Assembly: GCF_000711195.1 (NCBI RefSeq)
Contig: NZ_JOMR01000001.1
Coordinates: forward strand, 1,798,001 to 1,862,000
Length of the DNA stretch: 64,000 nucleotides
Reading direction: 5' to 3'
Source of the DNA: Thiomicrospira pelophila DSM 1534
GTDB lineage: Bacteria; Pseudomonadota; Gammaproteobacteria; Thiomicrospirales; Thiomicrospiraceae
Below are positions 1 through 64,000 of the stretch, in pieces; the first letter of the stretch is position 1; every line of letters starts with the position of its first letter. Position numbers and translations under genes: made by a program. Below the pieces are notes generated by a model. That model was not told where the DNA came from. It searched no databases and saw only the letters and a program-made list of their open reading frames with translations.

Positions 1-1339
1 ATTCAACGCTTATAGCGAGCCCTTTAACCGACTCGTCAAACGCTCCACGGTCATAAACCAAATGACCATTCACCCAGGTGTGTGTAACCTGAGAATGAAA
101 TTGCGTGCCTTCAAGCGGGGACCAACCACACTTGTACAAAATATTATCTTTATTAACCGTCCATTGCGCATTCAAGTCCACCAAAGTTAAATCGGCATAG
201 TAACCTTCGCGAATAAAGCCTCTTTTAGTCATGCGATACAAAACAGCTGGGTTATGACACATCTTCTCAATAATTTTTTCCAACGAGATTTGGCCTTGCT
301 GATAAAACTCCAACATCACATTTAGTGAATGTTGCACCATTGGCGCACCTGACATCGACTGAAAGTAAGGTCGATCCTTTTCTGCTTCTGTATGAGGGGC
401 GTGGTCTGTGGTAATCAAATCAATATGATCATCTAACAACGCCTTTAAAAGGCCCTGACGATCTTGTTCGGTTTTAATTGCCGGGTTCCATTTAATTCGA
501 GTCCCCAAACGTGCATAATCTTTGTCACTAAACCATAAATGATGCACTGATACCTCAGTGGTAATATTCTTTTCAGTTAACGGAATATCATTACGGAACA
601 AAACGGTTTCTGCCGCAGTGGTTAAGTGCAAAATATGCAAGCGGGCATGATGTTTATTAGCTAACGCAATGGCTCTTTCAGTTGCCTCAAAACAAGCACG
701 TTCGCTCCGAATAATGGGATGGTATTCAATCGGTACATTATCACCGTATTCTTGGCGAAAACGCGCTTCATTTTCCTCAACAATCTGTTCTTTTTCGGAA
801 TGAATCGCAATAATTGACCGACAATTCGCAAAGAGTTTTTCCATTATTTCGGGATTATCGGCTAATAAATTACCCTTCTTAGTAAAATACAAACCATCAT
901 CCGAAACGCCCAGCAACTTTGAGGTGTCCGTTTGAATAACTTCATCTATATTGTCGCCATTAACCCCAAGAAAAAAACCATAATTTGCTAAGGATTTCTG
1001 TGCCGCAAGGGCATATTTTTCTTCGAGAACTGACATTGAAAGCACATTCGGTACGGTATTAGGCATATCAATATAAGAAGTCACGCCACCGGCCACCGCC
1101 GCTCGACTCTCGGTCAGCATATCCCCCTTGTGAGTCAGGCCTGGATCACGAAAATGCACCTGGGCATCGATCACACCAGGGAATAAATACAGGCCCGTTG
1201 CATCGATCACTGTGGCACCCGGAACTTCACTAAGGTTACCGATTTTATGAATGAGCTGATCTACAATCAGCACATCAGCTATAAACTGCTGTCCTTCATT
1301 AACTAGGGTGGCTTTTTTGATAAGAAATTTTTGCGACAT
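1..1339 (-). CDS. pyrC: Dihydroorotase, class I type (3' end outside window)
   Basis: Third step of de novo pyrimidine synthesis: cyclises N-carbamoyl-aspartate to dihydroorotate in the cytoplasm. Translating the minus strand from the ATG at 1339 gives 446 codons open to the window edge. The protein begins MSQKFLIKKATLVNEG. It carries the amidohydrolase metal motif DAQVHFRDPG near residue 60, a second histidine motif IAIHSE, HILHLTTA, and the late metal-ligand stretch TTDHAPHTEAEKD. The overall pattern is that of the ~440-450 aa class I dihydroorotases, so only a few C-terminal codons should be missing. The start has only a weak GGAT-like ribosome site. The next feature upstream is tRNA-Ser, transcribed the same way but with its own terminator, so pyrC probably has its own promoter in 1340-1496. 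Confidence 0.93.
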   Translation of the reverse strand, partial: MSQKFLIKKATLVNEGQQFIADVLIVDQLIHKIGNLSEVPGATVIDATGLYLFPGVIDAQVHFRDPGLTHKGDMLTESRAAVAGGVTSYIDMPNTVPNVLSMSVLEEKYALAAQKSLANYGFFLGVNGDNIDEVIQTDTSKLLGVSDDGLYFTKKGNLLADNPEIMEKLFANCRSIIAIHSEKEQIVEENEARFRQEYGDNVPIEYHPIIRSERACFEATERAIALANKHHARLHILHLTTAAETVLFRNDIPLTEKNITTEVSVHHLWFSDKDYARLGTRIKWNPAIKTEQDRQGLLKALLDDHIDLITTDHAPHTEAEKDRPYFQSMSGAPMVQHSLNVMLEFYQQGQISLEKIIEKMCHNPAVLYRMTKRGFIREGYYADLTLVDLNAQWTVNKDNILYKCGWSPLEGTQFHSQVTHTWVNGHLVYDRGAFDESVKGLAISVE

Positions 1340-1503
1340 GGTTTTAAATCCGTCTAATGATTGGGCTTGTTCAAGATAAATTAAACCATAAAGTCTTTAG
1401 AAGATAACTAAAAAACAGTTCTGCCAATATGCCATTCAGCTCAAACCTATTTACACGATTTTAAATAAAGACCAAATACCTGTAAAAACACTACTTAAAA
1501 AAA

Positions 1504-1527
1504 AAGCTGAACATTTCTGTTCAGCTT
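1504..1527 (-). terminator. Intrinsic terminator of tRNA-Ser
   Basis: A perfect 10-bp inverted repeat (arms 1504-1513 and 1518-1527, AAGCTGAACA, 4-nt loop) is followed on the minus strand by a run of T (plus-strand A-run from 1497). It lies just downstream of the tRNA-Ser 3' end. Confidence 0.85.
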
Positions 1528-1537
1528 ATACGTAATT

Positions 1538-1628
1538 TGGCGGAGAGCGGGGGATTCGAACCCCCGATAGGCTATTAACCTATACGCGCTTTCCAGGCGC
1601 GCTCCTTCAACCGCTCAGACAGCTCTCC
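1538..1628 (-). tRNA. tRNA-Ser (anticodon GGA)
   Basis: On the minus strand the 91-nt sequence begins GGAGAGCTGTCTGAGCGG and ends GCTCTCCGCCA. The acceptor stem GGAGAGC/GCTCTCC pairs perfectly, the discriminator is G, and CCA is encoded. The anticodon arm has loop CTGGAAA with anticodon GGA. A long variable arm (TATAGGTTAATAGCCTATC region) identifies the type II serine tRNA. The T arm carries GGTTCGAATCC. It would read UCC and UCU codons. Confidence 0.97.
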
Positions 1629-1676
1629 AAATTGTGTGCGGATTATATAGGCTATTCATATCTGTGTCCAGAACAA

Positions 1677-2150
1677 CTAGGGCACACGTATCACGCTATA
1701 ACCTAGCTTTTTATAGTCATTTAATTGGGCTGTCCCTGATGGGGCGACATCAATAAAAGACGGGAAATCATCAATGGTTTTATTAACCCGCCCCGCCACG
1801 ACTTCGCAAACATGAACCGTCACACCCTGCTGGTGCATTTGCTCAAAAGCCTGTTGATAAGGCTGACGGCTAAAGCTCTTACTGAACGCCTCCAGCTCTC
1901 GACCGTGACTAATGATAACCACGTCCAACTCTGCAAACGCCTGTTTTAAAGCCGTAACTTGATGTTGAATATAGGACGTGCGATTTTCAACAAAATTGGC
2001 TTCTCGACTTAATAACTCCAATACCACCCCTGCTGGTGCTTGATTGGTCTCAATCCAATTTGCGACTTGTGGATGCAAACTCGGACTGGCCAAAGCTGAA
2101 CCAGCCAACATTAAACTTAAATATACGACCATCTTGATGAAACGTGACAT
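1677..2150 (-). CDS. Exported DsrE/F-like protein
   Basis: A 157-aa protein with a clear signal peptide (MSRFIKMVVYLSLMLAGSALA, cleavage expected after ALA), so probably periplasmic. The mature part shows a DsrE-type fold pattern: a hydrophobic strand followed by SHG (VVIISHGREL), a helix, then a Cys-containing strand VTVHVCEVV and a terminal YKKLGYSVIRV. In DsrE/DsrF relatives a cysteine in this area can handle sulfane sulfur; here the single Cys is near residue 114. The start is well supported by AAGGAGGTG 5-6 nt upstream of ATG. The gene follows the GlcG-like gene on the same strand, but a palindrome-built terminator separates them. Family assignment is by pattern only; function is not established. 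Confidence 0.7.
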   Translation of the reverse strand: MSRFIKMVVYLSLMLAGSALASPSLHPQVANWIETNQAPAGVVLELLSREANFVENRTSYIQHQVTALKQAFAELDVVIISHGRELEAFSKSFSRQPYQQAFEQMHQQGVTVHVCEVVAGRVNKTIDDFPSFIDVAPSGTAQLNDYKKLGYSVIRVP

Positions 2151-2182
2151 AACGCACCTCCTTTATTTGAGGCATAAAAAAA

Positions 2183-2192
2183 CCAGGCCTGG
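2183..2192. repeat. Iterated palindrome, copy 1
   Basis: CCAGGCCTGG in context ACCAGGCCTGGT; intergenic, first half of the terminator pair 3' of the GlcG-like gene. Confidence 0.9.
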
Positions 2193-2210
2193 TGGTATTA
2201 AACAATATCA

Positions 2211-2220
2211 CCAGGCCTGG
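2211..2220. repeat. Iterated palindrome, copy 2
   Basis: CCAGGCCTGG in context ACCAGGCCTGGT; intergenic, second half of the same terminator pair. Confidence 0.9.
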
Positions 2221-2248
2221 TTGAACGTTACAAAAAATGTAAATTACA

Positions 2249-2743
2249 TTACATCATTTCCAAGTCCATCTGCACCGCTTCAAAACCTGCAACAGCACAT
2301 TCTTCGTCAATATCACCACCTGGCGCACCACTCACACCTACGGCACCATACAAACGCCCACCGGCTGAAATCGTAACCGAACCGGCCATAAAGGCTAACC
2401 CTTCACCCAAAGTTGGTAAGGCACCTTCAGCTTGACTCGTTAGCTGTGAACCTTTGGCATTAAACATTACCGAAGTATAAGCTTTTTTCTGACTGATAGA
2501 AATTGAGACAGGTGGCGCCATCGTATCGCGAATAATGGTTTGAACAATACCATTACGATCAACCACGGTAGCCGTAACCGGAATGCCTTTTGCTTCACAC
2601 GCTTTTACTGCACCAACCGCTATTTTTGTCGCAACTTCTGATGTTAAACGTGGCACATCTACAGTCAAGGCTTGAGCTTGTGGCAATAAGCCAACCATCA
2701 AACCTGCACTTAATAAACCGGCCTTAATTGAGTTCTTTAACAT
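2249..2743 (-). CDS. Exported GlcG/HbpS-family protein
   Basis: A 164-aa protein with a signal peptide (hydrophobic core AGLLSAGLMVGLLPQ, cleavage near AQA-LTV). The rest matches the GlcG/HbpS (DUF336) family in order: a lysine/alanine-rich first helix (KIAVGAVKACEAKG), VTATVVDRNGIVQ, the QKKAYTSVMFNAKGS segment, ALPTLGEGLAFMAG, and the glycine-rich GRLYGAVGVSGAPGGDIDEECA. Family members bind haem or small cofactors or are of unknown role, and exported forms are common in proteobacteria. The start is supported by GGGAGGA upstream of ATG. It is 96 bp from, and divergent to, the SPFH gene. No substrate can be assigned from sequence. Confidence 0.85.
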   Translation of the reverse strand: MLKNSIKAGLLSAGLMVGLLPQAQALTVDVPRLTSEVATKIAVGAVKACEAKGIPVTATVVDRNGIVQTIIRDTMAPPVSISISQKKAYTSVMFNAKGSQLTSQAEGALPTLGEGLAFMAGSVTISAGGRLYGAVGVSGAPGGDIDEECAVAGFEAVQMDLEMM

Positions 2744-2838
2744 ACATCCTCCCAGAATGGTTTTTGTGTTACATTTTATTTTAATTAAACAGCGCTATGA
2801 ATATTAACACCACACAGGTTAAATGGAGATAAACCGTT

Positions 2839-3756
2839 ATGGAATTCACATTTTTTACATTAATTTTACTAGGTGTGATTTTTGTCTACCTGGCCTCAGG
2901 AGTACGCATTGTGCCGCAGGCTGAATTGCAAGTAGTTGAACGCCTTGGACGTTACCACCGAACCTTGCACGGTGGTTTAAACTTTATTATTCCGGTGATT
3001 GATCGCGTGCGCTCCAAATTTGGCACCCAAGAACAGGTGATTGATATTCCAGTGCAAAAGGTTATTACCAAAGACAACGTCAGCATTGTGATCGATGGTT
3101 TGGTGTTTTTAAGAATTAGCGATGCTAGACAAGCTACCTATGAAATCCTCAATCTTAAACATGCGATTGCTCAGTTAGCGCAAACCACGCTACGTTCTGA
3201 AATCGGCAAGATGGATTTGGACGATACGCTTTCGTCTCGTGACACACTTAACGCCACTTTGTTGATGGCGTTAGACGGTGCATCGGCTAATTGGGGTGCC
3301 AAAGTGACACGTGTTGAAATTTCGGATATTTCTGTGCCCGAAGCCGTACAGCACGCGATGGAGTTACAGTTACGTGCCGAACGTGAACGCCGAGCCACTG
3401 AAACGGAAGCGGAAGGCTTAAAAAATGCCACCATTGCGAAAGCCGAAGGTGATCGCCAAAAAGCCTTTAAGGAAGCCGAAGCAATTGAACGAACCTCTGA
3501 TGCAAAACGTTACGAACAAATTCAACTTGCGCAAGGTCAGCAACAAGCCATCGAAATGCTGGCGTTGGCCATGCAATCCAACCCAAACGCGGCTGAATTC
3601 TTGCTGGCTAAAGACCGAATTAAAGCTTGGGAAGGCATTGCCGCGAGTGACTCGGCAAACAAGGTGGTGATTCCGTATGAAGCCTCAGAGTTAATCGGTT
3701 CATTAAGCGCATTGCAATCGCTATTTGTTGGCCAAAATGCAGGAAACATCAAATGA
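2839..3756 (+). CDS. SPFH/stomatin-like membrane protein (QmcA type)
   Basis: A 305-aa protein with one N-terminal membrane helix (FFTLILLGVIFVYLASGV) and then the SPFH/band-7 domain: VPQAELQVVERLGRY, HGGLNFIIPVIDRV, the QVIDIPVQKVITKDN strand and the LRSEIGKMDLD helix. An alanine/glutamate-rich coiled-coil region follows (RAERERRATETEAEG, ending near residue 240). Length and layout match E. coli QmcA (YbbK). These proteins oligomerise at the inner membrane and help organise quality-control proteases and membrane microdomains. A GGAG ribosome site precedes the ATG. The stop overlaps the start of the nfeD gene by 4 bp (ATGA), the usual SPFH-NfeD pairing. Confidence 0.92.
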   Translation: MEFTFFTLILLGVIFVYLASGVRIVPQAELQVVERLGRYHRTLHGGLNFIIPVIDRVRSKFGTQEQVIDIPVQKVITKDNVSIVIDGLVFLRISDARQATYEILNLKHAIAQLAQTTLRSEIGKMDLDDTLSSRDTLNATLLMALDGASANWGAKVTRVEISDISVPEAVQHAMELQLRAERERRATETEAEGLKNATIAKAEGDRQKAFKEAEAIERTSDAKRYEQIQLAQGQQQAIEMLALAMQSNPNAAEFLLAKDRIKAWEGIAASDSANKVVIPYEASELIGSLSALQSLFVGQNAGNIK

Positions 3757-4196
3757 CCAGTATCGGATTATTAGAGCTAATTCCTAGCTGGATGTTAATT
3801 TCAGTAGGATTGATTTTGATCGGTGTGGAAATTTTTATTGGGTTATATATCTTGCTGTGGTTTGGTTTGGGCTTGATTTTTGTAGGCCTATTAAGCTTTT
3901 TTGTCGACTTTGGTCATGGCGAAATTCAGCTAATCTTTGCGTTTGCGATTGGCACAGTACTGCTATTTGCGTTACGCCGAAAACTGATCGCACCGCAGAA
4001 TGCGCAAACCGAATCCTTATCTACTTACGAGGCAGGTGAAACTGGTGTATTGTCACAACACAACGGCCAATGGATGGTGTTTTATCACGGCACACACTGG
4101 CTAGTGGCAAACCCAAATGACGACTTAACCGCCGGTCAACACATTAAAGTAACACAAATCAAAAGCAACCAGGCCTGGATTGAAGCGGAGTCCTAA
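3753..4196 (+). CDS. NfeD-like membrane protein (YbbK-partner type)
   Basis: A 147-aa short-form NfeD protein. Two or three hydrophobic segments (WMLISVGLILIGVEIFIGLYILLWFGLGLIFVG and LIFAFAIGTVLLFALRR) are followed by a small soluble OB-fold-like domain containing GETGVLSQHNGQWMVFYHG. NfeD proteins pair with SPFH proteins at the membrane. Translation is probably coupled to the SPFH gene through the ATGA overlap. Near the C-terminus the residues NQAW are encoded by one copy of the iterated palindrome (4169-4178). The stop codon shares its last A with the next start. Confidence 0.88.
   Translation: MTSIGLLELIPSWMLISVGLILIGVEIFIGLYILLWFGLGLIFVGLLSFFVDFGHGEIQLIFAFAIGTVLLFALRRKLIAPQNAQTESLSTYEAGETGVLSQHNGQWMVFYHGTHWLVANPNDDLTAGQHIKVTQIKSNQAWIEAES
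4169..4178. repeat. Iterated palindrome, copy 3
   Basis: CCAGGCCTGG inside the nfeD-like gene, read in the Gln-Ala-Trp frame (NQAWIE), six codons before the end of the protein. Confidence 0.9.
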
Positions 4197-5320
4197 TGCG
4201 CTGGATTGTGCTAAGTTTATTAATACTTAACCACCAGGCCTGGTCGCAGAGTTCTGAGCTGGCGATCAGCGATCCACTTCAATATGTCAGTCAACTTGAA
4301 ACACAAGTGGCGACCTCCTCTTCCGACCTATCCCTTGCACAACTTAAATCCCAACTAAAAGAAAAACGCGTGATTCATGTCGGGGAAATTCATCCCCGAT
4401 ATAGTGATCACTTAATTCAACTGGCAATGCTACAAAGTCTGCACCAACATTCGCCTAACGTTGCGATTGGGGTGGAATGGTTTCAACAACCCTTTCAACC
4501 CTGGTTAGATGCTTATATTTTAGGGCGGATTGATGAAGCTGAACTGCTGCATCAAACGCAATATTATCAACGCTGGCGCGTCGACTTTCGGCTATTGCGA
4601 CCCATTTTGCAATACGCTCGCCAACACCAACTGCGCATTCTCGCGCTAAATGCGCCAGCTGAATTAACCCGCCAGGTTTCAAGCTTAGGTCGCCAAAGTT
4701 TGAGCATGGAGCAGCTCGCCAACCTACCCAAAATTCATCCACCCGGCGCGGAACAACATCAACGTTTAAGCCGAATTTTTGAAGATAAGATTCCCGCCGA
4801 TCGTGAGATAGAAGATTTTATCTTTGCCCAGCGTATTTGGGACGAAACCATGGCGCGTAACGCGGTGGATTTTCTGAAACAGAATCCAGACCATAAATTA
4901 GTAATCTTTGCTGGCAACTTTCATCTAGCCTATCAAGCGGCGATTCCGGAAGATATGGCACGCCAAATCCCCCAGCTTAAAGAACAGCAGGTCACCATTA
5001 GTAGTGGTTCATTTGAAGATTATGAGCCGGGTGCATTTGATTATTTTGTGTTCACCGACCCGATTGAACTACCCCGCCACGCCCGACTTGGTGCGCGACT
5101 TAACACACAAAATGCCTGCATCGAATCAATCGAACCAGATAGTGCCGCCGAGAAAACTGGTCTGATGGTGGGTGATTGTCTTATTAAATTCAATGAGACA
5201 CGCCTAAGCCATTATGCAGATTTAATCCTAAAACTCAGCGAAACGCCGGCCGAGTCTTCTGCAAAGCTCACGCTAAAAAGACAAAAAGAAACCATTCAAG
5301 TTGAAATACAGTTTAACTAA
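4196..5320 (+). CDS. chaN: ChaN-family protein with C-terminal PDZ domain
   Basis: A 374-aa exported protein. The N-terminal hydrophobic segment (WIVLSLLILNHQAWSQ) acts as a signal peptide without an obvious lipobox cysteine. Residues ~60-290 match the ChaN/DUF399 haem-binding family: VIHVGEIHPRYSDHL near the start, VAIGVEWFQQPFQP, and the late VIFAGNFHLAYQ. A PDZ domain follows (ARLGARLNTQNACIESIEPDSAAEKTGLMVGD). ChaN-family proteins are linked to haem/iron uptake in other bacteria; the PDZ fusion suggests a protein-binding partner. It starts one base before the nfeD stop ends, so it is the third gene of the SPFH operon. The signal peptide's cleavage region is encoded by a copy of the iterated palindrome. 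Convergent rlmJ ends 11 bp away with no terminator visible. Confidence 0.88.
   Translation: MRWIVLSLLILNHQAWSQSSELAISDPLQYVSQLETQVATSSSDLSLAQLKSQLKEKRVIHVGEIHPRYSDHLIQLAMLQSLHQHSPNVAIGVEWFQQPFQPWLDAYILGRIDEAELLHQTQYYQRWRVDFRLLRPILQYARQHQLRILALNAPAELTRQVSSLGRQSLSMEQLANLPKIHPPGAEQHQRLSRIFEDKIPADREIEDFIFAQRIWDETMARNAVDFLKQNPDHKLVIFAGNFHLAYQAAIPEDMARQIPQLKEQQVTISSGSFEDYEPGAFDYFVFTDPIELPRHARLGARLNTQNACIESIEPDSAAEKTGLMVGDCLIKFNETRLSHYADLILKLSETPAESSAKLTLKRQKETIQVEIQFN
4234..4243. repeat. Iterated palindrome, copy 4
   Basis: CCAGGCCTGG (context ACCAGGCCTGGT) coding for Gln-Ala-Trp at residues 14-16 of the ChaN-like protein, at the end of its signal peptide. Confidence 0.9.
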
Positions 5321-5330
5321 ATAACGCGTC

Positions 5331-6182
5331 TTATTCGGCGCATAACGTCTCAACACGATAACAGCCCGCCTGACCGCCTAAGCGTTTAGCCAAATCCGGT
5401 AACAGCATTTGCATTTGGGATAACAATGTCCAAGGTGGATTAATTACAATCATGCCACTCGCGGTCATACCACGTCCGTTGGTATCTTCACTTAAGCCCA
5501 GTTCATAAAGTTGAATATTTCGGATTCTACTGCTAATCAGCGCTTTTTCGAGGCGATTTATGCGACGGCGCTCCACCACTGGATACCACAAAGCATAAGT
5601 GCCTGTGGCAAAGCGTTTATGCGCTTGCACCAAGGTTTCGACCACCGTGCCATAGTCCTCCTTAATTTCATAAGGCGGATCAATTAATACCAAACCTCGA
5701 CGCTCTTTCGGTGGCAACTGTGCGATTAAGCCTTTAAAACCGTCGGTATCAAATATTTTTAACCGTCGATGCGAACCAAGGTTTTGTTTAAGTAACGCTT
5801 GCTCTTTTGGGTGTAATTCAAACAAACTGAGTCGGTCATGTTCGCGCAATAGGTTTTGAGCAAACCAAGGCGAACCCGGATAAAACTTCAGTCCTTGATT
5901 CGCGCCAGCCTGCTGGTTAAATTGAGCTACCAAATCGACATAAGCTTGTAATGGCGCGGCTAAGTTTGGCTTACTCCAAAGCTGACCAATGCCGTTTTGG
6001 AACTCCGCATTTTTTTGCGCTTCACTCGAATCCAACGCATAACCCCCGGCCCCGGCATGCGTATCCGCGTACCAAATAGGTTTATCTTTTTGCAGTAAGT
6101 AATCCAAACATTGCACCTGAATTACATGCTTTAATACATCCGCAAAATTTCCCGCATGGAACGCATGACGATAACTCAACAT
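5331..6182 (-). CDS. rlmJ: 23S rRNA (adenine2030-N6)-methyltransferase RlmJ
   Basis: Methylates A2030 of 23S rRNA. The 283-aa protein opens with the family-specific MLSYRHAFHAGNFADVLKH. The SAM-binding region follows (WYADTHAGAGGYAL). FELHPKEQALLKQNL is the acidic strand-2 region. The N6-adenine catalytic motif DPPYE appears in GLVLIDPPYEIKEDYG. Length equals that of E. coli RlmJ (~280 aa). ATG at 6182 has a somewhat distant GGAAG upstream. It converges on the ChaN-like gene and stands alone. Confidence 0.96.
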   Translation of the reverse strand: MLSYRHAFHAGNFADVLKHVIQVQCLDYLLQKDKPIWYADTHAGAGGYALDSSEAQKNAEFQNGIGQLWSKPNLAAPLQAYVDLVAQFNQQAGANQGLKFYPGSPWFAQNLLREHDRLSLFELHPKEQALLKQNLGSHRRLKIFDTDGFKGLIAQLPPKERRGLVLIDPPYEIKEDYGTVVETLVQAHKRFATGTYALWYPVVERRRINRLEKALISSRIRNIQLYELGLSEDTNGRGMTASGMIVINPPWTLLSQMQMLLPDLAKRLGGQAGCYRVETLCAE

Positions 6183-6376
6183 AATAAATCTAACTTCCTA
6201 TTAATCAATGATTTCTTGATTATAAACTAGCACTCGAAACTTATTCGAAAAGCTCACCCCCACAGCCCTACAGTTTTATGACAGCTCTATAAAAGAAATG
6301 TTACAATCCGCGCAATTCGATCCATATAATTTTATCCAACTTGATGCAATTTGATGATAAACAGGAAGCCAAAAGC

Positions 6377-7945
6377 ATGGAACTGAAAAACATTCAAACC
6401 ATAGAAGAAGCCAGTAAACGTAGCCGCAGTGAGTTATTCCGATTTGGATTAGCACTGTTATTTATTGTCGGAGTCATCCTGTTTACCTATGTCAACTACG
6501 GCCATATTAGCATTACCTTAGTTATTGCTGCGATGATTGGCGGCTACATGGCGATGAACATCGGTGCAAACGATGTCGCTAACAACGTCGGTCCGGCCGT
6601 GGGTTCGAAGGCCATGACCTTAACCACCGCGATCGCGATCGCGGCGATATTTGAAGCCGCTGGTGCAATCATCGCTGGTGGTAGCGTAGTAACGACCATT
6701 AAAGGTGGCATTATCAGCCCAGATGATATTGCAGATGCCCAAACCTTTGTATGGTTAATGATGGCCGCCCTATTAGCCGCCGCGTTATGGTTAAACCTAG
6801 CCACCGCTTTGGGTGCACCCGTTTCCACAACCCACTCCATTATTGGTGGCGTGTTGGGCGGTGGCATCGCGGCCGCCGGTTGGGCGATTGTTAACTGGGA
6901 GACCGTTGGCCAAATTGCAGCCAGCTGGGTGATCTCACCATTACTTGGTGGTTCGATTGCCGCTATTTTACTTTATGTGATTAAACGCACCATTACCTAC
7001 AAGGCCGACATGATGGATGCCTCGCGTCGCATGGTTCCTTGGCTTTTAGCTTTAATGGGTTGGGCTTTTGGTACTTATTTAATGATGAAAGGCCTAAAAA
7101 AAGTCATGCCGGTAAGCTTTATCGGTGCGGTTGGAATAGGTGTTGTGGTTGCATTAATCGTATACTTTATCACTCGACCAATCGTTGACCGTGCCTCTAA
7201 AGTTAATGCCAATAGCAAAGATGGCGTAAACAAGATGTTTACGATTCCACTTATCTTTGCAGCGGCCCTACTAAGCTTTGCACACGGTTCAAACGATGTA
7301 GCCAATGCCGTTGGCCCCTTAGCGGCTATTAACGATGCACTTTTGGGTTCAGAGATACATGGCAAGGCGGCGATTCCACTTTGGATTATGCTTGTTGGTG
7401 CACTTGGTATTGCAATTGGTTTAGCTCTTTATGGCCCTAAATTGATTCGCACCGTAGGCACCGAAATTACCGATATTGACCAAATGCGCGCTTACAGTAT
7501 TGCAATGGCGGCTGCCATAACGGTTATTTTAGCTTCACAGCTCGGCTTACCTGTCAGCACCACCCACGTTACCATCGGCGCTATTTTTGGGGTGGGTTTC
7601 TTACGAGAATACCTAAAAGCCAACTACAAACGTATGATCCAGAAAATCGAAGACCACCATAAAGGTAAAGATCGTGCAATTGTGGAAGCCTTTATTCGTC
7701 GTTTTGATAAAGCGTCTTTGGCTGAAAAAGGCCGTATGCTACAAGATTTAAAAAATGATGCCTTGGATAACAATGCACACTTAACCAAAAAAGAACGTAA
7801 AGGCCTGAAAAAGGTTTATCGTGAAGAATTGGTTAAACGTTCGATCATGCTAAAAGTGATCGCGGCTTGGGTCATCACGGTACCCGCTACCGCGCTAATC
7901 TCAGCGGGCGTGTTCTATTCAATTCAGTTAGTTATGACGTCTTAA
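6377..7945 (+). CDS. pit: Pit-family inorganic phosphate transporter
   Basis: Low-affinity inner-membrane phosphate symporter. About ten hydrophobic segments are seen. Both inverted Pit signature repeats are present: GANDVANNVGPAVGSKA near the N-terminus and HGSNDVANAVGPLAAI in the second half, each followed later by a PVSTTH motif (GAPVSTTHSIIGG, GLPVSTTHVTIG). A charged cytoplasmic stretch (~430-480) precedes the last helix. I chose ATG 6377 (MELKNIQ) because AGGAAG lies 7-12 nt upstream; an in-frame ATG at 6344 would add 11 residues and cannot be excluded. No PhoU-like partner gene is next to it. A palindrome-pair terminator follows the stop directly. Confidence 0.93.
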   Translation: MELKNIQTIEEASKRSRSELFRFGLALLFIVGVILFTYVNYGHISITLVIAAMIGGYMAMNIGANDVANNVGPAVGSKAMTLTTAIAIAAIFEAAGAIIAGGSVVTTIKGGIISPDDIADAQTFVWLMMAALLAAALWLNLATALGAPVSTTHSIIGGVLGGGIAAAGWAIVNWETVGQIAASWVISPLLGGSIAAILLYVIKRTITYKADMMDASRRMVPWLLALMGWAFGTYLMMKGLKKVMPVSFIGAVGIGVVVALIVYFITRPIVDRASKVNANSKDGVNKMFTIPLIFAAALLSFAHGSNDVANAVGPLAAINDALLGSEIHGKAAIPLWIMLVGALGIAIGLALYGPKLIRTVGTEITDIDQMRAYSIAMAAAITVILASQLGLPVSTTHVTIGAIFGVGFLREYLKANYKRMIQKIEDHHKGKDRAIVEAFIRRFDKASLAEKGRMLQDLKNDALDNNAHLTKKERKGLKKVYREELVKRSIMLKVIAAWVITVPATALISAGVFYSIQLVMTS

Positions 7946-7957
7946 TCGACTCAACCA

Positions 7958-7967
7958 CCAGGCCTGG
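7958..7967. repeat. Iterated palindrome, copy 5
   Basis: CCAGGCCTGG in full CACCAGGCCTGGTG context; intergenic, 3' of pit. Confidence 0.9.
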
Positions 7968-7975
7968 TGCTCATA

Positions 7976-7985
7976 CCAGGCCTGG
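7976..7985. repeat. Iterated palindrome, copy 6
   Basis: CCAGGCCTGG in context ACCAGGCCTGGT, 18 bp from copy 5 and forming the other arm of the same stem. Confidence 0.9.
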
Positions 7986-8079
7986 TGGTTATTCTTATCC
8001 CCTTACTCGATACTCACTTCAAATTCTGTTTTCTCTTAGCCTGTTTTCAATGGATTTATGTATTTTGGCGTTTCTCGTT

Positions 8080-8085
8080 TATAAT
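8080..8085 (+). promoter_or_regulatory. Candidate -10 box of the mevalonate operon
   Basis: TATAAT lies 7 bp before the ATG at 8093; no good -35 is seen at 16-19 bp. If used, the transcript would begin at or beside the HMG-CoA reductase start codon. No Shine-Dalgarno sequence is visible there. Confidence 0.4.
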
Positions 8086-8092
8086 GGCGCGC

Positions 8093-9133
8093 ATGACTAA
8101 TCAGACCTCTCAATTTGCCCAGATTCCGATGCAATCGGTTGGCCCATTTAAGCTAATCGGTGATGTAACTGCGGATGACTTAATGGTGCCAATGGCCACC
8201 TATGAAACCCCTTTATGGCCGTCCGTGGCACGAGGTGCACGCACGACGGCACATGCCGGTGGCATTCGAGTGACATTGGTAGATGAACGCATGACTCGCT
8301 CCATTTTGTTGCAAGCGCCGCACGCCGGGGAGGCCCATCGTTGTTTACAGGCTTTGAAAGCGCGCAAAGACGAAATGCAAGTTCAAGTGAGCCAATCCAG
8401 CCGCTTCGCCAAGCTGATTGATATCCACAGCCAAATTATCGGCAACTTGATTTATTTACGTCTGGAGTTCACCACCGGTGACGCGTCTGGTCATAATATG
8501 GCAACGCAAGCGGCCGACACTTTAATTCCATGGATTTTGGCAGAATACAATCAGTTGGAATATGTCTCAATTTCGGCGAACTATTGCACGGATAAAAAAG
8601 TCTCGGCGGTCAATGGTATTTTAGGGCGCGGTAAAAACGTGGTCTGCGAAACCACCATTCCAGCTAAACTCTGTAGCCGTTTTTTGAAAACCACTCCGCA
8701 GGCCTTAGTTGATTTACACATTAAGAAAGATCTCATCGGCTCAATCGTGTCCGGCGGTTTACGTACGGCAAATGCACATGTCGCCAACATGTTACTGGGT
8801 TTCTATTTAGCTACAGGCCAAGATGCCGCCAATATCGTAGAAGGCTCTCAAGCCATTAACCATGCTGAAGTGACACCTGACGGTGACTTGTATTTTTCGA
8901 CCACTTTGCCCAACTTGATTGTTGGCACAGTAGGCAATGGCAAAGGTTTGGACTTTGTGCAAGCCAACTTAGAACAACTCGGTTGCGCCAACTCGCAAGC
9001 CCAACCAGGTGACAATGCTCGACGCCTGGCTTGCATTGCCGGCGCCACCGCTTTATGTGGCGAACTGTCTCTATTAGCGGCGCAAACTAACCCAGGCGAA
9101 CTTATGGCCGCTCACCTAAAACTGGAACGTTAG
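8093..9133 (+). CDS. mvaA: Hydroxymethylglutaryl-CoA reductase (class I-like)
   Basis: Reduces HMG-CoA to mevalonate, the committed step of the pathway. From ATG 8093 (MTNQTSQFAQ) the protein is 346 aa, a bare catalytic domain without a membrane anchor. Catalytic landmarks resemble class I (eukaryote/archaea) enzymes: the Glu in PMATYETPLW (E38), the Lys in NYCTDKKVSA followed by GRGKNVVCE, the Asp of GQDAANIVEG, and a C-terminal His in AAHLKLER. The usual DAMGMNM motif reads DASGHNM. A longer open frame upstream to 7967 overlaps the terminator stem and is not credible; ATG 8084 is the only close alternative. It is the first gene of the operon, 4 bp before fni. Confidence 0.92.
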   Translation: MTNQTSQFAQIPMQSVGPFKLIGDVTADDLMVPMATYETPLWPSVARGARTTAHAGGIRVTLVDERMTRSILLQAPHAGEAHRCLQALKARKDEMQVQVSQSSRFAKLIDIHSQIIGNLIYLRLEFTTGDASGHNMATQAADTLIPWILAEYNQLEYVSISANYCTDKKVSAVNGILGRGKNVVCETTIPAKLCSRFLKTTPQALVDLHIKKDLIGSIVSGGLRTANAHVANMLLGFYLATGQDAANIVEGSQAINHAEVTPDGDLYFSTTLPNLIVGTVGNGKGLDFVQANLEQLGCANSQAQPGDNARRLACIAGATALCGELSLLAAQTNPGELMAAHLKLER

Positions 9134-9137
9134 CCCC

Positions 9138-10187
9138 GTGAGCCAGTCGCACAATATTACCCAACGTAAACAAGACCATATTGATCATCTATTACAAGAT
9201 AGAGAAATTGAGCGCGCCCAATCCGGCTTTGATGCAATTCAGCTTAACCATCGCGGCCTGCCAGAACTCGATTTTGATCAACTCGATTCATCCAGTGCCC
9301 TACTAGAAAAGCCCTTAAGTTTTCCGTTACTGATTTCCTCCATGACAGGCGGAGGTTCGGATAATTTGGTTAACATCAATCGACATTTAGCCCAAGCCGC
9401 CGAATCTCAACAAGTTGCTTTGGCAGTCGGCTCGCAACGAGCGATGATCCAAGACCCAAACGCGCGCAAAAGTTTTGAACTGCGCCAATATGCGCCCACA
9501 ATTCCAATACTAGCCAATTTGGGAGCCGTACAGCTCAACACTGGGTTTGGAGTCGATGAAGCTCGCGCGGCGGTAGATGTTGTGCAAGCAGATGCTCTCA
9601 TTCTGCACCTAAATCCGTTGCAAGAATTGATTCAGCCAGAAGGAGACCGAAACTTTGCTGGGCTCGCCGATAAAATTCACCAGCTAGCGCAAAATTTACC
9701 GGTGCCGATTGTGTTAAAAGAAGTCGGCTGCGGTCTGTCACCAGCCGATATTCAACTCGGCTTAGAGGCGGGCATTCGGTATTTTGATTTAGCTGGACGT
9801 GGCGGCACATCTTGGAGTCGGATAGAGGCGCATCGTGCCCAGTCAGATCTGGGCATGTTGTTTCAAGATTGGGGTATCACTACCCCTCAAGCCCTGCAAC
9901 TGGCGCGCCCATACCAAGACCAAGCCAAGTTCTTTGCCAGCGGTGGGATTCGTAATGGTATTGACATGGTTAAATCGGTTATAATGGGCGGCTGTGTCTG
10001 TGGTTTAGCCGCCCCCTTCCTCACCCCAGCGATTGAGTCAGCGCAAGCGGTAGAGCAAAAGATACAACAACTAAAACAAGAGTTTCAGGTTGCGCAATTT
10101 TTAGTGGGCGCGGCCAACATAAAGTCACTATTTTTAAACGACGCGCACCTTTTGCGCATTAACGGCGGAAAGAACCCTAGGTTATGA
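9138..10187 (+). CDS. fni: Type 2 isopentenyl-diphosphate delta-isomerase (FMN-dependent)
   Basis: Interconverts IPP and DMAPP using reduced FMN. The 349-aa protein has the type 2 landmarks: RKQDHIDHLL at the N-terminus, LLISSMTGGG, ALAVGSQRAMI, PILANLGAVQ, the HLNPLQELIQPEGDR segment (metal/substrate Gln-Glu), VLKEVGCGLS, DLAGRGGTSW, and the FMN-phosphate region FASGGIRNG with the following GG..CGLAAPFL. The start is GTG at 9138, 4 bp after the reductase stop. The stop overlaps mvaS by ATGA, so translation is probably coupled. Presence of the type 2 rather than type 1 enzyme is usual with bacterial mevalonate operons. Confidence 0.95.
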   Translation: MSQSHNITQRKQDHIDHLLQDREIERAQSGFDAIQLNHRGLPELDFDQLDSSSALLEKPLSFPLLISSMTGGGSDNLVNINRHLAQAAESQQVALAVGSQRAMIQDPNARKSFELRQYAPTIPILANLGAVQLNTGFGVDEARAAVDVVQADALILHLNPLQELIQPEGDRNFAGLADKIHQLAQNLPVPIVLKEVGCGLSPADIQLGLEAGIRYFDLAGRGGTSWSRIEAHRAQSDLGMLFQDWGITTPQALQLARPYQDQAKFFASGGIRNGIDMVKSVIMGGCVCGLAAPFLTPAIESAQAVEQKIQQLKQEFQVAQFLVGAANIKSLFLNDAHLLRINGGKNPRL

Positions 10188-11356
10188 GTCAGAATGTCGG
10201 CATAGATTTAATCCATTTTGCGACCGCAGATTTTTATCTTGGGTTGGATGTTTTTGCGCAACAAAAAAACCAAGATGTGGATAAATATCTGGTCGGCATT
10301 GGCCAAGAAAAAATGTCGATTGCTCCGCCGGATGAAGACATCGTGACTTTATCAGCGAAAGCCGCCGAGCCTATTTTGGCCCAAGTCGATCGCGACAAAA
10401 TCAGTGCGGTTTTTTTTGCCACCGAATCTGGAGTTGATCAATCTAAATCGGCAGGGGCCTTTGTGCACAGCCTGTTAAATCTGCCAAATCGTTGCCGCGT
10501 GATTGAACTCAAGCACGCCTGTTATGCTGGCGCCGCCGCCCTGCAGATGGCGGTTAATACCGTTAAAGCCAATCCAAAAGAGCAAGTATTAGTAATTGCG
10601 GCGGATATCGCTCGTTACGACTTAGACACTTCTGGTGAAGCGACCCAAGGTTGTGGGGCGGTGGCTATGCTGATAAAAACCGAGCCGCGTATTTTAGCGA
10701 TTGAGGCGGGATCGGGTTACCATACAGAAGATGTAATGGATTTTTGGCGTCCCAATCACCGCGAAACCGCGTTGGTGGACGGTAAATACTCCACCAAAGT
10801 TTATCTCAGTAGCCTTAAGTTTGCCTGGCAACATTTCACCGAAGAGACCGGTCGCAGTTTTGAGGATATTCAACAGTTTTGTTATCACATTCCATTTACA
10901 AAAATGGCTGAAAAAGCTCACAAGCAATTGGTTAAACAAGTCGGTCTAAAGCAAACGGATCAACAAACCAGTCAACAAGTCGCCGCCAGCCAAGTCTATA
11001 ACCGAGTGATTGGCAACAGTTACAGTGCGTCCCTGTTTGTTGGGTTTTGCTCGCTACTTGACCACAAACCCCATTTAGACGATCAACGCATCGGCTTTTT
11101 TAGCTATGGTTCTGGCTGTGTGGCCGAATTTTTTAGTGGCGTGATTCAGCCGGGTTATCAATCCGTGCTGATGACTCGCGAGCATCAATGCAGTATTGAA
11201 GCGCGCAGTCCACTCACCTATCAACAATACCTAGACTTGTATCATCACAGCGAGCCTAACCAAGCCAATATTACCTTCCCTGAATACCATGCTGGGCCTT
11301 TCCGTTTAAGCGGCATTCAAGACCATAAACGTTGTTACCTTAAAACGGGTCAATAA
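10184..11356 (+). CDS. mvaS: Hydroxymethylglutaryl-CoA synthase
   Basis: Condenses acetyl-CoA with acetoacetyl-CoA to HMG-CoA. The 390-aa thiolase-fold protein carries the catalytic Glu in FATESG (E81), the acylated Cys in ELKHACYAG (C113) and the catalytic His in CYHIPFTKM (near residue 236). Other family landmarks are AADIARYDL, FWRPNHRETALVDGKYS, RVIGNSYSASL and FSYGSG. Length matches bacterial MvaS (~385-390 aa). Translation is coupled to fni (ATGA) and the gene is followed 3 bp later by mevalonate kinase. Confidence 0.96.
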   Translation: MSQNVGIDLIHFATADFYLGLDVFAQQKNQDVDKYLVGIGQEKMSIAPPDEDIVTLSAKAAEPILAQVDRDKISAVFFATESGVDQSKSAGAFVHSLLNLPNRCRVIELKHACYAGAAALQMAVNTVKANPKEQVLVIAADIARYDLDTSGEATQGCGAVAMLIKTEPRILAIEAGSGYHTEDVMDFWRPNHRETALVDGKYSTKVYLSSLKFAWQHFTEETGRSFEDIQQFCYHIPFTKMAEKAHKQLVKQVGLKQTDQQTSQQVAASQVYNRVIGNSYSASLFVGFCSLLDHKPHLDDQRIGFFSYGSGCVAEFFSGVIQPGYQSVLMTREHQCSIEARSPLTYQQYLDLYHHSEPNQANITFPEYHAGPFRLSGIQDHKRCYLKTGQ

Positions 11357-11359
11357 AGC

Positions 11360-12385
11360 ATGATAACGCGCTGTACTGTGCCCGCAAAACTGATCCTCAG
11401 TGGCGAGCATGCTGTTCTATACGGCGCGCCTGCTTTGAGTATGGCGATTAATTTAACCACCGAGTCTCAGCTCACATTCCAACCCAATAAACATCAGAAA
11501 ATCGAGATTCAATTAACCGATTATGACAAGCACCTGGCCTGGTCGTTTAGCGAAGCTTGGGATCAAGTTATAGAAATCGAAGCGCGTTATAAGACTTTCG
11601 AGAAAGGCTTAAAATCAATCCGCCAAGTCTGTCAGCAACCTTTTGATCTGGTACTTTTGTGTTTATTTCACTTCCAACAGCATTTTCAACTTGAGCCGGG
11701 TCACTGGACAATCAATATCCACTCCAATGTTTGGGTTGGGCGTGGTTTGGGCAGTTCGGCATCGGTTATTGTAAGCCTGTTAAGTGGACTGTTTAAGCAT
11801 CATAATATTCAAAACGAATCCGCCCTACTCGCTTTAGCGCAAACTGTGGAGTCTCGACAGCACGGTCAATCCAGCGGCTTAGACCCAGTGAGTGTTTTGT
11901 ACGGTGGATTAGTGCGCTATCAACAACACAAAGCACTCCAAAACTTACCTTCGCACCGTTTCCAGGCCTGGTTAATTGATACCGGTGAACCCAGCCGGAC
12001 AACCGGTGAATGCGTTAGCCAAGTCAAAGCTCAGCATGCGGAAGATATGGCTTTATGGGAAACCTTTACCCAGTGTACCAATGAAATCCATAAAGCTTGG
12101 CTCGCGCACGATGGCGCGGCTTTAAAACAGGCGATTCGTACGAATCAGTCTTTGTTGGAACGAATTGGCGTGGTGCCTGATAAAGTTGTTCGATTCATTC
12201 AACAACTCCAGCAAACCCCCAATTGCGCGGCCAAAGTATGCGGCGCGGGTAGTATCGCAGGCGATCAAGCCGGGGTAGTGATGGCCATCTGCGAGCAAGA
12301 CCCGACCGACTTATGCACGGAATGGGGTTTTGTTTGCCAAAAGATTCAAATCGACCAACAAGGCGCGCGCTGCCAAGCCGATTAG
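11360..12385 (+). CDS. mvk: Mevalonate kinase (GHMP family)
   Basis: Phosphorylates mevalonate at O5. The 341-aa GHMP kinase has motif 1 as PAKLILSGEHAVLYG (residues 8-22), the ATP loop GRGLGSSAS at 128-136, the catalytic Asp in SSGLDPVSV (D175), and the glycine-rich motif 3 KVCGAGSIAGDQAG. These are the mevalonate-kinase forms of each motif. Residues FQAW (~198-201) come from a copy of the iterated palindrome. A near copy, CCTGGCCTGG at 11533, encodes LAW. It lies 3 bp after mvaS, within the operon. The next gene starts 10 bp after the stop. Confidence 0.92.
   Translation: MITRCTVPAKLILSGEHAVLYGAPALSMAINLTTESQLTFQPNKHQKIEIQLTDYDKHLAWSFSEAWDQVIEIEARYKTFEKGLKSIRQVCQQPFDLVLLCLFHFQQHFQLEPGHWTINIHSNVWVGRGLGSSASVIVSLLSGLFKHHNIQNESALLALAQTVESRQHGQSSGLDPVSVLYGGLVRYQQHKALQNLPSHRFQAWLIDTGEPSRTTGECVSQVKAQHAEDMALWETFTQCTNEIHKAWLAHDGAALKQAIRTNQSLLERIGVVPDKVVRFIQQLQQTPNCAAKVCGAGSIAGDQAGVVMAICEQDPTDLCTEWGFVCQKIQIDQQGARCQAD
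11962..11971. repeat. Iterated palindrome, copy 7
   Basis: CCAGGCCTGG in mvk, Gln-Ala-Trp frame (RFQAWL). The flanks are t and t, so the 12-mer is broken on the left side. Confidence 0.88.
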
Positions 12386-12395
12386 AGGAAAATTC

Positions 12396-13379
12396 ATGCC
12401 GTCTGAACCTGCTCAAAACACGATTCAATATATAAGCAGCGCCCCCGCCAACGTTATGATTATGGGCGAACACAGCGTGGTTTACGGCCAACCCGCTCTA
12501 GTCGCAAGCCTGATTCCGCGTATCTATATTGAATGGTCACCACGAGACGATCAACAGCTCGAGATTATTTCAGAACTTGCACATTTCACCACGTCATTAA
12601 ACAAGATTGAAGATCATCCTAAACTACGCTTTGTGCTGGCAGCTTTAAAAGCCTTTACCCCTCAACTATCTCAAGGTTGGACGTTACGCATTCACAGCGA
12701 GTTTCCAGATGATTGGGGATTAGGCAGTTCGGCGGCGGTGTTAGCGGCTTGCCTAGTTGGATTGGAAAGCATTAGCCAACAAGCCTTAACCACTTGGCAA
12801 CGTTTTGAGATTGGGCATCGCTGCATATTGGATATTCAAGGTCGTGGTTCAGGTGCGGATTTGGCGGCTAGCTTAAGCGGCGGACTGGTATATTTTGATC
12901 CCAGCCATCAAGTCATTCAACCCATCAAAATTCCGCTGGATGTCTGTCTGGTTTATAGCGGCTACAAAACCCCCACCAGCGAAGTATTAGCCCACGTAGC
13001 CCAAACTTGGGCGGATCGCCCCGAAACACTGGAAAAATTATATCAACAAATGGGCGACTGCACGCGTACAGCTTATGAAGTCTTGATGCAAACACACTCA
13101 GCCCAAGACCTAGCCTTTTACCAGCAGATTAAACACTATCAACAACTCATGATCAAACTAGGGGTTAGCGACCCGACATTGGATGCCATTATTCACCAAC
13201 TAAACGAATGCTTGCCCGCTGCCAAGATATCCGGTTCAGGATTGGGTGACTGCGTTATAGGCTTCGGCCATATCGACGCACTGCCACCCTATAAAATCAT
13301 GAATACCCGCATTAGTTCACGTCCCGCTGAGTGTATTCCACAGCCAACTACAAATCACCAACCCAAGGTCACCCTATGA
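12396..13379 (+). CDS. Second GHMP kinase, probable phosphomevalonate kinase
   Basis: From ATG 12396 (MPSEPAQNTI; AGAGGAAA 6-7 nt upstream) the protein is 327 aa; an open frame reaching back to 12330 overlaps mvk and lacks a ribosome site. GHMP landmarks: SAPANVMIMGEHSVVYG (15-31), ATP loop GLGSSAA (108-114), the putative catalytic Asp in GSGADLAASLSGG (D155), and motif 3 KISGSGLGD. Motif 1 looks mevalonate-kinase-like, so sequence alone does not fix the substrate. The operon has genes for every other step and lacks phosphomevalonate kinase, which makes that the likely role (inference). The stop overlaps mvaD by ATGA. Confidence 0.75.
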   Translation: MPSEPAQNTIQYISSAPANVMIMGEHSVVYGQPALVASLIPRIYIEWSPRDDQQLEIISELAHFTTSLNKIEDHPKLRFVLAALKAFTPQLSQGWTLRIHSEFPDDWGLGSSAAVLAACLVGLESISQQALTTWQRFEIGHRCILDIQGRGSGADLAASLSGGLVYFDPSHQVIQPIKIPLDVCLVYSGYKTPTSEVLAHVAQTWADRPETLEKLYQQMGDCTRTAYEVLMQTHSAQDLAFYQQIKHYQQLMIKLGVSDPTLDAIIHQLNECLPAAKISGSGLGDCVIGFGHIDALPPYKIMNTRISSRPAECIPQPTTNHQPKVTL

Positions 13380-14389
13380 AGTCTTCCCAAGCCTTGAGCG
13401 CCCAACAAATTATCAAGCAATTAATCCCGAGCAAATCAACCACTAAAGCACAAGGTTTTGGCGAAGCGCCGGTTAATATTGCGTTGAGTAAATATTGGGG
13501 CAAACGTCAGGTATCTCTTAACTTACCCACCAATTCTAGCTTATCAATCAGTTTGCCAGGGCTGGGAACCCAAACTCATTTGAGCTTAGTTGAAAATAAC
13601 GACAATACTGAGGACCAGGCCTGGTTGAATGGCAAACGTTTAGCTGGGGATTCAGAATTTGCAGGACGTTTAAGCCGCTATTTGGACTTGTTTCGTCCTG
13701 CTCATCATTATTTTAAAATCGACACCATTAACTCCGTGCCAACGGCTGCAGGTTTAGCGTCATCCGCTTCCGGTTATGCGGCCTTGGTGAAAGCTTTAAA
13801 TGATTTGTTTGACTGGCAGCTCAATCAGCGTTCGCTGTCGATTTTAGCGCGCTTAGGTAGTGGTAGCGCAAGTCGGTCTTTGTTTGATGGCTTCGCTATT
13901 TGGCACAAAGGCCAAGCGGAAGATGGCATGGATTCGTTTGCCGAAGCCTTACCTGAAACTTGGGCGGGCTTGTGCATTGGTTTAGTCAAAATTGATACGA
14001 CTGAAAAACCGATAGGTTCAACGGCCGGTATGCAGAAAACCGTCAACACTTGCGAGCTCTACCAGGCCTGGCCAACCCAGGCCGAACGTCAAGTTAAGCT
14101 GATTCAACAAGCGATTCAAGAGCACGACTTTACCTTAATAGGCGAAACCGCCGAACACAATGCCCTATCCATGCATGCCACCATGATCGCAACCTGGCCA
14201 CCTATATTGTACTGGCAAGCCGAGTCTGTATTGGCGATGCAAAAGGTTTGGCAGTTACGCCAGCAAGGCGTTGAGGTTTACTTTACGATGGATGCGGGCC
14301 CGAACTTAAAACTGATTTTTCTGGAGCCAAATAAAAACGCGGTCAAGGCCGCGTTTCAAGAGTTAGATGTGATTCAACCGTTTGGTTAA
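13376..14389 (+). CDS. mvaD: Diphosphomevalonate decarboxylase
   Basis: ATP-dependent decarboxylation of mevalonate diphosphate to IPP. Start taken at ATG 13376 (MKSSQALSAQ), giving 337 aa and an ATGA overlap with the upstream kinase; an open frame from 13331 lies inside that kinase. Family motifs: NIALSKYWGKR (~34-44), LPTNSSLSISL, the ATP loop SVPTAAGLASSASG, the decarboxylase-specific GSGSASRSLFDGF with the catalytic Asp, HNALSMHATM, and TMDAGPNLK near the C-terminus. Two copies of the iterated palindrome lie inside (DQAWL and YQAWP). It ends the operon; convergent sspB lies 5 bp away and no terminator hairpin is visible between them. Confidence 0.95.
   Translation: MKSSQALSAQQIIKQLIPSKSTTKAQGFGEAPVNIALSKYWGKRQVSLNLPTNSSLSISLPGLGTQTHLSLVENNDNTEDQAWLNGKRLAGDSEFAGRLSRYLDLFRPAHHYFKIDTINSVPTAAGLASSASGYAALVKALNDLFDWQLNQRSLSILARLGSGSASRSLFDGFAIWHKGQAEDGMDSFAEALPETWAGLCIGLVKIDTTEKPIGSTAGMQKTVNTCELYQAWPTQAERQVKLIQQAIQEHDFTLIGETAEHNALSMHATMIATWPPILYWQAESVLAMQKVWQLRQQGVEVYFTMDAGPNLKLIFLEPNKNAVKAAFQELDVIQPFG
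13615..13624. repeat. Iterated palindrome, copy 8
   Basis: CCAGGCCTGG in mvaD, Gln-Ala-Trp frame (EDQAWL), full ACCAGGCCTGGT context. Confidence 0.9.
14062..14071. repeat. Iterated palindrome, copy 9
   Basis: Second CCAGGCCTGG in mvaD, Gln-Ala-Trp frame (LYQAWP); the right flank is c instead of t. Confidence 0.88.
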
Positions 14390-14394
14390 TGATC

Positions 14395-14775
14395 TTATTT
14401 GACAATTTTTAAGCTCGGACGTTTAGGCTTGTCAGATTTACTTGGGGTTGCCGATTCGTCTGGGTAAGCTTCCGGTGGAAATGGCATACCTTGACCATTT
14501 TCACGCGCAAAAATCGCATGCACCGCTTGCGGCGGCAACCCAATCTTACGTTCGACACCTTGAAAACGCGCGCGAAAGCTAATCCAATCATTGCCCAAAT
14601 CAACCGCCTGAGCCGCCGTAGGCGACACATTTAGTACAATAAACCCTTCATCTACAAATTCACGCGGAACCTCTACCCCAGGGTAGTTAGCATCCACTTG
14701 CAGATGAGGCGTCCACTCATTATCAACAATCCATTGATAAACAGCTCGGATCAAATAAGGGCGGTTCGAAATCAT
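14395..14775 (-). CDS. sspB: ClpXP specificity-enhancing factor SspB
   Basis: A 126-aa adaptor that tethers ssrA-tagged substrates to ClpXP. The substrate-binding domain is recognisable: RPYLIRAVYQWIVDNEWTPHL, VEVPREFV, IVLNVSPTAAQ, ISFRARFQGV. A flexible proline/lysine-rich tail ends in RPSLKIVK, equivalent to the ClpX-binding peptide of E. coli SspB (RPALRVVK). The gene follows sspA by 47 bp on the same strand, the standard gammaproteobacterial pair. Confidence 0.96.
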   Translation of the reverse strand: MISNRPYLIRAVYQWIVDNEWTPHLQVDANYPGVEVPREFVDEGFIVLNVSPTAAQAVDLGNDWISFRARFQGVERKIGLPPQAVHAIFARENGQGMPFPPEAYPDESATPSKSDKPKRPSLKIVK

Positions 14776-14822
14776 GATAAAAATCCTATTACTTGCAACT
14801 TAATCAGTGATTAAAGCAATGC

Positions 14823-15458
14823 TTAAGCGTCATTCATATCCAACTCGTCATCCGACAAGCTTTCATTAAACATTTCACGCTCCATTAGACGATTTGAGTA
14901 GTCTGTAATCGCTTTAGCCGATTTTGGTAACTCAATCCCTAAGGAAGGCAAACGCCATAACAATACAGCCAAGCTTGCATCTACCAGCGTGTAATCATCG
15001 CTCATAAAGAAATCTTTATGTGCAAAAACCGGAATCATCTGAATTAAACGTTCGGTTAAATCACGACGCGCTCGTTTGACCGCATCAGCATTTTCATTGC
15101 GAACAATCGTTTCAACTAACGGATACCATTCGGTTTCAATTTGGCGTAATTGCTGGCGTGAGCGCGCTTTAGAGATCGGATCAACCGACATTAACGGTGG
15201 ATGTGGATAACGTTCATCCAAATATTCGATGATCACTTGCGCATCATATAGAATCAATTCACGATCAACCAGTGTCGGTAAACTACCGTATGGGTTTAAC
15301 TCCACTAAATCTTCCGGCATATTATCTGGATCGACTTCGATCACATCCATTGGAATGTCTTTTTCTTTTGCCACCAAACGGACACGATGAGAATTCGGAC
15401 TACGAGGATCAGAAAACAGGGTCATAACCGAACGTTTTGTTAATGGAATATCCGACAT
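14823..15458 (-). CDS. sspA: Stringent starvation protein A
   Basis: A glutathione-S-transferase-fold protein that binds RNA polymerase and modulates transcription during starvation. Start chosen at ATG 15458 ([15 protein letters not shown], 211 aa) because AAGGAGCC precedes it; an upstream in-frame ATG at 15485 would add nine residues. The thioredoxin-like half shows [22 protein letters not shown] and the conserved [34 protein letters not shown]. The all-helical half contains [17 protein letters not shown]. The active-site Cys/Ser of true GSTs is replaced, as in SspA. Operon with sspB. Confidence 0.95.
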   Translation of the reverse strand: [211 protein letters not shown]

Positions 15459-15597
15459 AAAAGGCTCCTTCAGTGGCCAATGCATAAAAACGACTAAATA
15501 AGAATATTATACACCCCTTGTCAAGACCCAAGCCGATTGCCAATTAGATAAAGAGATTGTTTAGCGGTAACTGAAAGGACGTTATTGGAAATAATGG

Positions 15598-15957
15598 CTA
15601 GTGATAATGCTTAAAAATGACCCATTTCGACCAAGCGAAACCTAAAACTAAGCTGATCAATGAAAACAATACCAGCGTAAGAATCACTGGCCAGGCAAAC
15701 ACATCACCGAGCCAACCGATCCAAATACTCACCAACCCCATGCTTAGGACAAAGAAGGCATAGCCTTTTTTGTGCGGTTTCTTATCAAAAGTGTAATGCG
15801 CATTCAGAACATAAGACAAACTAGCCGCCACCAAAAAAGCAAGACCGTTTGAGGTTGCTTGATTTAAGCCCAGCATAAACAGCAGCGCAAATACGATCCA
15901 ATGCGCAGCCGTGTTCGCTACACCCACCAAGCTATAACGACTTAACTGTTTGATCAC
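15598..15957 (-). CDS. GtrA-like membrane protein
   Basis: A 119-aa protein of four hydrophobic segments. It starts RYSLVGVANTAAHWIVF, with the GtrA hallmark FLVAASLSYVLNAHYTF between helices two and three. GtrA-type proteins are thought to flip polyprenyl-phosphate-linked sugars across the inner membrane. It is the last gene of a three-gene cassette with a GT2 enzyme (3 bp upstream) and a GT39-like enzyme. That order matches glycan-modification cassettes of the gtrA-gtrB-gtrX kind. Confidence 0.88.
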   Translation of the reverse strand: MIKQLSRYSLVGVANTAAHWIVFALLFMLGLNQATSNGLAFLVAASLSYVLNAHYTFDKKPHKKGYAFFVLSMGLVSIWIGWLGDVFAWPVILTLVLFSLISLVLGFAWSKWVIFKHYH

Positions 15958-15960
15958 GTC

Positions 15961-16962
15961 TTAGTATTCGTCTTCGACAATGTACAAAGGACGACCTTTA
16001 CTTTCCAAGTAAATGCGACCGATATACTCACCGATGACACCCAACACAATTAACTGCGTGCTGCCCAAAAACAAAATCGCGGTAAACATCGAAGCATAAC
16101 CTGGTAAGTCAACACCATAGATTAAGGTGCGCAGAATGATCCAAGAACCGTAAAAAATAGATAAGCACCACGCTACTAAACCAACGTATAGCCAAACTCG
16201 TAATGGTGCGGTCGAAAAGCTGGTAATCCCTTCTAAAGCTAGATTCCAAAGTTTCCATGCGTTAAAACTGGTTTGACCAGCTTGACGTTCATCACGCTGA
16301 TATTCGATCGTATGTGTTTTAAAGCCAACCCATGCGAAAATACCTTTCATAAAACGCTGAGTTTCACCCATTAACTTAATCGCTTCAACACAACGACGTG
16401 ATACCAATCGAAAATCCCCCACATTCTCTGGAATACGGTTAACTGAAATCTTATTATTGAGGCGATAAAAAAAATTGGCACTCCAGCGTTTGAAAAAGCT
16501 ATCTTTACTCCGGTCGGTGCGCTTTGCAAGCACCACGTCTATGCCGTCTTCTCGCCAAATTCGTACCATTTCGGGAATAAGTTCAGGCGGATCCTGTAAA
16601 TCCACATCCATCGGAATCAGGGCCTTACCATCAGCAAAATCGATACCGGCCGATAGAGCCGCTTCTTTGCCAAAATTGCGCGAAAAGTTAATGATGCGAA
16701 TTTGCGGATAATCTAATTTGGCCTGCTGTAACACACCTAAAGTGTTATCACGACTGCCATCGTTGACAAATACTAACTCGTAACTTAAATCAAGACTTTT
16801 TAGAATCGGTTCAATCGTCGTTAAAAAAATCGGTATGACAGCTTCTTCGTTGTAGCAAGGCACCACAATCGATAAATCGACACGTGAGTCTAAATCCTGA
16901 TCCAAATTCGATAACACCACGCCACGACCCTGACTGGAAATTGACGACTTTATTGATTGCAT
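15961..16962 (-). CDS. GtrB-like GT2 polyprenyl-phosphate glycosyltransferase
   Basis: A 333-aa family 2 glycosyltransferase with two C-terminal membrane helices. The GT-A domain shows LSIVVPCYNEEAVIP, LVFVNDGSRDNTL, NFSRNFGKEAALSAGID, the metal-binding DVDLQDPPELIPEM, and KRTDRSKDSFFKR. The membrane part (VWLYVGLVAWCLSIFYG and SMFTAILFLGSTQLIVLGVIGEYIGRIY) fits GtrB/DPM1-type enzymes that load a sugar onto undecaprenyl phosphate at the cytoplasmic face. The sugar cannot be predicted. Only 3 bp separate it from each neighbour in the cassette. Confidence 0.9.
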   Translation of the reverse strand: MQSIKSSISSQGRGVVLSNLDQDLDSRVDLSIVVPCYNEEAVIPIFLTTIEPILKSLDLSYELVFVNDGSRDNTLGVLQQAKLDYPQIRIINFSRNFGKEAALSAGIDFADGKALIPMDVDLQDPPELIPEMVRIWREDGIDVVLAKRTDRSKDSFFKRWSANFFYRLNNKISVNRIPENVGDFRLVSRRCVEAIKLMGETQRFMKGIFAWVGFKTHTIEYQRDERQAGQTSFNAWKLWNLALEGITSFSTAPLRVWLYVGLVAWCLSIFYGSWIILRTLIYGVDLPGYASMFTAILFLGSTQLIVLGVIGEYIGRIYLESKGRPLYIVEDEY

Positions 16963-16965
16963 AAC

Positions 16966-18564
16966 TTATTCCTCAATGACTTTAGCAAGCGCAACACCTC
17001 GGCCTTGCCATACCCATTCTAATTCCTTAAATTTGCGTTGTAATACGTCGGTTTTACCAAATACAATTTCACCGGATTTTGGCATTCTCATCGGTGTCAA
17101 CTGTTCTGCGACCACATTAAAACTTGGCATTTCAATACAACAGGTCACGACCTCAAGCTCATTTGCCTTCACATAGTTCGCGGCTTCTACAATCGGTTTT
17201 TGCTGTAGCTCAGCTGCATAATTTAAAACTGCGTAGTTCAGTACCAAGGTCATTACAACACCAGCCATCACGACTTTTGTCGCAGTCCCCCACTTTACCC
17301 AAAAAAGTAATAGACCTGCTATGGCTAAGAATGCCATCCAGCTAAAATAGCCGGCTGTAATATATTGTGTCGCTTGACCATAAGTTTCAACCAAATATGG
17401 GTTTTTCTCGCTCGCCATTAACCATTCTATAAGCCAAGGTACACTAGCCAAGAAAGCAGCCACTATCAACAAGGTTAATCCCAAGCCCCAACGGGTACCG
17501 TTTTGTCTTACAAAATAAGCCATCGCAATAATAACCGGCGGCACACCATACATTAAATAATGCGGCAACTTAGTTGCGGCGAGGGTAAAAAACACTAACA
17601 CCAATAAAAACCAAATCCCCATCACCTGCCATAGAGATGACTGCTTAGACCAGTTCCACCAAGGCCGCATAGCTTGAATCAGTAACGGAAAAAATGGCAA
17701 CGTTAAAAATACTAGAGCAACAATGTAATAAAGTGGATTGCCACTGTGACCCTCCATGGGGTTCATAAAACGACCTACATTATGAACGCCAAAAAATTCG
17801 TTAATAAAATCTTGGCCAAATAACGCCACCTGTAGCACATACCAAGGTAGTGCAATCAGTATCAGTAATAACCACCCTTTCCAGGCTAAAATCATTTGTT
17901 TTAAAGTGATCCACTTACGCCCAATCACCAGGTGTACAAATAACGCACCGGCCACAACCACTAAAGCAATTGGACCTTTAGCTAAGATTCCAAAACCGGT
18001 CCAAATAAACGCCCAATTTAAATCTGATTCACGCTGACTAGTTAGGAAGTCCAATGCTTTATACATGGCTAAAGAAATAAATAGAATCAACCATGCATCT
18101 GGAATGGCCGCTTTAAAAATTACCGCCATGCCCGCGCTGAAAAACCCTATCCAAATACTTAGCCAGGCAGTTTGGTGGTCGACATGACGCTGTAAGAACT
18201 TGAAAGTGACCCACAACCAAATACCCAACGCTACAAGCGATGGTAATCGATAAGCCAAGTTGCCATCTCCGACTAAACCCAATCCAATTGATTGTAGCCA
18301 ATACATCAAAACGGGTTTATGAAAGAAAGGTTCGCCATTGAGCATAGTGGCCCACCATTGTCCACTTAACACCATTTCACGAGAAACGGCAGCGTAAGCT
18401 CCCTCGTCCATGTCAAATAAAGGTAAATAAAAGGCCGGCCATAAATATAAAAATATCATGATGAGCGTGAAAAAAACCAACAGCACTAACTTAGTTTGGT
18501 TTTCCCCTATAAGAAAGCTTTCTATTTTCGACTGGAGAGATGGGGTTTGATCTGATGACGTCAC
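16966..18564 (-). CDS. GT39/ArnT-like membrane glycosyltransferase
   Basis: A 532-aa polytopic protein, about twelve hydrophobic segments, of the dolichyl-mannosyltransferase/ArnT superfamily. After the first helix it has the characteristic acidic loop FDMDEGAYAAVSREMV, then GEPFFHKPVLMYWLQ, and further on KLPHYLMYGVPPVIIA. Such enzymes transfer a sugar from polyprenyl-phosphate to an acceptor on the periplasmic side. With the GtrA and GtrB partners this predicts a complete cassette that decorates a surface glycan or lipid A; the acceptor is not visible from sequence. First gene of the cassette. Confidence 0.87.
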   Translation of the reverse strand: MTSSDQTPSLQSKIESFLIGENQTKLVLLVFFTLIMIFLYLWPAFYLPLFDMDEGAYAAVSREMVLSGQWWATMLNGEPFFHKPVLMYWLQSIGLGLVGDGNLAYRLPSLVALGIWLWVTFKFLQRHVDHQTAWLSIWIGFFSAGMAVIFKAAIPDAWLILFISLAMYKALDFLTSQRESDLNWAFIWTGFGILAKGPIALVVVAGALFVHLVIGRKWITLKQMILAWKGWLLLILIALPWYVLQVALFGQDFINEFFGVHNVGRFMNPMEGHSGNPLYYIVALVFLTLPFFPLLIQAMRPWWNWSKQSSLWQVMGIWFLLVLVFFTLAATKLPHYLMYGVPPVIIAMAYFVRQNGTRWGLGLTLLIVAAFLASVPWLIEWLMASEKNPYLVETYGQATQYITAGYFSWMAFLAIAGLLLFWVKWGTATKVVMAGVVMTLVLNYAVLNYAAELQQKPIVEAANYVKANELEVVTCCIEMPSFNVVAEQLTPMRMPKSGEIVFGKTDVLQRKFKELEWVWQGRGVALAKVIEE

Positions 18565-18761
18565 ACTGATTACCTGTGAAAAGAATAAAAAATGGCAATT
18601 ACTAGGGCTTATTCTACATAGCTCAATATCTGAAACCAGCCGTTAAGCCAGTTTAAAGAAGCCCTATTTAGCGAAGCAATGTTAACAGAAATATTTGGAA
18701 AGTCTAACCAGGAATGGCGACCAAGTGGTTTAGTAGGCGTTCATTGAAATCAACATTCAAC

Positions 18762-19160
18762 TCAGTAGCGTTGTTGAATATAGCGTTTAAACGTCAATAG
18801 TTCGGTATGGATCTGCTTAATTTTGTCAAGTGAATTAGTAGCAACATCTTCCTGTACCGCACTTTCTATTAAGTCTTGGGTGTAATTTGCTTGGCTTAAA
18901 CGTGCTTTTGCACCAGGAATGGTATAGCCCTGCTCATGCAGCAAGCTTTTAATTTCAATTAAAAGCTCTACATCCGCTTTTTGATAATAGCGCCGACCGC
19001 GACGTTTGTTCGGGTTAAGTTGAGGAAACACTTGCTCCCAGTAACGCAATACGTGAGATTTGAGCTGACAAATCTGACTGACCTCACCGATGGTGAAGTA
19101 CTTTTTGTCCGGTAGATTAATTTCTAACTGCGGTTGCGTACTGGATTTCGTGCTAGGCAT
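18762..19160 (-). CDS. MerR-family regulator adjoining ihfA
   Basis: A 132-aa DNA-binding protein. The winged helix-turn-helix is [22 protein letters not shown], followed by the wing [22 protein letters not shown] and the second helix pair [13 protein letters not shown]. The remainder is a short helical dimerisation arm; no metal-binding cysteine cluster like MerR/CueR is seen. A MerR-like gene directly after ihfA is a conserved arrangement in gammaproteobacteria; its target is unknown to me. The start overlaps the ihfA stop by 8 bp. The 197 bp downstream (18565-18761) hold no gene that I can support. Confidence 0.9.
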
Positions 19161-19440
19161 TATCTATTTGCGCTCTCAATTTTTGTCCTGGCTTAAAGGT
19201 TACCACACGACGAGCAGTGATCGGCACCTCTTCACCAGTGCGAGGGTTGCGCCCTGGACGTGAGTTTTTGTCTCTCAATTCAAAATTTCCAAACCCAGAA
19301 ATTTTAACGCATTCGCCACCGACCAATACATCGGTAATTTCTTCGAAAAATTGTTCAACTAACTCTTTGGATTCACGCTTATTAAACCCATACATATCCG
19401 CTAGTGATTCCGAAATTTCGGCTTTTGTTAAAGTGGCCAT
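19153..19440 (-). CDS. ihfA: Integration host factor alpha subunit
   Basis: A 95-aa DNA-bending protein of the HU/IHF family. Starts [15 protein letters not shown]. The IHF-alpha form is identified by [25 protein letters not shown], whose proline intercalates in DNA, and by [15 protein letters not shown]. It follows pheT by 12 bp, as in E. coli and relatives, and overlaps the MerR-like gene. Confidence 0.97.
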
Positions 19441-19452
19441 GAATTTTATCCT

Positions 19453-21831
19453 TTATCTTAGTTGGGCACCCACCGCTTGGTGAGTTTTTTCAATAATTTT
19501 TTGAATTAACGCATCGACTTCTTCATCTTGTAAAGTTCGATCATGGTGTTGGATTTTTAAACTCAAGGCAACGCTCTTATGAGTTTCGGCTACCCCCTGT
19601 CCTTGGTAAATATCAAATACCTGCACGTTTTTAAGTAAGTCCGAATCAACCTGATAAATCGCATCTGTTAAGGCTTGGGCTGAGACGCTTCTTTCCACCA
19701 GTAAGGCTAAGTCGCGCTGTACTTCTGGAAATTTAGAAATGCCACTCACGACCGGTACTTGCATGGTTAACAAACTATCCATGAAGATCTGGAACATAAA
19801 TACCGAGCCATTCAAACCAAAGCTTTTTTGCCACTGTGGATGCAATTGACCCATGATACCAACATGCTGGTCGCCCAGCATAATCGCCGCGCACTGACCT
19901 GGATGAAACTCTGGTGACTGAGTAGTGACGAAACGCACTTGACCGTGCAAATGACTCATCGCCAATAGGTTTTCTACATCACCTTTTAAATCAAAAAAGT
20001 CCACCGAACGCGAGTTTTCACTCCAACCAAAAGGCGCCACATCACCACAAATCGCACCACCGATTACTGGGGTTTGTTGAATTTCTGTATTTTCACGGCT
20101 AAAAATCAAACCGGTTTCAAATAGACGCACGCGACTTTGTTGACGTTTTTGATTGTAACTAATGCTTTGCAACAAACCAGGGAAAAGGCTGGTGCGCATG
20201 GCTTTCATGTCTTCAGAAATGGGGTTCTGTAACAACACATAAGGAATTTCAGGCGAAAGTTTTTGCAACGCAGTTTCTTCTACAAAACTATAGGTAATCA
20301 CCTCATGATAACCTCGCTGCACCATCGCCTGACGTAGCATTTGTGTGTCTTGCTCCGACTCAGGTAAAGGCTTCAAACTCAATGGCATATTCACTTGAGA
20401 TGACGACAAATTGTTATAGCCATACACCCGTGCAATTTCTTCAATCAAATCGACTTCAATTTGCATATCAAAACGATAAGAAGGTGCAACCACCTGCCAA
20501 CCGGATTGAGTTAACGATACATCACAACCCAACCGAGTCAAAATGTCTGTAATAAACTGATCTTCGATTACGGCACCAAGTAGTTGATGTAAGCGTGCTC
20601 GACGTAATTCAATCACGCTGGCTTGTGGCATCGCGCTGACATCCATTACTTTTACCCACTCAGAAACCTTGCCACCAGCAATTTGCCCCAATAGGTCCAA
20701 GGCTCTGGCTAAAGCTCGCTCAGGCAGCAAGGGATCGACACCACGTTCAAAACGATGTGACGAATCGGTATGCAAGCCATACTGACGAGCCTTACCCACA
20801 ATCGCTAAAGGTGAGAAATGTGCACATTCAAAAAATAAACGCTGGGTTGAATCGGTTACCGATGTCGCCAGGCCACCCATAATACCGGCTAATGCAATGG
20901 CACCTGAATCATCCGCAATTACTAGGGTATTATCTTTAAGCGTGAGTTGTTTTCCATCTAGCGTAACAATTGATTCGCCTTGTTTGGATAGACGCACTTG
21001 AATCTTGCCTTGGAGTTTATCCGCATCAAACGCGTGCATCGGCTGACCCAGTTCCAACATGACATAGTTGGTGATATCCACCGTTAAACTAATCGGGCGT
21101 AAACCTGAACGTTCTAAACGCTCTATCATCCAATCCGGCGTCGATGCGTTGGCGTCATAACCCTCGACGATACAACCCAAATATTTAGGGCAGGCCTGGT
21201 GGTTATCGACCATGACTTGCTGATTACACACCCCTACTGACTTAACTTGATAATCGGCATAAGGCTGTTTGAATTCTGCACCACTGACGACCGCCAACTC
21301 GCGCGCTAAACCTTCAACACTTAAACAATCCGCACGATTGGGTGTTAAGTCGACATCAATCATCATGTCATCTAGGTTTAAATATCGGCGAATATCTTCA
21401 CCAATCGGGGCATCTTCGGCCAATACTTTTAAGCCGTCGTAATCTTGTTCTAAGCCCAACTCATCGCCTGAGCACAACATGCCAAATGACTCAACACCGC
21501 GTAACTTGGCTTTCTTAATTTTAAAATCACCCGGCAGTTTCGCCCCTACTACCGCACAAGGAACTTTCATCCCCACCACAACATTGGGGGCACCGCACAC
21601 GATTTGCAAAAGCTCATCTTGGTCAACATCCACTTTGGTTACGTTCAATTTTTCAGCATCTGGATGTTTCTCTACCGCTACCACTTGACCCACCACCACA
21701 CCCGAAAATTCAGGTGCAACAGATTCAAGCGCATCGACTTCTAGTCCGGCTAAACTTAAGGCTTCCGCCAATGTATTTGAATCCCAATCTGGATTAACCC
21801 AGCTTCTTAACCATTGTTCACTTAATTTCAT
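19453..21831 (-). CDS. pheT: Phenylalanyl-tRNA synthetase beta subunit
   Basis: A 792-aa subunit of the (alpha-beta)2 enzyme. N-terminal region [14 protein letters not shown]; tRNA-binding EMAP/OB domain with [23 protein letters not shown] (~47-69); [22 protein letters not shown]; the B3/B4 editing region with [19 protein letters not shown]5 with [15 protein letters not shown]; and a C-terminal ferredoxin-like anticodon domain [20 protein letters not shown]. Length matches E. coli PheT (795). It lies 57 bp downstream of pheS on the same strand. A variant palindrome GCAGGCCTGGTGG at 21190 encodes HQAC. Confidence 0.97.
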
Positions 21832-21888
21832 TGCTATAACTCATTCAAAATTCGATTTTGTGCCTTGCGAACAAAGCACCAGGCCTGC

Positions 21889-22971
<1,083 letters not shown>

Positions 22972-22985
22972 TTAAAATGTGTGAC

Positions 22986-23008
22986 AAAAAAGGGGCATGA
23001 TGCCCCTT
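22986..23008 (-). terminator. Intrinsic terminator after rplT
   Basis: An 8-bp GC-rich stem (AAGGGGCA, arms 22990-22997 and 23001-23008, 3-nt loop) followed on the minus strand by six T. It lies 22 bp after the rplT stop, so rplT and pheS may be only partly co-transcribed. Confidence 0.85.
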
Positions 23009-23030
23009 CCCTTTGAACCTTGCTTGATGC

Positions 23031-23387
23031 TTAGGCTAAAGCCGCTTTCGCTTTTTCAGCTATCGCAGCAAACGCTGGCGCATCATGAATTGCGATGTCA
23101 GACAACACCTTACGATCCACTGCTACACCCGCTTTGCTCAAGCCGTTGATGAAACGGCTATATGTCATACCATTGATGCGTGCCGCAGCGTTAATACGCG
23201 CGATCCACAAACGACGGAATTGACGTTTTCTTTGACGACGGTCACGGTATGCATATTGACCCGCTTTAATAACCGCTTGATTGGCTGTAGTAAATTGCTT
23301 GCGACGGGCACCGTAGTAACCTTTCGCAGCCTTCATTACCTTCTTGTGGGCTTTACGCGCCACAACGCCTCTTTTCACTCTTGCCAT
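23031..23387 (-). CDS. rplT: 50S ribosomal protein L20
   Basis: A 118-aa, highly basic protein that starts [19 protein letters not shown] and contains the family core [35 protein letters not shown] and [20 protein letters not shown]. It is an early 23S rRNA-binding assembly protein that in enteric bacteria also represses its own operon. It follows rpmI by 16 bp. Confidence 0.98.
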
Positions 23388-23403
23388 GTTCTAATCTCCT
23401 TGA

Positions 23404-23601
23404 CTATAGGTACGGTAGCATACGACGAACCATTGCCACATCGTGGTCATGGATCATGTTAGGCGCACGTAATTGGCGCTTACGCTTGGTCGACTTTTTA
23501 GTCAGGATATGACGCAAGTGAGCTTGTTTACACTTGAAACGGCCTGAACCAGTTTTTTTGAAGCGCTTAGCTGCGCCACTGTGTGATTTAATTTTTGGCA
23601 T
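23404..23601 (-). CDS. rpmI: 50S ribosomal protein L35
   Basis: A 65-aa basic protein: [20 protein letters not shown], then [23 protein letters not shown] and a terminal VRRMLPYL, the L35 pattern throughout. Translation is usually coupled to rplT, which begins 16 bp downstream. The 200 bp between infC and this gene contain the hairpins listed separately. Confidence 0.98.
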
Positions 23602-23674
23602 GTCAAACTCCGCATTTGGACATTATAGTTAGTGGTTAACAACCCTATCTATTTTGTCTGCCTTTAAACAAACA

Positions 23675-23761
23675 ACCTCTCAACGTATCACCGTCAAGAG
23701 GTCAGTCGGAACAACGAACAGCACTGAGGGAGCTGCACCAGTCAATTAACCCGAGGGTTAA
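23675..23761 (-). promoter_or_regulatory. Structured leader between infC and rpmI
   Basis: The 201-bp gap carries two inverted repeats: a perfect 7-bp stem TTAACCC/GGGTTAA (23746-23761) and a 6-bp ACCTCT/AGAGGT stem (23675-23702). In E. coli L20 represses rpmI-rplT by binding a folded leader here. A comparable leader is plausible by position, but I cannot match its sequence. No T-run follows either stem on the minus strand. Confidence 0.4.
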
Positions 23762-23802
23762 GAGCCGATTGTTGTAGTGGGTTTCAGTAAATTAAAATTT
23801 AC

Positions 23803-24360
23803 TTACTTACCTTTTTTTGTTGGCGCAATCATCATTTGCATCTGACGACCTTCCATCTTAGGTTCTTGTTCAACGGTCGCAACCTCTTGAACATCTTCCC
23901 GAACACGCGCCAACATTTTCATTCCCAGTTCCTTATGAGTGATTTCACGACCACGGAACCAAATGGTTACCTTGACGCGATCACCCTGTTCAAGAAAACG
24001 CATCAGGTTGCGAAGCTTTACCTGATAGTCCCCTTCCTCAGTTCCTGGGCGAAACTTAACTTCTTTTACTTGCACTTGCTTTTGATTTTTCTTAGCATCG
24101 TGCTGTTTTTTCTGTTGCTGATAAATATATTTACCGTAGTCCATAATTCGGCATACGGGCGGGTCGGCTTTCGCTGTAATTTCTACTAGATCCAAACCAG
24201 CTTCGGCCGCCATTTCTAAGGCTTCAGCAATGGATTTAATCCCCGCTTGCTCACCGTCCTGATCAATTAAACGCACCTCTTTAGCGGTAATCGCTTCGTT
24301 GATATTATCCTTAGGTGCTTCGGGTTGTTGTGGTCTTGGTCGACCTCTTCTTACAGCGAT
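23803..24360 (-). CDS. infC: Translation initiation factor IF-3, probable AUC start
   Basis: Prevents subunit joining and proofreads the initiator codon. The 185-aa protein from 24360 has the IF-3 N-domain ([40 protein letters not shown]), a lysine-rich linker ([15 protein letters not shown]), and the C-domain [40 protein letters not shown] strong GGAGGA (24373-24368) is followed after 7 nt by ATC, not ATG; no ATG is at the right distance. A TTG at 24375 overlaps the ribosome site itself and is less likely. E. coli infC uses AUU for IF-3 self-regulation, so AUC here fits the same logic. It lies 24 bp after thrS. Confidence 0.95.
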
Positions 24361-24384
24361 AGTTTTATCCTCCAACCATTATAT

Positions 24385-26319
24385 TCAATGCACTTGGTCC
24401 ACATTACGACCTAGATTCGAAATATCTCGCATCAACAAGTCCAACATGGCATCTAGAGAATAACTTCCTAAGTTATCTCCACCTCGTGCTCTCACATTTA
24501 CCGTGCCGTCCTGTACTTCTTGGTCACCTACGACCAAAATATAAGGCACACGTTGTAAAGTATGTTCGCGAATTTTAAACCCAACCTTTTCATTTCTCAA
24601 GTCTGTTTCGACTCTAAACCCCTGTTTTTTCAGATTTTCAGCAAATTTAGCCGCATAATCTGCATGGGTTTGCGAAATTGGCGCGATCACGACTTGAGTC
24701 GGCGCTAACCAGGTTGGGAATTTTCCTTCGTAATGTTCAATCAAAATCCCTACGAAACGTTCCAACGAACCTAAAATGGCTCGGTGAATCATGACGGGGT
24801 GATGTTTTTCGTTATCCTGACCGACATAAACCGCATCTAAACGCTCGGCCTGTGTCATTGAGAAGTCTAATTGAATCGTGCCACACTGCCACACACGCCC
24901 AATACAATCACGCAAGCTAAACTCAATCTTTGGGCCGTAAAACGCGCCCTCACCGGGTTGCAAGTCGTAGCTCAATCCGGCATCTTTCAAAGTTTGCTCT
25001 AAAGCCGATTCGGCTCGATCCCAAACTTCATCACTACCCACACGCTTTTCTGGACGGGTTGAGAACTTAACTTCAATTTGGTCAAAACCAAAATCAGCGT
25101 AAGTGCGGTAAACCATGTCAATGCAAGCCTGAACTTCCGACTTAATCTGATCTTCGGTACAGAAAATATGTGCATCATCCTGGGTAAACGAGCGCACACG
25201 CATTAAGCCGTGTAGCGTACCTGACGATTCATTACGGTGCACGGTTCCAAACTCAGCCACTCGCACTGGTAAATCACGATAACTATGCAACTGACGGTTA
25301 TAAACCATAATATGACCGGGACAATTCATCGGCTTGACTGCATAATCACGATGCTCAGTATGCGTAGTGAACATATTGTCTTTAAACTTGTCCCAGTGGC
25401 CGGACTTTTCCCACAACACACGATCCATAATTAACGGAGTACGAATTTCGTCATACCCATGCTGACCCAGCTGCTCGCGCATGTAATCTTCTACCACGCG
25501 ATACAAGGTGGTGCCTTTAGGGTGCCAAAATGCCATACCTGGCGCAATATCTTCAATATGAAATAAGTCCAACAATTTACCAAGTTTACGATGATCGCGC
25601 TTCTCGGCTTCTTCCATCATGGTTAAATAGTCGGCTAACTCCTGCTTTGAAGCAAATGCAACACCATAAATACGCTGCAGCATTTTATTGCTAGAATCAC
25701 CACGCCAATAAGCACCCGCTAGATGAGTCAACTTAAAGGCTTTGATATGTGTCATATTCGGCACATGTGGGCCACGACACATATCAACATATTCTTCGTG
25801 ATGATAAAGACCGAATGCTTTTTCATCCGGCAAATCAGCAACCAGTTCAAGCTTATAATCTTCATTACGAGCTTTAAACGTGGCAATCACCTCATCACGA
25901 GGGGTCATTTTCTTTTCAACCACGTAACCTGTTTTGGCCAAAGCTTGCATACGCTTCTCTAGGGCATTCAAGTCATCTGGCGTAAGCGATTCTTCGGTTT
26001 CAACATCATAATAAAACCCATTATCGATTACCGGACCAATCGCCATTTTTGCATCTGGATGCAATTGCTTTAATGCATGTCCTAATAAGTGCGCACAAGA
26101 GTGACGCATGATGTGCAAGCCATCTTCATCTTTAAGCGTGATGATCTGTAAATTCGCATCATCTTGAATTAGATCTGAAGCGTCCATTAAACGATTATTA
26201 ACACGCCCAGCAATCGTCGCCTTCGCCAAGCCAGAACCTATGTCCTGCGCCACCTGCATAATTGACACAGCGGAATCGTACTGTTTTTTTGAGCCATCAG
26301 GCAAAGTAATAACGGGCAT
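24385..26319 (-). CDS. thrS: Threonyl-tRNA synthetase
   Basis: A 644-aa class II synthetase. Domains in order: N1 TGS domain ([19 protein letters not shown]); N2 editing domain with [20 protein letters not shown] and the Cys/His motif [12 protein letters not shown]; class II core with motif 1 [21 protein letters not shown], zinc Cys in [13 protein letters not shown], motif 2 [35 protein letters not shown] and motif 3 [22 protein letters not shown]; and the anticodon-binding domain from ~545. Length and layout match E. coli ThrS (642). Leads the operon with infC, rpmI, rplT. Confidence 0.98.
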
Positions 26320-26417
26320 ATATCTCTCACAACCAATTGATTGAAAAATGAAAACGTTAAATTATAGCACGGAATAAGCAAACACTTAATCCGCTAAACT
26401 TATATTTCGTCGACTAA

Positions 26418-27269
26418 CTAAGCATTGACCAGCTCTTGAGCTTTGTCAATAATCGTCAAAAATGTATCTTGGGTTAGGTTGAAACGCTCTAAAACCCGCA
26501 GGGTTGTAGCGTTAATTTTTTCACTATCACTTTGAACCAACCCATTTCGTCCCTGAACATATAAGGCCCCGACTTCGGCCAGAAAACCTACGTAAGCCGG
26601 GCGCTGAAAGTCTGTTTCAAGCAAATGTGGGGAGTGATGACCCAACACCCCCATGTAAACGTCCTTAGGAAACCCCCAGGTTTTTAATAAACGCGCGCCA
26701 ATATTAGCGTGTGAAAAACCCAGCATTTTATTCTCCAAGGTCACAAGTGCTGAAAGCTTGTGATGGCTGGCTTCCAGTACTGCTTTATAATCAACAAGGT
26801 CGCTTTGCAGCAACATATACTGGCCAACTTCATGCATCAGCCCTATCATAAACCCATAGTAAGGGTTCATTTTCAAACCGGCTGTCTTGGCTAAACCAGA
26901 GCCAATATGCGCGGCCAATAGCCCATGCTGCAAAAACACCTCTTGATCCAAGGCCGGATCGGGTTGAAAGGCCTCACTATAATTAATGGCTAAGGCTAAC
27001 ACGCGTAAATCATTCACCCCCAGGCGCGCAATCGCCTCCGGCAGGGTTGTGATCTCTTTACCCATTTGATATTTTGAGGAGTTAACCGCCTTAAGCAGGC
27101 CGGTGGTTAAACGGACGTCTTGCATAATTACTTGCGCCACTCGATCCACGTGTACACCGGCTGGATCTGACAATAATTTATTAAGCTTAAGTAACGCCTC
27201 CGGCATATGTGGCAAACGCTTTACTTCAGCCAGTGCACCCACTAACTGCTTGGTTGTAATTTGAGACAC
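26418..27269 (-). CDS. HDOD-domain protein
   Basis: A 283-aa protein consisting essentially of one HDOD domain: LPHMPEALLKLNKLLSDP, VIMQDVRLTTGLLKAVNSS, TLPEAIARLGVNDLRVLAL, a degenerate HD motif in GLMHEVGQYML, and FSHANIGARLLKTWGFP with LGHHSPH. HDOD proteins are non-catalytic relatives of HD phosphohydrolases found in signalling and cyclic-di-GMP contexts. No fused output domain is present. It is monocistronic, between thrS and the methyltransferase gene; 27270-27472 holds no gene. Confidence 0.88.
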   Translation of the reverse strand: MSQITTKQLVGALAEVKRLPHMPEALLKLNKLLSDPAGVHVDRVAQVIMQDVRLTTGLLKAVNSSKYQMGKEITTLPEAIARLGVNDLRVLALAINYSEAFQPDPALDQEVFLQHGLLAAHIGSGLAKTAGLKMNPYYGFMIGLMHEVGQYMLLQSDLVDYKAVLEASHHKLSALVTLENKMLGFSHANIGARLLKTWGFPKDVYMGVLGHHSPHLLETDFQRPAYVGFLAEVGALYVQGRNGLVQSDSEKINATTLRVLERFNLTQDTFLTIIDKAQELVNA

Positions 27270-27511
27270 CCGCTCGCTCCAGTCAAATCAAAAGGGTTAA
27301 AATTTTACAGCAAAACAATTGAGCGAATATTAAAAATGGAACTTCAAATTTAACTCTAGCATGTCAAGCATTCGCTCTGTTTCCTCCCCATAGAATTAAA
27401 TTTTCGCTATAATCAGCGTTTTGCAAAATACTGTCCACAAAACAGTCGAAACTATTTAGGTGTAAAGCGACCGTGTTTCAATCGGTTACACCGTACATAA
27501 AGGGTAATACA

Positions 27512-28159
27512 ATGAACTTAGATCAAGCTCGTTTTTTCATGGTTGAACAACAAATCCGTCCGTGGGACGTCCTTGATCCCTTGGTACTCGATCTACTTTC
27601 TGAGCTTCCACGCCATGATTTTGTGACAGCTGACCAACAAACTCTGGCCTACTCAGACACTGAACTACCCATTGGAGAAGGCCAATTCATGTTGGCTCCC
27701 AAGTTGGAAGCGCGAATTATGCAGGCTCTGGATGTGCATGAAGATGATAAGGTATTAGAAGTCGGCACGGGAAGTGGCTACATGACCGCCATGTTAGCAA
27801 GCTTAGCAAACCAAGTAACCAGTGTTGAACTGTTTGAAAGCCTACAAAAAACAGCCGCTGGACGCTTAACCCAGTTTAATAACATTGACCTAAAACTCGG
27901 GGATGCCAGCCAGGCTTGGCCGGATCAACAAACCTATGATGTCATTGTGCTCACGGGCTCTTGTGCCACCCTACCTGAAAGCTATAAAACTCAACTTAAC
28001 TTAGGCGGCCGCTTGTTCGCAATTGTAGGCCAAAGTCCGGCTATGCAAGCCGTATTGGTAACACGTATTAGTGACCAAGAGTGGCTAGAAGAATCTTTAT
28101 TTGAGACCGACGTACCCGCTTTAGTTCACGCTGAAGCTAAACCAAAATTCGAGTTTTAA
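27512..28159 (+). CDS. Protein-L-isoaspartate methyltransferase-like protein
   Basis: A 215-aa SAM-dependent methyltransferase. I chose ATG 27512 (MNLDQARFFMVEQQIRPWDV) with AAGGGT upstream over a GTG at 27473. PCMT-like features: the RHDFV segment, YSDTELPIGEGQFMLAPKLEARIMQAL matching the isoaspartyl-binding region, SAM motif I LEVGTGSGYMTAMLA, and VTSVELF. The later active-site sequence IVLTGSCATLPE differs from canonical Pcm (V-TAA-P-IP), so this is the shorter paralogue often found in gammaproteobacteria, whose substrate is uncertain. A long A/T-flanked hairpin follows. Confidence 0.82.
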   Translation: MNLDQARFFMVEQQIRPWDVLDPLVLDLLSELPRHDFVTADQQTLAYSDTELPIGEGQFMLAPKLEARIMQALDVHEDDKVLEVGTGSGYMTAMLASLANQVTSVELFESLQKTAAGRLTQFNNIDLKLGDASQAWPDQQTYDVIVLTGSCATLPESYKTQLNLGGRLFAIVGQSPAMQAVLVTRISDQEWLEESLFETDVPALVHAEAKPKFEF

Positions 28160-28174
28160 ACGCCTACATCAATG

Positions 28175-28216
28175 AGATACAAAAAAGCCACGCGAGAACG
28201 TGGCTTTTTTGTATCT
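28175..28216. terminator. Bidirectional intrinsic terminator
   Basis: A perfect 18-bp inverted repeat (28175-28192 and 28199-28216) with core GCCACG/CGTGGC, loop CGAGAA, and A6/T6 tracts in the arms. It lies between the convergent methyltransferase and TudS/DUF1722 genes and can act for both. Confidence 0.92.
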
Positions 28217-28240
28217 GGGAATGCCATGTTAATTAAACAA

Positions 28241-29245
28241 TTAGGATGTCTTTTTTATTAAATTTTTAAAGGCTAATAAATCCGAACGTAATGCTAAATC
28301 AGCTGGATAAGGATCAAAGATCAATTGATCTTGAAGATACTCCACTTCATATTCATCCACCCATTGTTGTAACAACTTCATCATCGCGACCAAGGGAACA
28401 ATACCTTGCCGAAACTCATCAAGTGTATCGCGATACAATTCTTTCTGGCTAGGCCCTAAATGGTTTTTAACGAATCCATATAAATGCTCCAGAACATTCA
28501 GCATATTACTACGCTGCGTCTTAGTCGCGAGTGCTTGATAAAGCAAGGTTTGATATTGTTCGATAACCTGCGCCCAGTTATCCAAACTGGCCTGAGCAAC
28601 AATCGGCCCCATCTTGCGGTAAATCGCTTCATTTTTCGATAGCAATAAAAATTTATGTTGACGATGAAAGGTTTGCAAATGCACCAGGCCTGGTGCTTGG
28701 CTCAAAAATACGCGCCAGCGTGCCTGCGTAAACAGCTGCAGAACAAAATTTTCTCGCAACCAAGGGTCTTGCAACCGCCCCTCATCTTCAACCGCCAGGT
28801 GGGGTATCGCTTGTTGCAAAGCTTGCGTAAACAAACCCTGACCGATACCTTTATCAGACCCCAACCACTCACCGGTTGGACGATATATTTTGATTCGATC
28901 CAAGCCGCAAGAAGGTGATTTAGATTTAACCACGGCGCCATCAATGCCTTTCTTCTGCAAACGCGCGACCATCTTATGATTATAATCCAATAAACCTTCC
29001 GTATAGTCGGCACCCGACTTGCCACCTAGTACTCGCAACTCACCGTCAACTCGACATAAGCGCACACTTTCACGAGGCGTTCCCATCGCCGCATCTTCGG
29101 GGCAAAAAGGTACAAAGTCGACATACTTGGCCAACCGATCCGTGACAAAATCGTCTTGTGCATGACCACCGTTATAACGACATTTCACACCCAACAAACA
29201 ATTCGACACCGCTAACTGAACTTTTGGATAAGTTGACTTAGTCAT
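28241..29245 (-). CDS. DUF523 (TudS-like)-DUF1722 fusion protein
   Basis: A 334-aa two-domain protein from ATG 29245 (MTKSTYPKVQ, with AAAGGAG 7 nt upstream; an in-frame GTG at 29260 is less likely). Residues ~7-155 match DUF523, with three conserved cysteines in SNCLLGVKCRYNGGH, FCPEDAAMGTPRE and SKSPSCG. The TudS thiouracil desulfidases of this family hold a [4Fe-4S] cluster on such cysteines. Residues ~165-330 are the DUF1722 (YbgA) domain, starting WLRENFVLQLFTQARWRVFL. Residues PGLV (~182) come from a palindrome copy. Thiouracil or thio-nucleobase desulfuration is a family-based possibility, not demonstrated. Confidence 0.85.
   Translation of the reverse strand: MTKSTYPKVQLAVSNCLLGVKCRYNGGHAQDDFVTDRLAKYVDFVPFCPEDAAMGTPRESVRLCRVDGELRVLGGKSGADYTEGLLDYNHKMVARLQKKGIDGAVVKSKSPSCGLDRIKIYRPTGEWLGSDKGIGQGLFTQALQQAIPHLAVEDEGRLQDPWLRENFVLQLFTQARWRVFLSQAPGLVHLQTFHRQHKFLLLSKNEAIYRKMGPIVAQASLDNWAQVIEQYQTLLYQALATKTQRSNMLNVLEHLYGFVKNHLGPSQKELYRDTLDEFRQGIVPLVAMMKLLQQWVDEYEVEYLQDQLIFDPYPADLALRSDLLAFKNLIKKTS
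28684..28693. repeat. Iterated palindrome, copy 11
   Basis: CCAGGCCTGG in full CACCAGGCCTGGTG context within the DUF523-DUF1722 gene, read on the minus strand as Pro-Gly-Leu (QAPGLVHL). Confidence 0.9.
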
Positions 29246-29299
29246 ATCTACTCCTTTCACCAGGCTTGGTGCTAAGCGGCTGGTTGAGTTGTAATTGCA

Positions 29300-30394
29300 T
29301 CAACGCAGACGCTTAAATAATACAAACGCAATCGCTAATAAAATCAACGATGGCACAAATGCACCCATAATGGCCGGCAGTTGATACACCACACTTAAAT
29401 TACCCAGCATTTGGTTTAACAAATGAAATCCGAGACCAATTAATACACCGATAAAAATTCGTTGCCCCATGCTAACTTGGCGCTGAGACCCAAAAATGAG
29501 CGGAAACACTAGCGCAATCATGCCCAAAATGGAAATCGGCGTTGCCACTTTGCGCCAAAACTCTAATTGATAAACACTGGCATCCAAATCATTGGCTTGT
29601 AAAAACTGAATGTAACGGTACAGCTCATCTACACGAAGATAGCGCGACTCAATCTGTAGTCGCTCTAACAACCCCGGATCGACTGGAAACACCGCCATTA
29701 AACTGGCGCTTTTAGATACTTGCCAATTCAGACTGCGTAAAGCTTCACCGTAACGCACTTGATCCTCTAACGCCAGTTTTTGACTGCTCAAGTCAGTAAG
29801 TTTCCATTGCTCGCCTTCGTATTGCGCTCGCTTAGCTTGAATCACACCCGTGATCGACTGCCCATTTAACTCATAAATTGTGATGCCTCGCATTTCACGG
29901 GTCGATACCACATTTTGTACACTGATTAAACGATTGGGCTCCTTCATCCAAAATCCGGCGTCACCCCCAACCGATATATTTTTCTGCAAGCCTTCGGCTC
30001 GAACTTTTACCGCATAAGCCTCACTTTTAGGCGCTACTAATTCCCCAAAAATCGCCACTACTACCCAAAGAAGTATCACGGTTTTGATTACCGCCCAGAA
30101 CAATCGACCAATCGACCAGCCAGTCACGCGCAACACTGTTAATTCCGCATGATTCGCCAAGCCACCTAAACCAATCAAGGTACCAATTAACAAAGCCACC
30201 GGAAAAATTTCATAACCAAACACAGGCATTTTAAGGAGGGAGTACAGGGTGCCTTGCGATAAGCTATAGGTGTCCGACAAGCGACCTAACTGCATCATGA
30301 ACTCGCCAAACCCTAAAATCACCAACAATACCAGCAATACCAACAAGGAATGGCTTACCACCACCGCGCCTAAATAACGCTCAATCCGATTCAT
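29300..30394 (-). CDS. lptG: LPS export permease LptG
   Basis: One of the two membrane subunits of the LptB2FG ABC exporter that extracts lipopolysaccharide. The 364-aa protein starts MNRIERYLGAVVV, with six hydrophobic segments (three at each end) around a periplasmic beta-jellyroll (~100-270). ELTVLRVTGWSIGRL is the coupling-helix region that meets LptB. The start overlaps the lptF stop by ATGA. Confidence 0.95.
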   Translation of the reverse strand: MNRIERYLGAVVVSHSLLVLLVLLVILGFGEFMMQLGRLSDTYSLSQGTLYSLLKMPVFGYEIFPVALLIGTLIGLGGLANHAELTVLRVTGWSIGRLFWAVIKTVILLWVVVAIFGELVAPKSEAYAVKVRAEGLQKNISVGGDAGFWMKEPNRLISVQNVVSTREMRGITIYELNGQSITGVIQAKRAQYEGEQWKLTDLSSQKLALEDQVRYGEALRSLNWQVSKSASLMAVFPVDPGLLERLQIESRYLRVDELYRYIQFLQANDLDASVYQLEFWRKVATPISILGMIALVFPLIFGSQRQVSMGQRIFIGVLIGLGFHLLNQMLGNLSVVYQLPAIMGAFVPSLILLAIAFVLFKRLR

Positions 30395-31467
30395 TTTGCC
30401 GCCTTGAATTTATTAGCACCTGTCCAAATTTTGGATGAGCCACCGAACGCATAAACCAAGAACAACACGGGCACCACCCACAGTCCCAGCTCAACAGGCC
30501 AACTCCCGGATTTAACCAAATCACTAATCGTAATCATGGATTGCATATAAAACACATACAAAACAATCGCAATAAACAACTTCGCAAACCGACCTTGCCG
30601 TGGCTCAGTCTTACTCAACTTAAGCGCCACCAAGCCCAGTACCAATACACTTAATGGCACGGCCAAACGCCATTGCAACATAGCTTGCTCTTCTATATCC
30701 TGGCTCTGCCATAACTCAAGTGTACTCTTTTCTTGGCGTTTGGGTTGCGCCACACTAGCCTGCAGCTCAGGTAAAAAGCCATCAAAACGCTCAAACTCGC
30801 GCACACTTAATTGCTCACCACCTAATAAACCTTCATAGCTCACGCCATTCAACAACACTAATGCGAGACGAGCTTTTTTCCATTCAAAAAAGCCACGCGG
30901 CGCCATGATCGTTTGATCACGCCCATCCTCAACTAAACGAATCCAAACATCGGTCATCTCCCCGTCTCGACCAATCGTATGCGCATACAACACACCATTT
31001 GATTGCGGCAGTGTGTTAAACCGTCCTTCCACCAGGCCTGCTAAGGGTGCCGTCACTTGCGCCTCGGCAATTAAAGCTCGCTCAGTTTTAATGGCCCAAG
31101 GCGTTAACCAGAGGGTTACTGCCGCAGTCAAAAGCACCATCGGAATCAAAAACCGCGTCATGATTTTCTGAAAATAACCCGTGCCAATTCCGCAACTATT
31201 TAACACCACCACTTCTCGGTCTTGATATAAGCGCCCCATAGCTAACATCACGCTTAATAACGCGACCAACGGCAATATCAACTCCAGCGCCGTCGGAATT
31301 TGTAACAGCAAAACCTGAAATACTATAGAGGCTGGCAACTTGCCCTCTACCGCTTTCGCCAATAATCGAGTGGCTTCGCTACCAAAGGTGATTAATAACA
31401 GCACCGCCAAAACCGCAAAAAACGTGGCCGTCAGCTCTTTGTAAAGATATTTATCGAGAATGCGCAA
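30391..31467 (-). CDS. lptF: LPS export permease LptF
   Basis: Partner subunit to LptG. The 358-aa protein begins MRILDKYLYKELTATFFAVLAVLLLITFG. A second helix pair follows (IPTALELILPLVALLSVMLAMGRLYQDREVVVLNSCG, which holds the LptB-contacting cytoplasmic segment), then the periplasmic domain from ~125 and three C-terminal helices. It is divergent from pepA (91 bp apart), the usual gammaproteobacterial arrangement. A variant palindrome GCAGGCCTGG (31032-31041, minus strand) encodes AGLVEG. Confidence 0.95.
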   Translation of the reverse strand: MRILDKYLYKELTATFFAVLAVLLLITFGSEATRLLAKAVEGKLPASIVFQVLLLQIPTALELILPLVALLSVMLAMGRLYQDREVVVLNSCGIGTGYFQKIMTRFLIPMVLLTAAVTLWLTPWAIKTERALIAEAQVTAPLAGLVEGRFNTLPQSNGVLYAHTIGRDGEMTDVWIRLVEDGRDQTIMAPRGFFEWKKARLALVLLNGVSYEGLLGGEQLSVREFERFDGFLPELQASVAQPKRQEKSTLELWQSQDIEEQAMLQWRLAVPLSVLVLGLVALKLSKTEPRQGRFAKLFIAIVLYVFYMQSMITISDLVKSGSWPVELGLWVVPVLFLVYAFGGSSKIWTGANKFKAAK

Positions 31468-31558
31468 AATTGAGCTCGCTCACGTTAAAATGTTTCATAA
31501 ATTCGTTCATTATAAAGTAACCCAGTCTATAAATGTCTGACCGAAAAGGAATTACACA

Positions 31559-33046
31559 ATGAAAAAAATCCATTTTAACTTAATCCCCAATCCAAACCTG
31601 ACTAACTTCGACACCCTAGTTTTACCCGTGTTTGACAAAGGTCGATCTATTAGTGCGGCCGCCAGTTTTGGTTTACATGAACTGATTGAAAAGCTTGATG
31701 CACAAGATGACTTTAAAGGTAAGTGCGGTCAAACCTTAATGCTATTAAATCAAAACCTCCTCAATGGTGCGCGCTTATTGTTAGTTGGCCTTGGTGACCC
31801 AGATAAATTGACCGCTAAAAGCTATATTAGCGCAATCCAAGCGATGGCCAAAGCGCTTGACAACAGCGGTGCTTGCCAGATTCTCGACACCACTCATTTG
31901 GCGACACCAAGCGATCAGCTTGGTCAGTGGGGACTTTTCCAAAACAGTTTAATTCTGCAACGTAGTTTTTATGACTATGCCCACGCCAGCCGTGGCGAAC
32001 ATACCGCCAAAGACCCGAAATTAAGCCAAGTCACGTTTATGTCTGAAGACAGTCAAGAATACAAACTAGCGGTGTCACAAGGTCAAGCGACCGCAATTGG
32101 CATGGCGTTAACCCAAGACCTCGCCAACATGCCGAGCAACTTCTGCACCCCCGCTTATTTGGCCGAAACCGCGATTGAACTCGGTAAACAGGCGGGCTTT
32201 AACGTTCAAGTATTAGAGCGTGAACAAATGCTTGAAATGGGCATGGGGGCCTTTATGTCAGTTGCTCAGGGTACCGACACCCCACCCAAAATGATTTCGA
32301 TTCAATACCAAGGTGGCTCAGCGGATCAAGCCCCAATTGCACTAGTAGGCAAAGGCGTAACCTTTGATACCGGCGGTATTTCACTTAAGCCTGGCGCCAG
32401 TATGGATGAAATGAAATACGATATGGGTGGTGCGGCCACGGTACTAGGTGTATTCCAAGCATTGGCCGAGCTTAAGCCTAATATTAATGTGGTCGGTGTG
32501 ATCCCGTCTACTGAAAACATGCCCTCTGGCAATGCGGTCAAGCCGGGCGATGTGGTTACATCCTTGTCGGGTCAAACCATTGAAGTATTAAATACCGATG
32601 CCGAAGGTCGCTTGTTATTGTGTGACGCCCTCACCTATGCACAGCAAACTTACCAACCAGGCCTGGTGATTGATATCGCCACCTTAACGGGCGCTTGTAT
32701 TATTGCGTTGGGCAACCATGTTTCGGGCTTACTAGGGAACGACCAAGCATTGATTGACCAACTGTTAAAAGCAGGTAACACAACTTATGATCGTTTCTGG
32801 CAACTGCCACTAGGCGAAGAATGGGATGAGCAGCTTAAATCAAACTTTGCGGATATGGCCAACATTGGGGGTCGCGAAGCCGGTACAATTACTGCCGCTC
32901 AGTTTTTAGCACGCTATACCAAAGACGTTAAATGGGCACACTTGGATATTGCCGGAACGGCTTGGCAGTCGGGCGCGAACAAAGGGGCATCCGGTCGCCC
33001 AGTACCCGCCTTAGTTGAGTTCATCCTTCAACAAGCGCAATCCTAA
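31559..33046 (+). CDS. pepA: Leucyl aminopeptidase (M17)
   Basis: A 495-aa cytosolic metallo-aminopeptidase. The C-terminal catalytic domain shows the two-metal site and catalytic residues: LVGKGVTFDTGGISLKPG, MDEMKYDMGGAATVLG, NMPSGNAVKPGDVV, and the M17 signature NTDAEGRLLLCDALTYA. LTGACIIALG and WAHLDIAGTAW follow. The N-terminal domain (~1-170) is the variable region; in E. coli PepA also acts as a DNA-binding repressor and Xer accessory protein. Residues QPGLV next to the metal site are encoded by a palindrome copy. A possible -10 (TATAAA, 31511-31516) lies upstream. Confidence 0.97.
   Translation: MKKIHFNLIPNPNLTNFDTLVLPVFDKGRSISAAASFGLHELIEKLDAQDDFKGKCGQTLMLLNQNLLNGARLLLVGLGDPDKLTAKSYISAIQAMAKALDNSGACQILDTTHLATPSDQLGQWGLFQNSLILQRSFYDYAHASRGEHTAKDPKLSQVTFMSEDSQEYKLAVSQGQATAIGMALTQDLANMPSNFCTPAYLAETAIELGKQAGFNVQVLEREQMLEMGMGAFMSVAQGTDTPPKMISIQYQGGSADQAPIALVGKGVTFDTGGISLKPGASMDEMKYDMGGAATVLGVFQALAELKPNINVVGVIPSTENMPSGNAVKPGDVVTSLSGQTIEVLNTDAEGRLLLCDALTYAQQTYQPGLVIDIATLTGACIIALGNHVSGLLGNDQALIDQLLKAGNTTYDRFWQLPLGEEWDEQLKSNFADMANIGGREAGTITAAQFLARYTKDVKWAHLDIAGTAWQSGANKGASGRPVPALVEFILQQAQS
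32657..32666. repeat. Iterated palindrome, copy 12
   Basis: CCAGGCCTGG in pepA, Pro-Gly-Leu frame (YQPGLVID), full ACCAGGCCTGGT context, 15 codons after the active-site NTDAEGR motif. Confidence 0.9.
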
Positions 33047-33047
33047 A

Positions 33048-33473
33048 ATGAGCCAAGACGTTGTCTTTTATGTGCTGAGCAGCAGCGACCTAGCTTCGCG
33101 TGAGCGTTTTCTAACTAAGCTGCTGCTTAAAACTCAGCAGCAAAAACGTCGCGTTGACGTGCGTTTTGCACACATTCAAGAGGCTGAACGCTTTGATCAG
33201 ACCCTTTGGGCTCAGCCGCCACATAGTTATCTGCCGCACGCTGTCGAACAGGCGCTACCTGCGCCTATTCAATTGTTTGGGGCGGAAATTACACGTAGCT
33301 GTCAAGATGTGTTGATTAATTTACATCCAAACTTATCTTCGGAGTTTCAAAATTATCAACGCACCATTGAGGTATTAGATCAATCTGCGGAACTCATTGA
33401 AAAAGGACGCCAGCGCTGGCGTGAATATAAAGAACAAGGCTTTGAACCAACCCTGCATAAAATTGAAAGCTAA
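33048..33473 (+). CDS. holC: DNA polymerase III chi subunit
   Basis: A 141-aa protein from ATG 33048 (MSQDVVFYVLSSSD), immediately after pepA; a longer frame from 33015 lies inside pepA. Chi landmarks: FYVL at the start, RFLTKLLLKTQQQKRRVDVRF, LWAQPPHSYLPHAVEQ, and LINLHPNLSSEFQNYQRTIEVLDQS. Chi links the clamp-loader to SSB. The pepA-holC pairing is standard in gammaproteobacteria. The last codons and the stop fall inside a perfect 32-bp palindrome. Confidence 0.94.
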   Translation: MSQDVVFYVLSSSDLASRERFLTKLLLKTQQQKRRVDVRFAHIQEAERFDQTLWAQPPHSYLPHAVEQALPAPIQLFGAEITRSCQDVLINLHPNLSSEFQNYQRTIEVLDQSAELIEKGRQRWREYKEQGFEPTLHKIES

Positions 33474-33497
33474 GCACCAGGCCTGGTGCTTAGCTTT
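33466..33497. terminator. Perfect 32-bp palindrome at the holC stop
   Basis: Positions 33466-33481 are exactly complementary to 33482-33497, centred on copy 13 of CCAGGCCTGG, with A3/T3 ends. It spans the holC stop codon and lies between convergent genes. With no loop it would form a hairpin only with its central bases unpaired. A terminator role is inferred from position. Confidence 0.6.
33477..33486. repeat. Iterated palindrome, copy 13
   Basis: CCAGGCCTGG at the centre of the 32-bp palindrome, beginning 3 bp after the holC stop. Confidence 0.9.
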
Positions 33498-33516
33498 ACT
33501 CTAACGCGCCTCATAG

Positions 33517-34146
33517 TTAAGAGGCGTTTGCTCTATCCAAATCAATACCGTGTTTACGAATTAAATAATATAAATTTTCACGCCTTAAACCTAATCGGTC
33601 AGCGGCCATTTTTACATTGAAGTCCGATTCATTAAGCACACGTTTAACCAATTGCGCTTCAAAATGGTCTTTGGTGACTTTTAAGCCATCTTCTTCCAAA
33701 GTCGAATTAAAGTGAATCGCATAAGTACCTTCATCTTGTAAACTACGTTCCGCATCAAAGAACATCAAAGAACGCTCAATCGCGTCGACTAACTTTTCCA
33801 CCGAAACCGGTTTTTCAAAAAAGTCAAACGCGCCCTGACGAATCGCTTGCACGGCGGCCTCTTGTTTATCTCGACCTGTTAATACAATAATTTTTATCGC
33901 CGGGTGACGTTCCAAAATTTCACGCATGGTATCCAACCCCGCTTCCATCGAGTCAGGTTTAGGCGGTAGCCCCAAATCTTGAATCACGCAACGAATGTCT
34001 ACATGATCTTCCAAAACCTTCAAAGCGCTATAACGATCTTCAGACGTTAGAACATCGTAGCCTTTTAAACTCAAAACCGAACTTAACATCTTGCTTAAAG
34101 CTAAATCATCTTCGACAATCAGTAACTGCGTTGGTTGCATATCCAT
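33517..34146 (-). CDS. Response regulator with Fis-type DNA-binding domain
   Basis: A 209-aa protein. The receiver domain (~6-130) has the acidic pair in LLIVEDDLALSKML, the phosphoryl Asp in CVIQDLGLPP, the conserved Thr in IIVLTGRDKQ and the Lys in FDFFEKPVS. The Fis-like helix-turn-helix is at the end: NVKMAADRLGLRRENLYYLIRKHG. There is no AAA+ sigma54-activator domain between them, so it resembles ActR/RegA or the shorter PrsR/AtoC-like regulators. No histidine kinase gene is next to it, making it an orphan here. ATG 34140 (MQPTQLL) is an alternative start. Confidence 0.9.
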   Translation of the reverse strand: MDMQPTQLLIVEDDLALSKMLSSVLSLKGYDVLTSEDRYSALKVLEDHVDIRCVIQDLGLPPKPDSMEAGLDTMREILERHPAIKIIVLTGRDKQEAAVQAIRQGAFDFFEKPVSVEKLVDAIERSLMFFDAERSLQDEGTYAIHFNSTLEEDGLKVTKDHFEAQLVKRVLNESDFNVKMAADRLGLRRENLYYLIRKHGIDLDRANAS

Positions 34147-34296
34147 TCACTCTCTTTTAAAGCGGATTCCGAGCGGACTCCATCCAATTTTTTTGATTAT
34201 ATCACCTGATAATTAGCAGGGGATTCATTCTGCACCAGACTCGCAAAAAATTAACCATCCGTCTATAATCGAACCACAATTGCCTCAAGGATTGAT

Positions 34297-35340
34297 ATGG
34301 ACATCACCGAACTTTTAACTTTTAGCGTTCAACAAGATGCCTCCGACTTGCATTTATCAGCCGGTCTTGCCCCTATGTTACGCACCCAAGGCGATGTGCG
34401 TCGGATTGACACGCCAGCCTTAGACGCCGACACCATTCAAACCCTAATATACGGCATTATGAATGAAGTTCAACGTCAACAGTTTGAACGCGACCTAGAA
34501 GCAGATTTTTCATTTGAGCTGCCAGATATCGCACGCTTTCGAGTAAACGTGTTTAAGCAAAATCGTGGTATAAGTGCTGTATTTCGCACTATTCCAAGTC
34601 AAGTTTTAACACTTGAACAGTTAAACGCACCGGATATTTTTAAAGAACTCGCGTTAATGCCGCGTGGTTTAGTTTTAGTCACCGGACCGACAGGTTCTGG
34701 CAAATCAACTACGCTGGCCGCGATGGTGGACTTTATTAACCAAAATCAATATGCACATATATTGACCATAGAAGACCCTATTGAATTCGTTCACACACCC
34801 ATGCGTTGTTTAATTAACCAGCGTGAAGTTCACCGAGATACCCTAAGCTTCAACAATGCGTTGCGCTCAGCACTAAGAGAAGACCCAGATGTAATTCTGG
34901 TAGGCGAATTACGTGACCTTGAAACGATTCGCTTGGCTTTAACGGCAGCTGAAACAGGCCACTTGGTATTTGGTACCCTACACACTAGTTCGGCCGCTAA
35001 AACCATTGATCGTATTATTGATGTATTCCCCGCCGAAGAAAAGCAAATGGTTCGTTCAATGCTAGCTGAGTCTCTACGAGGGGTTATATCTCAAACCCTT
35101 CTTAAATCTCTAAATGGTGGCCGTGTGGCGGCACATGAAATCATGCTAGGCTCATCGGCTATTCGTAATTTAATTCGTGAGGATAAAGTGCCTCAAATGT
35201 ATTCGGCGATTCAAACCTCACAACAACTTGGCATGCAAACACTTGACCAACACTTGCAAAAGCTCGTTGAAAGCCAGCAAATTAGTTTTCAAGAAGCAAA
35301 ACACAAAGCGGTCAACAAACAGCTTTTTAACGATGCATAG
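34297..35340 (+). CDS. pilT: Type IV pilus retraction ATPase PilT
   Basis: A 347-aa hexameric secretion ATPase that powers pilus retraction (twitching, DNA uptake). Starts MDITELLTFSVQQDASDLHLSAG. Walker A is GPTGSGKST, then the Asp box TIEDPIEFVH, Walker B LREDPDVILVGELRD, the His box GHLVFGTLHTSSAAKTIDR, and the PilT-typical AIRNLIREDKVPQMYSAIQTSQQLGMQT near the end. No adjacent pilU. TATAAT at 34264-34269 lies 28 bp before the start, without an evident -35. Confidence 0.95.
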   Translation: MDITELLTFSVQQDASDLHLSAGLAPMLRTQGDVRRIDTPALDADTIQTLIYGIMNEVQRQQFERDLEADFSFELPDIARFRVNVFKQNRGISAVFRTIPSQVLTLEQLNAPDIFKELALMPRGLVLVTGPTGSGKSTTLAAMVDFINQNQYAHILTIEDPIEFVHTPMRCLINQREVHRDTLSFNNALRSALREDPDVILVGELRDLETIRLALTAAETGHLVFGTLHTSSAAKTIDRIIDVFPAEEKQMVRSMLAESLRGVISQTLLKSLNGGRVAAHEIMLGSSAIRNLIREDKVPQMYSAIQTSQQLGMQTLDQHLQKLVESQQISFQEAKHKAVNKQLFNDA

Positions 35341-35462
35341 TATTTTTGGTGCGTCAAAATAGAACCTTATCCGAGATAAACCTTTAAGTTTGTTTTATCT
35401 AAATAACAAAACACAGAAGAACAAGCTAAAATGAACAGTATATTGCATACTAAGGGTCGTTG

Positions 35463-36332
35463 ATGAAATCATCTTATTTACGCACAATCATAGGCTGCCT
35501 ATTGGGTGCATCCTTCGGCTTACCACTTCATGCCGAAACTAAAATTACGGCGATTGATGAGTTTTGCCAGAACTGGTCTGAAAAGCTGCGCACCGTTGAA
35601 TATGAGCAATGTAAAGAGTTTAAACTAATTGGGAACGACCACAAAAGTGTGCATGGGTTACCATTATTACATCGCGAATTCACCCCAATTAACGGTAAGC
35701 GTCCTAAAGCACGTGTGTTGGCAATTGGCGGTGTACACGGTGATGAGTACTCAGCTATTAGCATCAGTTATTTGTGGATGAAAACGATGCTTAAAAATCC
35801 ACAAGACGTGGATCATCATTGGTTGTTCTTACCTTTGGCTAATCCAGATGGATTATTTGTGCAACCGGCGACTCGTCAAAACGCTAATGGTGTGGACTTA
35901 AACCGAAACTTCCCAACCAGCGACTGGGAAGAAAAGGCTGTACGTTTTTGGCATAGTTTTTATGCTGCCAACCCAAGACGCAATCCCGGAAGCGGACCAG
36001 CCAGCGAACCAGAGACCCAATGGCAGGTTAGCATCATCAAAGCATTTCAGCCAGATGCCATTATTTCTATCCACGCACCTTATGGTTTATTGGATTACGA
36101 TGGCCCAGACTTTGTAAGACCAGATAAAGTAGGTCATTTAAGGCTTCATCAACTAGGTACCTTTCCAGGCTCACTTGGTCGTTACGCAGGTGAAGAACTG
36201 AATATCCCAGTATTAACGATTGAACTGGATTCCGCCGGACGCCTACCCAGTGAAGATGAAATTAAACAAATCTGGCATGATATGGGTATTTGGATAGACG
36301 GCAAACTTAAACCAACCGAGTTTGATTTTTAA
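35463..36332 (+). CDS. Exported M14 zinc carboxypeptidase (murein peptide type)
   Basis: From ATG 35463 (MKSSYLRTIIGCLLGASFG; AAGGGT upstream) the protein is 289 aa, with a signal peptide ending near LHA. Zinc ligands are visible: VLAIGGVHGDEYSA (His and Glu) and the later ISIHAP (third ligand His). LANPDGLFV and NANGVDLNRNFPTSDW are M14 substrate-binding segments (Asn-Arg), and ELDSAGRLPSEDE carries the putative catalytic Glu. It resembles MpaA-type murein-peptide amidases but is exported, so it probably trims peptidoglycan stem peptides in the periplasm. It converges on the L,D-transpeptidase pair. Confidence 0.85.
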   Translation: MKSSYLRTIIGCLLGASFGLPLHAETKITAIDEFCQNWSEKLRTVEYEQCKEFKLIGNDHKSVHGLPLLHREFTPINGKRPKARVLAIGGVHGDEYSAISISYLWMKTMLKNPQDVDHHWLFLPLANPDGLFVQPATRQNANGVDLNRNFPTSDWEEKAVRFWHSFYAANPRRNPGSGPASEPETQWQVSIIKAFQPDAIISIHAPYGLLDYDGPDFVRPDKVGHLRLHQLGTFPGSLGRYAGEELNIPVLTIELDSAGRLPSEDEIKQIWHDMGIWIDGKLKPTEFDF

Positions 36333-36379
36333 CACGTTTTATAAAGCACACAAACAAGCAAAACAAGTTTCTACAAACC

Positions 36380-36416
36380 AAAAAGCCTAGATTGCAAATA
36401 GCAACCTAGGCTTTTT
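36380..36416. terminator. Bidirectional intrinsic terminator
   Basis: A 16-bp near-perfect stem (36380-36395 with 36401-36416, core AGCCTAG/CTAGGCT, one mismatch) with A and T tracts, between the convergent M14 peptidase and L,D-transpeptidase genes. Confidence 0.88.
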
Positions 36417-36454
36417 TATTAACACAACGTAGATTTAAATGACTCAACTACTCA

Positions 36455-37567
36455 TTAAGATAAGCTTGTTTTAATCATCACTGGATCCGTGGTTTGTAAT
36501 ACCAACTGCCAACCACCATCATGACCGCGACGCCAATATTGGTGAACTAAATGTCCATCGTTTTCAACTGACGGAAAGGTCGCATAATACAAACCTTCTT
36601 CACTTGGATAACGATACACACTGACTTTACCCCAATCGAAGTTTTGCCCTTGATCTACCAACCAAGCATTAATTTCTGTTAGTACAGCTAACTTCTCAGC
36701 CTCAAAAAATACCGACTCTACCTTTTCATCTAGAATCACAACAGGCGTTGCTAAGCTCACGTTATATTTTGCGACTAGGCTACTCATCTCATCATTATTG
36801 AGTACCACACAGCCTTGGCTAGATTGAGGTGGCCGACTAAAAGTATTGCTCGGCGTACCATGTAACCAAATACCATGTCCTGTACGACCCAGGGATTGAT
36901 CCCAAATATTTGGGTAGTTTAAGGGTAACGCACCGACACCAAATAAATCCGCTAGACGCTCACCGGGAACCCAGTCCGTAATATGATAAACCCCAATAGG
37001 GGTTTTACGGTCACCTTCAACTTGTTTTCCCCCACCAGCCGTCCCCATCGAAACGTAATAATCCGTTAACAAATCTAGCTGACCCTGGTTGTTTTGATAC
37101 AAATACAAGCGACTTTTAGCTAAATTAACCACAATTACATGAGGTTGATTGCCCACTTTTAAAACTGAATGGGCTAAGGTCACGTTCGCTTGATTTTCAT
37201 CACTATGTGCATGACGCCAACGCACTTCAGCTTCTTGTTTATAACGGCCAACGGTACGTGGATTACTTGTGTGGATTTGATTAAGTAAACCGAAATTACC
37301 TGCGCGCATTGATAACAAATCTGCATGAATCAACTGAGCTAAACGGTAGTCCGGATAGTTTTTGGTTAACTCGGCCGATAATGCAATAGCCTCATCCAAC
37401 TCTAAATACTGAATATTTTTTAACGTTTCGATGAGCATTTTTTCAGCTAACGCAGACTCGGGTGAACCAGAAGTTAAAGCTGCCGGAGCCCAAGCTATAC
37501 AAGCCGATAAAAGCACGGTTTTCCACCAAACGGAACTAAGCGCAAAACATGACTTAACGGATTTCAT
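36455..37567 (-). CDS. L,D-transpeptidase (YkuD) with C-terminal extension
   Basis: A 370-aa exported protein from ATG 37567 (MKSVKSCFALSSVWWKT; AGAGGTTG upstream), with a signal peptide. The N-terminal third has helical, TPR-like content (ALSAELTKNYPDYRLAQLIHADLLS). The YkuD domain (~125-275) contains VIVVNLAKSRLYLYQN, KTPIGVYHI, and the catalytic HGTPS...SSQGCVVLNN with its Cys. After ~275 comes a Cds6/NTF2-like domain ending VENDGHLVHQYWRRGHDGGWQLVLQT. The enzyme forms 3-3 cross-links or anchors proteins to peptidoglycan. It overlaps the end of the upstream TPR-Cds6 gene by 14 bp. Confidence 0.9.
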   Translation of the reverse strand: MKSVKSCFALSSVWWKTVLLSACIAWAPAALTSGSPESALAEKMLIETLKNIQYLELDEAIALSAELTKNYPDYRLAQLIHADLLSMRAGNFGLLNQIHTSNPRTVGRYKQEAEVRWRHAHSDENQANVTLAHSVLKVGNQPHVIVVNLAKSRLYLYQNNQGQLDLLTDYYVSMGTAGGGKQVEGDRKTPIGVYHITDWVPGERLADLFGVGALPLNYPNIWDQSLGRTGHGIWLHGTPSNTFSRPPQSSQGCVVLNNDEMSSLVAKYNVSLATPVVILDEKVESVFFEAEKLAVLTEINAWLVDQGQNFDWGKVSVYRYPSEEGLYYATFPSVENDGHLVHQYWRRGHDGGWQLVLQTTDPVMIKTSLS

Positions 37568-38468
37568 TGGTAACAACCTCTTGCACAATTTTCCACTGCC
37601 CTGCTGTTTTTTCCAACAACAAAACTTTGATTACTTCGTCCTGCACTATATTAGATCTATAACGCTGATTAAAGGTAAATCTTACCAGGGTTTCACTTAA
37701 AGGCGTCAATTTCACATCTGATACATAAACCTCTATAAAACGAGGCCCTGTCACACTGCGTTCACGTGCATTTCGCCACGCTTTGAGACTTTGGCTGTTG
37801 GCTGGCACAAAATTATCGCTATATGACGCCAAGTAATCCGTTACATTTTTACTTGACCATGCCTGACGCCACGCTTCAACAGCCTGCGTCACTTGTTGCT
37901 GCTCAGCAAAGTCAGAATTAACCACTTTAACGTCTGAGGCTTCAGTTAAGGCCAGCCATTGACCTTTTGGTGCAACCACATCTAACCGGCTAAATACCTG
38001 TTTATAGGCTTTTTGCGCTTGGAAGGCGTACAACTGATTAAGATTACCCAGCGCTTTCGATACCTGTTTATTTGCATGTAAACTTTGTTCTAAAATAGTT
38101 TGCGCTTGTTGATATTCACCTTGTTGCATTAACAATACAGCCACATTGTTGCCAAGTTCTAAACTGTTTGGAAACTGCAAACGCAACGCTTGCCAAGTTT
38201 CTAGTGCGGCCTTCGAATCTTGTTGTTTTAAACTTAACCAGCCTTGTAAATAACCTCGTTGGAACTTGGAAAGCTCGGCCTTGTCTAAAAGATTTTTAGC
38301 TAATTCAAACTGCTCATCATCAATTGCTTGTTGAACCTCTAAAGCCGGATCAACAGAACCGGCGCCGCTATCCGCATCTAAGTTAGCAAGAGCCAGGGAT
38401 AAAACCGCCATTAATGCTAAGCCAACAGGCCATTTTATCGATTTGGGTTGCACCACTTTTTTTAACAC
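37554..38468 (-). CDS. TPR protein with C-terminal Cds6/NTF2-like domain
   Basis: A 304-aa protein with an N-terminal hydrophobic segment (WPVGLALMAVLSLALANL), so exported or membrane-anchored. Residues ~45-165 form TPR-like helical repeats (ELAKNLLDKAEL, AALETWQALRLQFPNSLELGNNVAVLLMQQGEYQQAQTILEQS). The last ~110 residues (VTQAVEAWRQAWSSKNVTDYLASYSDNF through WKIVQEVV) match the SnoaL/Cds6-type domain also present at the end of the neighbouring L,D-transpeptidase. The 14-bp overlap implies coupled translation and a shared role in cell-wall remodelling. Confidence 0.82.
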   Translation of the reverse strand: MLKKVVQPKSIKWPVGLALMAVLSLALANLDADSGAGSVDPALEVQQAIDDEQFELAKNLLDKAELSKFQRGYLQGWLSLKQQDSKAALETWQALRLQFPNSLELGNNVAVLLMQQGEYQQAQTILEQSLHANKQVSKALGNLNQLYAFQAQKAYKQVFSRLDVVAPKGQWLALTEASDVKVVNSDFAEQQQVTQAVEAWRQAWSSKNVTDYLASYSDNFVPANSQSLKAWRNARERSVTGPRFIEVYVSDVKLTPLSETLVRFTFNQRYRSNIVQDEVIKVLLLEKTAGQWKIVQEVVTNEIR

Positions 38469-38506
38469 ACAGCTTTCCTTTAAATTTTTGGTATAACTTA
38501 ACTATT

Positions 38507-40543
38507 TTAACGTAAATCACCAATTCCCACCATACCTGCTTTCAGCCTTTTCAATTGATCTCTTAATTGTGCTGCTTCTTCAAAATTCAATGACTTAGCC
38601 GCCGCATACATCGACTTTTCAGTTTGCTTAATCATCCTAGCCAACTCAGCCGGGCGCAAAGTCGATAAATCCTGTTCTGTATAATCACCTGTTGCTTCGG
38701 CCACCTTACTTTCTCCAGGCTTTCTAGAAGGTTTGCTAGCATAGGGAGAGTGCTCCAGAATATCAGCGACTTTTTTACGCAACGCCGTCGGCGTAATACC
38801 ATGCTCCAAATTAAATTCAACCTGCTTCTGACGTCGACGCTCCGATTCTTCAATCGCGGCTTGCATAGAACGGGTCATTTTATCGGCGTACAAAATCGCC
38901 CGACCATCTGGATTACGCGCCGCTCGTCCCATGGTTTGAATTAAAGAGCGCTCTGAGCGTAAAAACCCTTCTTTATCGGCATCCAAAATCGCCACCAAGG
39001 ATACTTCGGGAATATCCAAACCTTCACGTAACAAGTTGATCCCAACAAGCACATCAAATTCACCATTACGCAAGTCACGTATTATTTCAATCCGCTCAAC
39101 CGTATCAATATCCGAATGCAAATAACGTACTCGCACATTGTGATCTTCTAAATAATCGGTTAAATCTTCTGCCATACGCTTGGTCAAAGTTGTCACAAGA
39201 ACACGCTGACCTTTTTCAACAATCAACCTTATTTCACCCAATAAATCATCTACCTGTGTGGTAGCGGGCCGAATTTCAATCACAGGGTCTAACAAACCTG
39301 TTGGACGCACAACCTGTTCTACGACTTTTGAGCTGTGTTCTAACTCATAGTTTGCGGGGGTGGCCGATACGAATATGGTTTGAGGCATTAGCCCTTCAAA
39401 TTCGTCAAACTTCATTGGCCGGTTATCCATGGCGGACGGGAGGCGAAAGCCATAATTCACCAAATTTTCTTTACGTGATCTGTCTCCCTTATACATGCCG
39501 CCAATTTGCGGAATCGTCACATGACTTTCATCAATCACCATCAAGGCATTTTTAGGCAAATAATCAATTAAGGTCGGTGGCGGCGCCCCCTCCTCTCGAC
39601 CAGATAAATAGCGCGAATAATTCTCGATGCCCTGGCAATACCCAAGTTCCATCATCATTTCAATATCGAGCCGAGTTCGCTCTTCTAAACGTTGAGCCTC
39701 CACTAACTTGTTTAAACTACGCAACTCGTCGAGTCGACTTTTTAACTCGACTTTGACTTTTTCAATCGTTTCGATCACACGCTCTCGGGGCGTAACATAA
39801 TGCGACTTGGGATAAACGGTGACACGCGTTACCTTACTAATAATTTCACCTGTTAAAGGATCAAACCAACTTAATGCTTCAACTTCATCATCAAACAACT
39901 CAATCCTAACCGCGTATTGTTCGGCTTCGGCTGGATAAACATCAACCACATCACCGCGAACTCTGAACGTACCACGATACATTTCAAAATCATTACGTGT
40001 GTATTGCATCGTCACCAGCTTGGCTAAAATATCGCGCTGCGTAATCGGGTCACCCAAGCGTAATTGCAAAATCATACTTAGGTATTGATCAGGATCACCC
40101 AAACCATAAATTGCCGATACCGTGGCAATCAAAATCACATCTGGGCGTTCCATTAAAGCTTTAGTAGCAGATAAACGAAGCTGTTCGATCTGCTCATTAA
40201 CCGAGGCATCTTTTGCAATATAAGTATCGGAGGCTGGTACATAAGCTTCAGGCTGATAATAATCGTAATAAGATACAAAATACTCAACTGCATTATTTGG
40301 GAAAAAACTTTTCATCTCCCCATAAAGCTGAGCCGCCAGCGTTTTATTGTGCGCCATAATAATGGTAGGGCGCTGAACCCTTTTGATCACGTTTGCAATC
40401 GTATAGGTTTTGCCCGAACCGGTCACACCCAGCAATGTTTGAAAAGCTTCGCCGTCCTGCAAACCTTCCACCAGGCCTGCAATAGCAGTAGGCTGATCCC
40501 CTGCAGGTTGATACTGTGAAACCAATTCAAATGCTTTTGCCAT
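38507..40543 (-). CDS. uvrB: Excinuclease ABC subunit B
   Basis: Damage-verification helicase of nucleotide excision repair, 678 aa. Walker [11 protein letters not shown] (~39-48), the beta-hairpin [24 protein letters not shown] (helicase motif II), the UvrB-specific [17 protein letters not shown] (motif III), [47 protein letters not shown] (motifs V-VI), and the C-terminal UVR domain [24 protein letters not shown] that contacts UvrC. A variant palindrome GCAGGCCTGG (40471-40480, minus) encodes AGLVEG near the N-terminus. Confidence 0.98.
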
Positions 40544-40674
40544 ATAACCCCTTAAAACTTATTTCGCAAACGGCTTTAAATAACGCTTAAATGCAGTAAA
40601 ATAAAACCTTATTTTACATCTAAAAAACCTGTGCGCTTCAGATGTGCACCATTATACAAACCTGAGAGAGAGAA

Positions 40675-41856
40675 ATGGCCTTGCTTTCCGATCGTGTTAA
40701 TCGCGTAAAACCTTCCTTAACCCTCGTTATTTCAGCTAAAGCGGCTGAACTTAAACGCGCTGGCAAAGATATTATAAGCTTGGGAGCGGGCGAACCTGAT
40801 TTCGATACGCCCGATCATATCAAAGCCGCCGGCATCAAGGCTATTGAACAAGGTGATACGCGTTATACCGCAGTAGATGGCACACCCGACCTGAAAGTGG
40901 CGATTCAGGCTAAGTTTAAACGTGACAACGGCTTAGACTACGATTTAAATGAAATCCTAGTTTCGAGTGGTGGCAAACAAAGTTTTTACAACTTATGCCA
41001 AGCGGTACTAAACGATGGTGATGAAGTGATTATCCCGGCACCATATTGGGTTTCCTACCCTGACATGGCATTATTAGCGGGCGGTGAGCCGGTGATTATC
41101 GAAACCGGAATTGAACAGAGTTTTAAAATTACACCCGCGCAATTATCCGATGCAATCAATGCAAAAACCAAGTTATTTGTTATCAATAGCCCGTCTAACC
41201 CAACAGGTGCCATTTACAGTAGCAACGAACTGAGTGCCCTAGCGGAAGTATTGCGCCAACACCCCCAGGTACTAATCGCTTGTGATGACATGTATGAACA
41301 TATTGTGTTAGGTGACACACCTTTCACGACATTACTTGAGGCTTGTCCAGACTTAAAAGATCGCACCTTGGTTTTAAATGGCGTCTCCAAAGCCTATTCA
41401 ATGACCGGTTGGCGAATTGGTTATGCCGCTGGTCCAGAAGCCATTATTAAAGCCATGAAAACCGTGCAGTCACAGAGCACATCAAACCCTTGCTCGATTT
41501 CACAAGCGGCATCCGTGGCTGCTTTAAATGGCCCACAGGATTGTATTAACACCATGTTAGATGCGTTTAAACAGCGTCACCAATTCGTGGTTGAACGTGT
41601 TAACCAGATTCCTGGCTTTAAATGCTTGCCTGCCGATGGGGCTTTTTATATGTTTATTAATATTGCCAAAGCGATGCAAATGAAAGGCTTTACGAGTGAT
41701 GCGGATATGGCCACGGCGATTTTAGAAGAAGTCGAAGTGGCGGCCGTTCCAGGTTCTGGATTTGGCGCTGAAGGCCACCTACGTATTTCATTCGCCACCA
41801 GCTTAGACAATTTAAAAGTGGCGTTAGATCGCATGGATCACTTCATGCAAAGCTAG
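40675..41856 (+). CDS. PLP-dependent aspartate/aromatic aminotransferase (class I)
   Basis: A 393-aa fold-type I aminotransferase. It begins MALLSDRVNRVKPSLTLVISAKAAELKRAGKDIISLGAGEPDFDTP, typical of the subgroup Igamma aspartate aminotransferases. PYWVSYPDM is near the cofactor ring, NSPSNPTGAIYS holds the substrate-binding Asn, the lysine of NGVSKAYSMTGWRIGYAAG forms the PLP aldimine, and GHLRISFATS carries the C-terminal carboxylate-binding Arg. It probably makes aspartate from oxaloacetate; some homologues also act on prephenate. Monocistronic with a strong terminator. Confidence 0.92.
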   Translation: MALLSDRVNRVKPSLTLVISAKAAELKRAGKDIISLGAGEPDFDTPDHIKAAGIKAIEQGDTRYTAVDGTPDLKVAIQAKFKRDNGLDYDLNEILVSSGGKQSFYNLCQAVLNDGDEVIIPAPYWVSYPDMALLAGGEPVIIETGIEQSFKITPAQLSDAINAKTKLFVINSPSNPTGAIYSSNELSALAEVLRQHPQVLIACDDMYEHIVLGDTPFTTLLEACPDLKDRTLVLNGVSKAYSMTGWRIGYAAGPEAIIKAMKTVQSQSTSNPCSISQAASVAALNGPQDCINTMLDAFKQRHQFVVERVNQIPGFKCLPADGAFYMFINIAKAMQMKGFTSDADMATAILEEVEVAAVPGSGFGAEGHLRISFATSLDNLKVALDRMDHFMQS

Positions 41857-41883
41857 TTCCGCAATCATGTTTTCCCGCTAAAC

Positions 41884-41926
41884 AAAAAAGCCGAGCAAAA
41901 TATTTAAATATCTACTCGGCTTTTTT
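41884..41926. terminator. Bidirectional intrinsic terminator
   Basis: A 12-bp stem (41884-41895 and 41915-41926, arm AAAAAAGCCGAG) flanked by its own A6/T6 tracts, between the convergent aminotransferase and hypothetical genes. Confidence 0.9.
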
Positions 41927-41941
41927 ACATACAAACCTACC

Positions 41942-42397
41942 TTAACGACACCAATCCACAGAAACATCACTGCTGTCTTTCACGGAACCATTGCCATTCA
42001 TTGTTTTAGACTGACGGGTGAACTTGCTAGCGGTCAACATCCAGTTAGAAAAAACGGGATAAGTTTGTCGCGTTAACTCGGCCATTTTCTCTGGGTCCGA
42101 ACTTGGAAAGTCCAGCATACGCGCCGCCAATCGGAAAATAATCTGCATATTATCTGCGTCTAACGTTTGCGGATTAAAATAAGTTATCTTACTTAATACA
42201 ATGCGTGAACGAACTAGATCCAAGTCATCACCTTCCGGCATTTTATCTTTAAAATAGCGTTCAACCAGGCCTGGTTGTGACCAATTCAAAATATTAATCA
42301 TGGGTTCTATGCCCAACATAGCCATTGAACCCTTTCTAAATCTTAACGGAATTTCTGCTAAAAAACCTTTCTCGAGTTTATAGTTTTTATCCAGCAT
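41942..42397 (-). CDS. Hypothetical protein coupled to the PilZ-like gene
   Basis: A 151-aa protein from ATG 42397 (MLDKNYKLEKGFLAEIPLRFRKG); ATG 42415 would add six residues. No signal peptide or membrane segment. I do not recognise a family. It is mixed helix/strand with a run of charged residues (KDKMPEGDDLDLVRSRIVLSK), and ends in an Asn/Ser-rich tail NGNGSVKDSSDVSVDWCR. Residues QPGLV come from a palindrome copy. It overlaps the end of the PilZ-like gene by about 11 bp, so the two are probably translated together and may interact. Confidence 0.7.
   Translation of the reverse strand: MLDKNYKLEKGFLAEIPLRFRKGSMAMLGIEPMINILNWSQPGLVERYFKDKMPEGDDLDLVRSRIVLSKITYFNPQTLDADNMQIIFRLAARMLDFPSSDPEKMAELTRQTYPVFSNWMLTASKFTRQSKTMNGNGSVKDSSDVSVDWCR
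42265..42274. repeat. Iterated palindrome, copy 14
   Basis: CCAGGCCTGG in the hypothetical gene, read on the minus strand as Pro-Gly-Leu (SQPGLVER). Confidence 0.9.
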
Positions 42398-43334
42398 TGG
42401 CCATCCAGTCAGCACACTGGCTAATTTCGAATTGATTCATGATTTTCTGAATTAACATCTGTTGCGAGCGATCCGGAAAATCAAAGTTAATACGCAAACA
42501 ATAATGAGCCGTTTTTGCCACCGGATCACAAGCCACTACCGAACCCTTAATACCGATTACCGAAGCATAACTATCCGAATGAAAAGCCACACATACTGAC
42601 TCACCCGGCTTAAGCGCTTTTGACTGCTCTAGCCTTATGCCACCTTCACTTAAGTTGGCCGTAATCGATTCCCATTGAGTTGGATAGCGCTTCAATACGG
42701 AGTCTTTCTGAAATTCTAAAAAACTGTCTAAACTTAGATTTACATACTCAGTTAATACGCGAATAAACTGAGGTAAAGCCAAGCCATCAAATTTTGAGTT
42801 TTTTAGTATTGATAAGTTTTGATCGGCTTGCGTTGGTGTAATGCACAAAAGCTGACGGTATTTGATTTCACGACTGTCTGAGTTCTGTGCCATATAATGG
42901 AGTTCGTTCAGGTAAGCTTTTATTTTATTTTCAATGCCTTTAAAAAAGGCATAACTTTTTGGCGCGCTGACCTTGTAGGCTTCAAGATGCTCATTTTCAG
43001 CTTTAGCTAATCTTAAATTTCGACTATAGTCCTCAAGTTTAAAAGGAGCTCGCCCAGCCTGCACAGCCTGCATCACATCATTGAAAAAAGCGATGCGTTT
43101 TATGATGTCTTTTAATACGACACCCGCTAAATCGGTATCTTCTTTAACTTTCGCTAACCAATCTTTGGCTTCGACTAGTTTATCGCTAGCTAAAGCCTGG
43201 CGTTGCTTAGTCAAGTAAATGGTGGGCGTCGCAAAGAAATCACAAGCCGGAATACGATTACGCGGCAGAATGTGAGCATAAACCGGCATATCGAGTCGAA
43301 AAAAACGTCGGCTATCTATTGTGCTTGAACTCAT
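42387..43334 (-). CDS. PilZ-like cyclic-di-GMP protein with widely split motifs
   Basis: A 315-aa soluble protein. Its N-terminus, SRRFFRLDMPVYAHI, has the RxxxR motif that starts PilZ c-di-GMP sites (R9, R13). The companion (D/N)xSxxG motif appears as NLSEGG only at residues 227-232, followed by a plausible PilZ barrel (LKPGESVCVAFHS, IGIKGSVVACDP, HYCLRINFDFPD). In ordinary PilZ domains the two motifs are about 20-35 residues apart; here ~210 mostly helical residues intervene. Binding of c-di-GMP is therefore an inference. It is followed by and overlaps the hypothetical gene at 41942. Confidence 0.78.
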   Translation of the reverse strand: MSSSTIDSRRFFRLDMPVYAHILPRNRIPACDFFATPTIYLTKQRQALASDKLVEAKDWLAKVKEDTDLAGVVLKDIIKRIAFFNDVMQAVQAGRAPFKLEDYSRNLRLAKAENEHLEAYKVSAPKSYAFFKGIENKIKAYLNELHYMAQNSDSREIKYRQLLCITPTQADQNLSILKNSKFDGLALPQFIRVLTEYVNLSLDSFLEFQKDSVLKRYPTQWESITANLSEGGIRLEQSKALKPGESVCVAFHSDSYASVIGIKGSVVACDPVAKTAHYCLRINFDFPDRSQQMLIQKIMNQFEISQCADWMANAG

Positions 43335-43472
43335 TTATAACGCCTGTTAATACATTAATACCGATTATACTCAAAGTTCGCTTCGCTTGGCAAAAACACT
43401 CAGGGAATTTCTGAGTCCTAGTCCATCCGCCAACTTCGCAGATTGTTTTCAAAACTCGTATTTAAAATCCTT

Positions 43473-43478
43473 TATAAT
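43473..43478 (+). promoter_or_regulatory. -10 box of tRNA-Arg
   Basis: TATAAT 17 bp before the tRNA 5' end, followed by a G/C-containing discriminator (GAGCTC). No strong -35 match is seen at standard spacing. Confidence 0.5.
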
Positions 43479-43494
43479 GAGCTCACAAGAATAA

Positions 43495-43571
<77 letters not shown>

Positions 43572-43639
43572 TTAAGAATCAACCCAAGCCTTTATACCCT
43601 ACCATCCTAAAACTCATTTAATCATCAACTGGTTTTAAT

Positions 43640-44917
43640 ATGAAACTTCCCCAAAGACGTACTCAACCCAAAAAACACAAAACCCAAAGACCCAGTACTT
43701 TATCTGGAGTTTACTCTGGCTTAAAGATTGAAGGCCTTACGCACGATGGTCGTGGTGTGGGTCATATTAACGGCAAAGCCGTATTCATTAAAAATGCCTT
43801 ACCCGACGAAGTGGTTGATATAAAAATTCAGCAGGATCAAGCCCAATTTGCACAAGCTCGTGTGATGAAGTGGCTGGAGATTTCAGCTGATCGGGTAACA
43901 CCTTTTTGTGAAAATTACGATCGTTGTGGAGGTTGTAGCCTTCAGCATTTAAGCTATGACAAACAGGTTTTTTGGAAACAAAAAAATCTCATTGAGCAAC
44001 TCACTAAAAGTCTCGATACTCGCCGATTGGTTATCGAACCTATGCAAACTTCTGATCCCCAAGGTTATCGCCGACGCGCTCGAATGTTTCTTGTAAAGCA
44101 AGCCTCTCAACCAAAAGGGCTCGATAAACAGGCTAAACTAGGGTTTCGCGAACTCAATAGTGAACAAGTTGTCGATATTGAAAACTGCCCTGTGTTAACG
44201 CCCGCTTTACAAAAAACTATGCAATCAATTCGTTTTGAGCTGCTTCCGTTGGCCAGCCGCCAATCTAAAGAAATTCATTTAAGTGAATCGGAGCAAGGCA
44301 TTTGGGTGGATTCAAACGTTTATAAAAAGAGCCCTAACAACACCAAAAATCAACCGCCTTATTACAACCTAAGAGACTTAAAAATCCAATTTGACCCGAC
44401 AGGTTTTATCCAGGTTAATAGCCCTGTGAACGAATCATTAGTCGAGCAAGCTTTGAGCTGGTTAGCGCTTTCGCCAGGTTCAACTCTGCTTGATCTGTTT
44501 TGTGGTGTGGGCAACTTTAGTTTACCTGCCGCAAAAATGGCCAACCAAGTAGTGGGGGTTGAAGGCAATAGCGCAGCGGTTGAGCTAGCTAAAAGCAATG
44601 CTAGTCTAAATAAATTAAATAATTTGACCTTTCACAAAGCTGATTTATTTGAAAAGTCTGACCACCAGGCCTGGTGGTCAGACTACGATGCCGTGTTGCT
44701 TGATCCTGGCCGTTTGGGTGCGAAAACATTGTGTCAGAACATAGGTGAGTTAAATGCACAGCGTATTGTTTATGTATCTTGTCAAAGTGATACTTTAATT
44801 CGTGACTTACAGGTTATTGAACAGCAAGGCTACCGCCTCAAGCGGATTCAATTGTTCGATATGTTTCCCAACACCAGTCATATTGAAAGTTTAGTATTAA
44901 TGGAAAAGCTAACCTAA
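43640..44917 (+). CDS. rlmD: 23S rRNA (uracil1939-C5)-methyltransferase RlmD
   Basis: A 425-aa SAM-dependent RNA m5U methyltransferase. An N-terminal TRAM domain (IEGLTHDGRGVGHINGKAVFI) is followed by the [4Fe-4S] cysteines in FCENYDRCGGCSLQHL with the fourth in ENCPVL. The C-terminal Rossmann domain has LLDLFCGVGNFSLPAA (SAM) and YVSCQSDTLIRDL with the catalytic Cys. The canonical YVSCNPxT reads YVSCQSDT. Residues SDHQAWWSD are encoded by a perfect 28-bp palindrome. A strong terminator follows. Confidence 0.94.
   Translation: MKLPQRRTQPKKHKTQRPSTLSGVYSGLKIEGLTHDGRGVGHINGKAVFIKNALPDEVVDIKIQQDQAQFAQARVMKWLEISADRVTPFCENYDRCGGCSLQHLSYDKQVFWKQKNLIEQLTKSLDTRRLVIEPMQTSDPQGYRRRARMFLVKQASQPKGLDKQAKLGFRELNSEQVVDIENCPVLTPALQKTMQSIRFELLPLASRQSKEIHLSESEQGIWVDSNVYKKSPNNTKNQPPYYNLRDLKIQFDPTGFIQVNSPVNESLVEQALSWLALSPGSTLLDLFCGVGNFSLPAAKMANQVVGVEGNSAAVELAKSNASLNKLNNLTFHKADLFEKSDHQAWWSDYDAVLLDPGRLGAKTLCQNIGELNAQRIVYVSCQSDTLIRDLQVIEQQGYRLKRIQLFDMFPNTSHIESLVLMEKLT
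44656..44683. repeat. Perfect 28-bp palindrome inside rlmD (copy 15)
   Basis: Positions 44656-44669 are the exact complement of 44670-44683, centred on CCAGGCCTGG at 44665-44674 (Gln-Ala-Trp frame). The extra nine matched bases on each side go beyond the usual motif. Confidence 0.95.
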
Positions 44918-44947
44918 ATAGGCAAGCTTGCCATTTTAAATGCTAAC

Positions 44948-44983
44948 CGATAAAAAAAGCACCTTACGGTGCTTTTTTTATCG
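44948..44983. terminator. Bidirectional intrinsic terminator
   Basis: A perfect 16-bp stem (44948-44963 and 44968-44983; core AGCACC/GGTGCT, loop TTAC) with A7/T7 tracts, between convergent rlmD and the chemoreceptor gene. Confidence 0.93.
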
Positions 44984-45005
44984 CTGTAAAAGTTACAAGC
45001 TATTA

Positions 45006-47651
45006 TTAAAACTCTTCCCACTCACTCTCATTTTTTTCCGACCTAGCTTGGGGTTTTGCTTCTGTCTTAGTCTTAATTTTCGTTTCAGACATTTTTGGCT
45101 GATCTAAGGATTTAGCTTTAACCTCAGTTTTTTCGTCTGAACGAGCAGACGGTAGCTGAGTTTGCGTAGCTGGCTTGACCCCAATTTTGGCTTGAGGTTT
45201 TATTCTATTCGAATTCGCACCTGTTTTGAAAAACGCCATATTGCGACTTAATTCGGTTGCCTGCTCACTCATACTTTCAGCGGCCGCTGATGTTTCTTCA
45301 ACCAACGCGGCATTTTGCTGAGTCGCACCATCTATATCACTAATCGCCGTATGTACTTGTGAAACCCCTTCGGCTTGTTCGCTAGAGGCTCGAGCAATTT
45401 GGTTAATCATGCCCGTGACCTGCTCAATCGAACCTGTAATGGATGCTAAACGCTCGCCAGACTCACTCGCCAACCGCGTACCGTCATCAATACGCGACAC
45501 ACTTTCATCAATTAAGTTTTTAATGTCTTTCGCCGCTTCGGCGGACTTTTGCGCCAAAGCTCGAACCTCACCTGCAACAACCGCAAAGCCACGGCCATGA
45601 TCACCCGCGCGAGCAGCCTCAACGGCCGCATTAAGGGCTAACAAATTCGTCTGGAATGCAATCCCATCAATTAAAGTCACAATATCTGAAATTTTATGGC
45701 TCGATTCTTGAATCGAGTTCATCGCATTAATGGTTTGCTGCATGACCTGCTGACCTTGTCCAGCCTCTTTTTGAACCTTACTTGCGACTTCAGCCGCTTG
45801 TTGTGAATTATCAGTATTGTTCTGAACAGCTGAGTTCATTTCGTCCATCGTTGCAGAGGTTTGTTCCAATGCAGCCGCTTGCTCTTGAACACGTTGGCTC
45901 AAATCTAACGCGCCACGTGATACTTCATCAGAAGCGTTACTAACAATATCCGCAGCCTGCATGGCTTGCGATACAATTTCAGCCAATTTTTCAAGTGATT
46001 GGTTAACCGCATCTTTTAAGGTTTTTAAATCACCCTCGTAATCCGCCACGATTGACTGAGTCAAATCACCTTCACTTTGCGCCACGACAATACGTGTAAT
46101 ATCTTTAATCGCATCATCCAGCTGTTCCATTGACTCATTAATGCGCTCTTTCAACACACTCATTTCACCGCGTGCTTCTAACTCTACTCGATGACCAAAC
46201 TGACCCTCCGACATATAGCCCATGACTTCATTTATCTGCGCAATAATGGCATTCATTTCATTCATAGCCGATTGCGCATTGTTCATCATGGTTAGGTATT
46301 CACCTTTTGCCTGACAATCAATATCAATTTTAAAATCACCGTCATGCATGGCTTGCATAGTTTGACCTAACTGCTTCATCACCTGAGCAATATTATCTGC
46401 ACTGTCATTTACGCCAATTTTTAATTTATCTAAATCACCAACATACTTACCTGCAATACGGTGACTAAAATCACCTTGAGAAATAGCACTCACCGTTTCA
46501 TTCGCTTCATTCAAAGCCTTGCTAATCTGTTCCAGCAACTCATTAAGCGCATTAGCCGTTCTACCAACCTCATCCATCGAGCCAACGTCTGCTCGCAGAC
46601 TAAAGTTACCGGTACGCATAATATTATCGGTTGTTTGTTGAACTTTTTGTAACGGTTTAATGACCATACGTCCAATCGCGACAACTAAAGCAAAGGTAAG
46701 GAAAAATATACCTAATAACACGCCTATCAATGACATCCAAGCAGCATTCATTGCTTTTTCAATTGGCCCTAAATAAACCGATTTATCCATAACAAACATA
46801 TGGCGACCAAAAACTAAGCCTTCCTCATCATAAGCAGGTAAATCAATAAAAACCTTTCCACCACCTAAATAAAGAGCTCTCTTTTCGCCATCAACTGGCT
46901 TAAAGAATTTCGTTACTTTTTCAACTATCGCTTCATCAAACCAACGGTTACTCGCTAAAATATAATTTTCGCTAACCGGTTTATTATTATCTACGTTCGG
47001 CATATCACCATACTTTTCTGCAATATAACGTTTATCTGCCATTAACACGTAATCAATATCTAAATTATTTCTAAAATCTTTTGTAACTGAACCTAGGCCT
47101 TGTAACAGCGAGATCATCCCCATAAACTCACCATCATCCATCACTGGTGAAATCGCAACAACACCCACACCTTTTGCGCCCACACCAAGCGCACCAAACG
47201 CTTGTTTTTCTTTCATCGCACGTCTTACTAACGGACTATTTGAAGCATCTTGACCATAACTTTCAAGATCCCACGATCGCACTAACATACGACCATCAGC
47301 TGTGAATAATATAGTGCCTATGTTTTTAAAAGGGGATTTAGAACGAAAACCTTCACGCACTTCGGCAAACAATGGAAGAACCGACTCTCGATCTTCAACA
47401 TACAAAGCTTCAATCACATTTTTTTGTAAGGTCATTGCAGTTGCACCCATAATGCCGCTTTGTACTTTTAATTCCATCGCCGCATCAACATGAACTTTCA
47501 TTTCTTTCAAAAGATTTTGTTCAATGTCTTTTTTAACCGGTTTGACAGAGGTGAAATACATCATAGAACCAACTAGAAGTGCGACAATCACACCTACTGT
47601 AGAAGCAATTCCGATGACTTTAAGATTGAGTGATGATGAACGATTCGACAT
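45006..47651 (-). CDS. Methyl-accepting chemotaxis protein with tandem HAMP chain
   Basis: An 881-aa receptor. TM1 is [21 protein letters not shown]; a periplasmic double-Cache-like domain follows (~35-300, with [20 protein letters not shown] and [15 protein letters not shown]); TM2 is [22 protein letters not shown]. The first HAMP ([15 protein letters not shown]) is followed by several HAMP-like repeats recognisable by [30 protein letters not shown] and [10 protein letters not shown] up to ~residue 570. The signalling domain has the hairpin tip [21 protein letters not shown]. The C-terminus after a K/T-rich linker is ESEWEEF, a WxxF-type tether for CheR/CheB. No che genes are nearby. Confidence 0.93.
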
Positions 47652-47815
47652 AATTAAACCCCTTAAAAGCGAATAGTAAAATTATTATACATGTAGAAAT
47701 ACAACTTAATCGAACTTTTGCATTAAGCACTCTCACCAAAGTTATTGATATACAATAAAAAACACTTACTATAACGTGCTAACCCGTTTACTTTAAGCGT
47801 CTTAAATTACTTAAA

Positions 47816-50800
47816 CTAAACCCTGGTTAAATCCCCTAACTCTGTTTCTAATTTACGTTCGTTAACGCCTGCGGGCTGACTATATTTACCGAGCCATTGA
47901 TAAACAACAGGAATAACAAACAAGGTGAATAAGGTGGCTAACGAAACCCCCCACAACAATACAATACCTATCACATAACGGGTTTCTGCACCGGCACCAG
48001 AAGAAATAACCAGAGGAACCGCCCCCACTACCGTTGTAATCGCGGTCATCAATATGGGGCGTAAACGTAGGCAAGCCGCTTCGAACAAGGCCTCGGAAAA
48101 AGCTTGGCCTTTATCTCTTAATTGGTTAGCGAATTCAACGATTAACACCCCGTTTTTGGTTGATAGCCCAACCAGCATCACTAGTCCAATTTGAGTGTAA
48201 ATATTTAAACTCAATCCATGCAACCATAAACCCCACAGACCACCGGCCACAGCTAAGGGTACGGTAAACATAATAATAAATGGGCTAATAAAGCTCTCAA
48301 ACTGTGCCGCTAATACTAAAAACACCACAACCATTCCCAACAAAAATACAAACAGCACCGCATTTCCTGAAGTTTGAAACTCACGTGATTGACCTTTGTA
48401 GTCAATCATAGCGTCATTCGGCAAATGAGTTCTCGCCAGGTTTTCTAAGTGGCTTAAGGCTTCACCCAGTGTGTAGTCGCCTACCAAATTGGCTTCAATC
48501 GTAATCGCTCGCATCCGGTTATAACGATTTAAAGATCCTGAATCCGCAAACTCCTCAATACTCACGAGGCTCGCTAATGAAATTAATTCTTGAGTCGTGT
48601 TTGATCGCACATAAATATTATCTAAACTCTTTGGCGTTCTAAAATCGGCACGCTCAGCTTCTAAAATAATATCGTATTCCTCACCCTGCTCTACAAAGGT
48701 AGTCACCTTACGAGAACCTAGCAGAGTTTGTAACGTTCGACCGATATCCAAAGTTGTCACACCTAAATCAGCAGCGCGTTCATAATCGATTTGGACGCGT
48801 AACTGAGGTTTGGTCTCTTTATAATCTGAGTCAATTCCTTCTAAGCCCGGGTTATTTTCTTGCAACTTATCCAGCATAATATTTCGCCATTCGGCTAACT
48901 GTTCATAGCTACCACCACCTATCACGAATTGCACTGGCTTCTGTACACGCCCGCCAATACCTTGCCTCATCACCGGAAACGCTCGAACCCCCGGTAAATC
49001 AGCCAGTTTTTGGCGCACACCCTGCATGATTTCAAAAGCCGAACGTCGCTCCGACCAATCATTCAAAACCAGAATGGCAATACCTGTATTGAATACTTGG
49101 GTACTGCTAAACCCACGTGGTGAACGAACTAACAAACGATTGACTTCGCCTGAATCGACTAATGGCATCAATCGAGCTTCGATTTCATTAATATAATCCT
49201 TCATGTAATCATGTGTCGCGCCCTCAGGCCCTGAAATCAGTACAAAGAAAGCCCCTCGATCTTCTTTGGGCGCATATTCTTGAGGCAGGTTTTGCATTAG
49301 AAAATAAGACGCATACAGGGTCGCGCCAAAAATTCCGGCAATTAGCCATGGCCAACGTAGAGCAAACGTTAAAGCAGGACGGTAAAGTCGGATCCAAATA
49401 TTAGGGCTTTGCGAAACATGTTCGGCATCAAAGTCGATATGTGAAGGATTTGATTTACCTGGCTTTAATAATTTAGATGCTAAAGCAGGAGACAAAGTTA
49501 AGGCGACCCAGCTTGAAAATAAAACGGCCACCGCTAGCGTAATCGCAAACTCGCTAAATAGCCGCCCCAAGTTGCCCTCAAGAAAACTGATTGGAACAAA
49601 TACGGCGACCAATACCAAAGTCGTCGCGACAACCGCAAAACCAACTTGGCGTGTGCCTACAAAAGCGGCGCTTAGAGGTGAATACCCCTTCTCAATATGA
49701 CGTTGTACATTTTCAAGTACTACGATCGCATCATCCACCACTAAGCCGATGGCTAATACTAAAGCCAACAAAGTTAAGATGTTGATTGAAAAGCCTAGCA
49801 TCCACAACACCCAAAAAGTAGCTATCAATGAAACGGGAACTGTCACCAACGGAATAATGGCCACACGCACACTGCGTAAAAAGGCAAAGATAACCAACAT
49901 CACCAAGCCAATTGCAATCGCTAGGGTTTTATAGACTTCAGTTATTGCACTTTTCACAAATACTGAACTGTCATAACTGGGCTTAATCGCCATACCATCG
50001 GGTAGAATCTTGTTTAATCTTATCACTTCTGCCTTAGCGACTTCGGCTACCGTTAAGATGTTGGCGGTCGATTGTTTAATAATCCCTAAGCCCACCATAG
50101 GTAACTCGTTACCTCTAAATAGGTTACGATTTTCAATCGCGCCTTTCTCGATTCTAGCAATGTCACCGAGTCTCACTAGGTTCATGCCATCGCCTTGTAC
50201 GACCACCAAACGTTCAAAATCTTCGGCTGAAACGAGTTGACGATCAACACGGACACTAAACGACATCTCCTTCATCGTCACCATACCAGCCGGCAACTCG
50301 ACATTAGATTGCTGCAACGCTTGCTCTACATCGGCTACGGTTAGACCGCGTGATGTCATGGCATCCGAGTCCAGCCACAAGCGCATAGCGTATTCTTGAC
50401 CGCCACCAATTCGTACACGTGCCACACCATCCAGCACCGAAAAACGATCAACTAAATAACGGTTTGCATAGTCGGTTAACTGAGGCACGGTCATATTATC
50501 GGCTGTCAGGTTAAACCACATAATGACGTCGTCATCACCATCGACCTTCTCAACTTCTGGTGGATCCGCTTCGATTGGCAATTCTCTGGCCAATCTGGAT
50601 ACGCGGTCACGCACATCATTGGCGGCGGCATCGATATCTCGATTAATATCAAACTCAATCGTAATCTTTGAGCGGCCATCCGATGAGGTGGATTGGATGT
50701 ATTGAATTCCCTCTACACCGGCAATCCTGTCTTCAATGATTTTAGTGATACGAGATTCGATGACAGCCGCAGACGCGCCCGCATAAGTCGTGGTTATAGA

Positions 50801-50935
50801 TACAATGGGCGGATCAATATTTGGGTATTCGCGGAGCGATAAACGATCAAACGCCACCAAACCAAAGGCGACTAACAACAGTGACATAACCGCAGCCAGT
50901 ACCGGACGCTTTACGGACACATCGGACAACATCAT
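47816..50935 (-). CDS. RND efflux pump inner-membrane transporter
   Basis: A 1039-aa AcrB-superfamily proton antiporter. Begins MMLSDVSVKRPVLAAVMSLLLVAFG. It has the RND signatures GLVVDDAIVVLENVQRHIEKG (TM4 proton-relay Asp pair) and MVGLSTKNGVLIVEFANQLRDKG (TM10 Lys). Two large periplasmic loops lie between TM1-2 and TM7-8. The HAE1-type features suggest a multidrug rather than heavy-metal pump; the substrate cannot be predicted. The start overlaps the adaptor gene stop by ATGA. No TolC-like outer-membrane gene follows, so a TolC encoded elsewhere would be needed. Confidence 0.95.
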   Translation of the reverse strand: MMLSDVSVKRPVLAAVMSLLLVAFGLVAFDRLSLREYPNIDPPIVSITTTYAGASAAVIESRITKIIEDRIAGVEGIQYIQSTSSDGRSKITIEFDINRDIDAAANDVRDRVSRLARELPIEADPPEVEKVDGDDDVIMWFNLTADNMTVPQLTDYANRYLVDRFSVLDGVARVRIGGGQEYAMRLWLDSDAMTSRGLTVADVEQALQQSNVELPAGMVTMKEMSFSVRVDRQLVSAEDFERLVVVQGDGMNLVRLGDIARIEKGAIENRNLFRGNELPMVGLGIIKQSTANILTVAEVAKAEVIRLNKILPDGMAIKPSYDSSVFVKSAITEVYKTLAIAIGLVMLVIFAFLRSVRVAIIPLVTVPVSLIATFWVLWMLGFSINILTLLALVLAIGLVVDDAIVVLENVQRHIEKGYSPLSAAFVGTRQVGFAVVATTLVLVAVFVPISFLEGNLGRLFSEFAITLAVAVLFSSWVALTLSPALASKLLKPGKSNPSHIDFDAEHVSQSPNIWIRLYRPALTFALRWPWLIAGIFGATLYASYFLMQNLPQEYAPKEDRGAFFVLISGPEGATHDYMKDYINEIEARLMPLVDSGEVNRLLVRSPRGFSSTQVFNTGIAILVLNDWSERRSAFEIMQGVRQKLADLPGVRAFPVMRQGIGGRVQKPVQFVIGGGSYEQLAEWRNIMLDKLQENNPGLEGIDSDYKETKPQLRVQIDYERAADLGVTTLDIGRTLQTLLGSRKVTTFVEQGEEYDIILEAERADFRTPKSLDNIYVRSNTTQELISLASLVSIEEFADSGSLNRYNRMRAITIEANLVGDYTLGEALSHLENLARTHLPNDAMIDYKGQSREFQTSGNAVLFVFLLGMVVVFLVLAAQFESFISPFIIMFTVPLAVAGGLWGLWLHGLSLNIYTQIGLVMLVGLSTKNGVLIVEFANQLRDKGQAFSEALFEAACLRLRPILMTAITTVVGAVPLVISSGAGAETRYVIGIVLLWGVSLATLFTLFVIPVVYQWLGKYSQPAGVNERKLETELGDLTRV

Positions 50936-52068
50936 AATGAAGTATCCTCATCCATTTTGGATTGTACTGGGAGTTTATCCATAGCTTTAACAACTTGCCC
51001 GGGACGAACACGTAAAGCGCCTTCGCTGACAATTTTATCGCCGAGTTTTAATCCTCTTTTCACTTCCACCAGGCCTGGTTGTCTTAAACCTAGCGTTACT
51101 TTTATTCGGTTAACTTTGTAAAGTCCATCCGACTCTGGTTTTAATTGATACACATAATGATGCTCTGCGATTGGTACGATTGCCGTTTCAGGCACAAGCA
51201 AAACCGAGCGTGGTTTTTGTTGAAGTTCAACATTCATTAACATGCCAGGTACCAAACGGTTATCTGGATTACTTAACTTGGCTCGAACAGGGATACTCCG
51301 AGTCCGAATATCCACCGTAGGTAAAATAGTCTCTATTTGTGCAATAAACTCCTGATCCGCGTAAGCATCTGTTTTGGCAAGCACCTTATCCCCTACCTTT
51401 AATTCGGTTAAAAACCGACTTGGCACGCTAAAATCTAGTTTCATTTCAGTCAAGTCTTGCAACTTGGTAACCAGAGTTCCAGGCGTTAATAATGCACCTT
51501 CACTAATCTGGCGGATACTGACACGACCGGAAAACGGCGCACTCAACTTTAACTTCTCTAGTCTAGCTTGCAATACGGTTTCTTTCGCGCGCGCCAAATC
51601 CCATTCACGCTTGTACTCATCTAAGGTTGACTGGGCAATATCACCACGTTTGTACAAGGGTAGATAACGATCATAAAGCTGCTTAGCGTTATCGGTGGCA
51701 ATTTTGAGCTCATCCAGCGTTGCACGCTCTTCGGCACTTTTTAGCTGCACCAACAACTGACCCTTTTTAACAAAGTCACCATCATTAAAATGAATAGAGT
51801 CTACTTTTTCAGTAACAGTTGAACTAATCTCAACTGATTCACTGGCCTTCAAATCCCCTAAGGCTTGAATATTTTCAATAATTTGTTGCTCAAATACCTC
51901 AGCGGATAATACCGACTGTGGCTGTTTAGCTTGCGAAACCAACCCATAAGTCGCGAGTAAAAACCCAATCAATGAACTCGTAAAAATTAGCCGCATACTT
52001 TTAAATCTCATATTGTTATCATGTTGTACGAATTGTATTTTTTGTTCATCATAATAGGCGGTATTCAC
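50932..52068 (-). CDS. RND efflux periplasmic adaptor (membrane fusion protein)
   Basis: A 378-aa open frame from a GTG at 52068; in-frame ATGs at 52011 (MRFKSMRLIF) and 51996 (MRLIFTSSLIG) give a neater signal peptide or anchor, and no ribosome site decides between them. After the N-terminal helix come the lipoyl half-motifs SISSTVTEKVDSIHFNDGDFVKKGQLLVQL and LKLSAPFSGRVSIRQISEGALLTPG around a helical hairpin (~110-165), then a beta-barrel and membrane-proximal domain. The end contains RQPGLVEVKRGL, encoded by a palindrome copy. Coupled by ATGA to the RND transporter gene. Confidence 0.93.
   Translation of the reverse strand: MNTAYYDEQKIQFVQHDNNMRFKSMRLIFTSSLIGFLLATYGLVSQAKQPQSVLSAEVFEQQIIENIQALGDLKASESVEISSTVTEKVDSIHFNDGDFVKKGQLLVQLKSAEERATLDELKIATDNAKQLYDRYLPLYKRGDIAQSTLDEYKREWDLARAKETVLQARLEKLKLSAPFSGRVSIRQISEGALLTPGTLVTKLQDLTEMKLDFSVPSRFLTELKVGDKVLAKTDAYADQEFIAQIETILPTVDIRTRSIPVRAKLSNPDNRLVPGMLMNVELQQKPRSVLLVPETAIVPIAEHHYVYQLKPESDGLYKVNRIKVTLGLRQPGLVEVKRGLKLGDKIVSEGALRVRPGQVVKAMDKLPVQSKMDEDTSL
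51069..51078. repeat. Iterated palindrome, copy 16
   Basis: CCAGGCCTGG in the adaptor gene, Pro-Gly-Leu frame on the minus strand (RQPGLVEV), full 12-mer context. Confidence 0.9.
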
Positions 52069-52149
52069 AAAACTGAGAATTAAATGTGAATACCAAAAAC
52101 CACGCTAAAAGCCGTGTTCTCAAACGATTACAATAACTGTTTTTTATTC

Positions 52150-52177
52150 TTGTCATTTTATACACATCCTATACAAT
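52150..52177 (+). promoter_or_regulatory. Sigma70-type promoter of hemH
   Basis: TTGTCA (52150-52155) and TACAAT (52172-52177) spaced 16 bp. Transcription would start near 52184, giving a leader of about 26 nt before the hemH ATG. Confidence 0.65.
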
Positions 52178-52209
52178 AAAGTAACTTTTTAGCAAAATAA
52201 GAGATCGCT

Positions 52210-53328
52210 ATGTTTTATCACAACAATACTCACTACCAGCACGGAGATGAAGCGGCAACCGGCGTTTTAATTACCAACCTAGGTACACCGGATGCCCCAA
52301 CTAAACAAGCGTTAAAGCCTTATTTAAAAGAATTTTTATGGGATCCACGCGTGGTTGAACCGCCACCCGCACGCTGGTTATGGTGGTTAATTTTAAATGG
52401 GATTATTTTGAACACTCGTCCAGCCAAATCGGCTGAAGCTTATGCTGAAGTTTGGGGGTCAGAAGGTCCAGGCTCTCCGTTGCTTGATATTACACAGCGC
52501 CAGTTGGATGGCATCAGTGAACAACTTCGGCCCCATTTTAAAGGCAAGGTCGTATTCGAATTGGCGATGCGTTATGGCAACCCTTCCGTTGAATCAGCAC
52601 TTAAAAAACTTGAAGCGCAAGGGGTTCAACGTTTAATTGTCATGCCACTTTATCCTCAATATGCGGGTGCCACAACGGCTTCGACATTTGATAAAGTTAC
52701 CGAAGTCTTGCGCGGTTGGCGCTGGTTGCCCGAACTTCGTTTTATAAACCATTATCATCGTCACCCTGGCTATATCAAAGCGCTGGCCAACTCGATTCGT
52801 GAACATCAAGCCGAACACGGCAAACCAGATTTACTCGTCATGTCTTACCATGGCGTACCAAAACGTTATCTAGACAATGGCGACCCTTATCACTGCGAAT
52901 GCCATGTTACGTCTCGCTTAGTGGCTGAAGAATTAGGACTAAGCAAAGACGAATACCGGGTCACTTTCCAATCGTTATTTGGCAAAGAAGAATGGATCAA
53001 ACCTTATACGGATGCCACTATGAAAGCGTTACCCGGTGAAGGTGTTAAGCACGTACAGGTTATCTGCCCCGGTTTTTCAGCAGATTGTTTGGAAACCATC
53101 GAAGAAATTGACGGGGAAAACCGTGAATACTTTGAGCACGCTGGTGGCGAGAAGTTCAGCTACATCAAAGCACTCAATAGTCGCCAAGATCACACCGAAG
53201 CGCTTTCCGATATCATCCTACAACATACTCAGGGTTGGTATGAACGCGATGGCTTCGACGCCGAGCAAGATGCAGCCGAACGTGAAAAGGTGAAAGCCAA
53301 TGCACGCGCGATGGGTTGCCCATTTTAA
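52210..53328 (+). CDS. hemH: Ferrochelatase
   Basis: Inserts ferrous iron into protoporphyrin IX, the last step of haem synthesis. The 372-aa protein has TGVLITNLGTPDAPT at the start, LKEFLWDPRVVEPP, ELAMRYGNPSVESAL, VMPLYPQYAGATTASTFD, the active-site His in VMSYHGVPKRYLDNGDPYHCEC, YRVTFQSLFGKEEWIKPYTD and CPGFSADCLETIEEI with the conserved Glu. Slightly longer than E. coli HemH (320) because of a C-terminal tail. Fits a haem-rich, cytochrome-using physiology. Confidence 0.97.
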   Translation: MFYHNNTHYQHGDEAATGVLITNLGTPDAPTKQALKPYLKEFLWDPRVVEPPPARWLWWLILNGIILNTRPAKSAEAYAEVWGSEGPGSPLLDITQRQLDGISEQLRPHFKGKVVFELAMRYGNPSVESALKKLEAQGVQRLIVMPLYPQYAGATTASTFDKVTEVLRGWRWLPELRFINHYHRHPGYIKALANSIREHQAEHGKPDLLVMSYHGVPKRYLDNGDPYHCECHVTSRLVAEELGLSKDEYRVTFQSLFGKEEWIKPYTDATMKALPGEGVKHVQVICPGFSADCLETIEEIDGENREYFEHAGGEKFSYIKALNSRQDHTEALSDIILQHTQGWYERDGFDAEQDAAEREKVKANARAMGCPF

Positions 53329-53341
53329 ATAGAGCTTGAAT

Positions 53342-53374
53342 AGGCCTTTAGTAAAGTTACTTTACTAAAGGCCT
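53342..53374. terminator. Hairpin between convergent hemH and YqaA-like gene
   Basis: A perfect 15-bp inverted repeat (53342-53356 and 53360-53374, loop TTA) with an AGGCCT end. Only short T stretches follow in either direction, so termination is probable but imperfect. Confidence 0.6.
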
Positions 53375-53378
53375 CGTT

Positions 53379-53816
53379 TCACATTACCCCTTGAACCGAC
53401 AAAATCAAAACCAAATAACGTCCGCCTTTTGCCAAGCTTACCAAAGCTAGAAATACCCAGAATGATTCTCGCATAACCCCCGCCACCAAAGTCAATGGAT
53501 CACCCACCACTGGCATCCAACTTAACAACAAAGACCAACGACCGTAACGATGGTAGAAAACCTGCGCCTTAAGTAATCTAGCTTCGTTAACTGGAAACCA
53601 AGATTTATCATGAAAGTGGACTACATAGACACCTAACCACCAATTGATAATTGAGCCTAATACATTGCCGACGGTAGCTACCAGCCACAATAGAGCCCAG
53701 CTATAATGGTCAGTCAATAGCAAACTCACCAGCACCGCTTCCGACTGCAATGGCAACAAACTCGCAGCAATCAAGGCACTTAAAAATAAACCTGAATAAC
53801 TGGCCAATTCAATCAT
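53379..53816 (-). CDS. YqaA-like DedA/VTT membrane protein
   Basis: A 145-aa membrane protein with four hydrophobic segments. Family pattern: LFLSALIAASLLPLQSEAVLVSLL, VATVGNVLGSIINWWLG, and WMPVVGDPLTLVAGVMRESFW (the VTT-type re-entrant G-P region). E. coli YqaA is similar in size. DedA/VTT proteins are linked to lipid scrambling and membrane homeostasis; the specific role of YqaA forms is unknown. 22 bp downstream of the Bfd-like gene. Confidence 0.88.
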   Translation of the reverse strand: MIELASYSGLFLSALIAASLLPLQSEAVLVSLLLTDHYSWALLWLVATVGNVLGSIINWWLGVYVVHFHDKSWFPVNEARLLKAQVFYHRYGRWSLLLSWMPVVGDPLTLVAGVMRESFWVFLALVSLAKGGRYLVLILSVQGVM

Positions 53817-53838
53817 TTCAATGAGACTTCATGTGAAT

Positions 53839-54072
53839 TTACTCAGGTTTTCGCTGGGCATTAAAATGATCCAATAGGTGTTTTATCTGCAATTTACAAC
53901 AGCCGTTACCGTCAGATGCATAGGTTTGTGCGCAAACTTTTTCACGTGTATCAGCTCCTAACACAATAGCTTCAATGACTTTAATTTTAGGCACTTGATT
54001 ACACACACAAAGGTTTTCTTCCATATCTCGCTTGAGGATTTCCGGCAAACCTGCAATGGCCTCATCTAACAT
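53839..54072 (-). CDS. BFD-like [2Fe-2S]-binding protein
   Basis: A 77-aa small protein. A CxC pair (LCVCNQV) precedes a helical segment (PKIKVIEAIVLGADTREKVCAQ) and a further cysteine pair in NGCCKLQIKHLLDHF. This resembles the BFD/NirB-type cluster domain, in which a CxC and two later cysteines bind [2Fe-2S], although the second half is CC rather than CxxC. It might release iron from bacterioferritin; the neighbouring hemH supports an iron theme but is not in the same transcript. Confidence 0.8.
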   Translation of the reverse strand: MLDEAIAGLPEILKRDMEENLCVCNQVPKIKVIEAIVLGADTREKVCAQTYASDGNGCCKLQIKHLLDHFNAQRKPE

Positions 54073-54106
54073 ACTGTTTTCCTATAACTTAGGGCTCCAC
54101 CCATAA

Positions 54107-54132
54107 AAAAACCCAGCCAAAGCTGGGTTTTT
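54107..54132 (-). terminator. Intrinsic terminator after ilvC
   Basis: An 11-bp stem (54107-54117 and 54122-54132, core CCCAGC/GCTGGG, 4-nt loop) followed on the minus strand by a T-run, 24 bp past the ilvC stop. Confidence 0.9.
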
Positions 54133-54156
54133 CTGAGTAAAACTAATCTGTAAAAA

Positions 54157-55230
<1,074 letters not shown>

Positions 55231-55262
55231 TTATAACCCAGTCTTAAACAATTTGCTTAAGA

Positions 55263-55272
55263 CCAGGCCTGG
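55263..55272. repeat. Iterated palindrome, copy 17
   Basis: CCAGGCCTGG (context ACCAGGCCTGGT) 11 bp beyond the ilvN stop, between ilvN and ilvC. Confidence 0.9.
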
Positions 55273-55283
55273 TGGTTTATTTG

Positions 55284-55775
55284 CTAGATTTGCAAACACT
55301 TTTCTCCACGCATAATTCCCATCGCACCGGAACGCACAGTTTCAAGAATCAAGGCTGGATCAATCGCCGCAATATAAGCGTCCAACTTTTGCGTCTCCCC
55401 GATCATTTGTACCGTGTAGGTGGTGGCCGTCACATCGACAATCGTGCCACGGAAAATATCCGTTAAACGCACAAACTCCTCACGGAACTCACCGGTCGCT
55501 GAGAGCTTAATCAACATCAACTCACGTTCAATATGCGGACCTTCAGTTAAGTCGATCACCTTCACCACGTCAATTAAGCGATTGAGGTGTTTCACAATCT
55601 GCTCGATTTGATGTGCGGTACCAATCGTCACCAGCGTTAAACGCGAAAGTGACTCATCTTCGGTCGGTGCGACGGTCAAAGCGTGAATGTTATAACCACG
55701 CGCGGAGAATAAACCAGATACACGTGATAACGCGCCCGATTCATTTTCTATTAACATTGAAATAATATGTTTCAT
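55284..55775 (-). CDS. ilvN: Acetolactate synthase small (regulatory) subunit
   Basis: A 163-aa regulatory subunit with an N-terminal ACT domain (MKHIISMLIENESGALSRVSGLFSARGYNIHALTVAPTEDESLSRLTLVT), which binds the feedback inhibitor valine, and a second ACT-like half (RELMLIKLSATGEFREEFVRLTDIFRGTIVDV). Size matches IlvH-type subunits. Starts 2 bp after the ilvB stop. Confidence 0.96.
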   Translation of the reverse strand: MKHIISMLIENESGALSRVSGLFSARGYNIHALTVAPTEDESLSRLTLVTIGTAHQIEQIVKHLNRLIDVVKVIDLTEGPHIERELMLIKLSATGEFREEFVRLTDIFRGTIVDVTATTYTVQMIGETQKLDAYIAAIDPALILETVRSGAMGIMRGEKCLQI

Positions 55776-55777
55776 CG

Positions 55778-57475
55778 TTACACCAAAATCATTTCGTTTT
55801 GTCCCGCACCGGCCGGGATCATTGGATATACGTTTTCTTGCTGGTCGGTAATAATGTCAATAAAGACAAACTTATCTTTCAGCGCAAACGCTTCCTCTAG
55901 CTGTTTCTTCATGGTTTTAGGATCGTCAATACGTACGCCGACATGACCATATGCTTCCGTCAATTTGACGAAATCAGGTAAAGAGTCCATATATGACATC
56001 GAATAACGACGATCGTAGAAAAACTCTTGCCATTGGCGAACCATACCCAAAAAGCCATTGTTTAAGCACACCACCTTAATGGGCAACCCGTATTGCAAAC
56101 AGGTCGAAAGTTCTTGGATATTCATTTGAATCGAACCTTCACCCGTAATGCACAGAACGGTGGCATCTGGGTAAGCCATCTGCACACCCATCGCGGCTGG
56201 CAAACCAAAGCCCATGGTGCCGAGTCCGCCCGAGTTAATCCAACGACGTGGCTTATTAAACGTATAGTATTGCGCCGCAAACATTTGGTGCTGACCTACA
56301 TCCGCTGTGACATAAGCATCACCGTTGGTGACTTCCCAAACAGCTTGAACCGCCGCTTGAGGCTTAATTTTGCTACCCGTGGTGTCGTACTTAAGACAAT
56401 CCACATTACGCCACTCATCTATTTGTGACCACCAGGCCTGCAAGGCCTGGCTATCCGGCTTTTTGTTTAGCTTAGCAAGCTGGGTATTCATTTCTTGCAC
56501 AACCTGTTGAACCGGCCCTACAATCGGAATATCCACCACCACGTTTTTTGAAATAGAAGCTGGATCAATATCCACATGGATAATTTTGGCGGTCGGACAG
56601 AACTTGGCGATATTACCGGTTACACGGTCATCAAAACGTGAACCAATCGCGATCAATACATCACAATGATGCATCGCTAAGTTGGCCTCGTAAGTACCGT
56701 GCATCCCTAACATACCAATATTTTGCTTATCGTCCGCTGGGAACGCGCCTAAGCCCATCAAGGTTTGTGTAATCGGATAACCTAATGACTTCACCAGCTT
56801 AACCAGTTCTTCCGAACCTTCCCCCATGACGACACCACCACCGGTATAGAAAATCGGCCGCTCGGCACTGAGCATCATTTCGACCGCTTTTTTTATTTGT
56901 CCAGTATGCCCTTTTACTACAGGTAAGTAGGAGCGTAACTCAACTTCTTGTGGATATTCATAGGTGCTTGTGGCGTTTTGGACATCTTTAGGTATGTCAA
57001 TAACAACCGGGCCAGGTCGGCCCGTTGTTGCGATGTAAAACGCTTTTTTGAGCGTCATCGCAAGATCATTAACATCCTTGACCAAGAAATTGTGTTTCAC
57101 AATGGGGCGCGTAATTCCAACCGTATCCACTTCCTGGAAAGCGTCCAAACCGATCATATCGGTGGCTACTTGTCCAGTAATGACAATTAATGGCGTCGAA
57201 TCCATATGTGCCGTTGCAATACCAGTAACAGTATTGGTGGCTCCAGGTCCAGACGTTACGAGCACCACACCTGGCTTACCTGTAGAGCGTGCATAACCAT
57301 CCGCAGCGTGAACCGCGGCTTGTTCGTGACGGACTAGAATATGTTTCAATTCTTTCGCGTCCGTGTCCAAGGCATCGTAGATAGGCAAAGCTGCGCCACC
57401 CGGATAACCCCAAATATGCTCTACCCCCTCATCCTCCAAAAAATGGATTAGGATTTGGGCACCAGTTAGTTCCAC
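55778..57475 (-). CDS. ilvB: Acetolactate synthase large (catalytic) subunit
   Basis: A 565-aa ThDP enzyme that condenses two pyruvates, or pyruvate with 2-oxobutyrate. The ThDP-activating Glu lies in HEQAAVHAADGYARSTGKPGV; an FAD-binding middle domain holds GMLGMHGTYEANLAMHHCDVLIAIGSRFDDRVTG; the ThDP-binding GDG-type motif reads CITGEGSIQMNIQELSTCLQYGLPIKVVCLNN. Two near copies of the iterated palindrome lie side by side at 56432-56450 (LQALQAWW). No leader peptide or attenuator was recognised in the 183 bp upstream. Confidence 0.97.
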   Translation of the reverse strand: MELTGAQILIHFLEDEGVEHIWGYPGGAALPIYDALDTDAKELKHILVRHEQAAVHAADGYARSTGKPGVVLVTSGPGATNTVTGIATAHMDSTPLIVITGQVATDMIGLDAFQEVDTVGITRPIVKHNFLVKDVNDLAMTLKKAFYIATTGRPGPVVIDIPKDVQNATSTYEYPQEVELRSYLPVVKGHTGQIKKAVEMMLSAERPIFYTGGGVVMGEGSEELVKLVKSLGYPITQTLMGLGAFPADDKQNIGMLGMHGTYEANLAMHHCDVLIAIGSRFDDRVTGNIAKFCPTAKIIHVDIDPASISKNVVVDIPIVGPVQQVVQEMNTQLAKLNKKPDSQALQAWWSQIDEWRNVDCLKYDTTGSKIKPQAAVQAVWEVTNGDAYVTADVGQHQMFAAQYYTFNKPRRWINSGGLGTMGFGLPAAMGVQMAYPDATVLCITGEGSIQMNIQELSTCLQYGLPIKVVCLNNGFLGMVRQWQEFFYDRRYSMSYMDSLPDFVKLTEAYGHVGVRIDDPKTMKKQLEEAFALKDKFVFIDIITDQQENVYPMIPAGAGQNEMILV

Positions 57476-57658
57476 AATAATGGCCCTCCAATTGTTAAAC
57501 AGACCAAAATGGTTACAAACGTAACCGCCTGTTTAGTTCATAAAATCGAAAAAAGATTCTAATTATATAGAAAACCAAGCACCTTGAGAACTCAAAATGC
57601 TTGATTTTATTTTGAATAATGAGTGGCTCGACTCATTTCTGACAAGTTTACTAGGTTA

Positions 57659-58207
57659 TTACTTCTTAAACAAATATTCGCGATAGTGTTTTAACTCATC
57701 AATCGACTCAAGAATATCCGCCATCGCTAAATGCGCACCTTGTTTTTTGTGCGATGCATAAACTTCAGGCGCCCAGCGCTTCGACAATTCTTTTAAAGTA
57801 CTCACATCCAGGTTTCGATAATGAAAATAGGCTTCGAGTTCGGGCATTTCTTCGACTAAAAAACGACGATCTTGACAGATACTATTGCCGCACATAGGCG
57901 ACACGCCTTTTGAAACATACTGAGATAAAAACTCAATGGTTTTTAATTCGGCGTCACGTACAGAAACACTCGAGTCTTTCACTCGCTTGGTTAAACCCGA
58001 ACGTCCATGATGATCAACACACCAGCTATCCATTTTCGCCAGCTCGGTTTCACCTACGTTAATGGCCATAACTGGGCCCTCAGCCAACACATTTAAATCG
58101 GAGTCGGTGACTAGGGTCGCGATCTCAATAATTTTATGCTCACGTGGCTCCAATCCGGTCATCTCAAGATCGATCCAAATCAAATTGTTATCCGATTTCA
58201 TAAACAC
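57659..58207 (-). CDS. orn: Oligoribonuclease
   Basis: Degrades di- to short oligoribonucleotides, including pGpG from c-di-GMP breakdown. The 182-aa DEDDh exonuclease has [13 protein letters not shown] (Asp, Glu), [16 protein letters not shown] (Asp), and the final [24 protein letters not shown] (His, Asp). Divergent from the M48 gene; rsgA lies further along, as near orn in many gammaproteobacteria. Confidence 0.98.
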
Positions 58208-58282
58208 ACCCTTTTAACTTACAATAACCGCCTATATTAACCTGCTAGCCCCAATAATGAAAACGAGTTTAAAGGTGTTTGT

Positions 58283-59539
58283 ATGAATTTCATCAGTGTC
58301 TTGTTTGTTCTGAGCCTTGCCAGCAATTTGCTGATCGAGCTTTGGTTAAACATTAAAAACCAGTTCCACATTTTGCGTCACCGCGAGCAAGTACCTCAAG
58401 AGTTTAGCGAGGTCGTTAACTTGGAGGCGCATCAAAAAGCCGCTGATTACTCTCGCGCCAAACTTCAATTAAGCCGACTTGTGCTTTTTTTTGATGCCGC
58501 TGTAATCTTAATCATGACGCTGGGTGGCGGATTTCAAGACATTTATCGTATCTGGCAGAACATAGAGCTTGCCCCAATATGGCAAGATGTCGGTTTTCTA
58601 CTCTCGACTTTTTGGTTTTTAGCTTTGCTTCACCTGCCTTTTTCAATTATCAGCACCTTTAAAATTGAAGCCCTGTTTGGCTTTAACAAAACCACTCCGG
58701 TCAAGTTCATGAGCGATCTTCTAAAACAATGGGGGCTCATGTTCATTTTAGGCCTACCATTACTTTGGGCGATTGTCAGCATCATGAACAGCTATATCGA
58801 CCAGGCCTGGTGGTTATATACCTGGCTTATCTGGATGGGATTTAATTTAACTTTATTATGGGCTTATCCTAAATGGATTGCGCCTTTATTTAACAAGTTC
58901 ACCCCATTAGAAGATGGTGAAATGAAACAACGTATTGAAGCTTTGTTGGCGCGCACCGGATTTGAATCTAATGGCATTTTTGTGATGGATGGCTCATCGC
59001 GCTCCGGTCATGGCAACGCCTATTTCACTGGCATGGGCAAAAACAAACGTATTGTATTTTTTGATACCCTACTGGAAAAACTCACTGTTGATGAAGTAGA
59101 GGCGGTGCTTGCGCATGAATTAGGCCATTTTAAACACGGCCACATTACCAAGCGCCTAATCGAAGGTGCGGCGATCAGTCTCATCGGCTTAGCTTTACTG
59201 GGCTGGCTGGTTCAGTTACCGGCCTTTTATAGTGGTCTAGGGATTGAGACTGCCACGCCAGCGGCGGCCTTGCTATTATTTGTAACCGCTGTGCCAGTAA
59301 TGTTCTTTTTCCTAGGCCCAATTATGGCCTTCAAAAGTCGCAAACATGAGTTTGAGGCCGATGCATTTGCCGCTCAACATGTGGGCGCACAACATTTGAT
59401 CAATGCATTGTTAAAGCTGTACCGTGACAATGCCAGCACTCTCACGCCGGATCCAAGCTTCTCGGCTTATCATGACAGTCATCCACCCGCTAAAATTCGT
59501 ATCGACCATTTAAAGACTCTAAAAGGAGAAAACAAATGA
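58283..59539 (+). CDS. M48 (Ste24-like) membrane metalloprotease
   Basis: A 418-aa polytopic protein with the zinc motif HELGH in VLAHELGHFKHGHITKRL and the third ligand Glu in KSRKHEFEADAFAAQHVG. Several membrane helices precede and follow. GFNKTTPVKFMSDLLKQWG and FNKFTPLEDGEMKQRIEAL match Ste24/CAAX-protease-1 segments. Bacterial homologues act on membrane proteins rather than prenylated CAAX substrates. Residues DQAWW in a membrane helix are encoded by a palindrome copy. The stop overlaps phhB by ATGA. Confidence 0.92.
   Translation: MNFISVLFVLSLASNLLIELWLNIKNQFHILRHREQVPQEFSEVVNLEAHQKAADYSRAKLQLSRLVLFFDAAVILIMTLGGGFQDIYRIWQNIELAPIWQDVGFLLSTFWFLALLHLPFSIISTFKIEALFGFNKTTPVKFMSDLLKQWGLMFILGLPLLWAIVSIMNSYIDQAWWLYTWLIWMGFNLTLLWAYPKWIAPLFNKFTPLEDGEMKQRIEALLARTGFESNGIFVMDGSSRSGHGNAYFTGMGKNKRIVFFDTLLEKLTVDEVEAVLAHELGHFKHGHITKRLIEGAAISLIGLALLGWLVQLPAFYSGLGIETATPAAALLLFVTAVPVMFFFLGPIMAFKSRKHEFEADAFAAQHVGAQHLINALLKLYRDNASTLTPDPSFSAYHDSHPPAKIRIDHLKTLKGENK
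58801..58810. repeat. Iterated palindrome, copy 18
   Basis: CCAGGCCTGG (context ACCAGGCCTGGTGG) in the M48 gene, Gln-Ala-Trp frame (IDQAWWLY). Confidence 0.9.
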
Positions 59540-59877
59540 GTGAACTCCCTAACCTATTAGAACAAAAATGTGAAGAGATCCCGAAAGGCCAAAAAGGGTT
59601 AGTGATCCCCACGATTGAAAGTTATTTAAACATGCTGCCGGGCTGGGATGTAACACTGGATTACGCCACTATTCACAAAACTTTTGGTTTTAAAAATTAC
59701 CATCAAACCGTCGCGTTCGTGAATGCCGTCACTTGGGTTGCGCATAAAGAAGACCACCACCCAAACATTTGCTTTGGTTACAACGAATGCACCATCACAC
59801 TCAAAACCCACAGCATAAAAGGCTTAAGCCAAAACGACATGATTATGGCGGCCAAAATTAACGCGCTATTGGACTAA
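59536..59877 (+). CDS. phhB: Pterin-4a-carbinolamine dehydratase
   Basis: A 113-aa protein of the PCD/DCoH family, which recycles 4a-hydroxytetrahydropterin. Conserved residues: VAHKEDHHPNICFGYNECTITLKTHS (the HHP catalytic motif) and FVNAVTWVA. No phenylalanine hydroxylase gene is next to it, so its role in this organism is open; related proteins serve in molybdopterin-linked or unknown reactions. Translation is coupled to the M48 gene by a 4-bp overlap with AGGAG just upstream. Confidence 0.93.
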   Translation: MSELPNLLEQKCEEIPKGQKGLVIPTIESYLNMLPGWDVTLDYATIHKTFGFKNYHQTVAFVNAVTWVAHKEDHHPNICFGYNECTITLKTHSIKGLSQNDMIMAAKINALLD

Positions 59878-59880
59878 TAG

Positions 59881-59998
59881 TGTCACCACAAAAGCACCGA
59901 ACCACGAAGTTTTTGAGGACTATTAACTCAAAATAAATTAACGTCAATATTAAGGCTTTTTATTCTCTCTGAGACTTCGTGTCACTGTGATGGAAATA
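59881..59998. repeat. Intergenic imperfect inverted repeat
   Basis: The gap between phhB and rsgA carries CACGAAGT (59903-59910) and its complement ACTTCGTG (59974-59981), with further partial complementarity (TGTCACCACA at one end, GTGTCACTGTGATGG at the other). This looks like a degraded palindromic intergenic element of the accession-wide 'ACCACGAAG' kind seen in environmental proteobacteria. No ORF is present. Confidence 0.4.
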
Positions 59999-60019
59999 GC
60001 ATGAACGTGGGTACACACT

Positions 60020-61006
60020 ATGAGCAAACGTAAACTTAGTGATCAACAGCAACGCCGCGTACAAAAAAAACGCCATGCGGATTCATTACCGGCCGAAGGT
60101 TTATTGCAAGCTGGCCTGGTGATCACCAATTTTGGTAAACGTTTACTGATTGAATCTGAGCAAGGCGAACTTATCAACTGCGCCGTGCGCCAACACCTTG
60201 GCAAACTGGTCGCTGGAGATCGCGTCAGATGGCAACCTGATATTGAAGCCGGTACAGGTATTGTAAGTGAAGTGCTTACTCGCCATAGTAAGCTTTCGCG
60301 ACCAGGCTTTCGTGGCCAAACACGCATGGTCGCCGCGAATATTGACATCATTGGTATTGTTACACCGATTGAACCCGGCATTCATCCAGATATGATCGAC
60401 CGTTATTTAGTGGCTGCGGCGCAATTAAATATTCCAGTTGCCATTATCATAAATAAAATTGATCTTATTCAGGATGACGAAGCTTGGGAAGCAGTGGCCG
60501 AATTATTGATTCCCTATGAAGAAATGGGCATCGAACTGATTCCGGTCTCCAGTCAATTAGAACATGGGCTTGAAGATTTAGAAGATTTTTTAAACCAACA
60601 AACCAGCGTATTGGTTGGGCCTTCTGGCGCAGGGAAATCCTCTTTAATTAACGCACTTATTCCAGACTTAGATATTCGAACCAGCGCTTTATCTGAAGCG
60701 ACAGGCTTAGGGGTTCATACCACAACAAACAGCATCCTTTACCACCTACCTAAAGGGGGCGACATCATTGACTCACCCGGCGTTCGCCAATTCACCCCAA
60801 GCCCCTGCTCACTTACGGAGCTAGAAAGTTATTATGCTGATTTTGAACCTTTCCTAGGACAGTGTAAGTTTCATAACTGCACCCATAGCATTGAGCCAGG
60901 TTGCGCGATTAAGCAGGCGGTTGAAGATGATCAAATCGCTTACACCCGCTATCAAAGTTTCCAACGTTTATTACAGGAATTTAAAGAATCTGAAATAAAA
61001 TATTAA
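60020..61006 (+). CDS. rsgA: Ribosome biogenesis GTPase RsgA
   Basis: A circularly permuted GTPase that matures the 30S decoding centre. The 328-aa protein has a basic N-terminus (KRKLSDQQQRRVQKKRHA), an OB-fold (LVITNFGKRLLIESEQGE...VRWQPD), then GTPase motifs in permuted order: G4 INKIDL, G5 VSSQ, G1 GPSGAGKSSLIN, G2 Thr in HTTTNS, and G3 DSPGVRQF. The C-terminal zinc site is CKFHNCTHSIEPGC. The start ATG 60020 has no strong ribosome site. Confidence 0.97.
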   Translation: MSKRKLSDQQQRRVQKKRHADSLPAEGLLQAGLVITNFGKRLLIESEQGELINCAVRQHLGKLVAGDRVRWQPDIEAGTGIVSEVLTRHSKLSRPGFRGQTRMVAANIDIIGIVTPIEPGIHPDMIDRYLVAAAQLNIPVAIIINKIDLIQDDEAWEAVAELLIPYEEMGIELIPVSSQLEHGLEDLEDFLNQQTSVLVGPSGAGKSSLINALIPDLDIRTSALSEATGLGVHTTTNSILYHLPKGGDIIDSPGVRQFTPSPCSLTELESYYADFEPFLGQCKFHNCTHSIEPGCAIKQAVEDDQIAYTRYQSFQRLLQEFKESEIKY

Positions 61007-61042
61007 AATTTCGCCATAAAATATATCAATAGGCTAACTAAG

Positions 61043-61216
61043 TTAAGCTACCAAAAAAACCGAGACCAAATATAGAAGTATCGTCGTCACACCAATCACA
61101 CCAACCCAAAATAAAAACACCCACCCCAAGGGTTTTGGGTTATTAACCAGCTTCAATGCATACCAGCTAACGATGGTGGCAACTATTGTAATCAACCAAA
61201 GCTTAATTAAGACCAT
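61043..61216 (-). CDS. Small two-helix membrane protein (57 aa)
   Basis: ATG at 61216 is preceded by a very strong AAAGGAGG at 5-6 nt. The frame runs 57 codons to TAA (61043). The protein starts MVLIKLWLITIVATIVSWYA, continues LKLVNNPKPLGW and a second hydrophobic stretch (VFLFWVGVIGVTTILLYLV), ending SVFLVA. The layout is two membrane helices joined by a short polar, proline-containing loop with NNPKP. I do not recognise a family. It lies antisense between rsgA and the first cytochrome c gene and has no close same-strand neighbour. Confidence 0.75.
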   Translation of the reverse strand: MVLIKLWLITIVATIVSWYALKLVNNPKPLGWVFLFWVGVIGVTTILLYLVSVFLVA

Positions 61217-61324
61217 GAAACCTCCTTTTAAAAAAACATTCTAACGTAACCAACCGAAATTAGATCTAAGTGTTTTTTATTAACTGTTTATCTATCACCA
61301 TAAAATAAACTAATAACAGAAACT

Positions 61325-61353
61325 GCTAATAAAGGCTCCAGCCCCTTATTAGC
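61325..61353. promoter_or_regulatory. Inverted repeat upstream of cytochrome c promoter
   Basis: GCTAATAA (61325-61332) and TTATTAGC (61346-61353) form a perfect 8-bp inverted repeat ending directly against the -35 hexamer. It could be an operator or an activator site. Confidence 0.4.
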
Positions 61354-61382
61354 TTGACTCCAATTGGCTTTTGGTTTCTAAT
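61354..61382 (+). promoter_or_regulatory. Sigma70-type promoter of first cytochrome c gene
   Basis: TTGACT (61354-61359) and TCTAAT (61377-61382), 17 bp apart, each one base from consensus. Predicted start near 61389, ~48 nt before the ATG. Confidence 0.55.
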
Positions 61383-61436
61383 TACCGCTAAGGGTTCACC
61401 CTGAAATTTTTGTTTAGTACTTTAGGAGAGTGCAAC

Positions 61437-61742
61437 ATGAGTAAAGCAATTTTAGCTGCTGCGGCAGTAGGTTTAATGACTTTTGGTATGACTGCTCAAG
61501 CCGCAGACGTAAAAGCTGGTCAAGCCGCGTTCTCAACCTGTATGGGTTGTCACGGAGCTGGTGGTGAAGGTGGCGTTGGTCCGGCTGTTAAAGGTCGTGA
61601 TGCTGGCGAATTGGCTGGTCTTCTTAAGAAGTACCGTGCTGGTGAAAATGTTGGCCCTATGTCAGCAATGATGCAGCCTATGGCGGCTGGTTTGTCTGAT
61701 GCAGACATTGAAAACCTAGCCGCTTATATGTCTAGCCTATAA
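61437..61742 (+). CDS. Periplasmic monohaem cytochrome c (c5/c553-like)
   Basis: From ATG 61437 (MSKAILAAAAVGLMTFGMTAQA; TAGGAGAG upstream) the protein is 101 aa with a signal peptide cleaved near AQA-ADV. One haem site, CMGCH, in STCMGCHGAGGEGGVGP. The methionine axial ligand is probably in GPMSAMMQPMA, and the C-terminal helix DADIENLAAYMSSL is typical of class I cytochromes. Probably a soluble electron carrier to a terminal oxidase or from a sulfur-oxidising enzyme (inference). Its own promoter and terminator make it monocistronic. Confidence 0.93.
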   Translation: MSKAILAAAAVGLMTFGMTAQAADVKAGQAAFSTCMGCHGAGGEGGVGPAVKGRDAGELAGLLKKYRAGENVGPMSAMMQPMAAGLSDADIENLAAYMSSL

Positions 61743-61759
61743 GTCACTTATAGCGTTTG

Positions 61760-61783
61760 AAAAACCGCCTACGGGCGGTTTTT
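61760..61783 (+). terminator. Intrinsic terminator after first cytochrome c gene
   Basis: A 10-bp stem AAAAACCGCC/GGCGGTTTTT (61760-61769 and 61774-61783, loop TACG) running into T7. Confidence 0.93.
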
Positions 61784-61859
61784 TTATTTCTACGTGAACA
61801 GTTTGGTTATAATATAGAAGTTATTTTGTTAAAAAGCCCCTCAACTGGAGAAAACGAGC

Positions 61860-62156
61860 ATGAAAAAAGGACTAATCACGGCATTCGCTTTAAGTCTAAT
61901 CAGCAACGGTGCGATTGCAATGGATCCACCTGCTAAAAGTACAACCTGTGTAGGTTGTCACGGAGCTGATGGAAATAGCTTGGCTCCCAATTTCCCTAAA
62001 ATTGCAGGCCAACATGCCGCTTACTTAGAGAAAGCTCTTAAAGACTACCGTGAAGGTTATCGTCGCGATTCAACTATGGCGGCTTTTGCTCGTGACCTAA
62101 CAGATGAAGAAATCAAAGCCTTAGCTGAATACTATTCAAAGCAAACGCCTAGATAA
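61860..62156 (+). CDS. Periplasmic monohaem cytochrome c (c553-like)
   Basis: A 98-aa protein with a short signal peptide (MKKGLITAFALSLISNGAIA). One haem site CVGCH in TTCVGCHGADGNS; conserved PNFPKIAGQHAAYLEKALKDYREGYR and the probable Met ligand in STMAAFARDL; C-terminal helix DEEIKALAEYYSKQ. These are cytochrome c553/c4-half features. It is a paralogue of the preceding gene, separated from it by a terminator, so it is independently expressed. Ribosome site CTGGAG upstream of the ATG. Confidence 0.93.
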   Translation: MKKGLITAFALSLISNGAIAMDPPAKSTTCVGCHGADGNSLAPNFPKIAGQHAAYLEKALKDYREGYRRDSTMAAFARDLTDEEIKALAEYYSKQTPR

Positions 62157-62178
62157 ACTGTTGCTTAATCCCGCACAA

Positions 62179-62218
62179 AAAAAACCGCCCATCTAAATTA
62201 TTAGACGGGCGGTTTTTT
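62179..62218. terminator. Bidirectional intrinsic terminator
   Basis: An 18-bp stem with one mismatch (62179-62196 and 62201-62218; core ACCGCCC/GGGCGGT) and A8/T6 tracts, between convergent cytochrome c and oxidoreductase genes. Confidence 0.92.
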
Positions 62219-62245
62219 AATATCTTAAATCATTCCTAAAGTCTT

Positions 62246-64000
62246 TTATAACAACACACGTTCAATTCCATCATCTTCTAACTTGGCAATAAAGTCTTTT
62301 TTCCAGCTCTTACCCAATAAATTATTCGCCATCTCTACCACGATATAATCGGTTTTTAGGCCAGTTTCATCCTGATAGCGGTTTAATCCTTGTTGGCAAG
62401 CTGGGCAAGAAGTTAATAGCTTCACATTTCCATTAACCGCTTTATCCGAGCCTGTTAAGTCTTTAATACCTTGCTTCAACTCCTCTTCCTTACGGAAACG
62501 TAATTGGTTAGCAATGTCAGGGCGAGAGGTTGCCAAAGTTCCCGCTTCACTGCAGCAGCGATCATTTAATGGTACGTCAATACCAGTCAAAGTGCTTGCT
62601 ACTTTAGCCGAGTCATATTTTTTCATTGGATCATGACATGGCTCGTGATACATATATTGCACCCCTTCTACACCTTGCATTTTCACACCTTTTTCCATCA
62701 GGAACTCATGAATATCTAGTAAACGACAACCTGGGAAAATCTGTTCAAATTCATATTTCAACAACTGATCCATACATGTCCCGCATGACACCAACACGGT
62801 TTTAATATCTAGATAATTTAAGGTGTTAGCTACGCGATGGAACAGGGCTCGATTTTCAGTCGTAATTTGCGCACCTTTAGCCGCTTGACCCGCCGCCGTT
62901 TGTGGATAACCGCAACACAAGTAACCTGGAGGCAAAATCGTTTGCACACCAGTTTCATACAGCATCGTTAAGGTCGCCATACTGATGTCACTGAATAAAC
63001 GCTCAGAGCCACAGCCCGGGAAATAAAACACGGCTTCGGTTTCCTCAGAGGTTTTAACCGGATCACGTAAAATCGGCACAATCGTTCGATCCTCAAGTGA
63101 AAGCAACGCGCGCATAGTCGGCTGATTTGGCCCTATATCTAAGGGTTTACGCACAAAGTGAATAACTTGCTGTGTCACCGGTGTTTGCCCGGTAGAACTC
63201 GCTGGCAATTGATCCTTGCGGCCAAGCAACCCTGTCCATTTAGCCAAACGATGACCAAGTCGTTGACCGACTGCCCCCCAGCCCAATAAAGTGGTGCGTA
63301 AAAACTTCACCAGGCCTGGCTGTCCAGTATTTAAGTAGAACAAGGCAGCCTTTGTGCCTATGCTCGATTGTTTTTGCCCCATATCAGTCAAGATCTTGCG
63401 CATACGTATGGATACATCACCAAAGTCAATATCAACTGGGCAAGGTGCTTCACATTTATGACAAGTGGTGCAATGGTCTGCGACATCGTTCATCGCATCA
63501 AAATGATGCAATGAAATGCCACGTCGCGTTTGTTCTTCGTATAAGAAGGCTTCAATAACTTGACCGGTTGCCAAAATTTTATTACGCGGTGAATAGAGTA
63601 GATTCGCACGCGGAATATGGGTTTGGCATACAGGCTTACATTTTCCGCAACGCAAACAATCTTTAATATCATTGTTAAGCTGATCGAGTTCACTGGCTTC
63701 TAAAATCAGCGCTTCTTGCTTAACTAGAGATAAAGAAGGCGTATAAGCATTGTGCAAACCAGAACCCGGCATCAGTTTGCCTTTGTTAAAGTGACCGTTC
63801 GGGTCAACTTTATTTTTATAGTCCACAAACGCCTGAATTTTTTCCGATGACAAAAACTCGATTTTTGTTAAACCGATCCCATGCTCACCTGAAATAACGC
63901 CACCTAAATCAGTGGCTAGTTTCATCACGCGCTCTACTACACGATCGGCCAACTGAATCATCTGATAATTGTTTGAGTGCACAGGGATATTGGTGTGGAT
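62246..64000 (-). CDS. FAD/Fe-S oxidoreductase, C-terminal part (5' end outside window)
   Basis: Open to the window edge (585 codons visible, beginning IHTNIPVHSNNYQ). The first ~80 residues are the end of an FAD-linked oxidase domain (LATDLGGVISGEHGIGLTK, a motif of D-lactate/glycolate dehydrogenases). Two 4Fe-4S motifs follow, CLRCGKCKPVC and CTTCHKCEAPCP. Then two CCG domains appear, with CCGYPQTAAG and CCSEAG plus CGTCMDQ and CPACQQG, as in GlpC/LldE-type subunits. This predicts a long fused 2-hydroxyacid (lactate-like) dehydrogenase delivering electrons to quinone. Substrate is not determined. Residues QPGLV come from a palindrome copy. Confidence 0.9.
   Translation of the reverse strand: MHTNIPVHSNNYQMIQLADRVVERVMKLATDLGGVISGEHGIGLTKIEFLSSEKIQAFVDYKNKVDPNGHFNKGKLMPGSGLHNAYTPSLSLVKQEALILEASELDQLNNDIKDCLRCGKCKPVCQTHIPRANLLYSPRNKILATGQVIEAFLYEEQTRRGISLHHFDAMNDVADHCTTCHKCEAPCPVDIDFGDVSIRMRKILTDMGQKQSSIGTKAALFYLNTGQPGLVKFLRTTLLGWGAVGQRLGHRLAKWTGLLGRKDQLPASSTGQTPVTQQVIHFVRKPLDIGPNQPTMRALLSLEDRTIVPILRDPVKTSEETEAVFYFPGCGSERLFSDISMATLTMLYETGVQTILPPGYLCCGYPQTAAGQAAKGAQITTENRALFHRVANTLNYLDIKTVLVSCGTCMDQLLKYEFEQIFPGCRLLDIHEFLMEKGVKMQGVEGVQYMYHEPCHDPMKKYDSAKVASTLTGIDVPLNDRCCSEAGTLATSRPDIANQLRFRKEEELKQGIKDLTGSDKAVNGNVKLLTSCPACQQGLNRYQDETGLKTDYIVVEMANNLLGKSWKKDFIAKLEDDGIERVLL
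63310..63319. repeat. Iterated palindrome, copy 19
   Basis: CCAGGCCTGG in the oxidoreductase gene, Pro-Gly-Leu frame on the minus strand (GQPGLVKF). Confidence 0.88.

Follow-up and report, generated by a model that had tools for sequence, protein, structure and literature searches.

The window analysed here, the whole 64,000-nt stretch from Thiomicrospira pelophila DSM 1534, carries on its minus strand a gene for a 164-aa HbpS/GlcG-like protein (PF03928; 2249-2743) and downstream of it a gene for a 157-aa DsrE/DsrF-like protein (PF02635; 1677-2150), both identified as ORFs with Pfam matches. A Shine-Dalgarno-like AAGGAGGTG precedes the second gene at 2155-2163 on the same strand. The sequence between the two genes contains the perfect 12-bp palindrome ACCAGGCCTGGT twice, in identical copies at 2182-2193 and 2210-2221, with a start-to-start spacing of 28 bp. 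Read on the minus strand, the second copy provides the 5' arm and the first copy the 3' arm of one large hairpin (2181-2222), whose 19-nt arms (2204-2222 and 2181-2199) are 95% complementary and enclose a loop of 4 nt. A T7 tract (2176-2182, minus strand; A7 on the plus strand) overlaps the end of the hairpin: its first two letters are paired in the stem and the remaining five trail it. The glcG stop codon is 26 nt from the hairpin, and the T tract is 25 nt from the start codon of the DsrE-like gene on the same strand. A preliminary description of this DNA had proposed that two copies 28 bp apart, each itself palindromic, form the arms of one big hairpin with a T7 tract on the minus strand, and the sequence bears this out on each point. 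The interval that it gave, 2176-2222, is correct except that the start falls within the A run.

The same description had suggested folding the minus-strand RNA. Over positions 2160-2235 this RNA formed a stable hairpin of -30.1 kcal/mol (z = -5.0), and 0 of 200 shuffled sequences folded as well. The plus-strand RNA folded better still (-36.2 kcal/mol, z = -8.5) but has no T run after its stem. On the minus strand we thus found the elements of an intrinsic terminator: a GC-rich hairpin beyond chance expectation that lies 3' of a gene read from the same strand, with a U tract immediately following its stem. Judged by this anatomy and by its partial conservation (see below), the site 3' of glcG is very probably an intrinsic terminator, as had been claimed. 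An Rfam scan of 1400-3000 reached the gathering score for tRNA only, the matches over the hairpin remaining below theirs. The further suggestion that the region could form two short stems as an alternative to the long one fared less well in RNA folding: the two-hairpin form had an energy of -5.7 kcal/mol vs. -29.3 kcal/mol for the long stem, the outer pair of the long stem had a probability of ∼0.97, and self-pairing of each copy had a probability of ∼1e-14 or less. The two-hairpin form is therefore negligible, and an RNA switch to two short hairpins is not supported by the energies. In the same part of the window, a tRNA-Ser gene (1538-1628, minus strand) has an ordinary terminator without the palindrome, in which a compact hairpin (1504-1527) is directly followed by a long T run.

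At the orthologous site of Thiomicrospira UBA5634 (L048; identical in L130 from genome G057) the loop differs; the two palindromes are kept, as are the T run and the DsrE-like gene. At the T. microaerophila site (L045; G055 has the identical sequence in L128), one copy is exact and the other is a near match. The exact 12-mer is absent from the 230 nt after the orthologous gene in G053, G054, G056, G059, and G060, where other hairpins are predicted at that place; a search of G058 found no GlcG-like orthologue. By these comparisons the terminator is partly conserved. The Band-7 protein encoded nearby is 96% identical to that of a Thiomicrospira sp., among its closest named relatives, in keeping with this genus.

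In the preliminary description the palindromes were taken to belong to this site alone, but they are two of 613 exact copies of ACCAGGCCTGGT in the complete T. pelophila genome (2,108,215 bases), in which the reversed control sequence occurs 0 times. The window holds 15 exact copies. Those within ORFs are found at 4233-4244 (ChaN-like/PDZ protein), 13614-13625 (mevalonate diphosphate decarboxylase-like), 28683-28694 (2-thiouracil desulfurase/DUF1722), 32656-32667 (peptidase M17), 42264-42275 (ORF 41942-42415), 44664-44675 (RNA U5-methyltransferase family), 51068-51079 (HlyD family), and 58800-58811 (peptidase M48). A second hairpin-forming pair consists of copies at 7957-7968 and 7975-7986, the latter at the listed start of ORF 7967-9133, and copies outside called ORFs lie at 22932-22943, 33476-33487, and 55262-55273. 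When up to two mismatches to the 12-mer were allowed, the window gave 29 matches vs. 1.57 expected, a number reached by 0 of 100 shuffles. In 464 kb sampled from the same genome we counted 141 copies of the 12-mer, 161 of its central 10-mer, and 205 of its central 8-mer (two-strand counts halved). Variants with a single substitution numbered 39 for the two outer half-site positions vs. 15 for the four inner ones. In copies outside ORFs the symmetry extends to ∼20 bp, in the form AASC-ACCAGGCCTGGT-GSTT, and beyond ∼4 bp the flanks vary from copy to copy. A 14-mer extension of the motif was present in 20 stretches of viral contigs, with one site apiece. Some lone copies sit at the centre of long palindromes, a second architecture besides the paired copies: the one at 33476-33487 is surrounded by 10 more symmetric pairs, and another in the same genome (L020, 5319-5330) lies in a much longer perfect palindrome with 14 further symmetric pairs.

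The position of the copies relative to genes was examined with ORFs of at least 90 codons from a greedy caller, independently of the annotation. Called ORFs contain 98 of the 141 sampled copies; the other 43 fall in the 9.6% of the DNA outside them (p = 4e-12). The gap classes were counted for the 41 of these 43 copies that have a called gene on both sides: convergent gaps hold 15 copies vs. 6.4 expected, and divergent gaps hold 4 vs. 11.3 expected. We concluded that the non-ORF copies are enriched 3' of genes. The in-ORF copies are distributed over the three reading frames as 7, 48, and 43; a repeat driven by an encoded peptide was ruled out by the use of all three frames and by the copies outside ORFs. 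Close pairs (within 50 bp) numbered 7 vs. 1.8 expected, and all 7 fold copy against copy. By inspection, an uninterrupted T run directly follows the stem in only one of the seven, the pair at 2182-2221, so that most pairs are no clear terminators. One 20-kb stretch of the genome (L024, 2000001-2020000) holds 0 copies (Poisson p = 0.002, uncorrected, for one of 21 stretches examined). One of its ORFs encodes RpoC according to Pfam, and others have, by size alone, the lengths of RpoB and elongation factors. These ORFs ruled out a foreign island as the cause of the motif-free stretch, and core expression genes may avoid the motif.

To estimate how well the copies are kept, we aligned 20 stretches from close relatives (G058, L043, and L048) with the own sequence; the aligned 104 kb have an identity of 81.3%. 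Of the own copies that could be aligned, 29 of 34 are intact vs. 12,837 of 102,174 other 12-mers (12.6%), which indicates that the copies are strongly maintained; with the relatives' copies as the starting point, the figure is 29 of 36. Three of the five non-intact copies have one substitution and two have a short alignment gap, and the whole unit is missing in none. It is nearly certain from these sequence comparisons that the palindrome is a genome-wide iterated and actively maintained element, and the conservation supports maintenance by selection or by biased conversion.

The distribution of the motif was counted in 62 family genomes; the order-level set returned the identical 62. Searches for ACCGGCCGGT, CCARCCTGGYAGATTTT, PF00145, PF01555, ComEC, PF12019, and PF11104 took in 60 of the 62. 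The 12-mer occurs in 84-718 copies per genome in 27 genomes, including 9 of 9 members of the genus, in 16-38 copies in 4 genomes, and in fewer than 10 copies in 31 genomes. Relatives without the 12-mer often appear to carry a related iterated motif. The sequence ACCGGCCGGT is present in 1025 copies in G027 and in 0-15 copies in the 59 other genomes searched. The asymmetric CCARCCTGGYAGATTTT, a core with a T tract, reaches 284, 270, and 328 copies in G007, G008, and G013, respectively; none of the 57 others has more than 1. Its orientation is mixed within single 20-kb stretches and across one genome (160 forward and 124 reverse), and in each of the three inverted pairs found in sampled stretches the stem is followed by a T run a few bases on. 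Sites centred on CAGGCCTG, some of them with outer A and T tracts, were found in sampled stretches of G024, G034, G047, and G048. Sampled stretches of G023 contain AACAGGCCGGGT, with AACAGG/CCGGGT as the hybrid of half-sites in this genome, those of G014 contain CCACCCCTGGCGAT, and in 20.9 kb of Thiomicrospira sp. ALE5 (L044) the half-site AGCAGG occurs 15 times vs. 8 for ACCAGG. Dialects seem to change half-site by half-site. Outside ORFs we counted 22 of 37 copies of CCARCCTGGYAGATTTT (4.4 expected), 22 of 56 copies of the CAGGCCTG-centred form (6.0 expected), and 32 of 117 copies of the 12-mer in G058 (13.3 expected). G027 is an exception without clear enrichment, with 2 of 16 copies outside ORFs vs. 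1.2 expected.

Inspection of other 12-mer-poor genomes revealed no clear iterated motif in G031, G043, G025, G052, G051, G030, and G029 (40 kb each), G017 (60 kb), G039 and G038 (∼33 kb), G045 (25 kb), G041 and G002 (20 kb), G004 (19 kb), G001 (9 kb), and G046 (8 kb), samples of a size that could miss a rarer motif. Two of these genomes showed other features. In G038 (L250 and L251; ∼34 kb), which is devoid of the 12-mer, there are many G/C runs of eight or more, often GGGGGGGAGAAA; possible explanations are phase-variable tracts, a different iterated element, and noise from the assembly. In G052 (L039 and L040), TTTCACGTGAAA is repeated within 40 kb and resembles parS sites near an origin.

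We then compared the distribution of the motif with that of candidate machinery. ComEC is present in 9 of 9 genus genomes, in 26 of 27 motif-bearing genomes, and also in 29 of 33 genomes without the 12-mer dialect, several of which carry other dialects. ComEC presence does not discriminate the motif-bearing genomes. PilM (PF11104) was not found in the T. pelophila genome, where the two matches to this family are MreB and FtsA. Matches to PF11104 in other genomes were judged by size alone, except in G004, where one strong PilM match on a draft-genome contig (L228) stands beside ORFs that we named pilN/O/P-like by inspection. With tblastn, the ORFs of this contig that reach 100 codons matched nothing in the T. 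pelophila stretches (∼23% of the genome). The contig may be real or contamination. FimT/GspH (PF12019) was detected in 3 of 60 genomes; none of the three is motif-bearing, and the T. pelophila genome has no match. With PilM missing from this genome and FimT/GspH from all motif-bearing ones, the standard type IV pilus route is not supported. The C5 methyltransferase family PF00145 was found in 0 of 9 genus genomes and in 9 of 27 motif-bearing vs. 13 of 33 other genomes, and PF01555 in 11 of 27 vs. 12 of 33. PF01555 is above the cut-off in five other genus members, and its sole match in the T. pelophila genome is below the cut-off and lies in an RNA methyltransferase. Neither family was found in 11 of the 27 motif-bearing genomes. 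For these two families, we concluded that methyltransferases do not co-occur with the motif.

Uptake sequences offer the closest parallels. USS are known to carry flanking tracts beside the core, and we know of no DUS or USS that is a perfect palindrome, unlike the main dialect found here. DUS of the Neisseriaceae have high-copy iteration, a shared core with species dialects, and inverted pairs suggestive of terminators (PMC3630211, in excerpt), and part of their copies lie within ORFs (PMC1939737, in excerpt). The motif described here shares the hundreds of copies, the species dialects around a shared core, the close pairs, and the presence of some copies in ORFs; its enrichment 3' of genes is a further resemblance to DUS and USS. 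In contrast to DUS, the 12-mer of the main dialect is perfectly palindromic; searches of the own genome gave neither PilM nor FimT/GspH, and a clean T run follows just one close pair in seven. A passage of PMC1939737 disputes that uptake sequences act as terminators, on the grounds that they are not palindromes. USS of the Pasteurellaceae form inverted repeats with a secondary role as terminators and are stated to be non-palindromic in the accessible part of PMC12616744. With them our motif shares an iterated core, and the asymmetric CCARCCTGGYAGATTTT core with its T tract is reminiscent of USS; sequence and family are different, and the motif is palindromic in most motif-bearing species, whereas USS is not. 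HIP1 of cyanobacteria is an iterated palindrome, and in some relatives an alternate one takes its place (PMC4390886, in excerpt). The main dialect resembles it in being a perfect iterated palindrome with other palindromes replacing it in some relatives, but it is longer (12 bp), enriched 3' of genes, non-palindromic in some dialects, and shows no co-occurrence with PF00145 or PF01555. As in ordinary intrinsic terminators, the glcG site has a GC-rich stem, a short loop, and a U tract directly after it 3' of a gene; unlike in those, the arms are built from an iterated element that is itself palindromic. The pilus parts linked to DUS and USS (PilM and FimT/GspH) were not found in this genome, and uptake is thus the best analogy rather than an established membership.

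A local terminator built from an iterated self-recognition tag of the DUS/USS type would account for these observations as a whole, an explanation to which we give slightly less than an even chance. At the locus, minus-strand RNA would leave glcG, the two palindromes would join into a single GC-rich stem by pairing, and the U tract behind it would release the transcript and limit read-through into the DsrE-like gene 25 nt on, as far as the anatomy allows such a prediction. A sequence-specific protein would recognise the iterated palindrome in double-stranded DNA, one half-site at a time. Members of the same species might take up or use tagged DNA in preference to other DNA, and tags so favoured would accumulate, spread by recombination, and drift apart into species dialects. 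Wherever two tags come to lie close together 3' of a gene and next to a T run, they would double as a terminator, as after glcG. An uptake-type function of the iterated palindrome, considered by itself, is possible and somewhat short of probable. The wider proposal that the Thiomicrospira family uses an undescribed code for DNA self-recognition, with half-sites, dialects, terminator use, and no recognisable PilM-type pilus, is doubtful as a whole; it includes the idea that half-sites might combine into palindromic or asymmetric dialects that switch between congeneric species.

Other explanations were weighed against the same data. The main rival is that the palindrome is the site of a homodimeric, intracellular nucleoid-associated or global regulatory protein and that terminators merely reuse it. 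The perfect dyad, ∼20 bp long in intergenic copies, would fit a dimer on two helical turns, and the half-site changes in G023 and ALE5 as well as the missing PilM and GspH matches in the own genome also speak for such a protein. Divergent (promoter) gaps, however, hold fewer copies than expected, a core chromosomal protein would not usually have a site that changes dialect from one congener to the next and is lost from many species, and some dialects are asymmetric with a single T tract; we consider this rival unlikely, though less so than those that follow. Maintenance of a HIP1-like palindrome by a methyltransferase-linked process, as in Elhai's model for cyanobacteria, seems improbable. A palindromic, iterated motif with an alternate palindrome in some relatives is what has been described for HIP1 (PMC4390886, in excerpt), and the concentration of substitutions at the two outer half-site positions agrees with that model, but the model needs a matching methyltransferase, and PF00145 is absent from all nine genus genomes and both families from 11 of the 27 motif-bearing ones. 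The enrichment 3' of genes is left unexplained both by this process and by a Chi-like recombination hotspot sequence. The latter would also be short, iterated, species-specific, and often located in coding DNA; a palindrome, however, cannot carry the strand polarity of Chi, and the asymmetric CCARCCTGGYAGATTTT occurs in mixed orientation, so that we regard a Chi-like role as very improbable.

The remaining two accounts have hardly any credibility as full explanations. One is an ordinary private terminator whose palindromes arose by chance or for termination alone. The good terminator anatomy makes it valid for the local role, and the 613 exact copies, with 98 of 141 sampled ones in ORFs, refute it as the full account. 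The other is a dispersed mobile repeat of the REP/MITE type inserted near genes. The high copy number and the copies that are paired or centred in longer palindromes are what such an element might leave behind, but most sampled copies lie in ORFs, the unit is just 12-20 bp long with flanks that differ beyond ∼4 bp, and the differences between orthologous sites are substitutions or short gaps and never the insertion of a whole unit.

Thiomicrospira and its relatives are sulfur-oxidising, carbon-fixing gammaproteobacteria, and to our knowledge self-recognition sequences are well established only in the Neisseriaceae and Pasteurellaceae. Among titles and the beginnings of abstracts in the open-licence literature on iterated palindromes, uptake sequences, competence, and pili in these genera, we found no description of the motif, and no report of natural competence in Thiomicrospira was apparent there. 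Among 30 of 433 matching papers, none contained the 12-mer. The accessible text of an earlier survey of uptake sequences (PMC1939737) makes no mention of Thiomicrospira, and a term search of the Hydrogenovibrio (PMC6501319) and Thioalkalimicrobium cyclicum (PMC4891895) genome papers gave no occurrence of 'pili', 'pilus', or 'competence'. If the self-recognition reading is true, the motif would be, to the best of our knowledge, the first palindromic uptake-type signal. A third family, independent of the Neisseriaceae and Pasteurellaceae, would then be at hand; it is rich in sequenced species, has a palindromic form, and shows sharp switches and losses of dialects. In it one could study how recognition protein and site co-evolve, and whether tags of this iterated kind depend on type IV pili at all. 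Should the function be other than uptake, a strongly conserved 12-bp palindrome at more than 600 sites would still demand an undescribed DNA-binding protein or repair process. In practical terms, laboratory transformation of these carbon-fixing bacteria may succeed or fail according to whether the tag is added or omitted.

Apart from the palindrome, the window carries at 7967-14389 an HMG-CoA reductase gene and the mevalonate diphosphate decarboxylase-like gene. This is likely a mevalonate-pathway cluster, and the mevalonate pathway is not the usual isoprenoid route in gammaproteobacteria.

Follow-up and report, generated by a model that had tools for sequence, protein, structure and literature searches.

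An iterated palindrome inside rlmD of Thiomicrospira pelophila looks like a palindromic variant of uptake-type sequences

Two bacterial families, the Neisseriaceae and the Pasteurellaceae, are established as taking up DNA in a sequence-specific manner; most of their members are host-associated. In descriptions of the classical uptake sequences of these families, DUS and USS, the words are non-palindromic (PMC1939737). The Neisseriaceae DUS is a dispersed short word of coding and intergenic DNA, reused in terminators, surrounded by many one-mismatch copies and divided into lineage-specific dialects whose inner core is shared (PMC3630211). In Simonsiella muelleri, 1294 simDUS/kingDUS occurrences are arranged as overlapping dyad-symmetric pairs (PMC3630211). 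The Pasteurellaceae USS, which is gammaproteobacterial, has a conserved core, a T/AT-rich flank and clade dialects, and reads in one direction only, with two AT tracts downstream (PMC1626085, PMC12616744). Cyanobacterial HIP1, GCGATCGC, is a highly iterated palindrome of coding and non-coding DNA that accompanies orphan methyltransferases and is represented by alternative palindromes in exceptional species (PMC4390886). In the literature searched, nothing was found on the word described below or on uptake sequences in its family, nor any uptake experiment for that family.

The window, that is, the whole 64-kb stretch of DNA that was analysed, contains an open reading frame that scores 345 bits against the NCBIfam RlmD model (TIGR00479, cut-off 183.6). 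The first-pass annotation had described a perfect 28-bp palindrome within this gene that also codes for KSDHQAWWSD. The palindrome is real and one pair longer, at 30 bp, and its coding role is confirmed in the 425-codon frame. At the composition of the window, about 7e-5 perfect palindromes of at least 30 bp are expected in 64 kb. The parts of the locus are as follows.

43640–44917, plus strand: rlmD, 23S rRNA (uracil-1939-C5)-methyltransferase gene, 425 codons, NCBIfam RlmD match
44655–44684, no strand: 30-bp perfect palindrome AGTCTGACCACCAGGCCTGGTGGTCAGACT, inside rlmD
44660–44679, no strand: stretch covered by the family consensus on both sides of the core, approximately AACCACCAGGCCTGGTGGTT; bases beyond it are specific to the copy
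44664–44675, no strand: 12-bp iterated core ACCAGGCCTGGT, 613 exact copies genome-wide

The rlmD palindrome is one copy of the word (A)ACCACCAGGCCTGGTGGT(T), with ACCAGGCCTGGT as its core. Four bases on each side of the 12-bp core match the genome-wide repeat consensus, which leaves about six outer pairs as peculiar to the rlmD copy.

The shorter form CCAGGCCTGG has 19 copies in the window, where shuffled sequences give an expectation of 0.02, and 695 in the genome of 2,108,215 bases (about 0.33 per kb), while the same letters read backwards do not occur at all. In a 464-kb sample, CAGGCCTG was counted 208 times (6.8 expected), CCAGGCCTGG 165 times (0.7 expected) and ACCAGGCCTGGT 149 times (0.07 expected). 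The density is lower than in DUS genomes, for which 1900–6000 copies are cited. Besides the rlmD copy, the window contains the following copies, none of which has an assigned strand.

2183–2220: intergenic pair of CCAGGCCTGG copies with 28-bp spacing
4169–4178: CCAGGCCTGG copy
4234–4243: CCAGGCCTGG copy
7956–7987: two CCAGGCCTGG copies 18 bp apart, forming a joint long hairpin (-36.5 kcal/mol, z -8.7), terminator-like
11962–11971: CCAGGCCTGG copy
13615–13624: CCAGGCCTGG copy
14062–14071: CCAGGCCTGG copy
22930–22945: CCAGGCCTGG copy in a 16-bp palindrome, intergenic
28681–28696: CCAGGCCTGG copy in a 16-bp palindrome, coding
32657–32666: CCAGGCCTGG copy
33466–33497: intergenic copy within a 32-bp perfect palindrome, hairpin -22.3 kcal/mol
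42262–42277: CCAGGCCTGG copy at 42265, in a 16-bp palindrome; Thiomicrospira sp. Kmv17 (L037) has a copy in the corresponding syntenic place
51069–51078: CCAGGCCTGG copy
55263–55272: CCAGGCCTGG copy, intergenic
58801–58810: CCAGGCCTGG copy
63310–63319: CCAGGCCTGG copy

The analysis covered 864 kb of this genome (41%), taken as stretches. About 72% of copies lie inside coding frames, mainly read as QAW or PGL and less often as TRPG (97, 86 and 18, respectively, of 201 in the 864 kb). At coding sites, the consensus outward from the core is T (93%), G (52%), G (50%), T (56%) and T (43%), so that a weaker symmetric consensus, GGTT outward, surrounds the 12-mer and ends at about ±10 bp. The number of copies ranges from 0 to 12 per 20 kb, a fairly even dispersal with a variance-to-mean ratio of 1.37. 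A mobile repeat of the REP or MITE kind was considered and rejected, because the coding share is so high and the consensus too short. Around 255 perfect 12-mers there is a halo of 98 variants with one mismatch, located in one arm. Intergenic copies are unevenly placed, with 26 in 8.1 kb of convergent gaps and 7 in 20.4 kb of divergent gaps (p 3e-9); they sit mainly at gene ends and would double as hairpin terminators. The one rRNA operon examined contains no copy of the palindrome. The single island examined, which is Tn7-like, has none over 15.1 kb; its genes at L244:2244–14000 (about 2.057–2.069 Mb of the same genome) include a TnsA-like protein, a Mu-type transposase, TniB and TniQ, and among its probable cargo are a Beta protein and a protein with an Nmad2 nucleotide-modification domain. 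A separate observation concerns L071:6410–14721 (about 2.01 Mb of this genome), where two very long adjacent frames of 1411 and 1358 aa are probably rpoC and rpoB accompanied by translation genes, judging from size and neighbours; one CAGGCCTG was counted in the 20 kb concerned.

The word is restricted to one family, which we infer to be that of Thiomicrospira, Hydrogenovibrio and Thiomicrorhabdus. Of 63 family genomes, 27 have ACCAGGCCTGGT in abundance, with about 100 to 850 copies each, and each of 365 other genomes of the class has at most 5 copies of the 12-mer. All nine genomes of the genus carry the word, and its occurrence inside the other genera is patchy. Carriers of different lineages have different flanks, several of them rich in T between +9 and +13: in genome G005, CCAGGCCTGG is followed by a T-run at these positions, G016 and G062 are AT-rich there, and G025 and G049 retain CAGGCCTG with different neighbouring bases. 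Two further words stand in place of the palindrome. G028 lacks CCAGGCCTGG and has 1025 copies of another palindrome, ACCGGCCGGT, which is found at most 15 times in any other genome. Three species of a genus that also includes palindrome carriers (G007, G008 and G014) are themselves essentially without these palindromic words and contain 199, 190 and 222 dispersed copies of the non-palindromic CCCCARCCTGGCAGATTTT, present at most once in any other genome. CCCCARCCTGGCAGATTTT is present in genes as well as between them, and in two places of the G007 sample a gene end has two inverted copies separated by about 30 bp. The word agrees with one half of the G005 palindrome at 14 of 18 positions, and at 14 of 20 with a longer query (shuffle p 0.00025). 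Other candidate dialects, namely CCACAGCGG and AGCCGGCT in G008, CACTGGCAACC in G032 and GTAATGGTACC in G053, were rejected as local repeats, all or nearly all of their copies lying within one stretch. Samples of G018, G031, G032 and G053 showed no evident palindrome and no evident dispersed word.

Taken together with the coding and intergenic dispersal, the terminator reuse and the one-mismatch copies, these lineage-specific dialects with a common inner core resemble the DUS system, which is the closest precedent. Unlike the DUS, a single word is itself a perfect palindrome of 10–12 bp, and both the family and the sequence are different. The conserved core, the T- or AT-rich flank and the clade dialects in a gammaproteobacterial family recall the USS. 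The flanks here are symmetric, however, with the exception of the G007/G008/G014 dialect, which looks USS-like.

A palindrome with hundreds of dispersed copies, most of them in coding DNA, also recalls HIP1. On an explanation of that type (the Elhai model), copies accumulate as mismatch repair is biased by a DNA methyltransferase whose target is part of the word. The core contains two CCWGG sites and one GGCC, and the alternative palindrome ACCGGCCGGT of a single species parallels the HIP1 exceptions (PMC4390886). HIP1 itself is not the overrepresented word here, that position being held by CAGGCCTG, CCAGGCCTGG and ACCAGGCCTGGT. The two enzyme classes examined were the C5-cytosine methyltransferases (PF00145), which are absent from all nine genus genomes, and the beta-class N4/N6 enzymes (PF01555), which are absent from at least 12 carriers, including this genome, where the sole PF01555 match is rlmD itself. 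Because these genes are missing in many carriers, the methylation model, derived from an element that accompanies orphan methyltransferases, fits poorly; the non-palindromic sister dialect CCCCARCCTGGCAGATTTT also stands against it. A methylation-driven element is therefore quite unlikely. As a minor observation, an 18-bp palindrome at 6627–6644 of the window, CCGCGATCGCGATCGCGG, contains the cyanobacterial HIP1 octamer twice and is not iterated here.

The word is conserved between relatives beyond what its composition would give. In 164 kb of alignment between G010 and G016, which are 92.0% identical, 51 of 57 copies are intact, compared with 53% of GC-matched 10-mers (Fisher 5e-9). Substitution amounts to about 2% in the core, 5% out to +12 and near 10% farther out. 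At rlmD, the seven genus relatives whose gene is full-length all have CAGGCCTGG at the same QAW codons, at protein identities of 37–62%; with the rlmD of other genera, W alone is in common at this site.

Such conservation is what the site of an intracellular homodimeric protein involved in nucleoid organisation, replication or repair would also show, if selection on chromosome structure maintained it. A binding protein of this kind would likewise be expected to yield palindromes that are conserved, iterated and lineage-specific, and the perfect dyad symmetry, the protected footprint of 20–24 bp and the fairly even dispersal noted above agree with it. It does not predict a non-palindromic dialect or the absence of the word from the resident Tn7-like island, and intracellular binding proteins seldom switch their site inside one genus. 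It is a serious rival, even if we consider it rather improbable.

The explanation towards which we lean, with moderate confidence, is that the word is a palindromic, family-specific and highly iterated DNA-uptake signal sequence. A competence receptor associated with the type IV pilus would bind the word and thereby prefer DNA of its own kind. Once DNA had been taken up, recombination would propagate copies and mend damaged ones at any site where protein-coding constraint permits, as a combination of molecular drive and purifying effect, and intergenic copies would be reused as hairpin terminators at gene ends. Since the palindrome reads alike on both strands, a dimeric receptor, or one that recognises a half-site, is suggested. 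We infer the uptake function, the receptor and dimer recognition from the traits of uptake-type sequences found here: dispersed overrepresentation, dialects with a common inner core, inverted pairs and terminators at gene ends, a halo of near misses, absence from the rRNA operon examined, and competence genes. ComEC is present in 57 and ComEA in 54 of the 63 family genomes, and both are present in this genome. The two genera that lack ComEA have no more than a few copies of the word. Both proteins are nevertheless found in most word-free genomes as well and separate the carriers poorly, and the association with ComEA is weak (Fisher p 0.07). The non-palindromic form of the classical DUS and USS also counts against the uptake explanation, although the S. 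muelleri pairs do show dyad symmetry, and so does a copy number below that of DUS genomes. For the word studied here, an uptake role is proposed from sequence, unlike the case of the DUS.

More tentatively, and with somewhat more doubt than belief, the bacteria with a self-recognition code for DNA uptake would gain a third family, one of free-living sulfur oxidisers in which the code switches between asymmetric and fully palindromic words among related species. If that is true, an uptake receptor can shift from half-site to dyad reading. A cultivable family of free-living chemolithoautotrophs with mutually exclusive words, palindromic or not, alongside word-free species would be a natural experiment on the origin, change and loss of uptake specificity. 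If uptake is not the cause, the word is an unexplained HIP-like element outside the cyanobacteria for which methylation, the best-known explanation, is largely ruled out.

It is also necessary to consider the outer arms of the rlmD palindrome, for which the first-pass annotation had proposed either DNA-level constraint on the flanks or copying from one arm to the other. Constraint extends to about ±12 bp as a property of the repeated word; the outer pairs from +10 to +15 are peculiar to this genome. The symmetric arm measures 15 bp here; among the four closest relatives it is 9, 7, 8 and 7 bp long. In the rlmD of G054, G055 and G061 the right arm is intact and the left arm diverged. The first-pass interpretation is therefore partly supported: DNA-level constraint exists, but it is that of the genome-wide word and not of the outer flanks of rlmD. 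Loss of symmetry in relatives had been offered as a sign of chance extension; this describes the outer pairs, yet the core word is kept in those relatives. Under the uptake explanation, the core and first flanking bases of rlmD would be kept by the genome-wide process of uptake and recombination, and the outer six pairs would be a private and probably accidental extension, or else the product of a template switch.

The mirrored substitutions suggested as a check did not appear. The 98 one-arm variants compare with 6 symmetric doubles, and between G010 and G016 there are 39 changes in one arm and 4 in both, of which 1 preserves symmetry. Each left-arm base from +10 to +15 occurs singly in some rlmD relative, and nothing consequently shows copying at this site. 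That chance extension or template-switch copying is the whole story at rlmD is very improbable. The privacy of the symmetry past +9, the single occurrence of every left-arm base among relatives and the long arms of coding copies are in its favour, but it covers the outer six pairs alone, the unmirrored substitutions oppose it, and the 695 genomic copies of a conserved word already refute it as the full explanation. Genome-wide, arms of at least 11 are more frequent than in shuffles, which leaves room for occasional arm-to-arm copying. Among intergenic copies, 13 were seen against 1.9 in shuffles, an excess for which hairpin terminators, given the bias towards convergent gaps, are the best explanation. 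Quasipalindrome template switching is a described mutation mechanism (PMC7202029, PMC8604942), and it may be reflected in the small excess among coding copies, where 6 were seen against 1.1 in shuffles (p about 0.002).
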